Below are positions 1-64,000 of a stretch of DNA of 64,000 nt, piece after piece (position 1 is the stretch's first letter; each line of letters begins with the position of its first letter). The stretch is taken from contig NZ_JASZYG010000008.1 in assembly GCF_030317105.1 (NCBI RefSeq), forward strand, positions 1 to 64,000, given 5' to 3'. A program made the position numbers and the translations under genes. The DNA is from Variovorax brevis (GTDB lineage: Bacteria > Pseudomonadota > Gammaproteobacteria > Burkholderiales > Burkholderiaceae_C). The notes beneath the pieces were generated by a model, which ran no database searches, had not been told where the DNA came from, and saw nothing but the letters and a program-made list of their open reading frames with translations.

Positions 1-3
1 GTT

Positions 4-44
4 GCGAGGCTCGGTCGTACGAGCAGTACGACGCTTCGCCTCGC
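4..44. repeat. Imperfect inverted repeat downstream of xylA
   Basis: The arms GCGAGGC (4-10) and GCCTCGC (38-44) enclose a second inverted pair, GTCGTAC (14-20) and GTACGAC (26-32), with a 5-base loop. It lies beyond the end of xylA, which is transcribed towards it, so it could end that operon's transcript or be a REP-like element. No T-run is visible because the window starts here. The rest of 1-103 shows no gene. Confidence 0.4.
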
Positions 45-103
45 GCCTACCATCAGGCCCTTTCTCTCGCAAACGCGACCCCGAAGCGTATTTCAACAGC
101 CTG

Positions 104-1420
104 CTAGCCGCCGTTGAAGCGGTTGAACCAGTTCTCCAGCCGCTCCTGCTGACCTGAGCGCGGCGGCTCATCGACATTGCGCGCCAGCGCGTGCGCCGCG
201 GCGTCGGCCAGGCTGCCGGCCAGCAGCTTCGTTCCGGTGCCTTCGCGCCAGCCGGCATAGCGATCGGCCAGGAAGCGCGCGTGACCACCGTCGTTGATCA
301 TCTGCTCGGCGGCGAGCAATGCCCGCGCGCACAGGTCCATGGCGCCGACATGGCCGTGGAACATGTCTTCGGGGTCGATGGAGGGGCGCCTCACCTTGGC
401 GTCGAAGTTCAGGCCGCCGGTGGCGAAGCCGCCGCCGCGCAGGATGGTGTACATCGCGAGCGCCATCTCGCTGAGATTGTTCGGAAACTGGTCGGTGTCC
501 CAGCCGCACTGCATGTCGCCGCGATTCATGTCGATGGAGCCGAAGATGCCCAGCGCCTGCGCCGTTGCGATCTCGTGCTCGAAGCTGTGGCCGGCAAGCG
601 TGGCGTGGTTGGCCTCGATGTTGACCTTGATCTCCTTTTCGAGCCCGTTCTTTTGCAGGAAGCCGAACACCGTGGCGACGTCGAAGTCGTATTGGTGCTT
701 GGTGGGTTCGCGCGGCTTGGGCTCGATGAGGATGGTGCCCTTGAAGCCGATCTTGTGCTTGTGCTCCACCACCATCTGCATGAAGCGGCCCAGTTGCGAG
801 AGTTCCTGCTGCATGTCGGTGTTGAGCAGGGTTTCGTAGCCTTCGCGGCCGCCCCACAGCACGTAGTTCTCGCCGCCCAGGCGCTTGGTGGCTTCCATCG
901 CCTCCTTCACCTGCAGGGCGGCGAGCGCGAACACTTCGGGGTTCGGATTGGTGGCCGCACCGGCAATGAAGCGCCGGTGGCTGAACAGGTTGGCCGTGCC
1001 CCACAGCAGCTTGACGCCCGCCTCGGATTGCTTCTTTTCAAGCACGTCGACCATGCGCTTGAACAGTTCCACCGAATCCTTGGGTGTCGCCCCTTCGGGC
1101 GCCACGTCGCGGTCGTGAAAGCAATAGAAGGGCGCGCCCAGGCGGCGGAAGAACTCGAAGGCGGCGTCGGCCTTGGCGAGTGCCGATTCCCACGGGTCGG
1201 AAATCTGGTGCCACGGACGCTTGAAGCTGCCGTCGTAGCCGAACACGTCGAAGCCGTTCCACGCGAAGCTGTGCCAGTAGCACACGGCAAAGCGCAACTG
1301 GTCTTCCATGCGCTTGCCCAGCACCATGCGGTTGGCGTCATAGTGATGAAAGGCCAGCGGGTTGTTGGAAGCCGCGCCTTCGAAGCGGATGGGCTCGACG
1401 GTGTCGAAGATGGTGGACAT
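104..1420 (-). CDS. xylA: Xylose isomerase XylA
   Basis: Converts D-xylose to D-xylulose in the cytoplasm, the step before xylulokinase. The 438-residue product has the usual length of class II xylose isomerases. Visible family features are the catalytic HDRD segment near residue 100, the metal-ligand stretch [12 protein letters not shown], and [15 protein letters not shown] and DMNRGD further on. The start is the ATG before [10 protein letters not shown]; a GAGGTC ribosome site lies just upstream and an upstream in-frame extension lacks family similarity. It is the last gene of a leftward operon and follows xylB by 19 bases. A related ketol-isomerase substrate cannot be excluded because the operon's uptake substrate is unknown. 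Confidence 0.95.
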
Positions 1421-1439
1421 GAAGTGACCTCGGATGAAA

Positions 1440-2915
1440 TCAGGGGTTCGTCGGCGGCTGCATTTCGGCGCGCAGGGCCTCGTACAAGCGCTGGAAGCGG
1501 GCGTGGCGTTCGGCAAAGGCGGAGCTTCGCGACGCGTCGGGATGGAAGCTGTCGGTCACCGGTGGCGGCGTGCACACCGATGCAACGGATTCGTTCGTGC
1601 GCGCGAGTCGAGCCAAGCGCGCCGCACCCAGGGCTGCGCCCACTTCGGCGCCGCTGCGCCGGTCCAGCGCGCGGCCCAGCACGTCGGCCAGCAGTTGGGC
1701 CCATGGGGCGCTGCGCGATCCTCCGCCCACGAGCGTGACGCTGTCGATGCGCGCGCCGCCGTCGATCAGCGCCTGTTGGCCATCGAGAAACGCAAAGGCC
1801 ACGCCTTCCAGAACGGAGCGCGCCAGATGGCCGCGGCCATGGTCGTGCGTGAGGCCGAAGAAGGTGCCGCTCGCGTAGGGGTTGTTGTGCGGCGTGCGCT
1901 CGCCGGAGAGATAGGGCAGGAAGATGGGCAGCGATGCGTTTGGCGGCAGTGCCTCGGCTTCAGCCACCAGTTGCGCCTCGCTGTCCGCATGCGTCGCGGT
2001 GCGCAGCCAGCGAAGGCAGCTTGCGGCGGCGAGCATCACCGTCATCTGGTGCCAAGTGCCGGGAAAGGCGTGGCAGAAGGCGTGCACCGCCCGCGACGGG
2101 TTGGGCGAGAACGCCTCGTTGGCGACGAAGTACACGCCCGAGGTGCCGAGCGACAAGAAGGCGGTGCCCGGTGATGCGACGCCGATGCCGGCCGCGCTCG
2201 CCGCGTTGTCGCCGGCGCCGCCTGCCACGATCACGCCCGGCGACAAGCCGAGGCGCGCGGCTACATCCGCGCGCACGGTGCCGCTGGATTCGCTACCCTC
2301 GACCAGTCGCGGCATGTGCGACGCGTTCAGGTGCGTGGCCGCCAGCATCGCATCGGACCAGCGGCGCGCGGCCACGTCGAGCCACAGCGTGCCGGCCGAA
2401 TCGGACATGTCCGAGACGGCTTCGCCCGTGAGTTGCAGGCGCACATGGTCCTTGGGCAGCAGCACCAGCGCGGTCTGGCGAAAGATGTCGGGCTCGTGCT
2501 TCTCGACCCACATCAACTTGGGCGCGGTGAAGCCCGGCATCGCGATGTTGCCGGTGATGCGGCGGCTGTCCGGTTCGCGTTGCTCGAGTTCGGCGCACTC
2601 GGCGTGGCTGCGGCCGTCGTTCCAGAGGATGGCGGGCCGCAGCACGCGGTGCTGAGCGTCGAGCAGGGTCGCGCCGTGCATCTGGCCCGACAAGCCAATG
2701 CCGCGCACCGCGCCATATTCCTTGGGATGTGCCGCGCGCAGCTTGCCCAGCGCAGTCTCGGTCGCGCGCCACCAGTCCTGCGGGTCCTGCTCCGACCACA
2801 AAGGGTGCGGCCGCGAAATGTCGATGGCGCAATGCGCCTGGCCCACGACGCTCTGCGCGTCGTCGACGAGCACCACCTTGACTTCGGAGGTGCCGAGATC
2901 GATTCCCAGATCCAT
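1440..2915 (-). CDS. xylB: Xylulokinase XylB
   Basis: FGGY-family kinase that phosphorylates D-xylulose to xylulose 5-phosphate, feeding the pentose phosphate pathway. The 491-residue protein starts [13 protein letters not shown], the phosphate-1 motif of the ASKHA fold. It has the xylulokinase-typical [17 protein letters not shown] and a C-terminal GGGSRS adenosine motif. The start chosen lies 7 bases after the preceding gene's stop, with AGGGACGG upstream; a longer in-frame start would overlap that gene. Its position directly before xylA supports D-xylulose over other ketoses. Confidence 0.93.
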
Positions 2916-2922
2916 TCCGTCC

Positions 2923-4110
2923 CTAAAGTTGCAAGCGGGCGTCCACCCAACGGCCGTCCGCACGGCTCGATTCGACCACGGCTTCGATGAATTTCATACC
3001 GCGTGCGCCGTCTTCCACCGTCGGCACCGAGCAGGCTTTCGGGTCCGGCGCGCGCGATTCCCAGCGTGCGTGCAATTGCTCGGCGACATCGCGGTAGAGC
3101 TGTGCAAAGCCTTCCAGATAGCCCTCGGGATGCCCGGCAGGGATGCGCGTGGCATGGCCGGCCGCCGCGCCTGCGGCCGCGCCACCGCGCGTGATGAGCC
3201 TCGGCGCCTGACCCAGCGGCGTGAACCACAGGTGGTTCGGCTGCTCCTGGCGGAATTCCAGGCCGGCTTTGGTGCCGTAGACGCGCACCCGCAACCCGTT
3301 CTCGTTGCCCGGTGCCACCTGGCTGGACCACACCATGCCGCGCGCACCGTTCGTGTAGCGCATCAGCACGTGGGCGTTGTCGTCCAGGCGGCGGCATTCG
3401 ACGAAGGTCGTGAGGTCGGCGCTGACGGCTTGCAGCTCAAGGCCCGAGATGAACCGTCCCAGATGTTCCGCATGCGTGCCAATGTCGCCCAGCGAACCGC
3501 CCGCCCCCGCCTGCGCCGGATCGACACGCCACGACGCCTGCTTTTGCCCGGTCGATTCGAGGTCGGTGCTGAGCCAATCCTGCGGGTACTCGGCGTGCAC
3601 GAGGCGGATCTCACCCAGCTCGCCGGCCGCCACCATTTCGCGCGCCTGCCGAACCATCGGGTAGCCGCTGTAGTTGTGGGTCAACGCAAACAGACGCTTG
3701 CTTTCGCGCACGCGCTGCACGAGGTCGATCGCCTCGGCGAGCGTGGTGGTCACGGGCTTGTCGCAGATCACGTCGATGCCCGCATCCAGAAAAGCGCGGG
3801 CGATCGGCGCGTGCAGATGGTTGGGCGTGACGATCGACACCACGTCGATGCCGTCCTCTCGCGACGCCTCGGCCTTGGCCATTGCCGCAAAGTCGGCGTA
3901 GCTGCGTTCCGGCGCGATGTGCAGCTCGGCCGCACTCGCCGCGGCCCGCGCGGCGTCCGACGACAGTGCGCCGGCCACCAGTTCATAGGCGTCGTCCAGC
4001 CGCGCCGCGATGCGGTGCACGCCGCCAATGAAGGCGCCCTGCCCTCCCCCCACCATGCCCAGTCGAATGCGGCGTGGCGCTGCGCTTGTCTTGCTTCCTT
4101 CGATGGTCAT
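2923..4110 (-). CDS. Gfo/Idh/MocA-family NAD(P)-dependent sugar dehydrogenase
   Basis: A 395-residue oxidoreductase with an N-terminal Rossmann fold (LGMVGGGQGAFIGGVHR, residues about 17-33), a DKPVTTTLAEA segment containing the conserved EKP-like lysine, and a C-terminal Gfo/Idh/MocA alpha/beta domain. Family members oxidise sugars, inositols or sugar derivatives. Here it is flanked by an isomerase/epimerase and xylB, so it probably oxidises or reduces a pentose, polyol or cyclitol brought in by the divergent ABC importer. The substrate cannot be read from sequence. It starts 19 bases after the upstream gene's stop. Confidence 0.85.
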   Translation of the reverse strand: MTIEGSKTSAAPRRIRLGMVGGGQGAFIGGVHRIAARLDDAYELVAGALSSDAARAAASAAELHIAPERSYADFAAMAKAEASREDGIDVVSIVTPNHLHAPIARAFLDAGIDVICDKPVTTTLAEAIDLVQRVRESKRLFALTHNYSGYPMVRQAREMVAAGELGEIRLVHAEYPQDWLSTDLESTGQKQASWRVDPAQAGAGGSLGDIGTHAEHLGRFISGLELQAVSADLTTFVECRRLDDNAHVLMRYTNGARGMVWSSQVAPGNENGLRVRVYGTKAGLEFRQEQPNHLWFTPLGQAPRLITRGGAAAGAAAGHATRIPAGHPEGYLEGFAQLYRDVAEQLHARWESRAPDPKACSVPTVEDGARGMKFIEAVVESSRADGRWVDARLQL

Positions 4111-4129
4111 GGGCGCGCCCCTTCGCGGT

Positions 4130-5185
4130 TCAGGCGACGCCCAGCATCTTCTTGTTCGCGGCAGTGTTCACGCCGCCCCCCGCGAAATCGTCGAAGGCGC
4201 GCTCGGCCACGCGGATGATGTGGTCGGCGATGAAGGTCGCGCCTTCGCGGGCGCCGTCTTCCGGATGCTTGATGCAGCACTCCCATTCCAGCACCGCCCA
4301 GCCGGGGAAGTCGTACTGCGCCATCTTCGAGAAGATCGCCGCGAAGTCGACCTGCCCGTCGCCCAGCGAACGGAAGCGCCCTGCCCGGTTGATCCACGAC
4401 TGAAAGCCGCCGTACACGCCTTGCTTGCCGGTCGGGTTGAACTCCGCATCCTTCACGTGGAAGATCTTGATGCGCTCGTGGTAGTTGTCGATGTAGTCGA
4501 GGTAGTTGAGTTGCTGCAGCACGAAGTGGCTCGGGTCGTACAGCAGGCAGGCGCGTGGGTGATTGCCCACTCGCTCCAGGAACATCTCGTAGGTGACGCC
4601 GTCGTGCAGGTCTTCACCCGGATGGATCTCGTAGCAGACGTCGACGCCCGCGTTGTCAAAGGCATCGAGGATCGGCTTCCAGCGTTTGGCCAGTTCGTCG
4701 AAGGCTTCTTCGATCAGGCCGGCCGGGCGCGGCGGCCATGAATAAAGGTAAGGCCACGCGAGCGCGCCTGAGAAGGTGGCGTGTGCCGTGAGTCCGAGGT
4801 TGGCGGAGGCTTGCGCGGCGAAGCGCATCTGCTCCACCGCCCACTTCTGCCGCGCCTCGGGGTTGTTGCGAACCTCGGGCGCTGCAAAGCCATCGAAGCC
4901 CGCGTCGTACGCCGGATGCACGGCCACCAGTTGGCCCTGCAAGTGCGTCGAGAGTTCGGTGATCTGCAAGCCATGCTTTGAAAGTGTGCCCTTCACTTCG
5001 TCGCAGTAGGTCTTGCTTTCGGCGGCCTTCTTCAGGTCGAACAGGCGGCCGTCCCAGCTCGGCATCTGCACGCCCTTGTAGCCCAGGCCCGCGGCCCACG
5101 CGGCGATCGAATCGAGGGCGTTGAAGGGGGCCTGGTCGCCTGCGAACTGGGCCAGGAAGATGGCGGGGCCCTTGATGGTTTTCAT
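4130..5185 (-). CDS. Sugar phosphate isomerase/epimerase (AP-endonuclease-2-like TIM barrel)
   Basis: A 351-residue protein of the xylose-isomerase-like TIM-barrel superfamily that includes inosose isomerases and hexulose epimerases. Metal-ligand type residues are visible in CYEIHPGEDLHDG, LLYDPSHFVLQQ and IFHVKDAEFNP, and in AVLEWEC near the end. The ATG at 5185 has AGGAG eight bases upstream; longer in-frame starts would run back into the operator region. It is first in the leftward operon, directly downstream of the divergent promoter region, so it should be controlled with the transporter. Confidence 0.88.
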   Translation of the reverse strand: MKTIKGPAIFLAQFAGDQAPFNALDSIAAWAAGLGYKGVQMPSWDGRLFDLKKAAESKTYCDEVKGTLSKHGLQITELSTHLQGQLVAVHPAYDAGFDGFAAPEVRNNPEARQKWAVEQMRFAAQASANLGLTAHATFSGALAWPYLYSWPPRPAGLIEEAFDELAKRWKPILDAFDNAGVDVCYEIHPGEDLHDGVTYEMFLERVGNHPRACLLYDPSHFVLQQLNYLDYIDNYHERIKIFHVKDAEFNPTGKQGVYGGFQSWINRAGRFRSLGDGQVDFAAIFSKMAQYDFPGWAVLEWECCIKHPEDGAREGATFIADHIIRVAERAFDDFAGGGVNTAANKKMLGVA

Positions 5186-5258
5186 GTGTTGTCTCCTGCG
5201 GTGAAAACGCGAGCGACCGTCGCGCGAAGCACGTGCGCGGTGCCCGAAATCCGGCGCG

Positions 5259-5287
5259 ATGATGCGACCCAAAAAATTCAATGTCAA
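5259..5287 (-). promoter_or_regulatory. Leftward sigma-70 promoter of the isomerase-xylBA operon
   Basis: On the minus strand TTGACA (5287-5282) is followed after 17 bases by CATCAT (5264-5259), a full -35 match and a 4/6 -10 match. It lies about 75-100 bases upstream of the first leftward gene. Its -35 box is four bases from operator 1, so a bound regulator should cover it. Confidence 0.6.
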
Positions 5288-5290
5288 CAT

Positions 5291-5303
5291 CTGGTCTGAC
5301 CAG
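5291..5303. promoter_or_regulatory. Operator 1 (FadR/GntR-type palindrome)
   Basis: CTGGTCTGACCAG is a perfect palindrome apart from its central base. It carries the TGGTnnnACCA core bound by many FadR-subfamily GntR repressors. It sits between the -35 boxes of the leftward and rightward promoters, so one bound dimer could block both. The gene at 13808 codes for a FadR-type regulator in the same operon, its likely ligand. The assignment of regulator to site is inference. Confidence 0.75.
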
Positions 5304-5332
5304 TTGACACTCGTTTCTCAAGCTCCTATTCT
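5304..5332 (+). promoter_or_regulatory. Rightward sigma-70 promoter of the ABC importer operon
   Basis: TTGACA (5304-5309), a spacer of exactly 17 bases, then TATTCT (5327-5332). The -35 box abuts operator 1, and the expected start site near 5339 falls in operator 2, the arrangement expected for repression. Confidence 0.8.
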
Positions 5333-5335
5333 GCG

Positions 5336-5348
5336 CTGGTCTGACCAG
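5336..5348. promoter_or_regulatory. Operator 2 (second copy of the palindrome)
   Basis: A second identical copy of CTGGTCTGACCAG, 45 bases from the first measured start to start, about four helical turns. It overlaps the expected rightward transcription start. Two sites on the same face of the helix would allow cooperative binding or looping. Confidence 0.75.
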
Positions 5349-5404
5349 ATGCAGGTCGGCACCACAAGCGGGAAACCGCACTACAACGGAGACAGGAGAC
5401 ACGC

Positions 5405-6715
5405 ATGTTGAAGACTTTCTCGAAGGTCATGGCAGCGGCTGCGCTGCTGACGTTTGCGCAACTGGGTCAGGCGCAGCAGAAGCTCACGATCTTGTGGGCG
5501 GAGTGGGACCCGGCCAACTACTTGCAGGAGTTGGTGAAGGACTACGAAAAGCAATCAGGGGTGAAGGTGGTCGTCGAAACCACGCCATGGCCGGACTTCC
5601 AGAACAAGGCCTTCAAGGAGTTCACCGCCAAGGGCTCGGCCTACGACATGGTGGTGGGTGACTCGCAATGGTTGGGTGCCGGATCTACCGGCGGCCACTA
5701 CGTCGACCTGACCGACTTCTTCAAGAAGAACAAGGTGGGCGACCTGATGGCACCCGCCACAGTGGCGGGCTACGCCGAGTACCCGGGCAAGAGTGGCAAA
5801 TATTGGGCCATTCCGCTCGAAGGCGATGCCAACGGCTTTGCCTACCGCAAGGACTGGTTCGAAGACCCGAAGGAAATGGCCGCCTTCAAGGCCAAGTACG
5901 GCTATGACCTGGCGGTGCCCAAGACCTGGAAGGAACTGGGCGACATCGCCGAGTTCTTCCACCGCCCGAAAGAAAAGCGCTACGGCCTGACCATCTACAC
6001 CGACAACGCATATGACGCGCTGGTGATGGGCGTTGAGAACGTGACCTTCGGCTACGGCGCCGACCTGGGAGACTTCTCCACCTACAAGGTGCAGGGCATG
6101 ATCAATTCCAAGGAAGCGATCGAAGCGCTGAAGTTCTACAAGAAGCTCTACGGCTACACGCCGCCGGACTGGGGCAAGACCTTCTTCCAGGAAGCCAACC
6201 AGGCGATGACCGAAGGCCTCGTGTCGATGAGCATGAACTTCTTCGCCTTCTTCCCGGCGCTGGCCAACCCGGCGACCAACAAGTACTCGAAGGTGACGGG
6301 CTTCTTCCCGATGCCCAAGGGCCCGAGCGGCAAGCAGTTCGCGGCGCTGGGCGGCCAGGGCATCTCGGTGGTGTCGTACTCCAAGAACAAGGACGCCTCG
6401 ATGAAGTTCCTCGAGTGGTTCATCAAGGACGACACGCAGAAGAAGTGGGCTGCGCTGGGCGGCTACACCTGCAGCACCGCGATCCTGAAGTCGGATGAGT
6501 TCCGCAAGGCGACGCCCTACAACGAAGCCTTCTACCAGTCGATGTTCATGGTGAAGGACTTCTGGGCGGTGCCTGAGTATGCGGAACTGCTGACCGCTGC
6601 GAACAAGCGCTGGCACCCGTTCATCGTCGGCGGCAAGGGCACGGCCGAGGAAGCGGCGAACGGTCTGGCCAAGGACTGGGAAGCCACCTTCAAGAAATAC
6701 GGCCGCACGAAGTAG
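5405..6715 (+). CDS. ABC transporter sugar-binding protein (family 1)
   Basis: Periplasmic solute receptor of a carbohydrate importer, 436 residues. The first 23 residues form a Sec signal peptide (MLKTFSKV, hydrophobic AAAALLTFAQ, cleavage after GQA). The mature part begins KLTILWAEWDPANYLQEL, as in MalE/UgpB-like receptors. GGAGACAGGAGAC upstream gives a strong ribosome site for the ATG at 5405. It is first in the rightward operon, behind the operator-flanked promoter. The ligand is unknown; the metabolic neighbours point to a pentose, polyol or related sugar. Confidence 0.9.
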   Translation: MLKTFSKVMAAAALLTFAQLGQAQQKLTILWAEWDPANYLQELVKDYEKQSGVKVVVETTPWPDFQNKAFKEFTAKGSAYDMVVGDSQWLGAGSTGGHYVDLTDFFKKNKVGDLMAPATVAGYAEYPGKSGKYWAIPLEGDANGFAYRKDWFEDPKEMAAFKAKYGYDLAVPKTWKELGDIAEFFHRPKEKRYGLTIYTDNAYDALVMGVENVTFGYGADLGDFSTYKVQGMINSKEAIEALKFYKKLYGYTPPDWGKTFFQEANQAMTEGLVSMSMNFFAFFPALANPATNKYSKVTGFFPMPKGPSGKQFAALGGQGISVVSYSKNKDASMKFLEWFIKDDTQKKWAALGGYTCSTAILKSDEFRKATPYNEAFYQSMFMVKDFWAVPEYAELLTAANKRWHPFIVGGKGTAEEAANGLAKDWEATFKKYGRTK

Positions 6716-6729
6716 CAGGTTCTCTTCCT

Positions 6730-6840
6730 CTCTCTCCCTCCGGGAGAGGGTCGGGGTGAGGGCACCGGGCGGTTGAACAGGCTGCAAGTCATCCACCGCC
6801 CATGCCCCTCACCCCCGCCCTCTCCCCCGAGGGGCGAGGG
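6730..6840. repeat. REP-like pair of inverted GC-rich repeats inside the operon
   Basis: Two copies of a CCCTCACCCC-type element lie in opposite orientation at about 6730-6762 and 6805-6840. Each can also fold alone: CTCTCCC (6732-6738) pairs with GGGAGAG (6742-6748), and CCCTC/CCCC pairs with GGGG/GAGGG in the second copy. The element lies between the binding-protein gene and the first permease gene, the place where REP hairpins in malE-malF lower downstream expression. Confidence 0.8.
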
Positions 6841-6861
6841 AGCCAATACCGGAATCCCGAC

Positions 6862-7770
6862 ATGAGCACCATCATTTCACCCGCACTCAAGCGTGCCGGG
6901 CCGGCAGCGCCACGCCGCGGCCTGAGCGATCTGGCGATACGCAACCTGTTCATCATCCCGACGATCGCCTTCCTGATCATCTTCAACATCTTTCCACTGC
7001 TCTATTCGCTGGGCTATTCCTTCACCGACTACCGCGCGTCGATGAACGACCCGGTGAACTTCGTCGGGTTGCAGAACTACCGCGAGTTGCTCGCCGATGA
7101 ATACGTGTGGGCCAACTTCACGCTCACCGCCAAGTACGTCGTGATGTCGGTGACTGGCCAGGTGCTGGTGGGCTTCGGTGCAGCCCTGCTCCTCAACCGC
7201 GCAATCCCGGCCAAGGGCCTGCTCACCACGCTGCTGATGCTGCCGATGATGATGTGCATGGCCGTGGTGGGCCTCTTCTGGCAACTGCTCTACAACCCGT
7301 CGTGGGGCATCATCAACTACGTGTTCTTCACCGACGGAAAGGTGTGGCTGTCGGACCCGGACACCGCGCTGATGGCGATCGCGATTACCGACATCTGGAT
7401 GTGGTCGCCATTCGTGATGCTGCTGTCGCTGGCAGGGCTCTCGGCCATTCCGCCATCGCTCTATGAAGCGGCCGCCATCGACCGTGCCTCGCGCTGGTTC
7501 GTGTTCAGGCGCATCACGCTGCCGCTGGTGGCGCCGCTGCTGCTCATCGCCATCATCTTCCGCACGATGGAAGCTTTCAAGACCTTCGACATCGCCTACG
7601 TGATGACCAGCATGGACGAGACCGAGCTGGTGGCGATCAAGCTCTACAAGATGGCGTTCCAGGAATGGCAGACGGGGCGATCGTGCGCGTTGGCGTACAT
7701 CGTGTTGCTCGCGGTCCTGGCCATCACCAACGTGTACGTGAAGTACCTCAACCGTTTGAAAGAACGCTGA
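6862..7770 (+). CDS. ABC sugar transporter permease (MalF-like)
   Basis: Inner-membrane permease of 302 residues. A hydrophobic first segment begins near LFIIPTIAFLIIFNIF, several more follow, and the EAA cytoplasmic loop reads EAAAIDRASRWFVFRRITLP. This loop docks on the ATPase subunits. The ATG at 6862 (STIISPALKR) is preferred because an upstream in-frame start would translate the REP-like repeat. Its stop is followed after one base by the start of the second permease. Confidence 0.9.
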   Translation: MSTIISPALKRAGPAAPRRGLSDLAIRNLFIIPTIAFLIIFNIFPLLYSLGYSFTDYRASMNDPVNFVGLQNYRELLADEYVWANFTLTAKYVVMSVTGQVLVGFGAALLLNRAIPAKGLLTTLLMLPMMMCMAVVGLFWQLLYNPSWGIINYVFFTDGKVWLSDPDTALMAIAITDIWMWSPFVMLLSLAGLSAIPPSLYEAAAIDRASRWFVFRRITLPLVAPLLLIAIIFRTMEAFKTFDIAYVMTSMDETELVAIKLYKMAFQEWQTGRSCALAYIVLLAVLAITNVYVKYLNRLKER

Positions 7771-7771
7771 G

Positions 7772-8731
7772 ATGGCCATCGTCCAATCCCGCGCATCCCG
7801 CTGGTGGAACCGCGGCGCCATCGTGCTGGCGCTGGCGCTGCTGGTGCTGATGATGATCCCGCTCTACTGGATCGGCTCAACCGCGTTCAAGGCGCGTGCC
7901 GACGCGACGACCGTGCCGCCCACGGTGATCTTCGAGCCCGAACTCACGCCCTTCATCAAGCTCTTCACATCGCGCGTGCAGCAGCGTGGCGCCATGGACC
8001 AGGCGGCTTACGACAAGGCGCCCTGGTGGGAGAAGCGCGTGATGGAAGGCGGCGACCGTTTCCTGCGCGACGACAAGGGCAACGTCGAATCGTCGGGCTA
8101 CATCTCGCGCTTCATCAACAGCATCATCGTCGCGGTGATCAGCACCTTCCTCGCGGTGGCGCTGGGGACGGTGACGGCCTACGGCTTCTCGCGCTTCAAG
8201 ATGCCGGGCGAGGATGACTGGCTCTTCTTCATCCTCTCGACACGCATGCTGCCGCCGGTGGTGGTGGCGATTCCGATGTTCCTGATGTACCGCGCGGTTG
8301 GGCTGGTCGACACGCACATCGGGCTCATCATTCTTTACACCGCCTTCAACCTCTCCTTCTCGGTGTGGCTCATGAAAGGCTTCATCGACGAGATCCCGAA
8401 GGAGTACGAAGAGGCTGCGCTGGTCGACGGCTACACGCGCATGGAGGCCTTCTTCAAAATCGTGCTGCCACAGGCAACCACCGGCATCGCGGCGACGGCC
8501 GTGTTCTGCTTCATCACTGCCTGGAACGAATACGCCTTCGCGCTGATGATGACCAACAAGAACGCGCAGACGGCGCCGCCCTACATCCCCTCGCAGCTCG
8601 GCTCGGGCATGACCGACTGGACCGTGATCGCGGCGGGCAGCCTGCTGTTCCTGATTCCGGTGGCGCTCTTCACCTTCTTCCTGCGCGCGCACTTGCTGCG
8701 CGGCGTCACCTTCGGCGCCATCCGCCGATGA
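7772..8731 (+). CDS. ABC sugar transporter permease (MalG-like)
   Basis: Second inner-membrane permease, 319 residues. An N-terminal membrane segment (IVLALALLVLMMIPLYWIGS) is followed by a periplasmic insert of about 60 residues, then five membrane segments and the EAA loop EYEEAALVDGYTRMEAFFKI. It pairs with the MalF-like subunit. Its stop overlaps the start of the next small gene (ATGA), which indicates translational coupling. Confidence 0.9.
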   Translation: MAIVQSRASRWWNRGAIVLALALLVLMMIPLYWIGSTAFKARADATTVPPTVIFEPELTPFIKLFTSRVQQRGAMDQAAYDKAPWWEKRVMEGGDRFLRDDKGNVESSGYISRFINSIIVAVISTFLAVALGTVTAYGFSRFKMPGEDDWLFFILSTRMLPPVVVAIPMFLMYRAVGLVDTHIGLIILYTAFNLSFSVWLMKGFIDEIPKEYEEAALVDGYTRMEAFFKIVLPQATTGIAATAVFCFITAWNEYAFALMMTNKNAQTAPPYIPSQLGSGMTDWTVIAAGSLLFLIPVALFTFFLRAHLLRGVTFGAIRR

Positions 8732-8955
8732 ACCCGATGTTCTTCAAGCAACACGCCCGCCGACTCGAATTCGCCAGCATGGTTCTGATGGTGCTGGGCA
8801 TCGTCGCGCTATGCCAGCCGTGGAGCGAGTTCTTCCACAGCTACAGCGTCCTGATGATCATCCTGGGCCTCATCGCATTCAACGTGTTCTCGCGCATCAA
8901 GTCGCCGGACGAGCCCGCAGCCGATCGCGTGATCCCCCGGGGAGGCGCGCACTGA
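8728..8955 (+). CDS. Small two-helix membrane protein of the ABC operon
   Basis: A 75-residue protein with two predicted membrane helices (about 16-33 and 40-57) and a short polar tail. It overlaps the permease stop by four bases and the ATPase start by one base, so it is clearly part of the coupled operon. Small membrane proteins in this position accompany rhizobial glycerol-type importers (GlpU/DUF2160-like); whether this one is homologous I cannot tell by eye. It is probably an accessory transporter subunit. Confidence 0.75.
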   Translation: MNPMFFKQHARRLEFASMVLMVLGIVALCQPWSEFFHSYSVLMIILGLIAFNVFSRIKSPDEPAADRVIPRGGAH

Positions 8956-10070
8956 TGGCGGACATCGAAGTCATCGACGCCGAAAAGCGCTTCGGCAGCA
9001 ACCACGTCATCCGCAAGCTCAACCTGCACATCAAGCACGGCGAATTCGTGGTGCTGCTCGGGCCGTCGGGATGCGGCAAGACGACGACGCTGCGTGCGCT
9101 GGCCGGCCTTGAAACCATCGACTCCGGCGAGATACGCATCGGCGGAAGGCGCGTCGACCACCTGCCGCCGCAGCAGCGCGACACGGCCTTCGTTTTTCAG
9201 CTTTATTCGCTCTACCCGCACCTGACGGTCTTCGACAACATCGCCTTTCCGCTGCGTGCGGCCAACGTGCCCGAGGCGAATGTGAAGGAGCAGGTGAATG
9301 CCGCGGCGAAGGTCCTGCGCATCGAACACCTGCTGAAGAAGCGGCCGTCCGCGCTGGCTGGTGGCGACATGCAGCGCGTGACCATCGGTCGCGCCCTCGT
9401 TCGCCGTCCCGAGGCCATGCTGATGGACGAACCCATCGGCGCGCTCGACGCCAAGTTGCGCGAAGAGATGCGCGCCGAGCTGCGCCGCCTTCACATCGAG
9501 AACGATTCGACCACCGTGTACGTCACGCACGACCAGGTCGAAGCGATGTCCATGGCCGACAAGATCGGCATCATGAACGACGGCGTGCTGCAGCAGTACG
9601 ACACACCGACGCGTGTGTACGACCATCCGGCCAACCTCTTCGTTGCGCAGTTCGTCGGCAGTCCCATCATGAACGTGGTGGACTGCACCGTGGCCTCCGC
9701 CGCAACCGGCACCTCCATGTGTCTCGCGGGCATGAAGACGCCCTTCATGCTGGGCCCACGCGCCAACGCCACGCTTCAAAGCAACGGCGAGCGCGGGGAA
9801 ATCGCGCTGGGCATCCGGCCCGAAGCCATCTCGGTATCGAAAGCGCCCATCCCGGGTGCCGTCACTGCGCACGTGCACCTCATCGAGCCGATGGGTGCCT
9901 ACGACATCGTCGACATCGCGATGGGCGCAAGCGCCGGCGCGACCTTGCGCGCACGTACCGCCAGCCAGTTCGTGCGCGTGCAGGGTGAGCCGATCTACGT
10001 CGCGCTCGACGACGCCCGCACGCATCTGTTCGACAAGCGCAGCGGTCTCTTGCTGCAAGCAGGAAGCTGA
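8955..10070 (+). CDS. ABC transporter ATP-binding protein 1 (MalK-like)
   Basis: Cytoplasmic ATPase of 371 residues. It has Walker A GPSGCGKT, Q-loop FQLYSLYP, a signature that reads LAGGD instead of LSGGQ, Walker B MLMDEP, H-loop THDQ and a C-terminal MalK-type regulatory region. Start codon and previous stop share one base. The altered signature and the adjacent second ATPase suggest a heterodimer with non-equivalent sites. Confidence 0.92.
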   Translation: MADIEVIDAEKRFGSNHVIRKLNLHIKHGEFVVLLGPSGCGKTTTLRALAGLETIDSGEIRIGGRRVDHLPPQQRDTAFVFQLYSLYPHLTVFDNIAFPLRAANVPEANVKEQVNAAAKVLRIEHLLKKRPSALAGGDMQRVTIGRALVRRPEAMLMDEPIGALDAKLREEMRAELRRLHIENDSTTVYVTHDQVEAMSMADKIGIMNDGVLQQYDTPTRVYDHPANLFVAQFVGSPIMNVVDCTVASAATGTSMCLAGMKTPFMLGPRANATLQSNGERGEIALGIRPEAISVSKAPIPGAVTAHVHLIEPMGAYDIVDIAMGASAGATLRARTASQFVRVQGEPIYVALDDARTHLFDKRSGLLLQAGS

Positions 10071-10075
10071 GCGCC

Positions 10076-11167
10076 ATGGCACAGATATCCCTTCGTGGCG
10101 TCGACAAGCGTTATGGCGCGGTGCACGCCCTCAACGACCTCACGCTGGACATCCGCGACCGCGAGTTCTTCGTGCTGCTCGGCCCCACCGGTGCCGGCAA
10201 GAGCACGACGCTGCGCTGCATCGCGGGGCTGGAGCAGCCTGAATCGGGCGACATCGAGATTGCCGGCGAACGCATCAACGACTGGAGCGCGGCGCAGCGC
10301 GACGTGGCGCTGGTGTTCCAGCAGTACTCGCTCTACCCGAACTACACGGTGCGCGAGAACCTGGCCTTTCCGCTCAAGTCGAAGCTGCGCAACTTCAGCG
10401 CGCAGCAGATCGAGGAGCGCGTGAACAAGGCGGCCAGCACGGTGCGCATCACGCATCTCCTCGACCGGCGCACCGATCGCCTGTCCGGTGGCGAAATGCA
10501 GCGCGTGTCGATCGGCCGCGCCATCGTGCGCGAGCCGCGTGTGTTCCTGATGGACGAGCCGCTGTCCAATCTCGACGCCAAGCTGCGCGAGTTGCTGCGC
10601 GCGGAACTCAAGGGCTTGCAGCAGCGCCTGGGCACGACGCTGGTGTTCGTCACGCACGACCAGGTCGAGGCAATGACGATGGGCGACCGCATCGGCGTTG
10701 TGCATGAAGGCCGGCTCATCCAGGTCGGCACGCCCTACGAGATCTACAACACGCCGAAGAACACCTTCGTGGCCTCCTTCGTCGGCACGCCGGCGATCAA
10801 CCTGCTGGACCTGACCATCGACCTGTCCAACAGCGAAGCGCAAGGCGACGCCATCATCTTCAAGCTCGACGATGGAACGCGCAACAGGCTGGCCGCGCTC
10901 GCGCTGCCCGAGGGCGGCACGGTGCGTGTCGGCGCGCGGCCCGAGGACGTGCGGCTGGTGTCGTCCGGCGGCATTCCCGGCGTGCTGTATGGCGCGGAGA
11001 ACCATGGCGTGGAGATCATCGCCATCATCCAATGCGGCCCGCACATGCTGCGCGCCACCATCCCTGCCGATTCGCGCGTCGCCGTCAACGACCCCGTGCA
11101 GTTCGCCTTCGCACAAGACAAGCTGCACTACTTCCATCCCGACACCGGCGAGAGCCTTCGCGCCTGA
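10076..11167 (+). CDS. ABC transporter ATP-binding protein 2 (MalK-like)
   Basis: Second ATPase of the same importer, 363 residues, starting five bases after the first. Walker A GPTGAGKS, Q-loop FQQYSLYP, signature LSGGEMQR, Walker B FLMDEP, H-loop THDQ and a C-terminal TOBE-like domain are all present. Most MalK systems use one ATPase gene twice. Two distinct adjacent genes resemble the GlpS/GlpT arrangement of rhizobial glycerol importers. Confidence 0.92.
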   Translation: MAQISLRGVDKRYGAVHALNDLTLDIRDREFFVLLGPTGAGKSTTLRCIAGLEQPESGDIEIAGERINDWSAAQRDVALVFQQYSLYPNYTVRENLAFPLKSKLRNFSAQQIEERVNKAASTVRITHLLDRRTDRLSGGEMQRVSIGRAIVREPRVFLMDEPLSNLDAKLRELLRAELKGLQQRLGTTLVFVTHDQVEAMTMGDRIGVVHEGRLIQVGTPYEIYNTPKNTFVASFVGTPAINLLDLTIDLSNSEAQGDAIIFKLDDGTRNRLAALALPEGGTVRVGARPEDVRLVSSGGIPGVLYGAENHGVEIIAIIQCGPHMLRATIPADSRVAVNDPVQFAFAQDKLHYFHPDTGESLRA

Positions 11168-11214
11168 GTCGACTCCCTTCAACCGCACTTCAACCCCACC
11201 CAAGGAGACACCGA

Positions 11215-12105
11215 ATGCTGCAAACGATCGCCACCCACAACTGGATGCGCCCCGAGACCATCAAGCGCACCATCGAGCGCATGAAGCAGACGGGCGTGGA
11301 CGCCATCGAGATCTCGGGCGAGCCCGACCAGTTCGACACCAGGGAAGTGCGCGCGCTGCTCAAGGAAAACGGCAAGACCTGCTGGGGCTCGGTGACGCTC
11401 ACGCTCGGCGACCGCAACCTCGCGTCGAAGGATCAGGCCCAACGCGAGAAGACGGTCGACTACATGAAGCGCGTCGTCACCTTCGCCAAGGAATTGGACG
11501 GCCAGATCATCACGCTCGTGCCCGCCACGGTCGGCAAGGTCGTCGCCGACGGCACGCCCGACGAAGAATGGAAATGGCTCGTGGAAGGCATCAAGGAGGT
11601 CTACGCGCATTCGGAAAAGGCCGGCATCCGCATCGCCGTCGAACCGCTCAACCGCTTCGAAACCTACCTCATCAACCGCGGCGACCAGGCGCTGGCGCTG
11701 GCCGATGCGGTCGGCCCGAACTGTGGCGTGTGCCTCGATCTCTTCCACATGAACATCGAAGAGAACGACATCCACGAAGCCTTCCGCAAGGCCAAGGGCC
11801 GCATCTACGACATCCACATCGCCGACAACAACCGCTTCGCGCCGGGCATGGGCACGCTGGACTTCAAGGCGATTGTCGAAACCATCAAGTCGGTCGGCTA
11901 CACGGGCGCGCTCACGCTGGAATTTGTTGCGACCATCGACCGCACGCCCGCCAGCCCCTACGGCGCGCAGGTGGAAACGAACCCGGTGGACGTCACGCCC
12001 GAACAGATGAAGTTCATCATCGACCACGGCTCCAACCTCTTGGCGGACAAGTTCTATACGGACCTGTACCACCAGTCGGTGAAGGTCCTGCGCCCATTGA
12101 TGTAG
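11215..12105 (+). CDS. Tagatose/psicose 3-epimerase-like sugar epimerase
   Basis: A 296-residue TIM-barrel enzyme of the AP-endonuclease-2-like superfamily. The segments EPLNRFETYLIN, CLDLFHMNIEE, IHIADNNRFAPGMG and LTLEF match the metal-binding and catalytic framework of D-tagatose/D-psicose 3-epimerases (Glu, Asp, His, Glu ligands). It probably epimerises a ketose or ketose phosphate at C3. The start follows a clear AAGGAGA site. It is the second isomerase-type protein of the locus besides the one at 4130-5185. Confidence 0.85.
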   Translation: MLQTIATHNWMRPETIKRTIERMKQTGVDAIEISGEPDQFDTREVRALLKENGKTCWGSVTLTLGDRNLASKDQAQREKTVDYMKRVVTFAKELDGQIITLVPATVGKVVADGTPDEEWKWLVEGIKEVYAHSEKAGIRIAVEPLNRFETYLINRGDQALALADAVGPNCGVCLDLFHMNIEENDIHEAFRKAKGRIYDIHIADNNRFAPGMGTLDFKAIVETIKSVGYTGALTLEFVATIDRTPASPYGAQVETNPVDVTPEQMKFIIDHGSNLLADKFYTDLYHQSVKVLRPLM

Positions 12106-12113
12106 GCATCGCC

Positions 12114-12614
12114 ATGCTGTTCGGCAAACTCTTCCACACGGCCATCAAGACCGCGAACCTCGATGCCACGGTGCGCTTCTATACCGAGGTGCTCGGCATG
12201 ATCGTGGCCGACCGTCCGCCCATCGGCTTTCCGGGCGCGTGGCTCAAGCCCGCGCAGCCGGGCGCCGACGCGATCATCCATCTCTACGCGGGCGATGCGG
12301 CCAAGGAGGCGGACGGCTCGGTGCAGACCGGCACCAACGCCATCGACCACGTGTCGGTCGTGTGCCAGGGTTACAGCGACTTCAAGGCGCGCTTCGAGAA
12401 ATTCGGCCTCGCCTACCGCGAGAACCTCGTGCCCGCCACGCCGCTGTGGCAACTGTTCATCTACGACCCGAACGGCGTGCAACTGGAACTCACCTTCCAC
12501 TCGGCCGCGGAGCCCGAAGCCGTGCCGGTCATCCCCGACGAACGCCGCTACAACGCACGCGAGCGCTGGTTCCAGCCAGCGCTGTATCGCCAGTTCGAAT
12601 CCACGACGGCCTGA
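12114..12614 (+). CDS. VOC-family (glyoxalase/bleomycin-resistance fold) protein
   Basis: A 166-residue protein with the two beta-alpha-beta-beta-beta units of the vicinal-oxygen-chelate fold. FHTAIKTANLDATVRFYTEVLGM opens the first half, with its metal-type histidine; IDHVSVVCQGYSDF and the closing YDPNGVQLELTF belong to the second half, supplying the histidine and glutamate usually used as metal ligands. VOC proteins act as lyases, isomerases or dioxygenases. Here it probably handles a sugar-derived intermediate. It starts nine bases after the epimerase stop. Confidence 0.8.
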   Translation: MLFGKLFHTAIKTANLDATVRFYTEVLGMIVADRPPIGFPGAWLKPAQPGADAIIHLYAGDAAKEADGSVQTGTNAIDHVSVVCQGYSDFKARFEKFGLAYRENLVPATPLWQLFIYDPNGVQLELTFHSAAEPEAVPVIPDERRYNARERWFQPALYRQFESTTA

Positions 12615-12636
12615 CGCATCGAACGAAAGCATCGCG

Positions 12637-13803
12637 ATGAAAATCACCCGCGTCGAGGCCGTCTGGCTGCAGGTTCCCATTCCCGAGGACCGGCAGCACG
12701 TGAGCGACTTCGGCCGAGCGACCACCTTCGACACGGCCCTGGTCCGGATCGATACCGACGCGGGCATCAGCGGCGTGGGCGAGGCCAAGGTGTCGGCCGG
12801 CAGTCCGGGGGACTACCACGGCGTGGTGGCCATCATCAATCACGAGTTCGGCCCCTCTCTGATCGGCGAAGACCCGCGCAACATCTCGCGCATCTGGGAG
12901 CAGCTCTACAACGGCACGCGCGGGCACTACGCCCTCGCCCGCGGCCATGTGTTTCCCGCGATGAGCCGGCGTGGCGCGTCGATCTCGGCCATCTCGGGCA
13001 TCGACATCGCGCTGTGGGACATCCTGGGCAAGTCACTCAACGCGCCGGTGTGGCAACTGTTGGGTGGCCGCAAGGCCGATCGCATGCCGGCCTATGCCTC
13101 GGGCGGCTGGGCCAATGCGCAGGACATCGGCGCGCAGCTCAACAGCTACATCGCGCAAGGCCAGTTCGGCGCGGTGAAGATGCGCATCGGCGTGTTCGAC
13201 GGCTCGCCGGCGGCATCGGCCCGGCGCGTCATCGCCGCGCGCGAGGCCATCGGGCCGGACGTGGACCTCATGTGCGACGCGCACGGCACCTTCACCGTGT
13301 CGGAAGCCAAGCAGTTCTGCCACCTCGTGCGCGACTGCAACCTGGCGTGGTTCGAAGAGCCCGTCACCGCCGACGACAAGCGCGGCTTGGCGGAGGTGCG
13401 CGCCGGCACGCACATTCCCATTGCAACGGGCGAGAGCGATTGCACGCGCTTCGACTTCCGCGACATCATCGACCTGCGCGCCGCCGACGTGCTGCAGCCG
13501 GACCTGGCGATCTGCGGCGGCATCACCGAGGCCATGCGCATCTCGGCGCTGGTGAGCGCCGCCAACCTGCGGCTGGCGCCCCACCTGTGGGCCGGTGCGC
13601 CGGCCTTCGCGGCGGGCCTGCATGTGGCCGCCGCATCGCCCGCCACCCACATCCTCGAATACTCGCTCGGTGCCAATCCGATGATCCACGACCTGGTCGA
13701 AGAAGGCTTCCCGGTGGAAGGCGGTACGCTCGCGATTCCCGAGCGACCCGGACTCGGCATCGCCGTGCGGCGAGAGTTCGTCGAGACCTATCGGAAAGAC
13801 TGA
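12637..13803 (+). CDS. Mandelate racemase/enolase-superfamily sugar-acid dehydratase
   Basis: A 388-residue enolase-superfamily enzyme. The N-terminal capping domain begins MKITRVEAVWLQVP. The barrel domain shows KMRIG (general base region), the metal ligands in MCDAHG, WFEEP and TGES, and PHLWAG near the end carrying a histidine. Such proteins usually dehydrate sugar acids (galactonate, rhamnonate, fuconate and similar) to 2-keto-3-deoxy acids. With FadR regulation and a sugar importer this function is likely; the exact acid is unknown. Confidence 0.85.
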   Translation: MKITRVEAVWLQVPIPEDRQHVSDFGRATTFDTALVRIDTDAGISGVGEAKVSAGSPGDYHGVVAIINHEFGPSLIGEDPRNISRIWEQLYNGTRGHYALARGHVFPAMSRRGASISAISGIDIALWDILGKSLNAPVWQLLGGRKADRMPAYASGGWANAQDIGAQLNSYIAQGQFGAVKMRIGVFDGSPAASARRVIAAREAIGPDVDLMCDAHGTFTVSEAKQFCHLVRDCNLAWFEEPVTADDKRGLAEVRAGTHIPIATGESDCTRFDFRDIIDLRAADVLQPDLAICGGITEAMRISALVSAANLRLAPHLWAGAPAFAAGLHVAAASPATHILEYSLGANPMIHDLVEEGFPVEGGTLAIPERPGLGIAVRREFVETYRKD

Positions 13804-13807
13804 AGCC

Positions 13808-14635
13808 ATGGAAGGCCTGGAGCAAACCGCGAAGTTGCTGGAGCTGATTCGCGAGCGCGGTTTCAAACCCGGCGACAAGCTTCCGTCGGAGCGCGACCTG
13901 GCCGCCCTCTTCGGCATGAGCCGCAGCGCCGTGCGCGAATCGCTCATTCGCCTGGACACGCTGCGCATCGTCGAAAGCCGCCCCAAGTCGGGCGTCTATC
14001 TGCAGCCCTACGGCGCCGAACGCAGCATCGAGGCGATGGTGCTTTTTGCGGAAACGAACACGCCGCTGACGGCTGCGGAAGTCGTGCAGTCGGTCGAGCT
14101 GCGCAGCGTGCTCGAGAGCGAGGCCTTGAAGCTCGCGTGCCTGCGCCGCACGCAGGAAGACCTGGACGCCATGCAGCAGATCCTGCGCGACAGCGAGGCC
14201 GCCATGGCCCGGGGCGAGACCCTGGCGGAGTACGACCCGCTGTTCCACAAGGCCATCGTCGCCGCGACCAAGAACGATGTGCTGCTGCGCTTCATCAACG
14301 TGTTCTACCGGATGTCGCGCAAGCGCCGCGAGCTGTACTTCCACGAGCAGGACCAGAGCAAGCGGTCGCATGCCCAACATCTACAGCTGTATGCTGCCAT
14401 CAAGGCGCAGGACGGAGAGCGGGGGCAGCAGATCCTGCGGCGGCACCTGAAGGGCGTCGACACCTATTTCCGCATGTTCTTTTCGGAGGATGAGGAAGCC
14501 GCGCCGGGCAAGGCCGTGCCGAAGCTTGCCCATCGCGCCGTGGCCAAGACTGCGGCGAAGCGGGCCTCTTCTGTGAAGGCGTCCGCGCCACGCCCGGCCG
14601 CCACGCCGGCGTCCCGGCGCGGCGCCAAGGCCTGA
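13808..14635 (+). CDS. FadR-subfamily GntR transcriptional regulator
   Basis: A 275-residue regulator. A GntR winged helix occupies residues about 5-60 (SERDLAALFGMSRSAVRESL is the recognition part), followed by an FCD ligand domain with the metal-type pattern EYDPLFHKAI and SHAQH. It overrides residues 225-275 with an Ala/Lys/Arg/Pro-rich tail unusual for the family. It lies four bases behind the dehydratase gene. The two TGGTnnnACCA palindromes at 5291 and 5336 are the probable operators, making this the local repressor responding to a sugar acid or phosphorylated sugar. Confidence 0.9.
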   Translation: MEGLEQTAKLLELIRERGFKPGDKLPSERDLAALFGMSRSAVRESLIRLDTLRIVESRPKSGVYLQPYGAERSIEAMVLFAETNTPLTAAEVVQSVELRSVLESEALKLACLRRTQEDLDAMQQILRDSEAAMARGETLAEYDPLFHKAIVAATKNDVLLRFINVFYRMSRKRRELYFHEQDQSKRSHAQHLQLYAAIKAQDGERGQQILRRHLKGVDTYFRMFFSEDEEAAPGKAVPKLAHRAVAKTAAKRASSVKASAPRPAATPASRRGAKA

Positions 14636-14648
14636 AGAGCGCGCGGCG

Positions 14649-15632
14649 ATGGCAGCCATCCTGCTGACGCAGTCCATCCATCCACAGGTGCAGGCGCGGC
14701 TGGCGCAGCTGGGCGAGCTGCGCATCGCGCCCGACACCTCGCCCGACAGCCTTCGCCGCAGCGCCGCCGGATGCGACGTCATCATCGTGCGCGCCCAGTT
14801 GCCTGAAGACATCTTCGATGCCGCCCCCAGCCTGGTGGGCGCCGTGCGGCACGGCGCGGGCGTCGACATGATCCCCATCGATGCGGCCAGCGCGCACGGC
14901 GTGCTCGTGGCGAACGTGCCGGGCGTCAACGCCAACGCGGTCGCCGAGCATGTCGTGCGCAGCATGATGCAGCTTGCGCGCAAGAGCAGCTTCATCGCCA
15001 ACCGGTTGCGCGAGCGCACCGCGGGCTGGGCTTCGGCACGCGCCTTCTCCGACGAAGGCGTGGAGCTGGCGGGCCGAACGGTGGGCATCGTCGGCTTCGG
15101 CAACGTCGGCCGCGCCATAGCGCGCATCTGCGCAGCGGGGCTGGGCATGAAGGTGCTGACGCATACGCGCACGCCGATCGATGCCGGGGCAACCGCTGCC
15201 GAACGCGTGGCGCTTCCCGCACTGCTGGCCGCCAGCGACTTCGTGGTGCTGGCCTGTCCCCTCACGGCCGAAACGCGCAGCCTCATCGGGGCGGCGCAAC
15301 TGGCCACGATGCGACCGGGGAGCTGGCTCATCAACGTCGCGCGCGGACCCGTCGTGCAGGACGCGGCCCTGATCGACGCGCTGCAAGCTGGCCATCTCGC
15401 CGGCGCAGCGCTCGATGTGTTCGACGCCGTTCCCCTGCGTGCCGATCACCCGTACTGGACCATGGAACAGGTGCTCCTTACCCCGCACATCGCTGGCATC
15501 ACGAACGACAGCATGCTGGCGATGGGCCACGGCGCCGCGTTGGCCGCCGAGCACCTGCTGGCGGGCCGGGTGCCGCCCCACTGCATCAATCCCGAGGCCG
15601 TGCCGGCTTTTCATCGCAGGCGGGCGGCGTGA
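14649..15632 (+). CDS. D-isomer-specific 2-hydroxyacid dehydrogenase
   Basis: NAD(P)-dependent reductase/dehydrogenase of 327 residues. The Rossmann motif VGIVGFGNVGRA, the catalytic arginine region NVARGPVVQDAALIDAL and the catalytic histidine in TPHIAG are intact. Relatives reduce glyoxylate, hydroxypyruvate or other 2-keto acids, consistent with handling products of the sugar-acid pathway. It starts 13 bases after the regulator and probably shares its transcript. Confidence 0.9.
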   Translation: MAAILLTQSIHPQVQARLAQLGELRIAPDTSPDSLRRSAAGCDVIIVRAQLPEDIFDAAPSLVGAVRHGAGVDMIPIDAASAHGVLVANVPGVNANAVAEHVVRSMMQLARKSSFIANRLRERTAGWASARAFSDEGVELAGRTVGIVGFGNVGRAIARICAAGLGMKVLTHTRTPIDAGATAAERVALPALLAASDFVVLACPLTAETRSLIGAAQLATMRPGSWLINVARGPVVQDAALIDALQAGHLAGAALDVFDAVPLRADHPYWTMEQVLLTPHIAGITNDSMLAMGHGAALAAEHLLAGRVPPHCINPEAVPAFHRRRAA

Positions 15633-15745
15633 AATCCGGCGCAGTCGAAAGCCTGAAGCCCAAGCGCAATTCAACGCATCGCGCCACAATGTTCGCTTGA
15701 ATGAACTCCAGGGGCGCGCGGAGGAACGCGGCGTCCCTTACCCGG

Positions 15746-16630
15746 ATGTCACAAACCGTTGCAAGCCGACTCAAGATTGGTCTCTCGGCCTGCTTCCAGC
15801 ACGCTGATCCCAGTCGATCGCTGTTCACCAACAAGACGCTGCAGTACGTCGAGCAATCCATCGCGCATTGGCTCATGTCGGCCGGTGCCATGGTGGTGAT
15901 GGTGCCCTGCCCCACGGGCGAGACCGCGCGCGGCGACACCAAGCTCTCGCACTATGCCGAGTGGCTCGATGGCGTGGTGATGCACGGCGGCGCCGACGTG
16001 TGGCCCGGCAGCTATGGCGAGATGCCGCTGCGCGAAGCATGGGTGGGCGACCGCATCCGCGACCTGTACGACCTGGCGCTGGTCGAAGCCTTCGAGCAGG
16101 CCGACAAGCCAATCTTCGGCGTGTGCCGCGGGCTGCAGCTCATCAACGTCGCCTTTGGCGGCACGCTGTACCAGGACATCGCCACGCAGCACCCCTATGC
16201 ACTGCAGCATCGCGATCCGGTGAGCTACGACCAGAACTTCCACGACATCGAACTCGTGCCCGGCACGCGGCTGTCGAAGATGTATCCGGGTCTTGCACAC
16301 GTGCGCGTCAACAGCATTCACCACCAGGGGATCAAGCACCTCGCGCCGGGCTTCGAGGTCGAGGCGTGGAGCTATCCGGACCACGTGCCCGAAGCCATCC
16401 GGCGCGTGGGCGGAAAGGGCGGGCGCGGCTACATCGCGGCCACGCAATGGCACCCGGAATTCCATCGCGAAGGCAGCCCCGTCAACACGGTCGATGACAC
16501 CGCCATCCTCAACGACTTCCTGGGTGCTTGTTCGGCCGCGCGTGCGCACAAGAACACCTCGCACCACACCCCCGGAAAGATCCGCGACCGCGCAGGGCGT
16601 TTGCTGACGCAGGCCTTGTTGCGTCGCTGA
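15746..16630 (+). CDS. Class I glutamine amidotransferase-like hydrolase (peptidase C26)
   Basis: A 294-residue hydrolase related to gamma-glutamyl-gamma-aminobutyrate hydrolase PuuD. The nucleophile is Cys127 in FGVCRGLQL, with the His-Glu pair in TQWHPEF. The ATG at 15746 (SQTVASRLK) is chosen because the fold begins soon after; a start 45 bases upstream is possible. Family members cleave gamma-glutamyl amides. The link with sugar catabolism is not obvious, and a separate promoter is possible in the 113-base gap before it. Confidence 0.85.
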   Translation: MSQTVASRLKIGLSACFQHADPSRSLFTNKTLQYVEQSIAHWLMSAGAMVVMVPCPTGETARGDTKLSHYAEWLDGVVMHGGADVWPGSYGEMPLREAWVGDRIRDLYDLALVEAFEQADKPIFGVCRGLQLINVAFGGTLYQDIATQHPYALQHRDPVSYDQNFHDIELVPGTRLSKMYPGLAHVRVNSIHHQGIKHLAPGFEVEAWSYPDHVPEAIRRVGGKGGRGYIAATQWHPEFHREGSPVNTVDDTAILNDFLGACSAARAHKNTSHHTPGKIRDRAGRLLTQALLRR

Positions 16631-16770
16631 CGCGACAAGAAGCGGGCAGGAATGCCGCCGCCCTAGGGGTTTGCCTCAGGGTCGTGCCGGTGCATGATAG
16701 ATACCCTGAAAAAAGCGTTGTCGGGGGCAGTCTTGGGCGTTCGGTCCGCTGCATACCGCGCGCACTTAGT

Positions 16771-16777
16771 GAGGAGG
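16771..16777 (+). promoter_or_regulatory. Strong ribosome binding site that fixes a TTG start
   Basis: GAGGAGG lies seven bases before a TTG codon at 16785 and 25 bases before the first in-frame ATG at 16803. The spacing strongly favours the TTG as start of the MaoC-like gene. Confidence 0.75.
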
Positions 16778-16784
16778 CTGCAAA

Positions 16785-17252
16785 TTGAACTCAGAGTTTT
16801 CCATGGCAACCCTGGATTCCTTCGTCGGAAAGGAACTGGGGGTTTCGGAGTGGGTCCTGGTGGACCAGCAGCGCATCAATGAGTTTGCGCACTGCACCGG
16901 CGACAAGCAATGGATCCACGTCGACGTGGAGCGCGCCAACAAGGAAAGCCCATTCGGCGCACCCGTGGCGCATGGCTTCCTGACCCTGTCGCTGCTGGCG
17001 CCCATGGGCATGGAGATTGGCCTCGTGCCCAAGGACTCCATCGCCTCCTTCAACTACGGACTCAACAAGGTGCGCTTCCTCGCGCCGGTCAAGGTCAATT
17101 CGCGCCTTCGCGCCCGCGTCAGCGTGACTGCGGTCGTTGACCAGGGCGGCGGACGAAAGCTCGTCACGCTGACGAACACCATGGAGATCGAAGGCGCCGA
17201 CAAGCCTGCGCTCATTGCCGAGACTCTGGCCGTTCTGGTGGGGGCTCCATGA
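16785..17252 (+). CDS. MaoC-family (R)-specific enoyl-CoA hydratase-like protein
   Basis: A 155-residue hot-dog-fold protein. The hydratase motif with catalytic Asp and His is seen in FAHCTGDKQWIHVD, followed by PFGAPVAHGFLTLSL. It could hydrate enoyl-CoA to (R)-3-hydroxyacyl-CoA, the substrate of PHA synthase, as PhaJ does. The stop overlaps the phaC start by four bases (ATGA), strongly linking the two. TTG is taken as start because of the ribosome site at 16771. It is NodN-like in length and might have broader substrate range than classical PhaJ. Confidence 0.87.
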   Translation: MNSEFSMATLDSFVGKELGVSEWVLVDQQRINEFAHCTGDKQWIHVDVERANKESPFGAPVAHGFLTLSLLAPMGMEIGLVPKDSIASFNYGLNKVRFLAPVKVNSRLRARVSVTAVVDQGGGRKLVTLTNTMEIEGADKPALIAETLAVLVGAP

Positions 17253-19309
17253 GCGAAACAGCCACAGCCACAAAGAAGAAGCCAGCAGCGCCTTCCAAGC
17301 GCGCACGCGCTGCTTCAGCAAAGGCGGCACCTGCGGAGAAGACAACCGCGAAAAAGGCGCCTGCGAAGAAGGCGTCTGCCAGCGTGCCGGCGGTTGCGCA
17401 GGCAAAGCCGGCCAGCAAGGTGGCAAAAAAGGCCGTAAAGGCGGCGGCGCCCGCGAAGGCTGTCAAAACCACCAAGGCGACCGCGGTGCCCGGGAAGAAA
17501 GGCGTCGCGGCCAAGTCGGCCAAGGCCGTTGCAAAGCCAGCACCCAAGCCCGCGCCCAAGGCCGCATCCAGGCCCACCGCCGAGAAGCCGGCGGCAGCGC
17601 CCGCGCCAACTGCCAAGGGCGTCGACACCGCCGCCATGGTCAATCGCCTCGCGGACGACGCCGCAAGCAACACCCTGGCCCTCAACCCCATGGTGGGCGT
17701 TCGCGTCGAGGATCTTGGCGAAGCCGTGCAAGCGCTCATCGGCGCTGTGACCAAGCAGCCGGCCAAGGCCATGTCGGCTTGGGGCAAGTATGTGGTCGAG
17801 GTCACCAAGGTGCTGGCGGGCAAGTCCAGCATCGAGACCGATCCGAAGGACAAGCGTTTTACCGATCCGGCGTGGCGCGAGAGCAAGCTGCACAAGGGCC
17901 TGCTCCAGACGCACACGGCAACGGCGACCGAGTTGCGCCGCTTCATCGATGCATCCGGACTGAACGATCGCGACAAGGCGCGGGTGCATCTGGTGGCGTC
18001 GATCTACATCGACACCATTGCGCCGAGCAACGCGCTCATCAACCCCATGGCGATCAAGCGTGCCCGCGAAACCGGCGGCAAGAGCCTGGTCAAGGGTTTC
18101 AAGAACCTGATCCACGACATGCGCCACAACGGTGGTCTCCCGTCGTCGGTCGACAAGTCAAAGTTCGAGATCGGGCGCAACCTGTGCCTGAGTCCAGGCA
18201 GTGTGGTCTTCAAGAACGAAGTGCTGGAACTCATCCAGTACAAGCCGCAAACCGACAAGGTCTACAAGCGGCCCCTGGTGATCTGCCCGCCGCAGGTCAA
18301 CAAGTTCTACGCGCTCGACCTGTCGCCCGAAAAGAGCCTGGTCAAGTTCGCGACGGAGCAAGGCGTCCAGATCTTTGCGGTGAGCTGGCGCAACCCGACC
18401 GGCAAGCAAAGCGACTGGGACATGTCTACCTATGTCGAGGCGCTGGATGCCGCCGTGGACGCCGCGCGCGAGATCACGGGAAGCGACGACGTCTCGCTAT
18501 GGGGCGCCTGCTCCGGTGGGATGACCGCTGCGTCGTACGTCGGCTGGCTCGCGGCCACTGACCAGAAGAAAGTCGTCAACGTGATCAGCCCGGTGTGCAC
18601 GCTGGATCCGGAAAACGTCCGGGACACGAGCATGGGCCTGTTCATGACGCCCGAAAGCGTGGCCGCCATCAAGGCCACAGTGAAGCGCAAGGGCTTTGTC
18701 GATGGCGCCGAGATGGCACGCGTGTTTGCGTGGCTGCGGCCCAACGACCTGATCTGGAACTACTGGGTCAACAACTACCTGCTCGGCTCCGATCCGCCGG
18801 CCTTCGACATCCTTTACTGGAACGCCGACACCACGCGCCTGCCAGCGGCCTTCCACGCCAACATCCTGGACATCATGTCGGAGAGCCCCTTTGTGCATCC
18901 GAACAAGATGAAAGTGCTGGGCAAGCCCATCGACATGCGCAAGGCCAAGGTCGATGCGTACATCGTGGCCGGCATCACCGACCACATCACGCCGTGGAAG
19001 GCCTGCTATCCCACGGCGCGAATCTATGGCGAGAACAGCGTGTTCACGCTGGCCAACGCAGGGCACCTGCAAAGCCTGCTGAACCCGCCCAGCTCGGCCA
19101 AGTCTTTCTTTCTTTCAGGCAAAGCCACCAGCGCCAAGCCCGACGACTGGGCCACCGGCGCCCCGCGTCAGGACGGAAGCTGGTGGCCGCATTGGATCAA
19201 GTGGATGGATGAGCGCTCAGGCCCCGAGGTCGCGGCGCCCACCACTCTCGGCAACTCGAAACACAAGCCGGGCGCAGCCGCGCCCGGGGACTACATACAC
19301 GAACCATGA
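17249..19309 (+). CDS. phaC: Polyhydroxyalkanoate synthase PhaC with lysine/alanine-rich N-terminal extension
   Basis: Polymerises (R)-3-hydroxyacyl-CoA on the surface of PHA granules. The 686-residue protein is about 100 residues longer than usual class I synthases. Residues 1-124 are almost only Ala, Lys, Pro, Thr and Val with APAKKA-type repeats. The synthase core follows, with the lipase-like box GACSGG (nucleophile Cys421), Asp in AGITDHITPWKACY and His in NAGHLQSLLNPP. It is translationally coupled to the MaoC-like hydratase. The extension resembles the DNA-binding tails of PhaF/PhaM/AlgP and may tether granules or polymerase to the nucleoid. Confidence 0.95.
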   Translation: MSETATATKKKPAAPSKRARAASAKAAPAEKTTAKKAPAKKASASVPAVAQAKPASKVAKKAVKAAAPAKAVKTTKATAVPGKKGVAAKSAKAVAKPAPKPAPKAASRPTAEKPAAAPAPTAKGVDTAAMVNRLADDAASNTLALNPMVGVRVEDLGEAVQALIGAVTKQPAKAMSAWGKYVVEVTKVLAGKSSIETDPKDKRFTDPAWRESKLHKGLLQTHTATATELRRFIDASGLNDRDKARVHLVASIYIDTIAPSNALINPMAIKRARETGGKSLVKGFKNLIHDMRHNGGLPSSVDKSKFEIGRNLCLSPGSVVFKNEVLELIQYKPQTDKVYKRPLVICPPQVNKFYALDLSPEKSLVKFATEQGVQIFAVSWRNPTGKQSDWDMSTYVEALDAAVDAAREITGSDDVSLWGACSGGMTAASYVGWLAATDQKKVVNVISPVCTLDPENVRDTSMGLFMTPESVAAIKATVKRKGFVDGAEMARVFAWLRPNDLIWNYWVNNYLLGSDPPAFDILYWNADTTRLPAAFHANILDIMSESPFVHPNKMKVLGKPIDMRKAKVDAYIVAGITDHITPWKACYPTARIYGENSVFTLANAGHLQSLLNPPSSAKSFFLSGKATSAKPDDWATGAPRQDGSWWPHWIKWMDERSGPEVAAPTTLGNSKHKPGAAAPGDYIHEP

Positions 19310-19389
19310 TGAGTACTGCCGTGCAACGCCTCGGGGCGTTTCTTCCCTGTTCAACTTCGCTCGCACGCTCCTTGCAGAAATCGGAAGCC

Positions 19390-20262
19390 ATGACTGGCGC
19401 TCCGCAAGATCGCCTGAAGGACGTGCGCGTCGATCCCGGGACTGGATTGCACATCGGAACCGTCACGATCGACGGTCAATTGCTGCGCGTCGGGATCCAT
19501 CCTGCGCCGGATGGGGCTGGCGCGCTGGCGCCCCTGCTGATGTTCAACGGCATTGGCGCCAACCTGGAGCTGGTGGGCCCCTTGCTCGGCCAGCTGGAAG
19601 GTCGCGGTGCAGTGATCTTCGACGTGCCCGGCGCGGGCCAGTCACCGCCGCCCAAGCGGCCCTATCGCCTGTTCTGGCTTGCGCGGCTGACCGCCAAGTT
19701 GCTCGATCTGCTCGGCTACAAGAAGGTCGACGTCATGGGCGTGTCCTGGGGTGGTGGCATGGCCCAGCAGTTCGCCATGCAATACCCCAAGCGGGTCCGG
19801 CGCCTGATCCTTGCTGCCACGGCGATGGGCGGCTTGACGATGGTGCCCGGCAAGCCCAGCGTGCTGATGAAGATGGCCAGCCCCGAGCGCTATCTGGACA
19901 AGGGCTACATGAAGCGCATCGCGCCGGACATCTACGGCGGCATGTTGCGGACCGACCCTGAAGCCATCAAGCTCTTCACCGACCATGCGCGCGGTGGCGA
20001 CCCGGTCGGCTACCGCTACCAGCTCATGGCGATGATGGGCTGGACCAGCCTTCCGTGGCTCTGGCGCATCCGCCAGCCGACGCTGGTGATGGCGGGGAAC
20101 GACGACCCGCTGGTGCCGCTCATCAACGCGCGCATGCACGCCTTGCTTCTGCCCAATGCGCGCTTGCACGTGGTGGAAGACGGCCATTTGTTCCTGTTGA
20201 CCAAGGCGCGCGAAATCGCGCCGGTGATCGACGCCTTTCTGAACGAACCGACCAAGGGCTGA
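19390..20262 (+). CDS. phaZ: Intracellular PHA depolymerase-like alpha/beta hydrolase (PhaZ type)
   Basis: A 290-residue alpha/beta hydrolase very like the PhaZ depolymerase of Pseudomonas. Landmarks are LLMFNGIGANLELVGPLL, nucleophile serine in MGVSWGGGMAQQ, MVPGKPSVL, LVMAGNDDPLVPLIN, and catalytic histidine in DGHLFLLTK. It would release 3-hydroxy acids from stored polymer. An in-frame ATG at 19306 overlapping the phaC stop would add 28 residues without family character; the ATG at 19390 has GGAAG just upstream and fits better, though the longer form is possible. It completes a make-and-break PHA operon. Confidence 0.87.
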   Translation: MTGAPQDRLKDVRVDPGTGLHIGTVTIDGQLLRVGIHPAPDGAGALAPLLMFNGIGANLELVGPLLGQLEGRGAVIFDVPGAGQSPPPKRPYRLFWLARLTAKLLDLLGYKKVDVMGVSWGGGMAQQFAMQYPKRVRRLILAATAMGGLTMVPGKPSVLMKMASPERYLDKGYMKRIAPDIYGGMLRTDPEAIKLFTDHARGGDPVGYRYQLMAMMGWTSLPWLWRIRQPTLVMAGNDDPLVPLINARMHALLLPNARLHVVEDGHLFLLTKAREIAPVIDAFLNEPTKG

Positions 20263-20269
20263 GGCGGCG

Positions 20270-20297
20270 GCGTGCGGAGCCCGAGGCTCCCGCACGC
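20270..20297. terminator. Strong hairpin between convergent genes
   Basis: GCGTGCGGAGCC (20270-20281) pairs with GGCTCCCGCACGC (20285-20297) with one bulge and a 3-base loop. It lies right after phaZ and before the end of the oppositely transcribed dehydratase gene. No T-run follows, so a bidirectional terminator or mRNA 3'-end stabiliser is inferred from position. Confidence 0.5.
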
Positions 20298-20358
20298 CAA
20301 CGCGCTCGGCCCAAACTGCTCGGCACTCACGCGCTGACGCGCGCAGGCGCTCACGCGC

Positions 20359-21339
20359 TCAGGCGTCGGGCGCTTGGCCGATCAGGGCGCAGAAGCGCTC
20401 AAGATCGACATTGCCACCGCTCACCAGCACGCCGATGCGCTGCCCGGCGAGTTGCGTAGCCGCCAGCCTGCGCGCGGCCGCGAAGCCCAGGCAGCCGGTC
20501 GGCTCGACCAGCATCTTCATGCGTTCCGCAAAGAAGCGCATCGCATCCACCAGCTCCGCATCCGTGGCGGTGTAGATGTCATCCACCTCGCGGCGGATGA
20601 TGGCGAACGTGTGCTCGCCCAGGTGCTGCGTCTGCGCGCCGTCGGCGATGGTGCGCGGCGTGTCGATGTGCACAATGTGGCCCGCGCGGAAAGACTGCTG
20701 GCCATCGTTGCCCGCTTCGGGCTCGACGCCATAGATCTTGCAGTTCGGTGCCAGCGTGCGCGCCGAGAGGGCCGAGCCCGACAGCAAGCCGCCGCCGCCA
20801 AGGCAGACGAACAGCGCGTCGAGCGGACCGGTTTCTTCCAGCAGCTCCTTCACCGCCGTGCCCTGCCCCGCAATGATGTGGGGATGGTCGTAGGGCGGGA
20901 TCAGCGTCAGTCCGCGTTCTTCGGCCAAGCGACGGCCAATGGCTTCGCGGTCTTCGGTATAGCGGTCGAACATCACGACTTCGCCGCCATAGCCCCGCGT
21001 CGCGGCGACCTTCATGGCTGGCGCGTCCTGCGGCATCAGGATGGTGGCCGGAATGCCGAGCATGCGCGCCGACAGGGCGATGGCCTGCGCGTGGTTGCCC
21101 GATGAAAACGCCACCACGCCCGCTCGCCGCTGCCTTTCATCGAAGCACGACAGCGCGTTGAAAGCACCCCGGAACTTGAAGGCGCCCATGCGCTGGAAGT
21201 TCTCGCACTTGAAGAAGAACTGCGCGCCGCCCGTGGCTTCGTCGATCGTGCGCGAGCGCAGCACCGGCGTGTGGTGCGCGTGGCCGGCGATGCGAGCCGC
21301 CGCAGCCGCGACGTCGTCGTAGGTAGGCGTGGCGAGCAT
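20359..21339 (-). CDS. Threonine/serine dehydratase (PLP fold type II)
   Basis: A 326-residue PLP enzyme that deaminates threonine or serine (or 3-hydroxyaspartate) to a keto acid and ammonia. The PLP lysine lies in FKFRGAFNAL and the phosphate-binding glycine loop in CLGGGGLLSG. The SSGNHAQAIA segment is the substrate-carboxylate loop. There is no C-terminal ACT domain, so it is the catabolic short form, not feedback-regulated IlvA. It ends convergently with phaZ and lies four bases after the topB stop, probably in one transcript. Confidence 0.9.
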   Translation of the reverse strand: MLATPTYDDVAAAAARIAGHAHHTPVLRSRTIDEATGGAQFFFKCENFQRMGAFKFRGAFNALSCFDERQRRAGVVAFSSGNHAQAIALSARMLGIPATILMPQDAPAMKVAATRGYGGEVVMFDRYTEDREAIGRRLAEERGLTLIPPYDHPHIIAGQGTAVKELLEETGPLDALFVCLGGGGLLSGSALSARTLAPNCKIYGVEPEAGNDGQQSFRAGHIVHIDTPRTIADGAQTQHLGEHTFAIIRREVDDIYTATDAELVDAMRFFAERMKMLVEPTGCLGFAAARRLAATQLAGQRIGVLVSGGNVDLERFCALIGQAPDA

Positions 21340-21343
21340 GGCG

Positions 21344-24289
21344 TCAGCTCAGGTGCTTGCCGACGATGCCGGCGAGTTCGAACATGGTGACCTGGTCCTT
21401 GCCGAACACGGGCTTGAGCTTGGCGTCGGCGTTGATCGCGCGCTTGTTGGCGGCGTCCTGCAAGCCGTTGGCCTTGATGTAGTCCCACAGCTTCTTGATG
21501 ACCTCGGTGCGCGCAACCGCCTCGGCGCCGATGACGGCGGCCAGCGCGTCACTCGGCTTCAATCCGGCAGCCGTCTTGCGTGGCGCCTTGGGCTCGGCCG
21601 CCTTCTTCGCTGCGGGCGCTTTCTTGGCGGCGGCCTTCTTCGCGGTCGCCGCTTTCTTCGCAGCCGGCGCGGCCGCTGTCTTGGCACCGAAGGTCTTGCG
21701 CGGCGGGAACTTGGAGGTGCGCGGCTCGAACTCGAAAGTCACCTTGCCCTCCTCCTTGTTCCACACCAGGAAAGCCTTGAACGCGCGGCGGGTTCGCATG
21801 GACACGAACTTGTCGAGCAGGTCGGTCTTGCCTTCGCCCAGCAGCTTTTGCAGCTGCTCGGGCGTCACCGGCTGTTGCAGGATGACCTTGCCGGTCTTGA
21901 AGTCGCAGCTTGGCGTGGGCTGTTCCGCGGTCGGCACCGACTTCTCGCAGACGTAGTTGGTGCCGAACTCGAACACGCGCGCCGCGCATTTCGGGCACGG
22001 GCCGAGCGAGGTCTGGCCGCTGAAGTCGACGATCTCGCCGGTCTCGGCCGGGTCCTTCTCGTCGCCGAAGTCGAACTCGAGCTTGTAGTTCTTCGTCTCC
22101 TCGTCGAACTTCAGGATGATCTCGGACACGAAGGGCCAGCCAGCCTTCGAGCGGAAACCTTCGAGCGGGCCGATGTGCTTGTCGCGCAAAAGCGCCTCGG
22201 CTTCCTGCACTTCGAAGGTGCGGCCTGCTGGTGATTTGCCGAAGGAGAAGCCGCAGGGCTCCTGCCCCGGTTTGCCGGTGCAGGTGTAGCGGCGATAGTT
22301 CTCTTTCACCACGCCGCCGCAGTTGGGGCATGGCGTCGCCAGCGTGGCGTAGTCGCCGGGGACGGTGTCGCGGTCGTATTCCTTCGCCTTCTTGACGATG
22401 TGCTCCGTCATCTTGGCGATCTCGCGCATGAAGGCGTCGCGGCTGAGCTTGCCGTGCTCCATCTGGGCGAGCTTGTATTCCCACTCGCCGGTGAGTTCGG
22501 CCTTGGACAGTTCCTCGACGCCCAGGCCGCGCAGCAGCGTCATGAGCTGGAAGGCCTTGGCCGTCGGGATGAGCTCGCGGCCTTCGCGATGCATGTATTT
22601 CTCGGCGATCAGGCCTTCGATGGTCGCCGCGCGCGTGGCTGGCGTTCCCAGGCCTTTTTCCTGCATGGCCTCACGCAGCTCGTCGTCGTCGATCATCTTG
22701 CCGGCGCCTTCCATGGCGCCCAGCAAGGTGGCTTCGGAGTAGCGTGCCGGCGGCCGGGTCTTGAGGCCCTTCACGTCGCAGGATTCCACGCCCACCATCT
22801 CGCCCGGCTTCACCGGCACGAGGTTCTTGCCGTCCTTTTCGTCGTCGTCGCTCACGGCTTCCTTGCCGTAGATGGCGAGCCATCCCGGCTTGACCAGCAC
22901 CTTGCCGTCGGAGCGGAAGGCGTAGTCCTTGCCGGCCTGCGCGACGGTGCTGATGCGCGTCGTCACCTGGTATTCGGCACTGGGAAAGAACACCGACAGG
23001 AATCGGCGCACCACGAAGTCATAGAGCCGTTGCTCCGCTTCGGACAGGCCGCTGGGCGCCTGCAGCGTCGGGATGATCGCAAAGTGGTCGCTGACCTTGG
23101 CGTTGTCGAAGACGCGCTTGGTCGGCTTGACGTAGTTGCCGTCGATGGCCTGCTGTGCGAAGGGCGCGAGGTGGCGCATGCCGCTCGTGGCCAGCATGCC
23201 CATCGTCTGCTTGACGACCGGCAGGTAGTCTTCGGGCAAGGCACGCGAATCGGTACGCGGATAGGTCAGCGCCTTGTGGCGTTCATACAGGCTTTGCGCA
23301 AGCGCCAGGGTCGTCTTGGCCGAGTAGCCGAAGCGGCTGTTGGCTTCGCGCTGCAACGAGGTCAGGTCGAAAAGCAGGGGCGAGGCCTGCGTCGTGGGCT
23401 TGCTCTCCTCGGTGACCGAGGCGGTCTTGCCGCGGGCGGCCTGTGCAATGTCCAGCGCGTCGCGTTCATTCCAGACGCGATCGGCGCGCTGCTCGGCGTC
23501 GGGCTCGCCGCTGGGGAGCAAAGGCGCGTTGGCCTTCTTCCAGGCGGGATCGAACCACTTGCCCGGGTACTGGCCGGCTTCGGCCTGGAAGACGGCGTGG
23601 ATTTCCCAGTAATCGCGGCTCACGAACTTGCGGATCTGCTCTTCGCGCTCGACCACGACGGAGAGCGTCGGCGTCTGCACGCGCCCGACGGTCGTCAGGA
23701 AGAAGCCGCCATCGCGCGAGTTGAAGGCCGTCATGGCGCGCGTGCCGTTGATGCCCACCAGCCAGTCGGCTTCGGAACGCGAACGCGCTGCGTCGGCCAG
23801 GCCCTGCATCTGCTTTTCGCTGCGCAGCGTGGAGAAGCCATCGCGAATGGCCTGCGGCGTCATCGACTGGAGCCACAGGCGCTGCACGGGCTTGCCCAGC
23901 GGCTTGGCGCCACCGGCGTATTGCTCGATCAGGCGAAAGATCAGTTCGCCCTCTCGCCCCGCGTCGCAGGCGTTCACCAGTGCCGATACGTCCTTGCGCT
24001 TGGCCTGCTTGACGACCGCGTTCAGGCGTGTCTTGGTCTTGTCCACGGGCTTCAGGTCGAAGTGCGGCGGGATCACCGGCAGGTTGGCAAAGCTCCATTT
24101 GCCGCGCTTGACGTCGTATTCCTCCGGCGCCTGGATCTCCACCAGATGGCCGACCGCGCTGGTCACGACGTACGTCTCGTTCTCGAAATGTTCGTCGTGC
24201 TTGTCGAATTTACCGGCCACGGGCGTGAGCGCGCGAACGATGTCCTGGGCCACCGACGGCTTTTCTGCAATCACCAATGTCTTCGTCAT
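21344..24289 (-). CDS. topB: DNA topoisomerase III with C-terminal SWIB domain
   Basis: Type IA topoisomerase of 981 residues that decatenates DNA via a transient 5'-phosphotyrosine. The N-terminal Toprim domain begins TLVIAEKPSVAQD and carries CDAGREGE. The active-site tyrosine is in LTYPRTDS. Two zinc-ribbon-like cysteine clusters follow (CPNCGG and CPKCAA regions). Then comes a Lys/Ala-rich linker (about 870-905) and residues about 909-981 (GLKPSDALAAVIG to the end), which match a SWIB/MDM2 domain. The ATG at 24289 is preferred to a GTG one codon earlier. Confidence 0.94.
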   Translation of the reverse strand: MTKTLVIAEKPSVAQDIVRALTPVAGKFDKHDEHFENETYVVTSAVGHLVEIQAPEEYDVKRGKWSFANLPVIPPHFDLKPVDKTKTRLNAVVKQAKRKDVSALVNACDAGREGELIFRLIEQYAGGAKPLGKPVQRLWLQSMTPQAIRDGFSTLRSEKQMQGLADAARSRSEADWLVGINGTRAMTAFNSRDGGFFLTTVGRVQTPTLSVVVEREEQIRKFVSRDYWEIHAVFQAEAGQYPGKWFDPAWKKANAPLLPSGEPDAEQRADRVWNERDALDIAQAARGKTASVTEESKPTTQASPLLFDLTSLQREANSRFGYSAKTTLALAQSLYERHKALTYPRTDSRALPEDYLPVVKQTMGMLATSGMRHLAPFAQQAIDGNYVKPTKRVFDNAKVSDHFAIIPTLQAPSGLSEAEQRLYDFVVRRFLSVFFPSAEYQVTTRISTVAQAGKDYAFRSDGKVLVKPGWLAIYGKEAVSDDDEKDGKNLVPVKPGEMVGVESCDVKGLKTRPPARYSEATLLGAMEGAGKMIDDDELREAMQEKGLGTPATRAATIEGLIAEKYMHREGRELIPTAKAFQLMTLLRGLGVEELSKAELTGEWEYKLAQMEHGKLSRDAFMREIAKMTEHIVKKAKEYDRDTVPGDYATLATPCPNCGGVVKENYRRYTCTGKPGQEPCGFSFGKSPAGRTFEVQEAEALLRDKHIGPLEGFRSKAGWPFVSEIILKFDEETKNYKLEFDFGDEKDPAETGEIVDFSGQTSLGPCPKCAARVFEFGTNYVCEKSVPTAEQPTPSCDFKTGKVILQQPVTPEQLQKLLGEGKTDLLDKFVSMRTRRAFKAFLVWNKEEGKVTFEFEPRTSKFPPRKTFGAKTAAAPAAKKAATAKKAAAKKAPAAKKAAEPKAPRKTAAGLKPSDALAAVIGAEAVARTEVIKKLWDYIKANGLQDAANKRAINADAKLKPVFGKDQVTMFELAGIVGKHLS

Positions 24290-24370
24290 CACGGGTCTCT
24301 CTACAATCTGGCGCTTCTCGCGTGCGCACGCACGCGCATGTGTGCTTATTTAAATTAACAGACTTCGGCG

Positions 24371-24922
24371 ATGCCTTCCAAAATCCCTTCGTCCACCGGT
24401 CGCCGCATCCAGACGCGCCGCTCTGGAATCCACGGTAACGGCGTGTTCGCCCTGAGCGACTTCGCAGAAGGCGAAACCGTCGTTGAATACAAGGGCGAGG
24501 TCATCAGCTGGGAAGAGGCCCTGCGCCGCCATCCGCACGATCCGTCGCAGCCGAACCATACCTTTTACTTTCACATCGATGATGAAAACGTCATCGACGG
24601 CAAGATCCACGGCAATTCGGCCAAGTGGATCAACCACTCCTGCGACCCGAATTGCGAAGCCGATGAGGTAGACGGCCGGGTGTTCATCAAGGCCCTGCGC
24701 AACATTGCGGCGGGTGAAGAGCTGAACTACGACTACGGCCTCATCATCGACGAAGAGTACACGCCCTCGCTCCTGGCCGAGTTTCCATGCTGGTGCGGCG
24801 CCGAAAACTGCCGCGGCACGCTGCTCGCGCCCAAGGAGGACGAGGACACTGGCAAGAAAAAGAAAAAGAAGAAGAAAGCCAAGAAGAAGAGCAAGGCCAA
24901 GAAGGCAAAGAAAAAGGATTGA
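24371..24922 (+). CDS. SET-domain protein lysine methyltransferase with polylysine tail
   Basis: A 183-residue protein whose residues about 11-155 form a SET domain. SGIHGNGVFA is the first SAM-binding motif, INHSCDPNC the pseudoknot motif and GEELNYDYG carries the catalytic tyrosine. A post-SET zinc cluster CWCGAENC follows. The last 24 residues are almost all lysine. SET enzymes transfer methyl groups from SAM to protein lysines. The gene is divergent from topB (81 bases apart) and seven bases before birA. Its substrate is unknown; lysine-rich tails encoded nearby are candidates. Confidence 0.9.
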   Translation: MPSKIPSSTGRRIQTRRSGIHGNGVFALSDFAEGETVVEYKGEVISWEEALRRHPHDPSQPNHTFYFHIDDENVIDGKIHGNSAKWINHSCDPNCEADEVDGRVFIKALRNIAAGEELNYDYGLIIDEEYTPSLLAEFPCWCGAENCRGTLLAPKEDEDTGKKKKKKKKAKKKSKAKKAKKKD

Positions 24923-24929
24923 GCGCCGT

Positions 24930-25754
24930 ATGTCGACCGACCCCTGGCCCGTTGAAGCGCTGCGCGGACAGCTGGACGCCCTGCTTCCGGGTTGTGGCGT
25001 GGAAGTGGTCGACGAAATCGATTCCACCAACACGGAGCTGATGCGCCGCGCTCGAACCGGCGCCGGTGAACCCGTGCTGCTCGTGGCCAGGCGCCAAACG
25101 GCGGGGCGCGGGCGCATGGGGCGAACCTGGGAGAGCGGCGCTGATGTCGAACGCCCTTCCTCCCTCACCTTTTCGCTCGGCGTGCCGCTGGCGCCGCGCG
25201 ACTGGTCCGGCTTGTCGCTGGCGGTGGGCGTGGCCGTTGCGCAGGCACTGGATGCAAACGGCCAGATCGGCCTGGCCCTCAAGTGGCCCAATGACCTGTG
25301 GGTGCATGACCGCAAGCTCGGCGGCATCCTCATCGAGACAGCGATTCCGCAATCTGACGCGACGCAATCGGCCGGGGCCGATCCGGCTTCGCGCTATGCC
25401 GTGATTGGCGTCGGACTCAACCTGGGTCCGCGCGATGCCCAAGGCATGAGCACCCCGCCGGCATGGCTGCGCGAATGGCAGCCGGAGGCCAGCCCGCAGG
25501 GCGTTCTCGATCAGGTCGCCGCGCCGCTATTGAGCGCGGTGCTCGAATTTGCCGACCACGGCTTCGCACGCTTTGCCGAGCGCTTCATCGCACGCGATGC
25601 CTTGCGCGGGCGCGACGTGCAGCTGAGCGACGGCACCCTTGGCCGATGCGAAGGCGTGGGCTGGGGCGGCGAGTTGCTCGTGCATACTGAAGACGGCATG
25701 AAAACCATCAGCAGTTCAGAGGTCAGCGTACGTCCCCGTCGCGAGGCGACTTGA
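24930..25754 (+). CDS. birA: Biotin--[acetyl-CoA carboxylase] ligase BirA
   Basis: A 274-residue biotin protein ligase that adenylates biotin and attaches it to the carboxyl carrier lysine. The biotin/ATP loop GRGRMGR, KWPNDLWVHDRKLGGILIE and GVGLNLG are diagnostic. There is no N-terminal helix-turn-helix, so it should not repress biotin genes itself. It starts seven bases after the SET gene. The usual Burkholderiales follower coaX is absent here. Confidence 0.92.
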   Translation: MSTDPWPVEALRGQLDALLPGCGVEVVDEIDSTNTELMRRARTGAGEPVLLVARRQTAGRGRMGRTWESGADVERPSSLTFSLGVPLAPRDWSGLSLAVGVAVAQALDANGQIGLALKWPNDLWVHDRKLGGILIETAIPQSDATQSAGADPASRYAVIGVGLNLGPRDAQGMSTPPAWLREWQPEASPQGVLDQVAAPLLSAVLEFADHGFARFAERFIARDALRGRDVQLSDGTLGRCEGVGWGGELLVHTEDGMKTISSSEVSVRPRREAT

Positions 25755-25756
25755 CG

Positions 25757-25954
25757 ATGCTGCGCGCCGTCTTCTTCGTCCTCGTGCTGGCCAACGTCGT
25801 CTACTTTGCGTGGACGCGAGGCGCGCTGGCGGCTTTCGGCACCGAGCCCGCCGGCATGACCGAACGCGAGCCCCAGCGCATGGCGCAGCAGGTTCGTCCA
25901 CAGGCCGTGCAGATCAAGCCGGCGTCGCAAGCGTCTTCTCAAAGCGCACGCTGA
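25757..25954 (+). CDS. Short single-pass membrane protein resembling the N-terminus of SPOR proteins
   Basis: A 65-residue product with one N-terminal membrane helix (MLRAVFFVLVLANVVYFAW) and then a polar stretch REPQRMAQQVRPQAVQI. This pattern begins the SPOR-domain proteins often encoded near birA/coaX in Burkholderiales, but the SPOR domain itself is missing. The last 41 bases overlap the end of the opposite kinase gene. It is either a genuinely short relative or a remnant after loss of the rest together with coaX. ATG at 25757 was taken; a TTG two codons earlier overlaps the birA stop. Confidence 0.55.
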   Translation: MLRAVFFVLVLANVVYFAWTRGALAAFGTEPAGMTEREPQRMAQQVRPQAVQIKPASQASSQSAR

Positions 25955-27368
25955 AACGCGCGCCGGGCGGTTGCTGGCCGGGGCGTGCGTCTTCGAGGGT
26001 GACACGCGCGTGGTGCTGGCGGGCAATCTCCAGCACGATCGGCAGGCCCAGCCCGGAGCCGTCGGCCTCGTTGCCCAGCACGCGATAAAAGGGCTCGAAA
26101 ACCAGTTCGCGCTCTGACAGCGCGATGCCCGGCCCCGAGTCTTCCACCTGCAGCACCACCACCCGCCCAAAGGGATCGGCCAGCACCCGCGCCGTGATCA
26201 CGCCCGGCCGCTCGGCCGACGAAGGCGTGTACGCAATCGCGTTGTCCACCAGGTTGCGCACCAGTTCCTTGAGCAGCGTCGGATTGCCTTCCAGCGCGAC
26301 GCCGGGCGATGCGGGCTGGTTGCCGTCGTAGCCGAGATCGATCCGCTTTTCGATGGCGCGCGGCACGGCCTCGCGCACCACCTCGATGGTGATGCGGGCC
26401 AGGTCGCAGGGCTGCCGTGTCAGCGCGCCGGCGCCGCCTTCCGCCCGCGCGAGGGCGAGCAGCTGGTTGACCGTGTGCGTGGCGCGGATGCTGGAGCGCC
26501 CGATCTGCTTGAGCGATTGCTTGAGCTCGTCGGCATTGGCGCCTTCCCGCTGCGCGAGGTCGGCTTGCATGCGAAGGCCCGCAAGCGGCGTCTTGAGTTG
26601 ATGCGCCGCATCGGCCAGAAAGCGCTTTTGCGTGGCGATCGACTCCTTGAGCTTGGTGAGCAGGCCGTTGACCGACATCACCAGCGGCGCGACCTCCACC
26701 GGCACGGCGCTGTCGTCGAGCGGACTGAGGTCGTCAGGCCGGCGTTCGCGGATGCGGTCTTCCAGCTCGGACAACGGCTTGATGCCCCGCACCAGCGCGA
26801 GCCAGATCAGCAGGATGGCGAGCGGCAGGATGGCGAACTGCGGCAGCAGCACGCCCTTGATGATTTCGGCGGCCAGCACCTGCTGCTTTTCGCGCGTTTC
26901 GGCGACCTGCACCTGCACCAGCATCGGCGGGCCGGATGGCGCTTCCAACTGAACCCAGGTGGCCGCGACGCGAACAGCTTCCCCGCGCATCTTGTCGTCG
27001 CGCGTGGAGACGGTGTTGGGCGTGAACGAGTCGTCGACGGAAGGCGGCGGCATGTCGGCTTCGCCGCCGAGCAACTCCTTGTTGGCACCCAGCACCTGGT
27101 AGTAAACGCGGTCGGTGTCGTCCGCACGAAGAATCTCGCTGGCCGGCTGCGGCAGGTAGAAATGCGCCCTGCCGTTCTGCATGGTGACCAGCTTGGCCAG
27201 CGTCTGCACGTTGTATTCGAGCGCCCGGTCGAAGGGACGGTTGGCGATGCCCTGCGCCACCAGCCAGGTGACGCCAATGCTCACCGGCACCAGCAGCAAG
27301 AGCGGCGTGAGCATCCAGTCCAGGATCTCGCCGAAAAGCGAGCGCTGGCCGCGTTGGAAGAGTCTCAA
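25914..27368 (-). CDS. Sensor histidine kinase (TctE/QseC-like)
   Basis: Inner-membrane sensor kinase of about 484 residues. Two membrane segments flank a periplasmic sensor region (MLTPLLLLVPVSIG near the start; LPQFAILPLAILLIW about 150 residues later). A HAMP-like linker, the phospho-accepting histidine in LADAAHQLKTPLAG, and the ATPase lid EDSGPGIALSERELVFEPFYR with GLGLPIV follow. The start is uncertain: the TTG at 27368, seven bases after the regulator stop, gives RLFQRGQRSLFGEILDWM, typical for the family. It is cotranscribed with the response regulator upstream. Confidence 0.85.
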   Translation of the reverse strand: MRLFQRGQRSLFGEILDWMLTPLLLLVPVSIGVTWLVAQGIANRPFDRALEYNVQTLAKLVTMQNGRAHFYLPQPASEILRADDTDRVYYQVLGANKELLGGEADMPPPSVDDSFTPNTVSTRDDKMRGEAVRVAATWVQLEAPSGPPMLVQVQVAETREKQQVLAAEIIKGVLLPQFAILPLAILLIWLALVRGIKPLSELEDRIRERRPDDLSPLDDSAVPVEVAPLVMSVNGLLTKLKESIATQKRFLADAAHQLKTPLAGLRMQADLAQREGANADELKQSLKQIGRSSIRATHTVNQLLALARAEGGAGALTRQPCDLARITIEVVREAVPRAIEKRIDLGYDGNQPASPGVALEGNPTLLKELVRNLVDNAIAYTPSSAERPGVITARVLADPFGRVVVLQVEDSGPGIALSERELVFEPFYRVLGNEADGSGLGLPIVLEIARQHHARVTLEDARPGQQPPGARFSVRFEKTLATPA

Positions 27369-27375
27369 GTGTTTG

Positions 27376-28092
27376 CTACGCCTGGATCTTCTCGAGGCAG
27401 TAGCCCAAGCCGCGAACCGTCGCAATGCGGATCGGGCCCTTCTCGATCTTCTTGCGCAGGCGGTGGATGTAGACCTCGATGGCGTTGAGGCTCACTTCCT
27501 CGCCCCACTCGCACAGCCGCTCGACCAGTTGGTCCTTGCTGACCAGTCGGCCGGCGCGCTGCAAGAGCACTTCGAGCAGGCCCAGTTCACGGGCCGACAG
27601 CTCCACCATTTTTCCGTCGATGGTTGCCACCCGGCCCGCCTGGTCATAGACCAGCGGGCCGTGTTTGATGGCGTTGCTGGTGCCGCCCATGCCGCGCCGC
27701 GTGAGCGCACGCACCCGCGCTTCCAGCTCCTGCAATGAAAACGGCTTGGCCATGTAATCGTCGGCGCCGTAGTCGAGGCCCTTGACGCGTTCCTCGACGC
27801 TGTCGGCCGCGGTGAGCACCAGCACGGGCAGTTGCGAGCCGCGCGCACGCAGCCGCTTGAGGATGTCCAGCCCATGCATGACGGGCAGGCCGAGATCGAG
27901 GATGAGCAGGTCGAACTCGCTGTTCGTCATGAGCGCGGCGTCGGCCTGCGAGCCGGTCGCGACGTGGTCCACGGCGGCGCCCGAGGTGCGCAGGCTGCGC
28001 AACAGGGCATCGGCCAGCACCTGGTCGTCTTCGGCAATCAAAATCCGCACGCTGCGCATCTCCGGAATGTGGCTGCTTGATGCATTGGCCAC
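27376..28092 (-). CDS. OmpR/PhoB-family response regulator
   Basis: A 238-residue regulator with a receiver domain (acidic pocket AEDD, phospho-acceptor in LLILDLGLP, switch lysine in MAKPFSLQ) and a C-terminal winged helix ending RIATVRGLGYCLEK. It partners with the downstream kinase, as in TctD/TctE pairs, but no tricarboxylate transporter genes lie nearby. The GTG at 28092 has GGGGAGA six bases upstream; an ATG 33 bases later is badly spaced from its own purine run. Confidence 0.92.
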   Translation of the reverse strand: MANASSSHIPEMRSVRILIAEDDQVLADALLRSLRTSGAAVDHVATGSQADAALMTNSEFDLLILDLGLPVMHGLDILKRLRARGSQLPVLVLTAADSVEERVKGLDYGADDYMAKPFSLQELEARVRALTRRGMGGTSNAIKHGPLVYDQAGRVATIDGKMVELSARELGLLEVLLQRAGRLVSKDQLVERLCEWGEEVSLNAIEVYIHRLRKKIEKGPIRIATVRGLGYCLEKIQA

Positions 28093-28113
28093 GTCATCTC
28101 CCCAAGGAGAATT

Positions 28114-28587
28114 CTAGGCCGCGGCATAGGCTTCGAGACCAATGGTTAGCACGGTGGCGATCTCGTCGCCGACGCTGGCGCGGAACTCGCGCTCCGCTTG
28201 CTCGACGGCGTGGCGGAAGGCATCGAGCCACGCCAGTCCGTCGGTTGTGAAGAGCACTTGCCGGGCCCGCGCGTCGAGCGGATCGGGGCCGCGCGTGACC
28301 AAGCCCCATGCCTCACACTGGTCAACCAGCGCGCCCATCGCCTGCTTGCTCATGCCGGCGCGCCCGGCCAGTTCGGTGAGGCGCGAGCCGTTGCGTGCCA
28401 GGTGGCGCGTGATGTGGATGTGGGCGGCGCTCACCTGCTGGCGCGCGGCCAGGTTGGACAGGGCCAGTGGCACATCGACGTCGTGCGCCATCAATTCCAG
28501 AACACGTTCGTCGAAGCGGCGCATGGCGTGGCCGAGCAGGCGCCCGAGGTGCGTTTGGCGCCAGGCGTCATCGGGTGTGTCGGTCAT
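28114..28587 (-). CDS. MarR-family transcriptional regulator
   Basis: A 157-residue winged-helix regulator. RLTELAGRAGMSKQAMGALVDQCEAWGLVTR is the helix-turn-helix and wing region, here cited by its ends near residues 80-110, and DARARQVLFTTDG follows as the wing. It is divergent from recA with 144 bases between. MarR proteins typically respond to small phenolic ligands; the target genes are not evident here. Confidence 0.85.
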   Translation of the reverse strand: MTDTPDDAWRQTHLGRLLGHAMRRFDERVLELMAHDVDVPLALSNLAARQQVSAAHIHITRHLARNGSRLTELAGRAGMSKQAMGALVDQCEAWGLVTRGPDPLDARARQVLFTTDGLAWLDAFRHAVEQAEREFRASVGDEIATVLTIGLEAYAAA

Positions 28588-28651
28588 CCGCAAATGGTAA
28601 AGCAAACTGACTAAAAAATGGCTTTACGCATTCATACAGCCGCATACACTA

Positions 28652-28667
28652 CTGTTCAAGCATCCAG
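28652..28667. promoter_or_regulatory. Probable LexA (SOS) box upstream of recA
   Basis: TACTGT begins the left half and the core reads CTGT-N8-CCAG, one base off the CTGT-N8-ACAG consensus. It lies 65 bases before the recA start. SOS control of recA is general in proteobacteria; binding here is inference. Confidence 0.55.
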
Positions 28668-28731
28668 CCTGTGATTAAACGCAGACGGATAAACAGAACA
28701 CAACCCGTTGATATTCAAGGAGATTTGCAAC

Positions 28732-29847
<1,116 letters not shown>

Positions 29848-29924
29848 GTCGGGCTGTTTTGCGCGGCGCCTGCTGTCGACAACGGCAGGCATCGCGCGCT
29901 CGACGTCTTCTTCTCCGATCGCAC

Positions 29925-30380
29925 ATGGCTTTTGCAGCCCCCTCACTCAAAGGCCGGGCGTTGCGCCTCTTGAGCCAGCGCGAGCATTCACGCGCCGAAC
30001 TCGAACGCAAGCTGGCCAAGTACGAAGAAGAACCCGGCACGCTGGCGCAGGCGCTGGACGAACTGGCGGCCAAGGATTTCATCAGCGAGGCGAGGGTGGT
30101 TCAGTCGGTCGTGCATCAGCGCGCGTCGCGAATGGGCGCGATGCGCGTGCGGCAGGAATTGCAGCAGAAGGGCATTGCGCCCGAGGCCATTGCCAGCGCC
30201 GTGGCGAATCTGCAAGCGAGCGAACTCGACCGGGCTCGTGAAGTCTGGCGCCGCCGCTTCGGCGAGCCACCGGCCGACGCCAGGGAGCGTTCGCGGCAAA
30301 CGAGGTTTCTGCTCGCCCGGGGCTTTGCCGGCGCCACGGTGAGCAAGGTGATCCAAGGAGCTTTCGATGACGATGAATGA
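29925..30380 (+). CDS. recX: RecA inhibitor RecX
   Basis: A 151-residue helical-repeat protein that binds the RecA filament and limits its activity. GRALRLLSQREHSRAELERKL opens the first repeat and DELAAKDFISEARVVQSVV the second; LLARGFAGATVSKV closes the third. The start is the ATG at 29925; a longer upstream frame has no family similarity. The end overlaps the next gene by 14 bases. Confidence 0.93.
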   Translation: MAFAAPSLKGRALRLLSQREHSRAELERKLAKYEEEPGTLAQALDELAAKDFISEARVVQSVVHQRASRMGAMRVRQELQQKGIAPEAIASAVANLQASELDRAREVWRRRFGEPPADARERSRQTRFLLARGFAGATVSKVIQGAFDDDE

Positions 30381-30792
30381 GCATCCCGCTTCGGCGACCT
30401 CCCGAGTCATCACGCAACGCGTGGCCTGCCCCTGGCGACGCGCCTACGCCCTGGCCGCCGATCCGATGCGACTGCCCGATTGGGCCAGTGGCCTGGCCAA
30501 GAGCACGCTCACGCCGGTGGGTCATCAATGGGCGGTAGAAACGCCGCAAGGCAGGGCGCGGCTTCGCTTCGCGCCCGCCAACGAGCTCGGCGTGCTTGAT
30601 CACTGGGTTGCCCCGGAAGGTGCAGCGGAGCTCTACATGCCGTTTCGGGTGATCGATGCGGGCGAGGGGGCGTGCGAGTTCCAGTTCACGCTGCTGCGCC
30701 AGCCGCACATGGACGATGCGGCGTTCGCGCATGACGCGGCGTGGATTGCCAAGGATCTGCAGGCGCTCAGGAACTTGCTCGAGGGCAGCTGA
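30367..30792 (+). CDS. SRPBCC-fold protein
   Basis: A 141-residue protein with the pattern of START/SRPBCC polyketide-cyclase-like proteins: an initial strand RVITQRVACPWRRAYALAADP, the WA helix region, beta strands around LDHWVAPEG and EFQFTLLRQP, and a long C-terminal helix AAWIAKDLQALRNLL. AAGGAG precedes the ATG at 30367. It overlaps recX and is probably cotranscribed. The fold binds hydrophobic ligands; the role is unknown. Confidence 0.75.
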   Translation: MTMNEHPASATSRVITQRVACPWRRAYALAADPMRLPDWASGLAKSTLTPVGHQWAVETPQGRARLRFAPANELGVLDHWVAPEGAAELYMPFRVIDAGEGACEFQFTLLRQPHMDDAAFAHDAAWIAKDLQALRNLLEGS

Positions 30793-30893
30793 GCGGGCTC
30801 GGGCTGCGCCGCGGTTTTCGGTCGATCAGCTTTGCAGCAAGGCGGCGCCGGTGAGGGTGAGGGCAGGGTGGTACGGCTTGCCCTCGACGCTCG

Positions 30894-31817
30894 TCAGAGC
30901 GACAGCATCAGCTTCAGGTTTTGAACTGCCGCACCGCTGGCACCCTTGCCCAGGTTGTCCAGCCTCGCGATGACAACCGCATGCCGATGGTCCTCGTTCG
31001 GAAAAACACGGATCTCAAGCACGTTGGTGTCGTTCAACCCCAGCGGATCGAGCTTGCCGTCTTCCGTCGGCGGCAGCACCTTCACGAACTGCTCGGGCGT
31101 GTTGCTGTTGGCATAGTGCGCCGCCAGCGCCTCGTGCAGATCAGCCGCGCGGGGCTTGCCCGGCAGCAGGTCGAGGTGCAGAGGCAGATTCACCAGCATG
31201 CCCTGCTTGAAGTTGCCCACCGAAGGAATGAACACCGGCCGCTGCGTGAGGCCCGTGTACTTCATGATTTCGGGAATGTGCTTGTGCTTGAGCCCCAGCG
31301 CATAGGTTTCATACGCTGGCGCATTGCCACCTTCGTACGCTTCGATCATGGTGCGGCCGCCGCCCGAGTAGCCGCTGACCGAGGGCAGGGAGATCGGAAA
31401 GTCCGCCGGCAGCAGGCCCGCATCAATCAGCGGGCGTACCAGCGCAATGGCGCCGGTCGCGTAGCAGCCGGGATTCGCCACGCGATTCGCCGAAGCCACC
31501 GCCTTCGCATGGCCCGCCACCAGTTCCGGAAAGCCAAACACCCATCCAGCCGCCGTGCGATGCGCCGTCGACGCATCGATGATCTTGGGCTTCTTGCCCT
31601 GTAGTTCGTCGATGAGCGCCACCGATTCCCGCGCCGCATCGTCGTGCAGGCACAGCACCACAAGATCAACGCCCGCCATCAGTTCGCGCTTGGCCGCCAC
31701 GTCCTTTCGGCGCTCCGGCGCGATGCTCACGAGTTCGACTTGCGGCATCGTTTCGAGCCGCTCGCGGATCTGGAGACCGGTGGTGCCGGCCTCGCCGTCG
31801 ATAAAGACCTTGGCCAT
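30894..31817 (-). CDS. argC: N-acetyl-gamma-glutamyl-phosphate reductase, type 2
   Basis: NADPH-dependent reductase of arginine biosynthesis, 307 residues, the short type 2 form. [18 protein letters not shown] is the dinucleotide fold, the catalytic cysteine is in ANPGCYATG, and [13 protein letters not shown] carries the conserved histidine. It stands alone here, divergent from sucC. Other arg genes are outside the window. Confidence 0.94.
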
Positions 31818-31898
31818 AATGGTTAACTACAGTTGATTTCCGTACGTGTTAGCCGCAGGCCGAGGCCCGGGGTTGGTGCAGCGCACCATGATACAGTC

Positions 31899-31930
31899 CC
31901 GAATTGTCCTCCGCCCGCGCCGAATTGTCC
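31899..31930. repeat. 11-bp direct repeat in the sucC leader
   Basis: CCGAATTGTCC occurs at 31899-31909 and again at 31920-31930, a period of 21 bases or two helical turns. Both lie between the argC and sucC starts. It could be a tandem operator. No regulator can be named from the sequence. Confidence 0.45.
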
Positions 31931-32000
31931 GACGCAGTGGGCCCGCGGACAACAGCCCATTTCAGCTTCCCTGTCCAACCTCCGCCCGAGAGAAATCCTC

Positions 32001-33164
<1,164 letters not shown>

Positions 33165-33173
33165 GGAATAGTC

Positions 33174-34067
33174 ATGTCGATCTACATCAACAAAGACACC
33201 AAAGTCATCACGCAAGGCATCACCGGCAAGACCGGTCAGTTCCACACTGAGAAGTGCCAGGAATACGCGAACGGCAAGAACTGCTTCGTCGCGGGCGTGA
33301 ACCCCAAGAAGGCCGGCGAGTCGATCTTCAACATCCCGATCTTCGGCTCGGTCAAGGAAGCGGCCACGCAAACCGGCGCCACCGTGTCGGTGATCTACGT
33401 GCCGCCAGCCGGCGCTGCCGCCGCCATCTGGGAAGCCGTCGAGGCCGACCTGGACCTGGCGATCTGCATCACCGAGGGCATTCCGGTTCGCGACATGCTC
33501 GAAGTGCGCAACAAGATGAAAGCCAAGGAAGCGGCCGGCGGCAAGAAGACCTTGCTGCTGGGCCCGAACTGCCCCGGCCTCATCACGCCCGACGAAATCA
33601 AGATCGGCATCATGCCCGGCCACATCCACCGCAAGGGCCGCATCGGCGTGGTCTCGCGTTCGGGCACGCTGACCTATGAAGCCGTGGCGCAACTCACCGA
33701 AATCGGCCTGGGCCAATCGAGCGCAGTCGGCATCGGCGGCGACCCGATCAACGGCCTGAAGCACATCGACGTGATGAAGGCCTTCAACGACGACCCCGAC
33801 ACCGACGCCGTGATCATGATCGGCGAAATCGGCGGTCCGGACGAAGCCGACGCCGCCCGTTGGTGCAAGGACAACATGAAGAAGCCGATCGTCGGCTTCA
33901 TCGCTGGCGTCACGGCGCCTCCCGGCAAGCGCATGGGCCACGCCGGCGCGCTGATCTCCGGTGGCGCCGACACGGCTGAAGCCAAGTTGGCCATCATGGA
34001 AGAGTGCGGGTTTACCGTCACGCGCAACTTCTCGGAACTCGGCAAACTGCTGAAGTCGCGGCTTTAA
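33174..34067 (+). CDS. sucD: Succinate--CoA ligase subunit alpha
   Basis: Alpha subunit, 297 residues, containing the CoA-binding Rossmann domain ([15 protein letters not shown]) and the phospho-histidine region [14 protein letters not shown]. Together with sucC it converts succinyl-CoA to succinate with ATP formation. AAGGA precedes the ATG. A textbook terminator follows its stop. Confidence 0.97.
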
Positions 34068-34093
34068 AACCGCCTGCGTTGCAGGGAATCCGG

Positions 34094-34125
34094 AGCGCTC
34101 GCAATGTTGATTGCGAGCGCTTTTT
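34094..34125 (+). terminator. Rho-independent terminator of sucCD
   Basis: AGCGCTCGCAAT (34094-34105) and ATTGCGAGCGCT (34110-34121) form a perfect 12-base stem with a GTTG loop, followed by a T-run. It lies 27 bases after the sucD stop. Confidence 0.93.
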
Positions 34126-34164
34126 CAATGAGCGGTAGAAAAAGGAAACCGGGAAAAACAGCCC

Positions 34165-34848
34165 ATGGCCTTGCTGCAAAGCGTTGATTTCTGGATTGGT
34201 CTGTTCAAGATCATCTGGATCAACATCCTCCTGTCGGGCGACAACGCGGTGGTGATCGCGATGGCGGCCCGCGCGCTGCCGGACGCCCAGCAGAAGCAAG
34301 CGATTGCTATCGGTTCTGGCGCGGCGGTGGTGTTGCGCATCGCGCTCACGGTGGTGGCAGCCGCGCTTCTCTCCTTGCCGTTCCTGCAGATCGTCGGCGG
34401 CTTGCTGCTCCTGTGGATCGGCGTGCAACTGTTGGGCGAAGAGGAAGAAGACGGCGGCGAGTCCAGGGAATACAGCGGCCTGCTGGCGGCCATCCGCACC
34501 ATCCTCATCGCCGACCTGGTCATGAGCCTGGACAACGTCGTTGCGGTCGCTGCGGCAGCGCAGGGCGACATGACGCTCCTCGTGGCGGGGCTGGCCATCA
34601 GCATTCCTTTGGTGATTTTCGGCAGCGCGCTCATGATCAAGCTCATGGAGCGCTTTCCCATCGTCGTCATGCTCGGCGCCGCCTTGATCGGCTGGGTGGC
34701 TGGCGAGACCATCGTGAGCGACGTGTCGCTTCACGAGGCGCTGGAGGCCAACCCGTGGTTGCACCATGCCGCGGCCGTCGCCGGTCTCGTGTTCGTGATG
34801 TTTGTGGGACGCTTCATGCAAAAGCGCTCCATGGCCTCGGCCCATTGA
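34165..34848 (+). CDS. TerC-family integral membrane protein
   Basis: A 227-residue polytopic membrane protein. Two pseudo-repeats carry the conserved acidic motifs ILLSGDNAVVIAM and VMSLDNVVAVAA in membrane helices. An acidic cytoplasmic loop (EEEEDGGESRE) lies between. TerC/Alx relatives are linked to manganese export or membrane metalation. It sits behind the sucCD terminator and should have its own promoter. Confidence 0.88.
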   Translation: MALLQSVDFWIGLFKIIWINILLSGDNAVVIAMAARALPDAQQKQAIAIGSGAAVVLRIALTVVAAALLSLPFLQIVGGLLLLWIGVQLLGEEEEDGGESREYSGLLAAIRTILIADLVMSLDNVVAVAAAAQGDMTLLVAGLAISIPLVIFGSALMIKLMERFPIVVMLGAALIGWVAGETIVSDVSLHEALEANPWLHHAAAVAGLVFVMFVGRFMQKRSMASAH

Positions 34849-34867
34849 GTTGCCGGACGTCTGACCT

Positions 34868-35686
34868 ATGGCAAGCTCTGGCGCATCCTCATTGAACGGA
34901 TCCGCTGTGCAGCCTTGGGACTTTGTCGCGTTGACCGATGCCGGTCGCGTGCGTGCCAACAACGAAGACGCCATCGCCTTTGACGCGTCGCTGGGACTGG
35001 CCATCCTGGCCGATGGCATGGGCGGCTACAACGGCGGCGAAGTTGCCAGCGGCATGACCATCGCGCTGCTGCAAGCGAGCTTCGGCCGGTGGCTCGCCCA
35101 CGCGGGCCAGCAGGCGAACACCCGTGGCATCCGCCGCGCCATGCAGGCGGGCGTCGACGAGGCCAACCTTGCCATCCTCGAGGCGGGCATTGCCAACATG
35201 CAACTCCAGGGCATGGGCACCACGCTCGTCGTCGCCGTGTTCGGGCCCAAGCGCGTCGTCGTCGGCCACATTGGCGATTCGCGCTGCTACCGTTTGCGGG
35301 GTCAAACCCTCGAACAACTCACGCACGACCACTCGCTGTTGCAGGAGCAACTCGACGCGGGCGTCATCACTTTGGAGCAGGCCGCGCGCTCGCCGATCCG
35401 CAATCTTGTGACGCGCGCTGTGGGCATCGAGCGACAGGTCACGCTCGAAATGCACGAGTACGACACCGTTCCCGGCGACGTGTATTTGCTCTGTTCGGAC
35501 GGTCTGAGCGAGATGGTTTCCGACGAGGATCTTTTCACGGTTTTATTACAAGATATCGATCTTTCTCAGAAAGCAACACTTTTGGTTGCACTTGCAAACG
35601 ACAATGGCGGCAGAGATAACATTTCTGTCGTTCTAGCCCGAGCCAGTGTCAATTCAGGCCCGGAGATTGCGGAAGTGCAGGTCTAG
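34868..35686 (+). CDS. PP2C-type serine/threonine protein phosphatase
   Basis: Cytoplasmic Mn/Mg-dependent phosphatase of 272 residues. Metal and phosphate motifs in order are TDAGRVRANNEDA, LADGMGGYNGGEVAS, GHIGDSRCYRLR, LLCSDGLSEMV and GGRDNISVVLA. It begins 19 bases after the TerC gene. Next to an FHA protein and a cyclase it forms part of a phospho-signalling module; a partner kinase is not in this window. Confidence 0.92.
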   Translation: MASSGASSLNGSAVQPWDFVALTDAGRVRANNEDAIAFDASLGLAILADGMGGYNGGEVASGMTIALLQASFGRWLAHAGQQANTRGIRRAMQAGVDEANLAILEAGIANMQLQGMGTTLVVAVFGPKRVVVGHIGDSRCYRLRGQTLEQLTHDHSLLQEQLDAGVITLEQAARSPIRNLVTRAVGIERQVTLEMHEYDTVPGDVYLLCSDGLSEMVSDEDLFTVLLQDIDLSQKATLLVALANDNGGRDNISVVLARASVNSGPEIAEVQV

Positions 35687-35761
35687 ATGGTTCCAGGGAA
35701 GGTCAAATGTTCCGAAGGGGCCGGAAAAAGATAAAAACAGGGATAGATTGAGGAGCTGGCC

Positions 35762-36418
35762 ATGCCGAAATTGATCGTTTCGATTGACGGGGTCGTCATC
35801 AAGGAAGTGACGCTCGCAAAAGACCGCACGACGCTGGGTCGTCGGCCGTACAACGACATCGTGATTGACAATCTGGCGGTCAGTGGGGAGCACGCCGTCT
35901 TGCACATGATCGGCGGCGACGTCTATATCGAAGACCTGCACAGCACCAACGGGACCTATGTCAACGCTCAAGCCGTCAAGAAGCAGGCGCTGGAGCACCA
36001 CGACCTCATCGAGGTCGGCAAGTACAAGATCCGCTACCTCGCACGCGGCAGCTCGACCGAGGCGGTCGACCCGGCCTATGGCGGATCGCCGGCCACCACC
36101 CCCTCGGGCAACGTCCCCCTGTCCATGGCGCCCACGGCGCAGATGCCGCTCGGCGGCTCGACTGGCGCGGCCGTGCTGCGTGTGCTCTCGGGCGTTGGCG
36201 CGGGCCGCGAAGTTTCATTGCAAAAGGTCGTCACCACCGTCGGCAAGCCCGGCGTCGCGGTGGCCGCCGTTACGCGGCGGCTGCAAGGCTACGTGGTGGC
36301 GCCCATTGACGGTGGCACCTTGCTCAACGGCGAACCCTTGGGCACCGAAGCCGTCGCGCTGCAAGACGGCGACATGCTGGAACTCGGCGGAACAAGGATG
36401 CAGTTCAACTACGCCTGA
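35762..36418 (+). CDS. Tandem FHA-domain protein
   Basis: A 218-residue protein. The first FHA domain (residues about 20-85) has the phosphothreonine-binding residues in LGRRPYNDIVID, SGEHAVL and STNGTYVN. The second half (about 138-218) keeps an FHA-like outline (LLNGEPL, LQDGDMLELGG) but lacks the Arg/Ser/His set, so it looks degenerate. A Pro/Gly/Thr linker joins them. It probably reads a phosphothreonine mark removed by the neighbouring PP2C phosphatase. Confidence 0.88.
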   Translation: MPKLIVSIDGVVIKEVTLAKDRTTLGRRPYNDIVIDNLAVSGEHAVLHMIGGDVYIEDLHSTNGTYVNAQAVKKQALEHHDLIEVGKYKIRYLARGSSTEAVDPAYGGSPATTPSGNVPLSMAPTAQMPLGGSTGAAVLRVLSGVGAGREVSLQKVVTTVGKPGVAVAAVTRRLQGYVVAPIDGGTLLNGEPLGTEAVALQDGDMLELGGTRMQFNYA

Positions 36419-36430
36419 GCGCGGAGTGCG

Positions 36431-38703
36431 ATGGGCAGGCTGCTGAGGCATTGGCAGCGCATCCTCATCACGCTCGTTCCGGTGGTGCTGGCGTTGTTGC
36501 ACGCCGTCAGCGCTCCCCTTCGGCCCATTGACGATGGGCTGGACTTCTTCATCTACGACCTGCGCCTGCGCGCCACGATGCCCGAGCGGCTCGATCCGCG
36601 CATCGTCATCGTCGACATCGACGACGCCAGCCTCCAGGCGGTGGGTCAATGGCCGTGGGGACGCGACAAGCTTGCGCACCTGACCGACGAAATCATGGTT
36701 CGCCAGCAGGCGGCGGTGCTCGGCTTTGACGTGGTGTTCGCCGAGGCCGACCAAAGCTCGGGCCTGGCCCAACTGCAGAAATTGTCGCGCGGCCCCCTGC
36801 GCGACAACGCGGACGTCGCGGCTGAAGTCGAGCGACTGAAAGCGACGCTGGACTACGACGGCATCTCGCCAAGTCATTGGCCGGGCACCGGGTGGCGCTC
36901 GGCTACTACCTGACGCAAGGCAGCACGCCGCTGGCCCGGGGGGTCTTGCCACCGCCCGTGCTGCCGCCCGCCGCGTTTCCCAAGGGCGCCTTCTACGCGA
37001 CCCAGTGGAACGGGTTCGGCGGAAACATTCCGGCCTTGGCCAAGGCGGCAACGACGGCGGGATTCATCAACGCCGCCATCGGCCCCCGCAGCGACGGACT
37101 CTTGCGCGCCGCGCCGCTCATTGCCTACTACGACGGGAGCGGCGGCCCGGCGGGCTACTACGAATCGCTCGGACTTGCGGTGTATCGGCTCGCGACGGGC
37201 AAGTCCGGCATAGCGCCGGTGTTTGCCTCCGCCATGGGCGATTCCGTCAACGGTCCGCCCCCTGTGGAAGCCCTGCTGCTCGGGCATGGGGACAACGTCC
37301 TGCGCGTGCCGGTCAACCAGCGCGCCAGCTTGATCGTGCCCTATCGAGGAGCGGGCGGCACGCTCGGCGGATCGTTTCAATACCTCTCGGCAATGGACGT
37401 GCTCAGCAAGGGGCTCGCGCCGGGGGATCTCAAGGACAAGATCGTCCTCGTCGGCACCACCGCACCCGGCCTGCAGGACCTGCGTGCGACGCCCGCGGGG
37501 GCGACCTTTCCGGGTGTGGAAGTGCACGCCAACGTGGTGTCCGCCCTGCTCGATCAGCGGCTTTTGACGCTGCCCGACTACTCGATTGGCTATGAGGTGA
37601 CGGTCTTGCTGCTCGCAGGCGTCATCCTGGCGGTGGGCCTGTCGCTGTTGTCGGTCACCCGCGCCGTGGCGCTGTTCGTAGCGACGCTGGCGGCGGTGAT
37701 CGGGCTCAACACCTGGCTCTTTCTGGCCCATGGCCTCGTCTTGCCGCTGGCCTCCGCCCTCGTCAGCATGACGGTGGCCTTTGGCGTCAACATGGGGTGG
37801 GGCTACCTGGTCGAGGCTCGCGCCCGGCGTGGCCTGGCCAACCTGTTTGGCACTTACGTGCCGCCACAACTCGTCGAGAAAATGCTCGAACGCCCCGGCC
37901 GCTACAGCATGCGCGCGGAAAGCAAGGAGCTCACGGCCATGTTCTGCGACATGCGCGGATTCACGGAGCTTTCCGAACACCTGGCGCCGGTGGTATTGCA
38001 GGAGTTCCTCAACACCGTGTTCAGCCGGCTCACCGAAGTCATCAGCCGCCACGGCGGAACGGTGGACAAATACATGGGCGACTGCGTGATGGCCTTCTGG
38101 GGCGTGCCCGTGGACACGCCCAACCACGCCTCGCTGGCAGTCCAGGCCGCGCTGGAAATGGCCCGATCCATGGCGGAGATGAGCGAACAAAATCGCGCCG
38201 CGGGCCTGCCGGAAGTGAGCGTTGGCATCGGCATCAACACCGGCGTCATGAGCGTGGGCGACATGGGCTCGGCCGTACGCCGCAGCTACACGGTGATCGG
38301 CGACGCGGTCAATCTGGCTTCACGCCTGGAGGGGCTCGGCGGCATCTACGGTGTGTCCATAGTTGCCAGCGCCACCACGCGCGACGCCTCGCCGACTTTT
38401 GCGTGGCGGGAGCTCGATCGGGTGCGGGTCAAGGGCCGCAAGCAAGTGGTCACCATCTCCACACCGTTAACCTTTGTGGCTGCACAAAGTGCCAAGGATT
38501 CTGCAGAACTAGCACAATGGGAGAAAATGTTGGCGGCCTATCAGGCGCAGCGGCCCGACGACGCGCAGGAGTTGCTGGATGTGCTGATGGCTCGAGATGC
38601 CAAAAAAGTCCTTTACCGCTTATATACAGAGCGTATAGCCTCAATGAAGTTGCGGCCCTTTGACCCGGAGTGGGACGGCGCAACGCGGTTCGAATCCAAG
38701 TAG
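36431..38703 (+). pseudogene. CHASE2-class III adenylate/guanylate cyclase, interrupted by a one-base frameshift
   Basis: The reading frame from 36431 (GRLLRHWQRILI, then CHASE2 sequence to LDYDGIS) stops at 36913. The rest is read in the +1 frame from about 36866 to 38703. Restoring one T at GGCATCTCGCC (36861-36870) would give IFAKSLAGHRVALGYY, as in normal CHASE2 proteins. The joined protein would have about 757 residues: a signal/anchor helix, periplasmic CHASE2, three membrane helices near 37590-37790 and a complete cyclase domain (MFCDMRGFTELSEHL, DKYMGDCVMAFWG, VIGDAVNLASRLEGL). The downstream frame has an ATG-like start at 36877 but would lack the N-terminal anchor. Confidence 0.8.
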
Positions 38704-38727
38704 AAATCAAGATAAGGGCGCTGCCAA

Positions 38728-39507
38728 ATGCAGGTGCGTGTGTTGGGGTGCTCTGGCGCCATCGCCAAAGACTGCCGGACGACTTCGTTCCTGATCGACC
38801 GCGACTTGCTGGTAGACGCGGGCACCGGCGTGGGCGACCTCACCCTGTGCGAAATGGTTGACATCGACGACGTGGTGCTGACGCATTCGCACCTCGACCA
38901 CATCGCGGCCCTTCCCCTCATGCTGGACGCCGTGGCCACCCGCCGCAAGCGCCCGCTGCGCGTACATGCGCTGGCCGCCACCATCGAAGCGCTGCGCAAG
39001 CACGTCTTCAACAACATCATCTGGCCGGATTTCTCGAACATCCCCAGCCGGGACGCGCCCTTTGTGACCTTTCATGAAATGTCCATTGGCCAGACCTTGC
39101 GGCTGGGTACGCAGGCACCGAAGAACGTGGAAGTGCTGCCGGCCTTTCATACCGTGCCGGCCTGCGGCTTTGCCGTGAGCTGCGCCCAAGGCGGACAGCA
39201 GTGGGTGTTCAGTGGTGACACCGAGCGCAACGAGCACTTCTGGAACCGTGTGAATCAGCTCGACGTGGGGATGTTGGTGATCGAGACTGCGTTCAGCAAC
39301 CGCGAGCAGGCGCTGGCGGAACGCAGTCGGCACCTGTCGCCATCCACGCTCATCGGGGAGCTGGCGCGTATCGGGGCGGACAAGCACTACCCGATCTACA
39401 TCACCCACACCAAGCCCGCTGAAACGGCGGAAATCATGAGCCAGATCGGCGGCATCGCCCATCACGACATTCGTTGGCTCGAAGCGGATAACGTCCTCCA
39501 CCTGTAG
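38728..39507 (+). CDS. MBL-fold class II cyclic-nucleotide phosphodiesterase-like protein
   Basis: A 259-residue metallo-beta-lactamase-fold protein. The metal motif is THSHLDHIA, followed by histidine in LPAFHTVPACGF, aspartate in VFSGDTERN and histidine in ITHTKPAE. SFLIDRDLLVDAGTGVGDL and the overall order match class II 3',5'-cyclic-nucleotide phosphodiesterases (PDE1/CpdP type). It lies 24 bases after the cyclase gene, giving a synthesis/hydrolysis pair. A ribonuclease Z-like role is less likely. Confidence 0.8.
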   Translation: MQVRVLGCSGAIAKDCRTTSFLIDRDLLVDAGTGVGDLTLCEMVDIDDVVLTHSHLDHIAALPLMLDAVATRRKRPLRVHALAATIEALRKHVFNNIIWPDFSNIPSRDAPFVTFHEMSIGQTLRLGTQAPKNVEVLPAFHTVPACGFAVSCAQGGQQWVFSGDTERNEHFWNRVNQLDVGMLVIETAFSNREQALAERSRHLSPSTLIGELARIGADKHYPIYITHTKPAETAEIMSQIGGIAHHDIRWLEADNVLHL

Positions 39508-39526
39508 CGACAATTTGCGCTGACGA

Positions 39527-39575
39527 TTGACAATAATTGTCAGCCGGTGCGGCAGGCTAGCAACGGAACTTGTCA
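39527..39575. promoter_or_regulatory. Repeated TTGTCA sites upstream of the pilA promoter
   Basis: A palindrome TGACAATAATTGTCA spans 39528-39542 and another TTGTCA stands at 39570-39575. They lie about 65-110 bases before the -24 element, the position expected of enhancer sites for an NtrC-type activator. P. aeruginosa PilR is reported to bind TGTC-containing repeats. Assignment to a PilR homolog is inference. Confidence 0.45.
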
Positions 39576-39639
39576 CATGGTGTAACCGGAACGTGAACAA
39601 AGTCGCGACCAATGGTCAATCAGTAACTTGCTAGTTGGT

Positions 39640-39654
39640 TGGCACAGATGGTGC
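39640..39654 (+). promoter_or_regulatory. Sigma-54 promoter of pilA
   Basis: TGGCACAGATGGTGC matches TGGCAC-N5-TTGC except for one base, with GG and GC ten bases apart as required for RpoN. The start site would fall near 39666, giving a leader of about 50 bases. Major pilin genes are commonly RpoN/PilR dependent. Confidence 0.75.
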
Positions 39655-39715
39655 GGAAGACGAGACAGCTCCGGGGAGGTCCCGGGGTCTGACAAACCAA
39701 CCTGGAGTTTTTGAC

Positions 39716-40189
39716 ATGAACCGTCGTTCCATTGCACGCAAGGTGCAGAAGGGTTTCACCCTTATTGAATTGATGATCGTTGTGGCGATCATTGGTATCT
39801 TGGCTGCCGTCGCACTTCCGGCCTACCAAGATTACACCGTCCGTGCGAAGGTGTCGGAAGGTCTCACGTTGGCCGGCTCCGCCAAGGTTGCCGTGGCAGA
39901 AAATGCCGCGAACGGCAAGGGTTATAAATCTGGCTGGAATGCGCCAGCAGCGACGAACAACGTTGCGTCGGTTGACATTGTGGATGCTACTGGCGTCATT
40001 ACTATTACGTACGCAACCGCCATTGACGGCGGCAACAAGACGATTCTTCTGACCCCTAAGTCGGGTGGAATTGCTTTCACCGGTGGAACTACCACCGCAA
40101 GCAGCATCCCCACGGGTGGCTCCGTTGAATGGGACTGCACCGGTGGCTCTTTGCAGGCAAAGTATCGTCCTGCCGCCTGCCGCACCTAA
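39716..40189 (+). CDS. pilA: Type IV major pilin PilA
   Basis: A 157-residue type IVa prepilin. The 13-residue leader [13 protein letters not shown] ends at the PilD cleavage site before [10 protein letters not shown]; the mature N-terminus has Glu5. The hydrophobic helix continues through [25 protein letters not shown]. Two cysteines near the end (EWDC and AAC) can form the D-loop disulphide. GGAG lies nine bases upstream of the ATG. It is preceded by a sigma-54 promoter and followed by a terminator, so it is monocistronic. Confidence 0.96.
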
Positions 40190-40211
40190 GCGACATTCCC
40201 GCGCCTGAGAG

Positions 40212-40235
40212 AAGCCGCCTTCGGGCGGCTTTTTT
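40212..40235 (+). terminator. Rho-independent terminator of pilA
   Basis: AAGCCGCC, a TTCG tetraloop and GGCGGCTT, followed by a T-run, lie 23 bases after the pilA stop. Confidence 0.93.
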
Positions 40236-40617
40236 GCTTGAAATCTGCAATGCAATTCAGGCGCAAATCAAGATCCAGAAATTACTTGCCGAGCATAAGC
40301 GAAATGCGCCCTCACAATGCCTTGACTGAACGCCCAAGGAATTCCCTCTAAAATAAAGAAACAGAGCCTTGGGCCTATCGCCGGTGAAAGCCATATCGGC
40401 AATTAGAAATCTGCGCGATTCATCGGCCTAAGGAAATTGTGAGAATCCAAAGTCAAGTGGCGAAACACGCGCCATGCGCTGCCTTCAAGGGTTTCTCCCA
40501 GCCCCCGGCTGGAAGCAGGCAGAATCCAACCATTGCATCACCCAAAGATTCAGCGGTGCTTGATGGGATTACCATCTAACCCGGGCACGTCCAATTTTGG
40601 GCGCTCAATTGCGCCAT
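40236..40617. other. Gene-free, AT-richer stretch at the island edge
   Basis: No convincing coding frame on either strand. Two inverted repeats are present: GCCCAAGG (40332-40339) with CCTTGGGC (40367-40374), loop 27 bases, and CCAGCC (40498-40503) with GGCTGG (40507-40512), loop three bases. Composition is visibly lower in GC than pilA or the upstream genes. It may be the left junction of the accessory island. Confidence 0.6.
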
Positions 40618-42594
40618 TTAGTGCGACCACTCAAACACCTGACCGAACATCGGAATAAGCATCTTGTTTCCGAATTCGCTAAGGTGATCGTCATCGTAAT
40701 AGAGGGGGCGACCGTCCTTTGCACCATGACAGCGGTTGCCATTGCACAAATAGGGCAGGGGATCAAGAATACTAGCGCCGCAGCGCTCATGAGCGGCATC
40801 TTGCGCTGCTAATACCGTGAAATGGCGCTTGTAATAGTCTGCAAGAGAAATTGAAACGTTATCTGTCTTGCCTTGCATAATCGCCCGCGCCATTGTCCTC
40901 GGAACGTCGACGCCCATTTCCGGAATCGGCCGCACGAGGAACACGGGTCGATCCTTTGCGAACTGGCACGCTGTGGCGATCAGATGTTCCGCGTATTCCG
41001 AGAGGAATTCTGGCGAAGCAGCCTCATAGGGTTTGCTGAAATACACCGATGGTTGATTTTGATCATGGGCAGTTAACTCGTTGTGCCCGATGGCGTACAC
41101 CGAACTTCGATTGACGATGACAATTGGAATGTTTTTGGGCATGGCGGCAAGTTTGCTGACGGCCCAGTCCAGAAAGGTACGACATTCTGGATTGAAGGTT
41201 GGATCTATGAACCTGAACCCCAAAAGAATCGGGCAACTCGTATAGCTCCACTCCATGACCCCATCATCGGCCTCGGGCGCAGCAGCGGCCAGCCCGGTGA
41301 CCAGCGCGTTGGCGTGGCTGTCTCCGATCATGATGGCGCGCAGCCGTTCACCGCCGTAAACGCAGGAGGGGGACTCGACGCCTTTCATCGCGTGGCAGGC
41401 TTCGCGACGCGGATTCATGTTGTCGGTCTCTCTGGCCGCTAGCTCGGCCGGGGAAGGGAACCGATCAGAGATGCCTTGCCTCAGATATGCCGCGGCGCCT
41501 GGCCCGGCTACCGCAAGCATCGCGACGCATAACGTCAAGATTATCCAGCGCATCCGCAATCGACTGAGAAGAGTTCGAGATGGCCGTTCCACCATCACGT
41601 ACGACAGATGACCCGCCACTAGCGTCCACACAAGGCCTCTGGCAATCACCTCTGGCGGCATCTGTCCGTCTGGGCCATTCAGCGCGACCATGATGGGCCA
41701 GTGCCACAGGTAAAGTGAATACGAGCGCGTTCCGAGCCATTGGGCAATCGGCAGGCCGGTCAAGATGGAGTCATGCCGTGAGGCCAGCAGTACGGCGACG
41801 GTGCCGATCACTGGCAGGAGAGCGCGCCAGCCGGGCCAAGGGGGCGAGGAATCCAAGCCAACAACCATGCTTGTGATGATTGCCAGACCTCCGGCCTCAA
41901 GCCATCTTTGCTGTTTCAATGTCGGCGACCACCGCTGCCCCAGCAGGTTTACAAGTCCGCCGGCCAATAGCTCCCAACCTCGCGCTGGGAGCAGGTAAAA
42001 CGCCGCGGAAGACCACCACGGCGTTAGCGCAACGCACACGAGCAACGACGCTACAAAGCCTGCCGCCATCACCTGTGTGACGGAAGTGCGATCAGGTCGC
42101 CATCTCCACACAACCAGCAGGATCACCGGAAGTAGCAGGTAGAACTGCCACTCCACAGAGAGCGACCATGTGTGGAGCAGCCACTTCTCGTGCGACGCGG
42201 CGTCGAAGTATCCGGCTTCGAGCCAAAACTTGAAATTAGAGAGAAATGCAAGACTCAGCGCTACATCACTGCTCAAATTTCGAAGGTCCGCTTGAAGCAG
42301 GACCGGCCAACTCAAGGCCAAGACCACAGCGCAAAGCGCGATCAATGCCGGAAGAATGCGGCGCGCTCTTGCAAGGTAGAAAGACAGTAGCGAGAATTTA
42401 CTGCCATCGCGCTCCAATTGACCGACAACTATGCCGGTCATTAGAAATCCAGACACCACAAAAAATGCGTCAACCCCAATAAAGCCGCCGCCAAATCCTG
42501 GAACGGAAAAGTGGTACAGGATGACGGCTATGACGGCCCATGCACGCAGGCCGTTGATATCACGACGAAAAGTTGAAAATTCAGGCGTATGCAT
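40618..42594 (-). CDS. OafA/YrhL-type acyltransferase with C-terminal SGNH domain
   Basis: Membrane O-acyltransferase of 658 residues. The N-terminal half is an acyltransferase-3 domain with about ten helices (FRRDINGLRAWAVIAVILYHF, FFVVSGFLMT, RARRILPAL, HTWSLSVEWQFY). The C-terminal periplasmic half is an SGNH hydrolase-like domain with IMIGDSHANAL and a final DDDHLSEFG. Such proteins acetylate periplasmic sugars. It is the last gene of the leftward island, 224 bases after the FkbM gene, so it may have its own promoter. An in-frame start 17 codons upstream is possible. Confidence 0.88.
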   Translation of the reverse strand: MHTPEFSTFRRDINGLRAWAVIAVILYHFSVPGFGGGFIGVDAFFVVSGFLMTGIVVGQLERDGSKFSLLSFYLARARRILPALIALCAVVLALSWPVLLQADLRNLSSDVALSLAFLSNFKFWLEAGYFDAASHEKWLLHTWSLSVEWQFYLLLPVILLVVWRWRPDRTSVTQVMAAGFVASLLVCVALTPWWSSAAFYLLPARGWELLAGGLVNLLGQRWSPTLKQQRWLEAGGLAIITSMVVGLDSSPPWPGWRALLPVIGTVAVLLASRHDSILTGLPIAQWLGTRSYSLYLWHWPIMVALNGPDGQMPPEVIARGLVWTLVAGHLSYVMVERPSRTLLSRLRMRWIILTLCVAMLAVAGPGAAAYLRQGISDRFPSPAELAARETDNMNPRREACHAMKGVESPSCVYGGERLRAIMIGDSHANALVTGLAAAAPEADDGVMEWSYTSCPILLGFRFIDPTFNPECRTFLDWAVSKLAAMPKNIPIVIVNRSSVYAIGHNELTAHDQNQPSVYFSKPYEAASPEFLSEYAEHLIATACQFAKDRPVFLVRPIPEMGVDVPRTMARAIMQGKTDNVSISLADYYKRHFTVLAAQDAAHERCGASILDPLPYLCNGNRCHGAKDGRPLYYDDDHLSEFGNKMLIPMFGQVFEWSH

Positions 42595-42818
42595 CTCGGA
42601 TGGTCGCCATGCTGTCAGCGAAAAGTCGTTTAAGCGATCTCGCACCGGGCCCGGCCCACTGCAATCGACCTCGGCGCCTTTTTCTCTCTAACTTCGCCTG
42701 CTGCGCTCACTAACCGACGCAATGTCGCACACGGTGCGCGGCAGCATCGATCGACACACAGGCTGGGGCCTTCGAACGCCTGATTTGGCATTCGTCTCGC
42801 TGACCACTGATTAATACG

Positions 42819-43997
42819 CTAGGCAGCCCATGAGGGCGCTTCAACTCCCGCTACCGGTGACGCGTAAAGCACGAGGTCATAGTAGTAGCTGCCGTTGTGC
42901 TGGCGCAGGCGGAAGTGATAGTCGTCAACACTCTTGTCGAATTGATCCATGACGTCCAGCAGGTCATGAGCGTAGTGATAGACGCACGCAGCAACGCGGG
43001 GGCGTTGACTATTCAACAACCGCGCGCCCCCTTGCAGAGTTTTCGCCTCGAAGCCTTCGACGTCCATTTTGAGGAACGTTAAGTTCTCAAGTTCGTCATC
43101 AAGCTTTGTGGTTTGAACGGCGACCCCGCCATCCGCAGAGACGTAGCTTGACATCGTTCCCGTTTCCATAAAACGCAATGTCTGCCGGCGGCTCGAAACG
43201 GCCTTGTTGACTGCACGAAAGTTTGGCAGCGGCAGCGGCCTGACTTGCTGGAGCGCTTCAAAGTTGGGCCGGTCCGGTTCAAACGCCGTGATGCTGGCGT
43301 AGCGGTGGCGGGTTGCGCCCAAGAATTTCGAAACAATGGGTCCTTGATAGGCGCCACAGTCGCAAAAATGCTCGTTGCTGCCGAGCCTGAAGGTAGACGG
43401 GGTGGCGTAGGTCGAAAAATATTCTTCAATCGGGTTGGCCCACGTCGCAATCATGTGGGAACGATCGTAGGTGATGCGAAACAACAGGTTCGCATAGAGC
43501 GTGGCGCGGCTATGGTCGTCCGAAAGCCGATCCGCCAGACGCAAGAAGTCATCCATGCGCTCAAGCGTCTTGCGGCGATATTCGGCAGCAGGCTCGTATA
43601 CCGACACCAGGCCAAGTTGCGCTTGGGCCACGACGCAATCCTTGCGCTCAACGCCTGCTCGCTCGCAGAGATCCGCGAACATGGCACGTGCACCCGGTTC
43701 GCACGAAAAATCAATCGCGACCGCACCTCGGTGTTGACCGGCGCGTTGCATGAATTGTTCGCTCGTCCATCGTTCAACGCCATGAATGGTCGATGCCGTT
43801 GAAAAGTCATCCACCACGGCAACAACTCCTTTCGCGGCGGCTACGATAGCGGGACCATGAATATTTCCCAGCAATGATTGCGGTGCAAGAATAAATACAG
43901 GGCGGCTATTCAGCTCGGAAATGGTGGCTTCTGAACCCTCCGCGCTCGCCTCCATGAGTTGAGCTCTTAGTTTTTCAGAAAGTGTTGAGTACATCAT
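42819..43997 (-). CDS. FkbM-family SAM-dependent methyltransferase
   Basis: A 392-residue protein. Residues about 1-170 form an uncharacterised N-terminal region (with PVFILAPQSLLGNIHG and a VVAVVDDFSTAS segment resembling a nucleotide-sugar-type Rossmann half). Residues about 205-350 form an FkbM methyltransferase, with DCGAYQGPIVSKFLG and ITAFEPDRPNFEAL binding SAM and FLKMDVEGFEAKTLQGG typical of the family. FkbM enzymes O-methylate sugars and polyketides. It follows the hexapeptide protein after 18 bases, and could methylate the sugar or acyl group made by this cluster. Confidence 0.87.
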   Translation of the reverse strand: MMYSTLSEKLRAQLMEASAEGSEATISELNSRPVFILAPQSLLGNIHGPAIVAAAKGVVAVVDDFSTASTIHGVERWTSEQFMQRAGQHRGAVAIDFSCEPGARAMFADLCERAGVERKDCVVAQAQLGLVSVYEPAAEYRRKTLERMDDFLRLADRLSDDHSRATLYANLLFRITYDRSHMIATWANPIEEYFSTYATPSTFRLGSNEHFCDCGAYQGPIVSKFLGATRHRYASITAFEPDRPNFEALQQVRPLPLPNFRAVNKAVSSRRQTLRFMETGTMSSYVSADGGVAVQTTKLDDELENLTFLKMDVEGFEAKTLQGGARLLNSQRPRVAACVYHYAHDLLDVMDQFDKSVDDYHFRLRQHNGSYYYDLVLYASPVAGVEAPSWAA

Positions 43998-44015
43998 TTA
44001 TCTCGTGCAATGAGT

Positions 44016-44663
44016 TCAGCTAGTAGAAATGGCGCCTCCGCCATCAACGACGACGATGCCGGTTGGGAAGGCGGTGGTAATAAACGTCTTGTCTGGTAGT
44101 GGGGAGCTACGTCTGCCAGGTAGGTCCAGCACACACTGACGGCCGATGGATACACCATCGTCCACAACGACGCTGCGTCCGAGCGAGGCATTTGCTCCGA
44201 TCTTGGCGTGCACGCCGAGCTGTGCGCCATCCGCGATCCAGGCGGACGTGCCAACAATCGAATGGTGGCCAATGATTGCTCCGGCCCCGATATGACTGTT
44301 GAATCCGATCTTGCACCCGCTACCGACAACAGACGCTGCGCCAACTGCGCAGTTTTCGCCGAGCGTGGCAGATGAGCTCACGATTGCACCCTTACACACC
44401 AGCGGAGGCAGCTTGAAGCCGCGCGCCTTTAACTCCCCCATGAGTTCGAGTCGGCGAAAGTTCAAAAACTGGGAGCCCCATACAACAAATGCTGTCGCGT
44501 CCTGAGGCGAAACGTCGTCGAGGGCGCCGAGCTCGAATCGGTAGTCGGCATCCTGGCCAACGTCGATAGGAATCAGTAGCTCTTCTGGTGATACCTCGGC
44601 CCAAGCGGACACTGCCCAGACAAGAAGGCTCCCGGTGCCGATGACGAACTTCTTAGAGGGCAT
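44016..44663 (-). CDS. Left-handed beta-helix (hexapeptide) acyltransferase, PglD-like, copy 1
   Basis: A 215-residue protein. Residues 1-90 form a PglD-type N-terminal domain (KKFVIGTGSLLVWAVSAWAE, FVVWGSQFLNFRR), and residues about 90-200 a hexapeptide-repeat helix (IVSSSATLGENCAVG, IGAGAIIGHHSIVG). The histidine pair in GHHS lies where PglD has its catalytic base. It may N- or O-acylate an aminosugar. The start overlaps the Rieske stop by 11 bases and has GGAGG six bases before it, so translation is coupled. Confidence 0.82.
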   Translation of the reverse strand: MPSKKFVIGTGSLLVWAVSAWAEVSPEELLIPIDVGQDADYRFELGALDDVSPQDATAFVVWGSQFLNFRRLELMGELKARGFKLPPLVCKGAIVSSSATLGENCAVGAASVVGSGCKIGFNSHIGAGAIIGHHSIVGTSAWIADGAQLGVHAKIGANASLGRSVVVDDGVSIGRQCVLDLPGRRSSPLPDKTFITTAFPTGIVVVDGGGAISTS

Positions 44664-45804
44664 GGCGCCCCTCCATGACGTCCATGTACCAACGCTCGAC
44701 TGCCGAGTTGGCGTATTCGTAGTCGCCCAATGTTGCGCGCGGTGAGCCGGGGCGCAGGCTGGATTGAACCCTTTCCATGACGTCAATATCCTCGCGAAGC
44801 ACCTTTTCGGCGCCTTCAAGGTGCGCGAGCAAAACGGCAGCCGAAGTTGCGTAGCGGCGCGTCTTGCGGGCGGTGACGTAGTAGACGGTGAGTTCGGTGC
44901 GCGATGCAGACACCGGTTGGTGATGCTCGATGATGAAGGAGTAGCCGCCCGAGCCCGAAGCGACGTGTAAGTTGGGAAAGACCAACCAGTTGAGGTACCA
45001 GTCGTCCTTGCCGTAGCGCGCTACGTTGTCGTGCCAAGCGTAATGCCGTAGTTGTCCAAGGGGTTCGTTGAGTCCACCGCTGCTGAAGCCTCGCAGCGTC
45101 TCAAGATGACCTTCGAGGTTGGGGCTTCCTTGGGCGCGGTAGGCGCGAGAGGCCGCGATCCCAGCCTCGTCCATTCCCACTTGAAACTTCACTTGCTGGT
45201 AAAGCGTACGCGAATGCACGAAGCGCGGATGCATGCTGTCGCGCAGGTTCTCGTAAGCGAGCTTCCAGTTGCAGCGCATTTCAAAGGTGGCGATAAGGAC
45301 TTCATCGTCGAACTGCTCAGATGCTGCGCGCAAGCTCTCGAGCGCCTCCATCGAAAATTGCGCTTCAATGGGTATTGGCTGCTCGCTGAGGTTCACGAAA
45401 ACCAAGCTTCCGATGCACGCCAATGCATAGCGCTTAAGCTTGAGGCACGCGCGTTCTTCCTGCGGCAATCGGTATGCCTCGTCGTGGAACGGAATGTTCT
45501 CCACCGCGCCGTCGGCTCGGTATCCCCACCCGTGGTAACTGCAAACGAGTGGGCGAACGCCTTGTGGTTGTTGTTGCAACGGATTCTGGCGGTGCAGGCA
45601 CACGTTGTCGAAAGCGCGAAGCTCGCCGTTGAAGTTCTGCACCACCACATCCACGCCACAAATGCTTCGGCGCAAGAAGGAATTGTGCTTCCCCAGCAGC
45701 ATGCGTGGACCGACAAACTGCCACAGCGGGCGCATCAGCAACTCGCGCTCGCGCGCGAACCAGGATTCATCAGCGTATGCCTCTGCCGGCATCAGGGAAC
45801 GCAT
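44653..45804 (-). CDS. Rieske [2Fe-2S] non-haem iron oxygenase, copy 1
   Basis: A 383-residue oxygenase alpha subunit. The Rieske cluster ligands are C69-x-H71 and C88-x2-H91. The mononuclear iron site follows as D189-x2-H192-x4-H197 after CNWKLAYENL, with the distal aspartate likely in EDIDVMERVQ. All ligands are present, so it should be active with an external ferredoxin/reductase, which is not encoded here. Members hydroxylate or demethylate aromatics, choline-like amines or acyl groups. Location among ACP and acyltransferase genes suggests an acyl or sugar substrate. Confidence 0.9.
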   Translation of the reverse strand: MRSLMPAEAYADESWFARERELLMRPLWQFVGPRMLLGKHNSFLRRSICGVDVVVQNFNGELRAFDNVCLHRQNPLQQQPQGVRPLVCSYHGWGYRADGAVENIPFHDEAYRLPQEERACLKLKRYALACIGSLVFVNLSEQPIPIEAQFSMEALESLRAASEQFDDEVLIATFEMRCNWKLAYENLRDSMHPRFVHSRTLYQQVKFQVGMDEAGIAASRAYRAQGSPNLEGHLETLRGFSSGGLNEPLGQLRHYAWHDNVARYGKDDWYLNWLVFPNLHVASGSGGYSFIIEHHQPVSASRTELTVYYVTARKTRRYATSAAVLLAHLEGAEKVLREDIDVMERVQSSLRPGSPRATLGDYEYANSAVERWYMDVMEGRHAL

Positions 45805-45805
45805 G

Positions 45806-46465
45806 TCAGGATCTCTTTAGAAAGTTGTAGCCCGCGCCAACTACCTGCGCAAGGCCGGGCATTTCCGGCTCGACAAAACTGCCATCGGCCAGTGAGCGGG
45901 TCCAAGGACCCGGATGGTCGATGGTGCAATGACGCCCTATTTGAAGGCCTGCACGGACATGGACGTCCGCACCAATCGCACTGTGCGTGCCGACCTGCAC
46001 ACAGGCGCCCAAAGATGCGCCTGAGCCAATCCAGCCGTGTGCGTGAATGCGAGCCTTCTCGTCGATGCGGGAACTCACATTGATCATCACGTTACTGTCG
46101 ATCCGACAGCCGGTGGCCACGCGCGCGCCTGGGCCCACCCAGACGTTGTCGGCAAGGCGGGCTCCGGGGGACACCCATGCGGTGGGGTGTACAAGCGTCG
46201 CCATCTTCAGTCCGGCCAATCGCGCAACGCCGTACAACTCCAATCGAGCGTAGTTGAGAGCTTGCGCATCGACCGCAACAAACAGCAATGTCGTCGTCGG
46301 ATCGATGCCGGCAAGCAACGCGCTTGCTGTTCCAGCAAGTTGCGCCACTCCGGCGGCAGGACGCATCTCCCAGCCGGCATCTGCCCCGTACGCATGCGTC
46401 TCGGCCGCAATCGCGTCAAACACGCTACCAACGCCGACCAGGCAATACGACATGGACGCGCTCAT
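45806..46465 (-). CDS. Left-handed beta-helix acyltransferase-like protein, copy 2
   Basis: A 219-residue protein with a PglD-like N-terminal domain (YCLVGVGSVFDAIAAE, LLFVAVDAQALNYAR) and a hexapeptide helix (TLVHPTAWVSPGARLADNVWVG, ASLGACVQVGTHSAIGADVHVRAG, cited in parts). The PglD-type base histidine seems replaced: the matching turn reads SSRIDEKARIH. The start at 46465 overlaps the second Rieske stop as ATGA with GGAGGG six bases upstream; an ATG two codons earlier has no room for a ribosome site. It may be a structural partner or use a different catalytic residue. Confidence 0.78.
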   Translation of the reverse strand: MSASMSYCLVGVGSVFDAIAAETHAYGADAGWEMRPAAGVAQLAGTASALLAGIDPTTTLLFVAVDAQALNYARLELYGVARLAGLKMATLVHPTAWVSPGARLADNVWVGPGARVATGCRIDSNVMINVSSRIDEKARIHAHGWIGSGASLGACVQVGTHSAIGADVHVRAGLQIGRHCTIDHPGPWTRSLADGSFVEPEMPGLAQVVGAGYNFLKRS

Positions 46466-47607
46466 AGGCATCCCTCCGGACCCAAAAGGTCAAGGTAGGC
46501 GTCGGCAGCAGAGCGCAGACTCGCCTCGTAGCGCCCTTGCTGCGCACGCGGCGCACCGAGATGCAGGTGCGACTGCAGCGCTTCAAGGTAGGCAATGTCT
46601 TCGTTGACCACGGCAGCCTCGCCTTTGAGATAGGTCCGCAATAAGGCCGGTAGTCCCGGCATGCGGCGCTTCTCGCGCGCGAGGGTCAAAGTCATGCGCA
46701 GTTCTGTTTGGCCGGGCGCCACGGGTTCGAACTGCTGGGCGATAAAAGTCAATCCACCTGGTGAGATGAAGTTGACGTTCGGAAAAATGGAGAAGGTATG
46801 AAATAGGTCGCCGTCGCCATATCGTTCAACGGATTCGTGCCATGGCCAGCTCTCCACGCGAAATGGGGTGCTCTCCAGACAACTTTGCGCCTGTAATTTG
46901 GACAAAGCGATCGACTCGCCTGCCGGCAATGCATTGCGCGATGCGGGCGCTGTTGTCGGCGACAACTGCTTGTGCGCGGTTGCACCTTCCCGCAACAAGG
47001 GCTGAAAACTCTTGGGATGAACGTATGGAACGTGATTGCCGTCCAGCACGTTCTCGTAGTTGAACTTCCAGTTGTACCGAACGGGAATGTTGACGTGAAC
47101 CGCCTGCGACGCAAAGTGGGACGAGGCTTCTGCCAATGCTGCCTGAAATCCGCGCGTGAACTGATCGTCCACAGACATCGGCGACACATCGAAGTTGATA
47201 AAGACCAAGTTCCCGATGACTGCGACGGCATAGCGCCGCAAACACAGTCGTTCGCGTTCCTCCGCCGGATAGGCGTAGAGCGTCTCTTCGTGGGGGATGG
47301 ATTTGACTTTGCCTTCGTCATCGAAAACCCAGCCGTGGTACGGGCACACCATTCGCGCCTGCCCGAAGGCTTCCCTTTGCAGCGGCATCTGGCGATGTGG
47401 GCAAAGGTTCTCGAAGGCGCGGATGTCTCCCCCGCAGTTTTGAAGCAGCACCGGAAGGCCCGCCATCGTTCGCGTCACGAACGCACCCGGTTCGGCCAAC
47501 GACGTCCGAAAAGCGGCGAACAACCAGAGCTTGCGAAAAATCCGCTCGCGCTCAAGGTCGAAGATGGCCTGGCTCAGATAGTGAGCAGGCGTGAGTCTGG
47601 ATAACAC
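46462..47607 (-). CDS. Rieske [2Fe-2S] non-haem iron oxygenase, copy 2
   Basis: A 381-residue paralog of the neighbouring oxygenase. The ligands fall at exactly the same residue numbers: C69, H71, C88, H91 for the Rieske cluster and D189, H192, H197 for the iron. NEDIAYLEALQS would supply the last aspartate. The start is a GTG. The identical ligand spacing points to duplication, while the low identity elsewhere points to a distinct substrate. It too lacks a reductase partner in the window. Confidence 0.9.
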   Translation of the reverse strand: MLSRLTPAHYLSQAIFDLERERIFRKLWLFAAFRTSLAEPGAFVTRTMAGLPVLLQNCGGDIRAFENLCPHRQMPLQREAFGQARMVCPYHGWVFDDEGKVKSIPHEETLYAYPAEERERLCLRRYAVAVIGNLVFINFDVSPMSVDDQFTRGFQAALAEASSHFASQAVHVNIPVRYNWKFNYENVLDGNHVPYVHPKSFQPLLREGATAHKQLSPTTAPASRNALPAGESIALSKLQAQSCLESTPFRVESWPWHESVERYGDGDLFHTFSIFPNVNFISPGGLTFIAQQFEPVAPGQTELRMTLTLAREKRRMPGLPALLRTYLKGEAAVVNEDIAYLEALQSHLHLGAPRAQQGRYEASLRSAADAYLDLLGPEGCL

Positions 47608-47622
47608 CGTGAGGGCCTGAAC

Positions 47623-48279
47623 CTAGCGAAAGTTGAATGGTTTGGCAGGATTGCCCATGACCGTGGTGTGAGGTGCAACATCGCGTATCACCACACTGCC
47701 TGCGCCGATGACGGCGCCATCGCCGACGCGGACGCCGGGAAGAATAGTTGCATGGGGATGGACGACAACGTCGTTGCCAATCTGCGCGCCCCCGCCAATG
47801 AAAACGAAGCTGCCAATCTGGCAGTAGTCGCCGATGCGAACGTCGTAGCCGACGATGGTGGTCGATAAGATGGTGACGAATTCACCGAGGTGCACATCAG
47901 GGCCCAGCGACACCTTTCGCTCGAAAATGCAGCCGCGCGAGATATGCGCCCGTTCGCCGACGTGCATGTCCGTCTGCAAGCGGATGAAATCGGCGCCCTT
48001 TGCGCTCAGGGGCGCGGAGTAGTGACGACGTTGGGCGGGGTCTCCCAAGGCGCAGATAAAGATGTCGCCGTAAACGATTTCGTACGTGAGGGGATCACCC
48101 AAGATCGGAAGGTCTGATGGCGTAGTGATATCCGGTCGGTTGTCCAGAAAGCCCTTGACGTCCCAATGCACGCCGCATGCGACGTCGGACCTGGCGAGGC
48201 TGGCCATGGCGCGTCCAAAGCCGCCTGCGCCGATCACGATGAGGTGGTTAGGGACTTTCGGAGTCGGCGTTGAAGTCAC
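47623..48279 (-). CDS. PglD-like sugar acyltransferase, copy 3
   Basis: A 218-residue protein with the N-terminal Rossmann-like domain of PglD (LIVIGAGGFGRAMASLAR, FLDN, ILGDPLTYEI) and a C-terminal hexapeptide helix ending VIGAGSVVIRDVAPHTTVMGNPAKPF. The base position reads VGYDV, so the canonical histidine seems absent. The GTG start overlaps the upstream SDR stop (GTGA). It likely transfers an acyl group to an aminosugar, or completes a trimer with the other two copies. Confidence 0.85.
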   Translation of the reverse strand: MTSTPTPKVPNHLIVIGAGGFGRAMASLARSDVACGVHWDVKGFLDNRPDITTPSDLPILGDPLTYEIVYGDIFICALGDPAQRRHYSAPLSAKGADFIRLQTDMHVGERAHISRGCIFERKVSLGPDVHLGEFVTILSTTIVGYDVRIGDYCQIGSFVFIGGGAQIGNDVVVHPHATILPGVRVGDGAVIGAGSVVIRDVAPHTTVMGNPAKPFNFR

Positions 48280-49043
48280 GTGTATTCGACGCCCCCGTCA
48301 AGACTGAACACGGTGCCTGTGATCTTGCTACTGGCATCCGACAAGAAAAACAAGCAGGCCCACGCGACGTCTTCAGGCTGCCCGACATCAAGCGGATAGC
48401 GTTTGCGAATAGAGTCGAACCAGTCCGCGTCGATTGTGGTCAATGGAGTCTCGACGATCCCAGGCGCCAACGCATTCGCTCGAATACGACGCTTTGCAAT
48501 CTCCAGGGCCAAGGGGCGCATCGTGCCGATAAGAGCCGCCTTTGAGCCGGCATACGGCCCGAGGCCCACTGTTCCGGTCACAGCTGCAATTGACGAGAGA
48601 AAGACGATTGAGCCGCCCGGCTTGATGAATGAACGACTAAGCAAATGACGCGTCAGCATCATCGGCGCGATGTAGTTGGACTCCATGACCTCGCGCAGGA
48701 AGTCATCGCCCACCATTTTCATGGGTGAAAGACCGCGGATGCCTGCACTGTGTACGACGCCGTCAATTGGCCCGCAGTCGAGGGCCAACTGACGTAGCGC
48801 GCCCATGTCGGTCAGGTCTGCAGGCAGCGCCTTGTGGCCATGACCTGGAAGGCTTTCGAGCGTTGCCCGAAGTCGTTCGCGGTCGCGTCCCGATAGTACG
48901 AGTCGCGCTCCAGCTTCGGCGCAACTGCGAGCGACCGCCTCGCCGATCCCCCTCGAGGCGCCGGTGATTAGTACAGTCTTGCCTTCAAGGCCGAATAGAT
49001 GGCGCGCGACCTGACCAGAGCTCTCCGAAAGTGTTGTCATCAT
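48276..49043 (-). CDS. SDR-family oxidoreductase (FabG-like), copy 1
   Basis: A 255-residue short-chain dehydrogenase. TVLITGASRGIGEAV is the cofactor loop, NYIAPMMLTRHL the helix with the conserved Asn, serine in VFLSSIAAVTG and YAGSKAALIG the catalytic Tyr/Lys; PGIVETPL follows. It probably reduces a beta-ketoacyl-ACP made by the KAS III of the same operon. It overlaps the PglD-like gene and follows the second SDR after two bases. Confidence 0.88.
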   Translation of the reverse strand: MMTTLSESSGQVARHLFGLEGKTVLITGASRGIGEAVARSCAEAGARLVLSGRDRERLRATLESLPGHGHKALPADLTDMGALRQLALDCGPIDGVVHSAGIRGLSPMKMVGDDFLREVMESNYIAPMMLTRHLLSRSFIKPGGSIVFLSSIAAVTGTVGLGPYAGSKAALIGTMRPLALEIAKRRIRANALAPGIVETPLTTIDADWFDSIRKRYPLDVGQPEDVAWACLFFLSDASSKITGTVFSLDGGVEYT

Positions 49044-49045
49044 TT

Positions 49046-49840
49046 CTAGATCCGCATCGGAATGCCCAAACCGCCGTCGACCGTCAGCGTGGAGCGAGTA
49101 ATCCAGCGACTGGCTGCGGAAAGCAGGAAGCAGACGGATGATGCGACGTCCTCTGGCGCAAGCCTGCCCAACGGCGTGAGATCGATCTTTTCATCCATTC
49201 CCGCCTGAGCGCCCAATCCTTTCAGCATGGGTGTTTCGACATACCCTGGCGCAATGCAATTCGATCGGATGCGAAGCTTTGCTTGTTCGAGCGCCAGCGT
49301 ACGCGACGCTGCTTCCAGAGCGGCCTTCGAGGCGGCATAGCCCGCGGCGGCCTGTGGAGCCGCGTTGGCCGAGAGAGCAGTCACGAACACAAGTGATGCG
49401 CCAGTACGCAAACGCTTCTTGTAGAGCAGGCGCTGGGTCAACGTGATCGGCGCGAGGTAATTCACCGACAGCATTTTTTGCAGGTGCGTTTCGTTCGCCA
49501 TGCGAAGAGGCACGAGTGCCGCGACCCCGGCGCACGAAGCCAAGCCGTCATACTCCGCGGCTTCAACAAGGGCCTCTCGTGTTTCGACAAGGGAAAGATC
49601 GCCCGAAATTGCCACGTGGCCATCGCCGGCGAGCGCGCCACGTACAGCTTCAAGGCGCTCGGTGTCACGACCATTTAGCACTGTTCGTGCGCCCAGTTGG
49701 GCGCACAGGCGCGCCGTCGCGGCACCAATGCCCGAAGACGCGCCAGTCACAAGGATGACGCGACCTTCCAGCGAAAACGCATTGGTTGATGCAACTCGCC
49801 GGTCCGGATTTGAGACGGGAGCGTCGAAGGGCAGCGTCAT
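49046..49840 (-). CDS. SDR-family oxidoreductase (FabG-like), copy 2
   Basis: A 264-residue short-chain dehydrogenase with VILVTGASSGIGAATARL, VNYLAPITLTQRL, ALSANAAPQAAAGYAASKAA as catalytic Ser/Tyr/Lys region and PGYVETPM. The FVTA segment has Thr where FabG often has Ser, and the serine sits two residues later. It overlaps the KAS III stop by four bases. With copy 1 it gives two reductases or a reductase/dehydrogenase pair for the ACP-bound chain. Confidence 0.88.
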   Translation of the reverse strand: MTLPFDAPVSNPDRRVASTNAFSLEGRVILVTGASSGIGAATARLCAQLGARTVLNGRDTERLEAVRGALAGDGHVAISGDLSLVETREALVEAAEYDGLASCAGVAALVPLRMANETHLQKMLSVNYLAPITLTQRLLYKKRLRTGASLVFVTALSANAAPQAAAGYAASKAALEAASRTLALEQAKLRIRSNCIAPGYVETPMLKGLGAQAGMDEKIDLTPLGRLAPEDVASSVCFLLSAASRWITRSTLTVDGGLGIPMRI

Positions 49841-50874
49841 GAAATCAGCAAGGGCGGAAACTTGGCACCATCAATTTCCAGCACACATGTGCCCCACGAG
49901 AGGCCTATTCCAAATCCACCCAACACAAGTCGATGACGCCCCTTGCTCAACGACTCCTGGATGCGCGCTGTCATCGTCACTGGCAGCGATGCACCGCTGG
50001 TGTTGCCAAAGTCGTGTAATGTCGAGGGCACCTTTTCTGCGGGCAGCGCCAACTTCTTGCGGATGGTTTCATTGATCATCCGGTTGGCCTGGTGAAAGAT
50101 GAAGTAGTCGATGTCGTCCGTCGTGGCGCCTGCAAATTCGAGCACACGGCGCACGGAAGGCGGCACCTGCTGGGTGGAAAAGCTGAGGACGGCCGGACCA
50201 TCAAGGATCAATTCCGCGGGCCAATGGAGGACGCCGTTCTCGTCGCGCGTGGGAACAGCGTGCTGCGGACCGAAGGGCTCACGATGCCCACCGACAGGCA
50301 GCATGATCGCGCGATAACCGGTCCCATCGCTGTTCAAATCAAAATGCATCGGCGCAGCGTTCGCGTCGAATTCCAGGGCCGTCGCCGTGCCCGCATCCGA
50401 AAAGAGTGGGTCATTCACGGTGGCGCAACGGTCACCCACCAGCACGAGCCCCTTCTTCACAGCACCCGACGCGATCATGCTGCCCAAGATGTGGATTCCG
50501 AAAGGATAGCCGGAGCATCCCAGGTTCACGTCGAACGCAATGGTGGCGCTGGACAATTTCAGGCGGTCTTGCAGGATGATCGCCGTCGCCGGAATCAGGT
50601 AGTCAGGCGACTGCGTCACAACGATCAGCGCGTCGATTTCGTCGCGCCGCCACTCCAGGTCTGCCAACAACCGCTCCGCAGCATCGAATGCCAGATCCGA
50701 AAAGCACTGCCAGTCCGCGCAAATTCGTCGGTTCTGGATGCCTATGTTTCGAACGAGGCGTTCGCGCTCAGAACGCATCTTGGGCGCGCAGTCGTCCAGG
50801 TTCGAAAGGACTCGCTTGGGAACGCAACTGGCCATGCCAGCGAAACGAACGTTGTGTAGCGTCGACAGGCCCAT
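49837..50874 (-). CDS. 3-oxoacyl-ACP synthase III (KAS III, FabH-like)
   Basis: A 345-residue thiolase-fold condensing enzyme. The catalytic triad is Cys120 (VNLGCSGYPFG), His261 (FIFHQANRM) and Asn291 (FGNTSGAS). KAS III enzymes join a starter acyl-CoA to malonyl-ACP. Located next to a dedicated ACP and two SDRs, away from the fab genes, it should serve a special short acyl chain and not bulk lipids. It starts six bases after the ACP stop. Confidence 0.92.
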   Translation of the reverse strand: MGLSTLHNVRFAGMASCVPKRVLSNLDDCAPKMRSERERLVRNIGIQNRRICADWQCFSDLAFDAAERLLADLEWRRDEIDALIVVTQSPDYLIPATAIILQDRLKLSSATIAFDVNLGCSGYPFGIHILGSMIASGAVKKGLVLVGDRCATVNDPLFSDAGTATALEFDANAAPMHFDLNSDGTGYRAIMLPVGGHREPFGPQHAVPTRDENGVLHWPAELILDGPAVLSFSTQQVPPSVRRVLEFAGATTDDIDYFIFHQANRMINETIRKKLALPAEKVPSTLHDFGNTSGASLPVTMTARIQESLSKGRHRLVLGGFGIGLSWGTCVLEIDGAKFPPLLIS

Positions 50875-50880
50875 GGCACC

Positions 50881-51129
50881 TTACCCCAGCAACTTGTACA
50901 GGTCGGCGATCGTGACGCAGTTCTTCAGGTCGTCACCGACGATGGTCTTGCCGTAGTCGACGTCGAACATGACGATCACGCCCAAGGCCGCGAGCGAATC
51001 CCATTCAGGCAGGCTGCGCAGCTCGGTGCCAGCCTCCACTTCGACCGGATCCTGAAAATCGACGGCAATCAGGAAGTTTTCGATGAATTGCTCGATGGTC
51101 GGCAAGCTTTGCTCTGTGAGTGTTTGCAT
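50881..51129 (-). CDS. Acyl carrier protein
   Basis: An 82-residue carrier protein. The phosphopantetheine serine is Ser45 in the motif WDSLAALG. Helices I-III and the acidic surface (FQDPVEVEAG, FDVDYG) fit the family. It is separate from the primary AcpP and is encoded directly before the KAS III gene. It would carry the acyl group built by this cluster. Confidence 0.9.
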   Translation of the reverse strand: MQTLTEQSLPTIEQFIENFLIAVDFQDPVEVEAGTELRSLPEWDSLAALGVIVMFDVDYGKTIVGDDLKNCVTIADLYKLLG

Positions 51130-51222
51130 GGGTGTAGTAATTGGTATTAAGCCGTCGCGTGAATGACGACTTAGTGGTTGAACGAAACGATGGCTATCGC
51201 CTGGACGCTGTAGTGATCGAGT

Positions 51223-52326
51223 TTACGGTTGTTGAACTATGTTGATAACGCGTCCAACATCCTGAGCGCTCAGGTCGGCATAAATTGGCAGACACAGCAC
51301 TTTTTGTGCCGCCTCTCGGGCAGTCGGCAGGTTCGAAGGGTGTGCCGACGGCATTCCGCGATACATCGGAAAGTCTGCGATCAAAGGGTAGAAATAGCGC
51401 CGCGCATAGATCTCGTTCTCCCTCAGCCTTTGATACAAATCGTCCCGGCTCAGCGGGTATTCGGGCCCCACCAGTATCGGAAAGTAAGAATAGTTCGCCG
51501 TCAGCTCTTTGGATCCGCTCAAGCAGCGTATGCCGGGTACTTCGGCAAGTTGCCTTCGATAAATGGAATCGATGTCTCGGCGCTTGCGCAGCGACTTGTC
51601 GATATGGGTGAGCTGCAGCATGCCGAAGGCCGCGTTGATCTCACTCATTTTGCCGTTGATGCCGGCCTCAACGACGGTGGTTTCATTGACGAAGCCGAAA
51701 TTCTTTAGATGATCGATGTGCCGCTTCGTCTCCGCATCAGGGCAAATGATCGCGCCGCCTTCAAAGGTGTGAAAAACCTTGGTCGCATGAAAGCTGAGAA
51801 CCGACAGGTTGCCGTGCCGCAATATGCTTCCGCCGGTGTCCCGTACGCCGAAGGCGTGCGCCGCGTCGTAAATGACCTTGAGATTGTGCTTGTCAGCGAT
51901 TTCTTGGATTGCCTCGACATCACACCGATGCCCATAGCAATGCACTGGCAGGATCGCGGTCGTGCGCGATGTGATGGCTGCTTCAATCTTGGCAGGATCT
52001 AGACCGAGCGTCTCAGCCTTGATGTCTACGAAGACGGGTTGAATTCCGTTCCATAGCAATGAATGGGCACTGGCAACAAAAGAATAAGGCGTGGTAATGA
52101 CTTCGCCACTCACCCCCAGTGCCTGCAGGGCTGTCACCAGCCCCAAGGTGCCGTTCGAGCATAGGGCCAGATGTTCGACGCCGAGGTATTCACACAGCGC
52201 CGTTTCCAGCTGCTGATGGAATGGACCCCCGTTCGTCAATATCTTGTTGGCCCATATCTGCTGCAAGAACGGAAGAAATTCTTCCAGCGGTGGCAGATCT
52301 GGCTGGGCGACGTAAATCGGCGTCAT
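51223..52326 (-). CDS. DegT/DnrJ/EryC1-family sugar aminotransferase
   Basis: A 367-residue PLP enzyme. The cofactor lysine is Lys183 in SFHATKVFHTFEGG and the aspartate pairing with the pyridine nitrogen is Asp154 in VIYDAAHAFG. It converts a keto-nucleotide sugar to an amino sugar. VioA/FdtB-like enzymes of this subgroup act on dTDP-4-keto- or 3-keto-6-deoxyglucose; which carbon is aminated cannot be decided here. It overlaps the glycosyltransferase stop (ATGA). Confidence 0.9.
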   Translation of the reverse strand: MTPIYVAQPDLPPLEEFLPFLQQIWANKILTNGGPFHQQLETALCEYLGVEHLALCSNGTLGLVTALQALGVSGEVITTPYSFVASAHSLLWNGIQPVFVDIKAETLGLDPAKIEAAITSRTTAILPVHCYGHRCDVEAIQEIADKHNLKVIYDAAHAFGVRDTGGSILRHGNLSVLSFHATKVFHTFEGGAIICPDAETKRHIDHLKNFGFVNETTVVEAGINGKMSEINAAFGMLQLTHIDKSLRKRRDIDSIYRRQLAEVPGIRCLSGSKELTANYSYFPILVGPEYPLSRDDLYQRLRENEIYARRYFYPLIADFPMYRGMPSAHPSNLPTAREAAQKVLCLPIYADLSAQDVGRVINIVQQP

Positions 52327-54272
52327 TGAGTGATTTCCAAGACGTGCGCCTTTTCACAGTACTCTTTCCAACATCCTTCAATGGCTTTTTCCAGTGAAGT
52401 CGTGACCACCGACGTGAGTTCTCCGGTCACATCAGCCATTTTTTCGCGAAGCATCAGACGAACTTGGCTAAGCTCGTCAAGGTGCTCAGAAAAGTAGATT
52501 GCGTTTTCGACATAGGCCGCTGCAGTGTCTCCACAGAAGCGACCAAGCCCAAAGCCCTTCATGACGGAAGACCCGACATTCGAAAGAGAAGAACTGCCGT
52601 CGAGCGCGACAATGGGAACACCCATCCAGAGTGAATGAAAAGTCGTCGTACCGCCGTTGTAGGGGAAGGTATCGAGCGCCAGATCAATTTCATGATGGAG
52701 CGCAAGGTACTCCTGGAGCGAGACCTTGGGATGAAAAATCAATCGTGTCGGTTCAATACCTCGACGGGAGAATTGAGCCGATAATTTTTCAATCAGGTCC
52801 GGCGTGGCATTTCCAAGCATGAGCCTTGACGATGTGTTCCTTCGCAAGATCTCAGCCCACAAGTCAATAACGTCATCCGTGATTTTAGATGGGTTGTTCA
52901 GGCAGCCAAAGGTAAAGGGGGCGCCGCTGAGCGCGGGCAACTCATTCACCTGAGGGCTATCCGGCGCAGGGTTGAAGGTGCCGCAAGCGGGAAGGCGCAG
53001 CAGAGCTTCAGTGTGGAATTTCTCGGTCGCACCAATAGGGTCGAGCGCTTCATCCGTGATACGAAAGTCGATCGCACGAAGTCCAGTCGTGGCCTGATAT
53101 CCCAGCCAAGTCATCTGAACTGGCGCCGGCTTGCGCGCGAACACAAGCAACCGGTTGTGCGCGGTGTGGCCGGACAAATCGATCAGCACATCGATTTCGT
53201 CAAGGCGGATTTGCTTCGCAAGGTCTTCGTCCGTCATCCCATGGCAGGGCGTCCATTGATCTGCCATTTCCTTGATCCGCTGGGAGGTCGCATCGTGGAC
53301 GGGATGGGAGTAATAACAATAAATTTCGAACTTTGTCCGGTCGTGGCGGGCAATGATGGGCGCAATAAAAAAGGACAATGCGTGAGCGCGCAAATCGCCT
53401 GACACGTAACCGATTCTAATCCTCTGTCGAGCTAACAGGGATCTCTCGTAATTGCCCCATTGCGCCTTAAGTGGGTTCTCAAATAGCGATGCGAACTCGA
53501 CATGCGCCTCGAATCGCTCCTGATGCGAGAATTTGTTGCTATATTGGATGCAAAACAGATAATTGCTGAAAATTGACGCTACATCAGGTGCGAGGTGCCG
53601 CGCCTTTTCCAAAAACTCTGCGGCCTTTTCGAGGTCCCCTGTTTGCATTAACGCCGTGCCGTAGTTCGAAAGTACATTCGGCGAGTTTGGTTGCAATTCG
53701 ATGGATCGTGGGTAAATTTCCGCCGCCCGCGCGTAGTCCCCGCCTTCTGCGTACAGATTGCCCAAGTAGAACAGGAAGTTGGCATTTTGAGGGTAATGGG
53801 ACAGACCCGTCTCGATAAGCCTTCTCGCTTGGGGCAACTTGCCTTTGTTGAACAGCAAAAGGCAATAGTCAAGATAGAGGTGCTCAAATTCAGGCGAAAG
53901 GGCGTGTGCCTTGTGCCACGCAAGTTCTGCCATCTCGAAGTCGCCTGTTTCGAAATATACTTTTCCAAGCATGTAGAAACCATCGATGCTCTTGGAATCC
54001 AGCGCAACTGCTCTTTGCAGGGCGTCAATCGCCTCCTTGAATTGATGTGTCTCCAGCAGGGCAAATCCAAGACCAATGAGCGCTGAAAGGCTCTTGGGGC
54101 GTGCGGCGGCAAACCGTTTGTAACACTCGATCGCCTTGGGAAAATCCTCGTTTTGAACCGCAATATTGCCTTGCCGCAAGAGATCTTCCAGCGCAACCGC
54201 CTCTGCCACTTCGGAAGGGCGATCGGCACCTGCGAAGAATTTTTGCAGGCTATTTTTGAGGGAATTGAACAT
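52323..54272 (-). CDS. TPR-repeat O-GlcNAc-transferase-like glycosyltransferase (SPINDLY/GT41 type)
   Basis: A 649-residue cytoplasmic protein. Residues about 40-240 form five or more tetratricopeptide repeats (for example ALQRAVALDSKSIDGFYMLG). Residues about 270-630 resemble the catalytic part of O-GlcNAc transferase/SPINDLY: RIRIGYVSGDLRAHAL, DVLIDLSGHTAHNRL, MTWLGYQATTGL, IDFRITDEALDP, TFPYNGGTTTFHSLWMGVP and GRFCGD. It likely attaches the cluster's sugar to Ser/Thr of a protein. The ATG lies two bases after the preceding small gene. Confidence 0.88.
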   Translation of the reverse strand: MFNSLKNSLQKFFAGADRPSEVAEAVALEDLLRQGNIAVQNEDFPKAIECYKRFAAARPKSLSALIGLGFALLETHQFKEAIDALQRAVALDSKSIDGFYMLGKVYFETGDFEMAELAWHKAHALSPEFEHLYLDYCLLLFNKGKLPQARRLIETGLSHYPQNANFLFYLGNLYAEGGDYARAAEIYPRSIELQPNSPNVLSNYGTALMQTGDLEKAAEFLEKARHLAPDVASIFSNYLFCIQYSNKFSHQERFEAHVEFASLFENPLKAQWGNYERSLLARQRIRIGYVSGDLRAHALSFFIAPIIARHDRTKFEIYCYYSHPVHDATSQRIKEMADQWTPCHGMTDEDLAKQIRLDEIDVLIDLSGHTAHNRLLVFARKPAPVQMTWLGYQATTGLRAIDFRITDEALDPIGATEKFHTEALLRLPACGTFNPAPDSPQVNELPALSGAPFTFGCLNNPSKITDDVIDLWAEILRRNTSSRLMLGNATPDLIEKLSAQFSRRGIEPTRLIFHPKVSLQEYLALHHEIDLALDTFPYNGGTTTFHSLWMGVPIVALDGSSSLSNVGSSVMKGFGLGRFCGDTAAAYVENAIYFSEHLDELSQVRLMLREKMADVTGELTSVVTTSLEKAIEGCWKEYCEKAHVLEITQ

Positions 54273-54274
54273 GC

Positions 54275-54589
54275 CTATTTGCACTTTAACAAGAGCCAAG
54301 TGGTTGTCTTGTCCGAGAATTCCTGATCGTAGCCGTTGTCGAGGAGTGTATATTTGAACGCGCTGCCCAATTGTGCCTTGGAGAGGATGTTCAGGCGATT
54401 TATTTTCTTGAATTGATCCAGGTGTTTTTCAATCAGGAGGAGTGTGCCTTCATGACGTTTTTCGCTTTTCTTGATCGACTTTGCTTGCGCGTGCTTTTTT
54501 GTTTCGTTCTCCGCCCTCTCGATCAGGAGCAGCGCCATTTCGGTGCCGAATTGTTTTGCCGCGGCAGAGCCGAACAATTTTCCAAACAT
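54275..54589 (-). CDS. Small hypothetical protein coupled to the glycosyltransferase
   Basis: A 104-residue protein, mostly helical and rich in Lys and Glu in the middle (ERAENETKKHAQAKSIKKSEKR). It starts MFGKLFGSAAAKQFG and has no signal peptide or membrane helix. I recognise no family. It is first in the island and its stop is two bases before the glycosyltransferase ATG, so the two are translated together; a chaperone or partner role is possible. Its codon use is distinctly AT-richer than the pil genes. Confidence 0.65.
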   Translation of the reverse strand: MFGKLFGSAAAKQFGTEMALLLIERAENETKKHAQAKSIKKSEKRHEGTLLLIEKHLDQFKKINRLNILSKAQLGSAFKYTLLDNGYDQEFSDKTTTWLLLKCK

Positions 54590-54745
54590 GATTTGTAGTC
54601 AGACTCTGAATTTAGGTGGTAAATAGGCCCGGACCTAACTCCCGGCGCCCAAATAGCGAGTGTAGCCCGACGTCAATTGGGGAGGGCTGCAATTTTGGTG
54701 GCAGACATGGACAGCCGTTAGAGGCTATCCACGCGCGCAGGCCCA

Positions 54746-57700
54746 TCAATTCATCGTCACGCGCCGCCACATGATCCGTGTGGGAGTCGTCGACGATGGT
54801 ATCGCTACGTCATACACCTTCGTCTTGCCATCCGACGTCCGCACCAGGCTCTTGACGGAACCATTCGGCAGGCCTTCAGGCTGCACGCGGCTGGCCAGCA
54901 CATTGCCCACGTGGCGGCTGGGCAGGTTGGGAATGGCCCCGCCGGTGGAGTAGTTCAGGAAGTAGAGATTGGAGCTACCCCCCGGCGAGCAGGCGTCGCT
55001 CGAAGGGACGTTCGTCGTGAATGCAATCACACCTTGGAAGAGGACGGGGCTCGTGTACGAGCGCTCTCCTTGCGGCGTCGTTGCAAAGTCGAGCACCCAA
55101 CCCTTCTTGGTCGTGAGGCTCACGGGATTGGTCGTCACATTGATGGCTGCACCGTCGGCGGTGCCCGTGGCCGTTGCCGTCTGGGCGACCAGTTGCGTGC
55201 GCAAGGGCGTGATCGTCGGCGTCGTGGTCTTGTCATCCTTCAGGCCATAGAACGATTGCCGCTGGGTCGCACTCGCATTGGCTCCCGTGGCACCCGGAAT
55301 GTCCTTGCCGCCCAAGTATTGGCCGGTGCCGACGTAGATCATCCGGTTGCCATCCACAACGCCCATGTCCGGCGCGCCGGTGATCGGTTGGGCGGTGCCG
55401 CTCGCGTCCACCAGCGTGGCAAGACGCTTGACGTTCCAGTTGGTGACTGCATCGCCCGACAGGTCGAAGCGCCACACATTGCCCAGCAGGTCGCCTCCAT
55501 AGACAAAGTCCGCCGTGTCATCCACGCCGGGGTTGACCAGATACGCGCTGACTTTCGCGAGGCCGCTCGGCGCCGCGCCAGAGCCCGCCGTCGTGGGAAT
55601 GTCCTTGATCAACGCGCCGGTGGCCGTGTTCAAAACAAAGAGGTGGCCCTTGCCATCTCCGCCGGTCGTGTCGGTGCCGTTGTTGTAGCCCGAGGTCACC
55701 AGCGTCACCCAGCCCGCGGCCTTGGTCTTGACGGTGAGGGGCGTGCCGTAGGTGTTGCCGACGTTGGCCTTGACGGTGCTGTCGGTGCCTGCATTGGGAA
55801 ACTCCCACATGACCTTGCTGGCCACGTCAGCGTCCGAACTGGCGTCGGGGTTGGTGACGTTCAACGCATAGTAGCCGCGGCCGCCTGCCCCTAGCCCGCC
55901 CACGAGCACCGTGGCCCAGTTGACACCGGAAGGCGTGGGCTGGTTGGCGTAGGTGTTCGTCAGGTCCACATCGGTCGCAGAGGGCGTGCCGTTCACGTAG
56001 AAGCGGTGCTGGAAGGTCGGCGGAGATTGCGTCAAGCCGACCAGGGAACTGAGGCCCGTGCTGCTGGTAGAGAGGTTGGCGTTGACCACGCCGCCTGGCA
56101 CGTAGGCCCACAGCTCATTCCCGCTCGTCGCGTTGAAGGCGTGGAGCATGCCGTCGTTGGCGCCCTGGTAGACCACCTTGGTTCGATTGGCAACCGTCGT
56201 GCCGCCCTTGAAAGTGGCATAGCCCGAATCCGTATAGGCGGAACGCGGTGCCGACACATAGGTCGGCTCTGCATCGACGATGTCGCCCAGCACATGGAGG
56301 CGCGTGCGATACGTGCCTGTCGGCTCGCTACTGCGGTCGCCTCGCAAATAGCTGATCACCGCTGCGTTGTCTGTTGCGGTCGAAGACGAGTTGAGCCGCG
56401 ACGCCAGGGTGCCCAAGCCAGTCGCCGTAAAGGCCACGCCGGCCGCGCCATCGAAGCTGCCGATATATCGCGAGCCGAACGCCTTGTCGTCCAGCAGGGA
56501 TTGGGCGGACCATAGTGCTGCGGAGGACAGCAGGCCGGTGTTCAGGTCGATGGAGTAAGCGTTGAGGTCTCCGTACCAAGCGCCCGAATTGAAGCTGGAC
56601 GCGTAGGCCGTGTTGTCGCCCGACTTGACGTTGGGGTTGCTCACCGCCACCGAAGCGGAGGACGCAGTGCGGTTGACGATGTCGTTGAGGATGGATGCCA
56701 GCGCAGTCTGCAGCTTGGCTGGGTCCTTGGTGTCGAAGTACTTGCCGTGGCCGTTGAGCGCTGCATGCCAGAGGTCGTCGATCGCCGTGGCAGAGTCTGC
56801 CGACGGTGCGGGCCAGCTAGACGTGCCCGTCGGCGGCGTGCTCAAGGTTCCGCTTGCACCCAGGCCAATGGTGTACGTCACCATGTGCTGCCAGGTGGCC
56901 GGGTCGAAAGCATTAGAGAGGACGCTGCCCGCCGAGCTACCCGCGAGGTCTGAGATCCAGTATTTCATGGCCACGTCCGAGAGCGAACTGGACGTCGAGG
57001 TGCCGTCATAGAAGGGCGCCGGGAAGTTGTTGCCCGCCTTCAATGGAACGCCGGCGATCGGATCATTGACGTCTAGGCCCGTTTCAGCGTCTCGATAGAC
57101 GTTCGCTGGCAAGGTCGGCACGGTCTTGTCCTTGTTGCCCACGCTAGGAAGGTCCCCGTTCCAATAGCCGTCCGTTGAAAGGATTGAATAGTTGGGCGTG
57201 CAGGCAAGGGGAACCGTCGTCGAGCGATTGGTCGTGTCCGCCCCGGGCATGGTCCCCGTCTGGAAATACTGCCCCGCCCGGTCGAGCGCCGCAACCAGCG
57301 GTGTGCCGCCACTTGGATTGATGGCGTAGAGCTTCGAATACCAGGTTGACTTCTGCGTGCTGTCGAAACTCGCCAGAGGAACGAAGTTGCTGTTAGGGCT
57401 GTTGATGGTCGCAAAACCGACGCGCGACTTGGCATCAAGGGCCGAAAACGCGAGGCCGAGCGTGGTCTTGGCCGTCAGGATGCGGGTTCGGTAAAAGGCA
57501 AACCAGTTGGCGAAGTTCTGGATTTCCTGGTCGTAAGTGCAGGTCGTTCCGGTCCCGCAATCTGTTCTTGAGGCGGCCTTTGAATAGGTGGTCGTCGTCG
57601 GAAGTATTTCTACGCGGTTGTAGTTATCGTCGCTGTCCTGGCCACCGCTGCCGCTTTCAGTGGTGCTGCTACTGCCTTTCCACACGTAATAAAAGGCGTA

Positions 57701-58228
57701 GCGCGCGTATTTGGTCGTCTTGGTGCCGCTTTGACTGCCAGCGCAAGTGCTGTTGGTCGAGAAGTCGCTTTCATAGCGCGGAAGACCGGGTGGCGTGGAG
57801 GTGTTGTAGCAAACGGTTGTCAGGTCGACCGTATTGGTGTTGCCACTGAGGTATCGCTCGATTCGAGCTGCCGTCGTCGGAGTGTTGGACCGTTGCGTGG
57901 TGTATGTCGGCGCGGTGGAGTCGTATCTGACGCCTGGGGCATAGGTGATCGCCGGGTTGTAATACAACTTATTGAAGGTGGGCGAATAGTAGGCTCGCCG
58001 GCCGTTGTTGTATTCGTCAGTCGCGTCGGTCCCGGTAATGGATCCCCATTCCATGCTCCCGGAATTGTCCAGCGTGAACAGGATGTTCGGCTGCACCTGG
58101 CTCTGAACCACCAACGGAACGTTCGTCAAATCGGTTGTTGCCGCCAACGCCAGAAATGGCTGGAAAACCATCGACGCAATCAAAGTGGAAATGATTGCCG
58201 TCGGTTTTTTTCTGAAATTTGGATTCAT
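54746..58228 (-). CDS. pilY1: Type IV pilus tip adhesin PilY1 (copy 1)
   Basis: A 1160-residue secreted protein. The signal peptide (residues 1-29) ends LALA. A von Willebrand A-like region follows with the DxSxS metal motif D54-S56-S58 (DNSGS). The C-terminal half is the PilC/PilY1 beta-propeller, with AYVPGGVVNANL, GLGAGGRGYYALNVT, DFVYGGDLLGNVWRFDLS (likely calcium/propeller blade) and a final IMWRRVTMN. It caps the pilus with the minor pilins and contributes to adhesion and mechanosensing. It follows pilX by 24 bases. Confidence 0.95.
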   Translation of the reverse strand: MNPNFRKKPTAIISTLIASMVFQPFLALAATTDLTNVPLVVQSQVQPNILFTLDNSGSMEWGSITGTDATDEYNNGRRAYYSPTFNKLYYNPAITYAPGVRYDSTAPTYTTQRSNTPTTAARIERYLSGNTNTVDLTTVCYNTSTPPGLPRYESDFSTNSTCAGSQSGTKTTKYARYAFYYVWKGSSSTTESGSGGQDSDDNYNRVEILPTTTTYSKAASRTDCGTGTTCTYDQEIQNFANWFAFYRTRILTAKTTLGLAFSALDAKSRVGFATINSPNSNFVPLASFDSTQKSTWYSKLYAINPSGGTPLVAALDRAGQYFQTGTMPGADTTNRSTTVPLACTPNYSILSTDGYWNGDLPSVGNKDKTVPTLPANVYRDAETGLDVNDPIAGVPLKAGNNFPAPFYDGTSTSSSLSDVAMKYWISDLAGSSAGSVLSNAFDPATWQHMVTYTIGLGASGTLSTPPTGTSSWPAPSADSATAIDDLWHAALNGHGKYFDTKDPAKLQTALASILNDIVNRTASSASVAVSNPNVKSGDNTAYASSFNSGAWYGDLNAYSIDLNTGLLSSAALWSAQSLLDDKAFGSRYIGSFDGAAGVAFTATGLGTLASRLNSSSTATDNAAVISYLRGDRSSEPTGTYRTRLHVLGDIVDAEPTYVSAPRSAYTDSGYATFKGGTTVANRTKVVYQGANDGMLHAFNATSGNELWAYVPGGVVNANLSTSSTGLSSLVGLTQSPPTFQHRFYVNGTPSATDVDLTNTYANQPTPSGVNWATVLVGGLGAGGRGYYALNVTNPDASSDADVASKVMWEFPNAGTDSTVKANVGNTYGTPLTVKTKAAGWVTLVTSGYNNGTDTTGGDGKGHLFVLNTATGALIKDIPTTAGSGAAPSGLAKVSAYLVNPGVDDTADFVYGGDLLGNVWRFDLSGDAVTNWNVKRLATLVDASGTAQPITGAPDMGVVDGNRMIYVGTGQYLGGKDIPGATGANASATQRQSFYGLKDDKTTTPTITPLRTQLVAQTATATGTADGAAINVTTNPVSLTTKKGWVLDFATTPQGERSYTSPVLFQGVIAFTTNVPSSDACSPGGSSNLYFLNYSTGGAIPNLPSRHVGNVLASRVQPEGLPNGSVKSLVRTSDGKTKVYDVAIPSSTTPTRIMWRRVTMN

Positions 58229-58252
58229 GGTGAGTTTTTCTTGTGGCCGAAA

Positions 58253-58942
58253 TCAACCGAATGGCAATTCAATGGTTGTCTGGACGATGCTGCTGGTGTT
58301 GCGCGGACCTTGGACACGCACGGTCACCCGGTAATGGATCGTCGGGCGGGTCGCCGGTGGCGGCGTCAAGCTGCCGAACACGTTGGTCGTCTGGGCGTGG
58401 CTGTCCTTGTCATCGCCGACGGAGCCGCCCACGGCAAAGGGCTGCCCGGCCACGCATTTGCTCGTGAGCGCCGTGAGGGCATCGGTCGCCGACGGGGCGG
58501 TGGAGCACAGGCGATCGATGACGTACTGCACGCGATACAAGGACTCGTCCGTGCAACTGATGGCGGTGGTGCCGCCCACCGTGTCGTAGCAGGGCACGTT
58601 CGCCCAGGTGATGGTGCTCGGCACGCCGTAGGAGTCGGTCGCCTGCATGAGGCGGTAGTACTGGTTGGCAACGTTGACATCCGCCGCTGCCAGCGCTGGC
58701 AACGCATTGAAGGCGCGCTCTGCGCCCGTATCCGCCGCCGTGGTCGTGGCTTGCGCGAAGGCCACGTTGCCGGACACGACCCCGGCCGTGTCGGTCGAGC
58801 GCACGAGCGAGAGCGCAGCCAGCGAAAGGATCAGCAACGCGATGAGCGCGATAAAGACGATGACCCCGCGTTGGGCGCCGGCCTGGCCGCGAGAATGCCG
58901 TGCCTTCGGCACAGGCTCGGGAACGAATTGGACTTGTTTCAT
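58253..58942 (-). CDS. pilX: Minor pilin assembly protein PilX
   Basis: A 229-residue PilX-type protein. A hydrophobic helix (GVIVFIALIALLILSLAALS) after a positively charged N-terminus stands in place of a classical pilin helix, with R-G before it as in PilX. Conserved RSTDTAGVVSGNVAFAQ follows. It overlaps pilW by four bases and precedes pilY1. It forms the tip complex with PilVW and PilY1. Confidence 0.9.
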   Translation of the reverse strand: MKQVQFVPEPVPKARHSRGQAGAQRGVIVFIALIALLILSLAALSLVRSTDTAGVVSGNVAFAQATTTAADTGAERAFNALPALAAADVNVANQYYRLMQATDSYGVPSTITWANVPCYDTVGGTTAISCTDESLYRVQYVIDRLCSTAPSATDALTALTSKCVAGQPFAVGGSVGDDKDSHAQTTNVFGSLTPPPATRPTIHYRVTVRVQGPRNTSSIVQTTIELPFG

Positions 58943-60084
58943 GACAGGTTGGCCCAGAGCACGTTGCGCAGGGGGATCACGGTTTCAAAAGACCGATAGC
59001 GATAGCAGCGCCAATCGGAGTCGTTGCTCAGGTCCACGGTGGGGCCGCCCGGCCAAGTCGTCGGTGCGACGGTCGTCGTGTTGCATGCCGTGGCGCCGTC
59101 GGCCAGCCTTTCCTTCAAGGGGCTGCGAACCACGACGGCAACGCGGATCGCCTTGATGCGCTTGAAGTCGGTTGCAGAGGGGGTGGCCCAGCTGCCGGTC
59201 GCGCTCACCCAGTTGTTGACGATCTGGCTGCCGGCGTCACTGACGCCGTACTGCGCCTTGAGGGCCACGACGTTGTTGGCCACGCGTGCGGTGTCGGTCG
59301 AGCTGAAGTAATCCTGCGTGGTCAAGGATCCACTCGTCACCAGATAGGTGCGTTGCGTCAGCACGCCCACGTCGAAGATCCGGGGGTTCGTGTTGTAGAC
59401 GGTGGGCCAGCCTGCGGTCGTCATGTAAGCGCCTGCCGGGTTGTAGCTGGGCGCTGCGGCGGTGGGCGAGCCGGAAGGCGGGTCGTGGGACAGGGTCTGC
59501 GTCGACGTGCTGGCGGGGTTGGTCACGGCGGCCGTGATCCGGGTGAGTGCGCAGTTGCCCACGTCGTCGGTTAGCCAGACGAATCCATTGACGCCCGACG
59601 ACATCCCCACCATCGTGGTGGGCTGCAATTGGGAAGCCGTGGTGCCCGTCGGATTGGGCGTGACATTCTGCAAGAGCGGATTCTTGACGTTGGCACGCAC
59701 CGAGGAGCCCCACAGCACGGTGATGCTGTCGGAATTGCCCGCTGCCGAGCCGCCATCGGCGATGCGCACGGGCGCCCTGGGAAAGTTGGGGACCGCACCG
59801 GCAGTAGTTCCGTTGTTGAAGTAAGTGAAGTACGCGGAGCACTGCATCACGTCCGCCGTGGGAATGCCCCAGCCGGCGGCCTGTGCGTCGCGCTCGATGA
59901 CCGAGAGTGCGTAAAGCCCGTTTTGCTGCGTGTCCGCGACCGCGGTGGTCGAACGCTTGACGCCTTCATTGGCCGCGACGACCTGGTAGATGATGATCGA
60001 GACGACCAGGCCCACCAGCATGCCCACAAGGATTTCGACAAGGCTGAAGCCGCGCTGGCGACCAGCTCGCTGAAGTGATGACAT
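58939..60084 (-). CDS. pilW: Minor pilin PilW
   Basis: A 381-residue prepilin-like protein: leader MSSLQRAGRQRG, cleavage before FSLVEILVGMLVGLVV and a long C-terminal domain (RDAQAAGWGIPTADVMQCSAYF). The length and the Asn-Gly-rich beta domain fit PilW. It starts three bases after the pilV stop. Part of the tip-priming minor pilin complex. Confidence 0.92.
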   Translation of the reverse strand: MSSLQRAGRQRGFSLVEILVGMLVGLVVSIIIYQVVAANEGVKRSTTAVADTQQNGLYALSVIERDAQAAGWGIPTADVMQCSAYFTYFNNGTTAGAVPNFPRAPVRIADGGSAAGNSDSITVLWGSSVRANVKNPLLQNVTPNPTGTTASQLQPTTMVGMSSGVNGFVWLTDDVGNCALTRITAAVTNPASTSTQTLSHDPPSGSPTAAAPSYNPAGAYMTTAGWPTVYNTNPRIFDVGVLTQRTYLVTSGSLTTQDYFSSTDTARVANNVVALKAQYGVSDAGSQIVNNWVSATGSWATPSATDFKRIKAIRVAVVVRSPLKERLADGATACNTTTVAPTTWPGGPTVDLSNDSDWRCYRYRSFETVIPLRNVLWANLS

Positions 60085-60087
60085 GTC

Positions 60088-60570
60088 TCAGCCTTGGATC
60101 TTCGTCGTAAGGGTGAAGTTGTGGGGCGTCGCGTCTTGCGGGGCTTGCCAGCACAGGGTCAGGGTGACGGTGTTGTCCGTCGCGACGACGATCTTTTGCT
60201 GCAAAGCGTCCGCGCCGGGCAACGAGCCCGGGTTGCTTGAGTCGCCCAGGCCGCTGAGCCAACTGGTGACCGACGCGTTGCTGCTCGAGTTGGTGCCGGT
60301 GGCGCAAGTGGCTGCGTCGGCATTCAATGCATAGGTCGGGACGTTGAAGCGGTCGACCCACATCCGCCCGACGATCTGGCTTGCAAAGAGGCTTGCTTTT
60401 GAGCGGTAGTCCGCGTCTCGCGCCGTCCGGATGGCGGTGGCTTGCAGCCCCATGATGCCGAGGATCGCGAAAGAGAAGATCGCAATGCCGACGAGCGCCT
60501 CGATGAGCATGACGCCGCGCTGCAGTCGTGAGGGCTTGCGGCTGCCTTGGGAGAAGCGCTTCTTCATCAT
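60088..60570 (-). CDS. pilV: Minor pilin PilV
   Basis: A 160-residue prepilin-like protein, starting [13 protein letters not shown]. Cleavage before VMLIEALVGIAIFSFAILGIMGLQ, with G-V instead of G-F. It overlaps the fimT stop by four bases (ATGA). A longer upstream start would overlap fimT further and lacks support. Confidence 0.9.
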   Translation of the reverse strand: MMKKRFSQGSRKPSRLQRGVMLIEALVGIAIFSFAILGIMGLQATAIRTARDADYRSKASLFASQIVGRMWVDRFNVPTYALNADAATCATGTNSSSNASVTSWLSGLGDSSNPGSLPGADALQQKIVVATDNTVTLTLCWQAPQDATPHNFTLTTKIQG

Positions 60571-61154
60571 GAGCACCCTTGGGGGTTGGCCGACAGCGCG
60601 AATGCGGGGTCGCAAAGTCGCACGTCGCCGCCGGGCGCGATCAGCACCCTCAGATTGCGGGTGCCCGAGGCGCCAGTGAAGTCCAGCTGCTGGATGGTGG
60701 TGGTGGTGCGCCCCATGCCCGTGAAGGTGATCGTGGCCGGCATGCCCGCGCCTGCTGTCGCCACAGTGGCGCTTGCCGTGGTGGCGGTGCCCACGCGCGC
60801 CTTGGAGGTGGCCGAGCTTTCGTATCGGGTTTGAACCGTTTGATCGAACACCGTAGGGGTTGCTGCCGCGGCACTCACGACCGACCAGTCCGTTCCGCCG
60901 CCGCCCGTGACGGTGCTGGTCGCGGAGGTGTTGAGCAACTGGAACTGCACGTTCTTGTTGCCACGGATCGCTTCGGCGCGGGCGATTTGCAGACCGCTCA
61001 CCACCGATTCAGCCGCCGATCGGATCTGGGTGTTCTGGATGAAGTTCGCGTAACTCGGGTACGCGAACACCGACAGCACACCCAGCACCGTGATGGTCAC
61101 CATCAACTCGATGAGGGTGAAGCCACGCACCCCACTTCGTCCTGCGTGGCTCAT
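60567..61154 (-). CDS. fimT: GspH/FimT-family pseudopilin
   Basis: A 195-residue pseudopilin. The leader [11 protein letters not shown] precedes [27 protein letters not shown]. The C-terminal GspH domain has [13 protein letters not shown] and ends with a Cys pair (RLCDPAF, PQGC). The ATG at 61154 overlaps the pilE stop by four bases and is preferred to a start 19 codons upstream inside pilE. Confidence 0.9.
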
Positions 61155-61615
61155 GGCTTGCGCAACACCCAGGAGTTCTGGGCGCTGAAATTCCAGGCGC
61201 AGCTTGTGCAACTCGACGCTTGGGTGTTGAGCTGGTCAATCGTGTAGGCAAAGCCGCTGACCGCGCCACTCGAGCCCGTCGCCGTCGCCGTGTAGGTTTG
61301 ACCCGAGTTAGCGGTGGCGCAGGTGTAGGTGAAGTACTTGGCAGTGGGCGTGGCAGGCAGCGTGACGCCGCAGTTGCTGCCCGACGCATAGCTGCGGTTG
61401 TCCTGGTAGTACTGCTCCATCCGCGTGCGGTAGTCGGCCAGGTTGGTGGGGGCTTCCTGCAACTGTCCGCGCCGCATGTAGTCCGCGTAGCTTGGGTAGG
61501 CGATTGTGGAAAGGATCGCGATGACGGCCACGGTGATCATGAGTTCGATCAACGTGAAACCGGATTGGGCCCACTGGGCTGGGGCACTCTGCTTGGAGTC
61601 CTGTGGTGAATGCAT
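61151..61615 (-). CDS. pilE: Minor pilin PilE
   Basis: A 154-residue prepilin with leader ending QSG before [31 protein letters not shown]. The C-terminal domain carries three cysteines. It matches PilE of the minor pilin operon (tip complex, not the major pilin). It is the first gene after the 220-base gap behind the upstream pilY1 paralog, and has a TTGTCA-type site 58 bases before the start. Confidence 0.9.
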
Positions 61616-61664
61616 GAGAACTTTGGTATTGCTGCAACGAAAGATCGCAGCAAATGTGACGACG

Positions 61665-61679
61665 GTGACTAATTGTCAC
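61665..61679. promoter_or_regulatory. Inverted repeat upstream of pilE sharing the pilA-upstream motif
   Basis: GTGAC-TAATT-GTCAC, 50-64 bases before the pilE start. It shares TAATTGTCA with the palindrome at 39528-39542 upstream of pilA. The rest of the gap 61616-61835 shows no gene. A common regulator of major and minor pilins is plausible but unproven. Confidence 0.4.
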
Positions 61680-61835
61680 AAGCCATTTCCAAGCTTCACA
61701 AGCCATTCGACCTTCAAGCACAACCGTTCGTCAGGCCTTCAAACAGTGCCCGCAAAATAAGTCATGAAAAGGTATTGGATGGGGAGGTCGATGCGGATCC
61801 GCGTTGCGCGAACCTCTTGCCCCACCCTTGCTCCG

Positions 61836-64000
61836 TCAATTCCTCGTCACTTCTCGCCACATCACCCGCGCAGGCTCCGTAGACGACGGCACCGTCACCC
61901 CAAACACCCGCGTCCCCCCATCCGAAGTCCGCACCAGGATCTTCACCGCCCCACCCGGCAACCCCTCAGGCTGCACCCGGCTGGACAGCACCTTCCCCAC
62001 AAAGCGACTCGCCAGATTCGGAATCGCCCCGCCATTGGCGTAATTCAGAAAGTAAAGATTCGAACTCCCCCCAGGCGTGCACTGGTCGCTTGACGGAATG
62101 TTGGTCGTGAACGCCAGCACCCCCTGGAACAGCACCGGGCTCGTGTACGACCGCTCCCCCACCGGACTGGTCGGAAAGTCCAGCACCCATCCCCGCTTGG
62201 TCGCCAGGTTCACCGGATTCGTCGTCACGTTGATGTTCGTCCCCGCCACCGTGGCCGCCTGCGCCACCAGGTTCAGCCGCAGCGGCGAAATCGTCGGGGT
62301 GGACGACAGGTCATCCATCAGCCCGTAGAAAGATTGGCCCTGCGTCGCACTCGCGTTGGCGCCCGCTGCGCCCGGAATGTCCGTCGCGCCAAGGTACTGC
62401 CCCGTGCCCACGTAGACCATCCGCTTGCCGTTCACCAAGCCCAGCTCGGGTGATCCCGTGATGGGCTGCGCCACGCCGTTCTTGTCCACAAGCGTGGCCA
62501 CCTTCTTCACGTTCCAGGTCGATGTGGAGGTGCCCGTCAGGTCGAAGCGCCACACGTTGCCCAACAGGTCGCCGCCGTAGACAAAGTCCGCCGTGTCGTC
62601 CACGCCGGGGTTCACCAGAAACGCGCTGATCTTCGCGAGCCCGCTCGGATTGGCGCTCGACCCCACCCCGGTACTCAGGTCCTTGATGATGGTGCCCCGG
62701 TCCGGGTTGAGCACATACAAGTGGCCCGTGCCGTCGCCGCCCGTGTCGGCGCCATTGTTGTAGCCCGAAGTCACCAGCGTCACCCAGCCGGCCGCCTTGG
62801 TCTTCACGTTCAGCGGAATACCGTAGGTGTAGCCGATGTTGGCCGCGTCGGTGGCGGCCGTGTTGGCGTTCGGAAACTCCCACATCACCATGCTGGCGAC
62901 CGTCGCGTCCGAGTCGGCCGCGGGGTTGGTCACGTTCAGTGCGTAATAGCCCCGTCCGCCCTTGGCCAAGCCGCCGACCAGAAGGGTGATCCAGTTCGCG
63001 CTGGCAGGATTGGGCGGCTGGAAGGCCGCGGTGTTGCTCAGGTCGATGTCCGTGGCAATGGGCGTGCCATCCACATAGAATCGATGCTGGAACAGTTCCT
63101 GTTGGGTCAGCCCCACCAGTGAACTGGTGCTGCTGTAAGTCGTCGACAGATTGGTGTTGACCAGCGCGCTCGGCACATAGGCCCACATCTCGTCGCCGGT
63201 CACCGCGTTGAACGCGTGCAGCATGCCGTCGTTGGCCGCCTGGTAAACCACCTTGGTGCGGTTTGCCACCGTGAGATTCGCCTTGAAGGCGGTGTAGCCC
63301 GCATCCGTGTAGCTGGCGCGCGGTGCAGGTATGTAGGCGGGTTCCGCATCCACGATGTCGCCCAGCAGGCGCGCGCGCAGGCGGTAGGGTTGTGCAGGAT
63401 TGCTGCCGTTGCCTTCGCCCGTGCGGTCGCCGCGCAGGTAGTTGATGACGGCCGCGCCGTCGATGGGCCCCGGCGGCGAGGTCGGCGAGTTGAAGCGCCC
63501 GAGCCTGGCGGCCAACCCCGTGGCCGTGAACGGCACGCCAAGGGTGCCGTCATAGCTGGCGATGTAGCGTGTGCCCAGCGGCTTGACGTCGAGCTTGGCC
63601 TGCGCGGACCAGTTGGGCGTCGATGCCAGCTGGCCGGTCGTCGTGTCGATGGTGAAGGCCTGCAAGTCGCCGGCCCACGTACCCGAGCTGAAGCTGGATG
63701 CATACGCGTTGTTGTCTCCTGCCTCGACGTTGGGATTGCTCACCGCCAGCGATGCGGCCGAACCGGTGCGGCTGACGATGTCGTTCAGGATGGCCGACAG
63801 CGCCGTCTGCAGCCGGACCGGGTCCTTGGTGTTGAAGTACTGGCCATGGCCATTGAGCGCGGCGTGCCAGAGGTCGTCGATGGTCGTGGGATCGTCCGCG
63901 GTCGGTGCCGGCCAGAAGCTCGAGCCTGTCGGCGGCGCGGTGAGGGTTCCCTTGGCGCCCAGGCCGATGGTGTAGGTCACCATGTGCTGCCACGTCGCGG
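61836..64000 (-). CDS. Second PilY1-like protein (partial, 5' end beyond the window)
   Basis: At least 721 residues of a PilY1 paralog; the frame runs to the window edge. It aligns along its whole visible length with the first copy: MVTYTIGLGA, DDLWHAALNGHG, YASSFSSG, AYVPSALVNTNL, GLAKGGRGYYALNVT, DFVYGGDLLGNVWRFDL and a final MWREVTRN. The vWA part is expected upstream. Downstream it is followed by the pilE-to-pilY1 operon, so it may end a second minor pilin set or a variable tip cassette. Confidence 0.9.
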   Translation of the reverse strand, partial: ATWQHMVTYTIGLGAKGTLTAPPTGSSFWPAPTADDPTTIDDLWHAALNGHGQYFNTKDPVRLQTALSAILNDIVSRTGSAASLAVSNPNVEAGDNNAYASSFSSGTWAGDLQAFTIDTTTGQLASTPNWSAQAKLDVKPLGTRYIASYDGTLGVPFTATGLAARLGRFNSPTSPPGPIDGAAVINYLRGDRTGEGNGSNPAQPYRLRARLLGDIVDAEPAYIPAPRASYTDAGYTAFKANLTVANRTKVVYQAANDGMLHAFNAVTGDEMWAYVPSALVNTNLSTTYSSTSSLVGLTQQELFQHRFYVDGTPIATDIDLSNTAAFQPPNPASANWITLLVGGLAKGGRGYYALNVTNPAADSDATVASMVMWEFPNANTAATDAANIGYTYGIPLNVKTKAAGWVTLVTSGYNNGADTGGDGTGHLYVLNPDRGTIIKDLSTGVGSSANPSGLAKISAFLVNPGVDDTADFVYGGDLLGNVWRFDLTGTSTSTWNVKKVATLVDKNGVAQPITGSPELGLVNGKRMVYVGTGQYLGATDIPGAAGANASATQGQSFYGLMDDLSSTPTISPLRLNLVAQAATVAGTNINVTTNPVNLATKRGWVLDFPTSPVGERSYTSPVLFQGVLAFTTNIPSSDQCTPGGSSNLYFLNYANGGAIPNLASRFVGKVLSSRVQPEGLPGGAVKILVRTSDGGTRVFGVTVPSSTEPARVMWREVTRN

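Follow-up and report, generated by a model that had tools for sequence, protein, structure and literature searches.

What does a compact sugar-modification cassette, lying between the major pilin gene and the minor-pilin/pilY1 operon of Variovorax brevis, build, and on which protein is the product placed? We consider it probable that the cassette serves O-glycosylation of type IV pilin: an N-acyl-aminosugar of the flagellin type, oxidised twice by Rieske oxygenases, would be put on pilin by a dedicated cytoplasmic GT41 glycosyltransferase with a small companion protein, s104. The window referred to below is the whole stretch of 64,000 nucleotides that was analysed.

The cassette consists of 13 tightly packed genes on the minus strand (42819–54589), with an AT3-SGNH acyltransferase gene behind them as the fourteenth. 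All 14 are open reading frames, as the first-pass annotation had described, and the domain matches agree with its gene list for 12 of the 14 proteins; the neighbouring gene that it had called pilA does match the Pilin family. Intergenic gaps range from −11 to +18 nt, apart from two wider ones of 93 nt and 173 nt ahead of the ACP and AT3 genes, respectively. Two starts were corrected, that of the GT41 gene to an internal ATG at 54272, 2 nt after the s104 gene, and that of the hexapeptide gene at 44016 to 44663. The GC content of the cassette genes is 0.47–0.62 versus 0.645 for the remaining window. The features are as follows.

39635–40189, plus: major type IV pilin (PilA-like) bordering the cassette, predicted most likely acceptor; PF00114 Pilin 1.6e-17, N_methyl 8.9e-11, N-methylation motif
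40618–42645, minus: AT3-SGNH (OafA-like) membrane O-acyltransferase, accessory; PF19040, PF01757
42819–43997, minus: FkbM-family methyltransferase with N-terminal extension; PF05050, TIGR01444 above cut-off
44016–44663, minus: LbH2, non-canonical left-handed beta-helix protein, pairs with Rieske B
44653–45804, minus: Rieske B oxygenase, Fe ligands present; PF00355, PF00848, clade support 99/100
45806–46471, minus: LbH1, non-canonical left-handed beta-helix protein, pairs with Rieske A
46462–47607, minus: Rieske A oxygenase, Fe ligands present; PF00355, PF00848
47623–48279, minus: VioB/PglD-type putative sugar N-acyltransferase; TIGR03570 just above cut-off, closest solved relative VioB 7txp
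48276–49043, minus: short-chain dehydrogenase (SDR) 2, FabG-like; PF13561
49046–49840, minus: short-chain dehydrogenase (SDR) 1; PF13561
49837–50874, minus: KAS III (FabH-like); PF08541, PF08545
50881–51129, minus: putative dedicated acyl carrier protein (ACP); marginal NCBIfam ACP match, syntenic relatives 63–88%
51223–52326, minus: DegT sugar aminotransferase (DesI/perosamine-synthase class); PF01041 1.2e-100
52323–54272, minus: TPR + GT41 glycosyltransferase (SPINDLY/OGT-like); PF13844, best solved relative SPINDLY 7y4i 2.2e-93
54275–54589, minus: s104, 104-aa helical protein; no family match, 4-helix model
54746–58228, minus: PilY1, end of the minor-pilin operon bordering the cassette; PF05567
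58253–61615, minus: minor pilin genes, pilX-like (by position, no family match), pilW, pilV, fimT/gspH-like and pilE-like

Sugar-building genes and their known counterparts

The published table for the flagellar cluster XCV2006–XCV2013 of Xanthomonas gives a Rieske, an acetyltransferase, two SDRs, a KAS, an ACP and an aminotransferase in that order (PMC3826837). Together with a hypothetical gene, and with the KAS given as 3-oxoacyl-ACP synthase, these parts stand in the same order as in the window (loci L012–L022 and L029 of our comparison), which contains the full Xanthomonas-type run DegT-ACP-KAS III-SDR-SDR-VioB-Rieske-LbH-FkbM plus one extra Rieske-LbH pair. The cassette, put forward at first pass as a candidate new system, is therefore not wholly new, as the one-Rieske order had been published and similar cassettes lie near flagellin in many genomes; what is new is the setting and the likely target. 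The Xanthomonas cassette adjoins fleQ, has flagellin close by and shows a single Rieske in the published table (PMC3826837), whereas the window has two Rieske-hexapeptide pairs, a directly linked GT41/s104 pair and, in place of flagellar genes or flagellin, pilA and pilY1 as flanks. XCV2006–XCV2013 is probably related to gigX1-10 of X. oryzae, a ten-gene island reported to determine flagellin glycosylation (PMC8657755, PMC6859632).

A second precedent is the modified-viosamine island of P. syringae (vioA, M, T, S, B, R and acp), which shares an aminotransferase, KAS III, ACP, reductase, acyltransferase and methyltransferase with the window. According to the account in PMC3927599, the roles of vioA, vioB, vioT, vioR and vioM come from mutant mass spectrometry and the product is an N-(3-hydroxybutanoyl) aminosugar on the filament protein flagellin. 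The product expected of such islands is an N-(3-hydroxybutanoyl) 4-amino-4,6-dideoxyglucose. The island differs from the window in that no Rieske is among the seven genes listed there, in its target, and in its VioT of 1,173 aa versus the 649-aa TPR-GT41. Judged by protein family and not by pairwise comparison with P. syringae, the window holds homologues of the VioA-class aminotransferase, VioS, ACP (weakly), VioR and VioB. Among open-licence PMC papers, no match joined Rieske with viosamine or with a glycosylation island, nor flagellin glycan, Xanthomonas, mass spectrometry and FkbM; the phrase pilin glycosylation was absent among the matches listed in the search of these papers for GT41, SPINDLY, O-GlcNAc transferase and Rieske.

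From its sequence class, DegT would take a VioA-like role. The 82-aa ACP reading frame has no Pfam match and only a marginal ACP match (E 0.034), while it carries an E-W-D-S-L motif and its relatives (63–88%) occupy the same place in the proteobacterial cassettes compared. The VioB-like protein scores 161.7 bits with TIGR03570 against a cut-off of 160.8, the sole hexapeptide protein of the cassette past the VioB-type cut-off. Its alignment places a tyrosine at the usual histidine of the GHD element, which in NeuD/PglD/VioB acyltransferases we take to be catalytic, and retains the C-terminal NPAK. In another genome (G039), the PglD gene gave a match in one frame over 206 residues.

Two Rieske oxygenases and their beta-helix partners

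Rieske A and Rieske B are paralogues with 34% identity, and the clade containing Rieske B has a support of 99/100. At the ligand positions, presumably those of the CxH/CxxH cluster and of the two-His-one-carboxylate iron site, each of the two has C,H,C,H,D,H,H,D; the cluster ligands and both iron-site histidines are kept in 44 of 44 rows. The database search for a Rieske-hexapeptide-Rieske-hexapeptide order, recommended in the first-pass annotation, found the strict order again in six other loci. The two-Rieske arrangement is real and conserved. Nor can the gene order as a whole be put down to chance: a large part of it is found again in 23 compared loci from several families. A phage origin found no support, as a scan of viral contigs with Rieske A gave five pattern matches, none of them a relative.

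The two beta-helix partners are another matter. LbH1 and LbH2 score below the VioB-type family cut-off and the C-terminal NPA(K/R) element is absent from both. H95 and H145 of LbH1 are invariant in seven rows, while LbH2 has no invariant histidine across 14 relatives; acyl-to-amine coupling is therefore unproven for both. The structure model of LbH2 (mean pLDDT 68.9) gave no significant Foldseek match (best E 1.4). Third-type Rieske genes at the pilA-pilY1 site of two congeners (G864 and G850) have no LbH partner gene, so such a partner is not needed by every Rieske of this kind. Of the pathway proposed at first pass, the ACP, KAS III, DegT, acyltransferase and methyltransferase parts are supported, along with two Rieske oxygenases whose iron ligands are intact. 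Its suggestion that PglD-like proteins couple acyl to amine may hold for the first hexapeptide protein (47623–48279), which just passes the family cut-off, and is unproven for LbH1 and LbH2. Two observations count against our preferred explanation: the tyrosine of the VioB-like protein, and a domain search of the 14 proteins that gave no Rieske reductase.

Pilin, flagellin or another acceptor

Searches of the window genome, 99.8% complete, found neither flagellin (PF00669) nor FliG (PF01706), while either search was positive in 4 of 14 control genomes, with E. coli and B. subtilis among them. With the flagellar genes sought missing and the cassette in a pilus-gene setting, the cassette most likely decorates pili. 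Flagellin, one of the proteins considered at first pass for the transferase, is excluded as a target in this genome as assembled; a pilus protein is, judging from gene context, the most likely one.

The distribution in the genus agrees. KAS III (E ≤ 1e-100) was found in 5 of 101 genomes, in all five at the same pilA-pilY1 site, with pilA bordering the cassette on the side opposite pilY1. The site occurs among congeners in empty, one-Rieske and two-Rieske states; pilA and pilY1 are about 1 kb or less apart in G807, G795 and G882, and G802 and G849 have different gene sets between them, with sugar or glycan genes. Xenophilus sp. L33 uses this site too and has two Rieske genes there. The AT3-SGNH gene had no match at the site in the stretches compared from the other four carriers. 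That the cassette is a flagellin glycosylation island of the Xanthomonas/Pseudomonas kind, only incidentally placed beside pilus genes, is suggested by the gigX report and by 18 of the 23 compared loci, in which a similar cassette shares its contig with a flagellin-family gene no more than about 20 kb away. We regard it as most improbable here: it is contradicted by the missing flagellin and FliG unless the assembly lost flagellar genes, and the other four carriers, which do have flagellin, bear it on contigs other than that of their cassette, which again sits at the pilin site. PilA type was tried as a predictor of the cassette and not used as a main argument, the enrichment being weak and the prediction poor: of the 19 genomes whose PilA is of the nearest type (E ≤ 1e-20), 4 carry the cassette, versus 1 of 82 others, uncorrected for descent, and for the carrier G808 no match to this type is listed.

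The TPR-GT41, the only GT41 found in the genome, matches PF13844 with 145 bits (cut-off 25) and several TPR models, and aligns with SPINDLY over residues 66–640. It shares TPR repeats and a GT41 catalytic region with SPINDLY and OGT, but is bacterial and linked to sugar synthesis genes and a pilin. From its family it is taken to be cytoplasmic, and its donor is probably neither GDP-fucose nor UDP-GlcNAc. Glycosylation genes can also adjoin the pilin gene where periplasmic pilin oligosaccharyltransferases of the TfpO/PglL class act; by contrast, no such membrane transferase or flippase domain is found among the 14 proteins. Since Rieske oxygenases and AT3 acyltransferases also occur in small-molecule and polysaccharide pathways, the product might be a glycolipid, a surface polysaccharide unit or a diffusible acyl-sugar, and the acceptor of GT41 something other than a protein. 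This is very unlikely: domains of a flippase, a polymerase, a priming transferase or an exporter are all missing from the 14 proteins, and the only glycosyltransferase belongs to a protein-modifying class.

In a tree of 80 GT41s, the sequences sort by pilin or flagellin neighbourhood: 23 pilin-side and 20 flagellin-side labels need 3 changes, against shuffled means of 14.6 and 14.5, and none of 500 shuffles was as low. For 14 of the 80, an s104 gene is no more than 1 kb away (12/23 pilin-side, 0/20 flagellin-side and 2/37 unlabelled). The s104 protein has no family match, and its model (four helices, pLDDT 76.5, from a 3-row alignment) gave no significant structural match. In 31 of 61 GT41 contexts the search turned up no flagellar gene and no pilin, so the family is not generally tied to filaments. 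An unlikely but more serious competitor is that GT41 modifies a protein other than the major pilin, be it PilY1, one of the minor pilins or a cytoplasmic protein encoded elsewhere: GT41 TPR enzymes can be broad, and s104 and GT41 are the genes nearest pilY1 in the window, G857, G864, G850 and G808. Yet pilA stands on the other cassette border in 5 of 5 carriers, and four loci from other genera (L152, L153, L155 and L157) have GT41 with s104 by pilA and no pilY1 matched in these stretches.

Proposed pathway and exchange between filaments

For glycosylation of the pilin we infer the enzymatic steps, their order, the glycan chemistry and the acceptor as follows. DegT would convert a nucleotide 4-keto-6-deoxysugar by amination into a 4-amino sugar of the viosamine type, while KAS III, the dedicated ACP and the SDRs would furnish a short beta-hydroxyacyl-ACP, from which the VioB-like protein would move the acyl group onto the amine. 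Rieske A and Rieske B, working with their respective beta-helix partners, would each add oxygen to the acyl chain or the sugar, and FkbM may O-methylate. Before assembly, while the prepilin (presumably PilA, and possibly minor pilins) is still in the cytoplasm, TPR-GT41 would attach the finished sugar to its Ser/Thr, with s104 as likely adaptor. If true, a GT41 could glycosylate pilins in the cytoplasm, instead of the periplasmic transferases usually described; the substrate of two Rieske oxygenases with tightly paired beta-helix partners would be narrowed to an acyl-aminosugar; and one pilin, one transferase and a sugar pathway with two defined oxidation steps would make a clean test system.

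The comparison of loci suggests that the GT41/s104 pair sets the acceptor and that the sugar-making genes are common to flagellin islands. In Xanthomonas, Pseudomonas and Acidovorax relatives, cassettes of this kind are found close to flagellin, most of them with a single Rieske. Acidovorax A1169 (L008), a close two-Rieske relative, has its cassette near neither flagellin nor pilin, with flagellin-family genes on other contigs. We find the case evenly poised for a wider proposal: an N-acyl aminosugar, oxidised by both Rieske enzymes, would be O-linked to type IV prepilin in the cytoplasm by a SPINDLY/OGT-like enzyme, and the one cassette that builds it would have moved repeatedly between flagellin and pilin loci while GT41/s104 fixed the acceptor. 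Bacteria would then swap one decoration program between two surface filaments. The Flavobacterium loci L031–L035, with KAS III, SDR, Rieske and PglD genes, are divergent and were not counted as the same cassette; their 10 rows were left out of the KAS III tree, in which L008 was unlabelled and L025 and L026 were put in the flagellin group. In this tree the five pilin-side rows do not form one group, at least two changes being forced by the starred branches, and the KAS III sequences from pilin and flagellin loci mix, unlike the GT41s.

Gene content and proposed pathway

Gene positions and domain matches bore out the first-pass annotation in its account of thirteen packed leftward genes with an acyltransferase behind them.

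Features of the cassette, in window coordinates
54589 down to 42819, minus strand: cassette of thirteen closely spaced genes
Order from 54589: s104, TPR-GT41 transferase, DegT aminotransferase, 82-aa ACP, KAS III, two SDRs
Remaining order to 42819: VioB/PglD-type acyltransferase, Rieske A, LbH1, Rieske B, LbH2, FkbM methyltransferase
173 nt beyond the FkbM end: AT3-SGNH acyltransferase

No family was assigned to s104 (104 aa), and a helical 104-aa protein family is represented by it at 54275-54589. The GC content of the cassette genes is 0.47-0.62 versus 0.645 in the remainder of the window, which fits the expectation for acquired DNA. The source genome comprises 8.59 Mb in 83 contigs (99.82% complete, 4.48% contamination).

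The vioA, vioB, vioT, vioR and vioM mutants of P. syringae were examined by mass spectrometry (PMC3927599). By analogy with that organism, DegT would produce a 4-amino-4,6-dideoxysugar, KAS III, ACP and the SDRs would supply a hydroxyacyl-ACP, and the VioB-like protein would form the amide. The closest solved structures agree with this proposed pathway: DegT is nearest to 2po3 (catalogued as 4-dehydrase) and perosamine synthases, the acyltransferase at 47623-48279 to VioB 7txp, GT41 to SPINDLY, and Rieske A to ring-hydroxylating dioxygenases and carnitine monooxygenase. In the alignment of VioB-like proteins, the usual histidine is replaced by tyrosine in the window and in loci L006, L008, L009, L010, L011 and L024, and is kept in the Xanthomonas, L025 and L026 rows. 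The cassette contains no reductase gene, so electrons for the Rieske enzymes must come from elsewhere.

The claim that this is a new system did not stand as worded. In PMC3826837 the Xanthomonas flagellar cluster table has a Rieske gene in matching order, and PMC8657755 and PMC6859632 report that flagellin glycosylation in X. oryzae is determined by a ten-gene island, gigX1-10. The cassette thus belongs to an already known kind. Relative to the tabulated Xanthomonas cluster, with which it has the Rieske gene order in common, the window cassette differs in its two-Rieske form and pilin site. Among the matches listed from the open-licence literature, no description was found of the two-Rieske form, nor of the pilin site together with its dedicated pair of GT41 and s104.

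Rieske-LbH pairs in related cassettes

A scan of named genomes, for which both window Rieske proteins and one relative served as queries, followed by gene painting, yielded at least 23 loci (counts are lower bounds), 23 of which, L006 and L008-L029, were compared in detail. The conserved Rieske-hexapeptide-Rieske-hexapeptide order, for which a database search had been proposed, was found in at least seven (7/23: L008, L009, L010, L011, L014, L024 and L026); 14 carry a single Rieske gene. In a tree of 44 Rieske proteins, window Rieske A groups with six others (support 100/98) and Rieske B lies within a set of 23 (99/100). Because the first Rieske of L014 falls outside the A clade, the strict A+B order is present in at least six loci besides the window. 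Every one of the 44 rows keeps the four cluster ligands and the pair of iron-site histidines; the bridging-position Asp is replaced by Glu in nine, and the last Asp is unaligned in two.

What sets the cassette apart is its Rieske-LbH pairs. In 22 of the 23 loci, and also in genome G808, L190 and L193, every Rieske gene of A/B type has an LbH (left-handed beta-helix) gene after it; in L006 an FkbM gene lies between the two, and the L019 stretch ends before the LbH position. A third, distant Rieske type (L163, L164 and L193, from G864, G850 and G621) has a PglD-like gene alongside and no LbH, and in G864 and G850 it is located at the pilin site. The Flavobacterium Rieske genes (L033 rechecked) likewise have only a PglD-like neighbour and no LbH. 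LbH1 has two invariant histidines (7 rows) and LbH2 none (14 rows), and NPA(K/R) is absent from both proteins. From these sequences we infer that LbH1 and LbH2 would bind the acyl-sugar or position it for the oxygenase instead of carrying out acyl transfer. In a sequence-profile search with LbH2, the top-ranked matches are QdtC, LpxD and perosamine acetyltransferase, so acyl transfer by LbH2 is still a possible reading.

DegT is only 28-29% identical to that of the window in L006, L011 and L026, and was not matched by painting in L009, L013, L024, L027 and L028. A flagellin-family (PF00669) gene lies no more than about 20 kb from the cassette, on the same contig, in 18 of the 23 loci, with the contig confirmed by its length for 17 of them; in L025 the nearest is a weaker match, with a strong flagellin about 28 kb away. 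Such genes are on other contigs in L008, L010, L011 and L027, and about 1.1 Mb distant in L028. The close two-Rieske relative L008 lacks both pilin and flagellin across its 21 kb.

Fragments and divergent forms were also observed. L028 (Xanthomonas sp. F10, 9995-11768) holds only LbH2 and a Rieske B that is 76% to that of the window, the remaining cassette being absent; the pair was perhaps acquired separately from the rest. In L027 (Candidatus Burkholderia verschuerenii), Rieske A is broken into two frames and accompanied by LbH1, with no other cassette genes in its 13-kb stretch. L031-L035 (Flavobacterium) are divergent clusters in which two KAS III genes occur alongside SDR, Rieske and PglD-like genes, and four of the five have an ACP match; the one Flavobacterium genome tested (G538, of L031) has no flagellin by PF00669 search. 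Adjacent Rieske, LbH-like and FkbM-like genes (26-31% identity) in L030, a Chthoniobacter flavus MAG of the Verrucomicrobiota, suggest that the Rieske-LbH module may be old.

The pilin site

The cassette is flanked by a PF00114 pilin gene, pilA (39635-40189, plus strand), and by a minor-pilin operon ending in pilY1. KAS III was found in 5 of 101 genomes of the genus (E <= 1e-100), namely the window genome, G857, G808, G864 and G850. Each of these five carries the cassette in the interval from pilA to the minor-pilin operon, and the s104, GT41 and DegT genes are toward pilY1. The oxidation module varies among them: the window and G857 have two Rieske genes, G808 has a single Xanthomonas-like Rieske, and G864 and G850 each have one of the third type. 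In other neighbourhoods looked at, the interval is near-empty or differently filled; it is thus a variable cargo site, sometimes with sugar genes. The pilA-pilY1 spacing is only about 1 kb in G807, and in G789 the next flank gene stands about 1.5 kb from pilY1, with no pilA found between. Fourteen further pilA neighbourhoods were drawn from a PilA search (ten proteins scanned, four without family). Some are nearly empty (L230, L231). Others hold different sets: in L223, for example, DegT, a GT2 transferase and a methyltransferase stand beside pilA, and in L224 DegT and a Polysacc_synt protein. In G814 and G865 the site is filled by a single 1242-1260-aa PAP2/spermine-synthase-like protein (L222:11266-15048 and L225:1060-4788), possibly another pilin-modifying enzyme. 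PilA type is insufficient as a predictor of cassette presence.

A second minor-pilin operon lies directly upstream of the first (61836-63983, L137) and has a separate PilY1, which matches that of the first at 69%. Adjoining pilA, FHA-domain, CHASE2-cyclase and metallo-beta-lactamase/class-II cAMP phosphodiesterase-like genes stand in a row (35762-39507) that is conserved in the painted genus relatives; second-messenger control of pili is possible.

Family searches of the window genome gave no match for flagellin (PF00669) or FliG (PF01706), each search being positive in 4 of 14 control genomes; for the assembly as it stands, flagellin is thus excluded as the target. Flagellin was found in 24 of 25 other genomes searched (these include 22 of the 23 reached via Rieske loci), the exception being a Flavobacterium genome.

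GT41 and s104 relative to the sugar genes

Among 399 genomes of the family, best-GT41 neighbourhoods were taken from 61 of the 104 other genomes with a match: 18 hold flagellar genes, 12 a pilin-motif ORF, none both and 31 neither. Catalytic regions of 80 GT41s were placed in a tree by a quick method and labelled by a pilin-motif ORF or a FliC/FliD match within 8 kb (23 pilin-side, 20 flagellin-side, 37 unlabelled and uncounted). The tree requires 3 label changes versus a shuffled mean of 14.6, with 0 of 500 shuffles as low, a contrast inflated by near-copies. The GT41 of the window belongs to a group of seven (support 99) that also contains five other pilin-side rows and L008. Of the 80 GT41s, 14 have an s104 gene no more than 1 kb away (12/23 pilin-side, two unlabelled, 0/20 flagellin-side). 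In the KAS III tree (27 rows), the five pilin-side rows do not form one group; 3 changes are needed, at least 2 of them forced by well-supported branches.

Counted against the proposal are the tyrosine of the VioB-like protein, the insufficiency of PilA type as a predictor, the position of L008 near neither filament and the 31 of 61 GT41s similarly placed. Since GT41 is sorted by filament side and the pilin-side KAS III rows are split, the simplest account would have the sugar cassette shifting from one filament locus to another and GT41 with s104 remaining with pilin.
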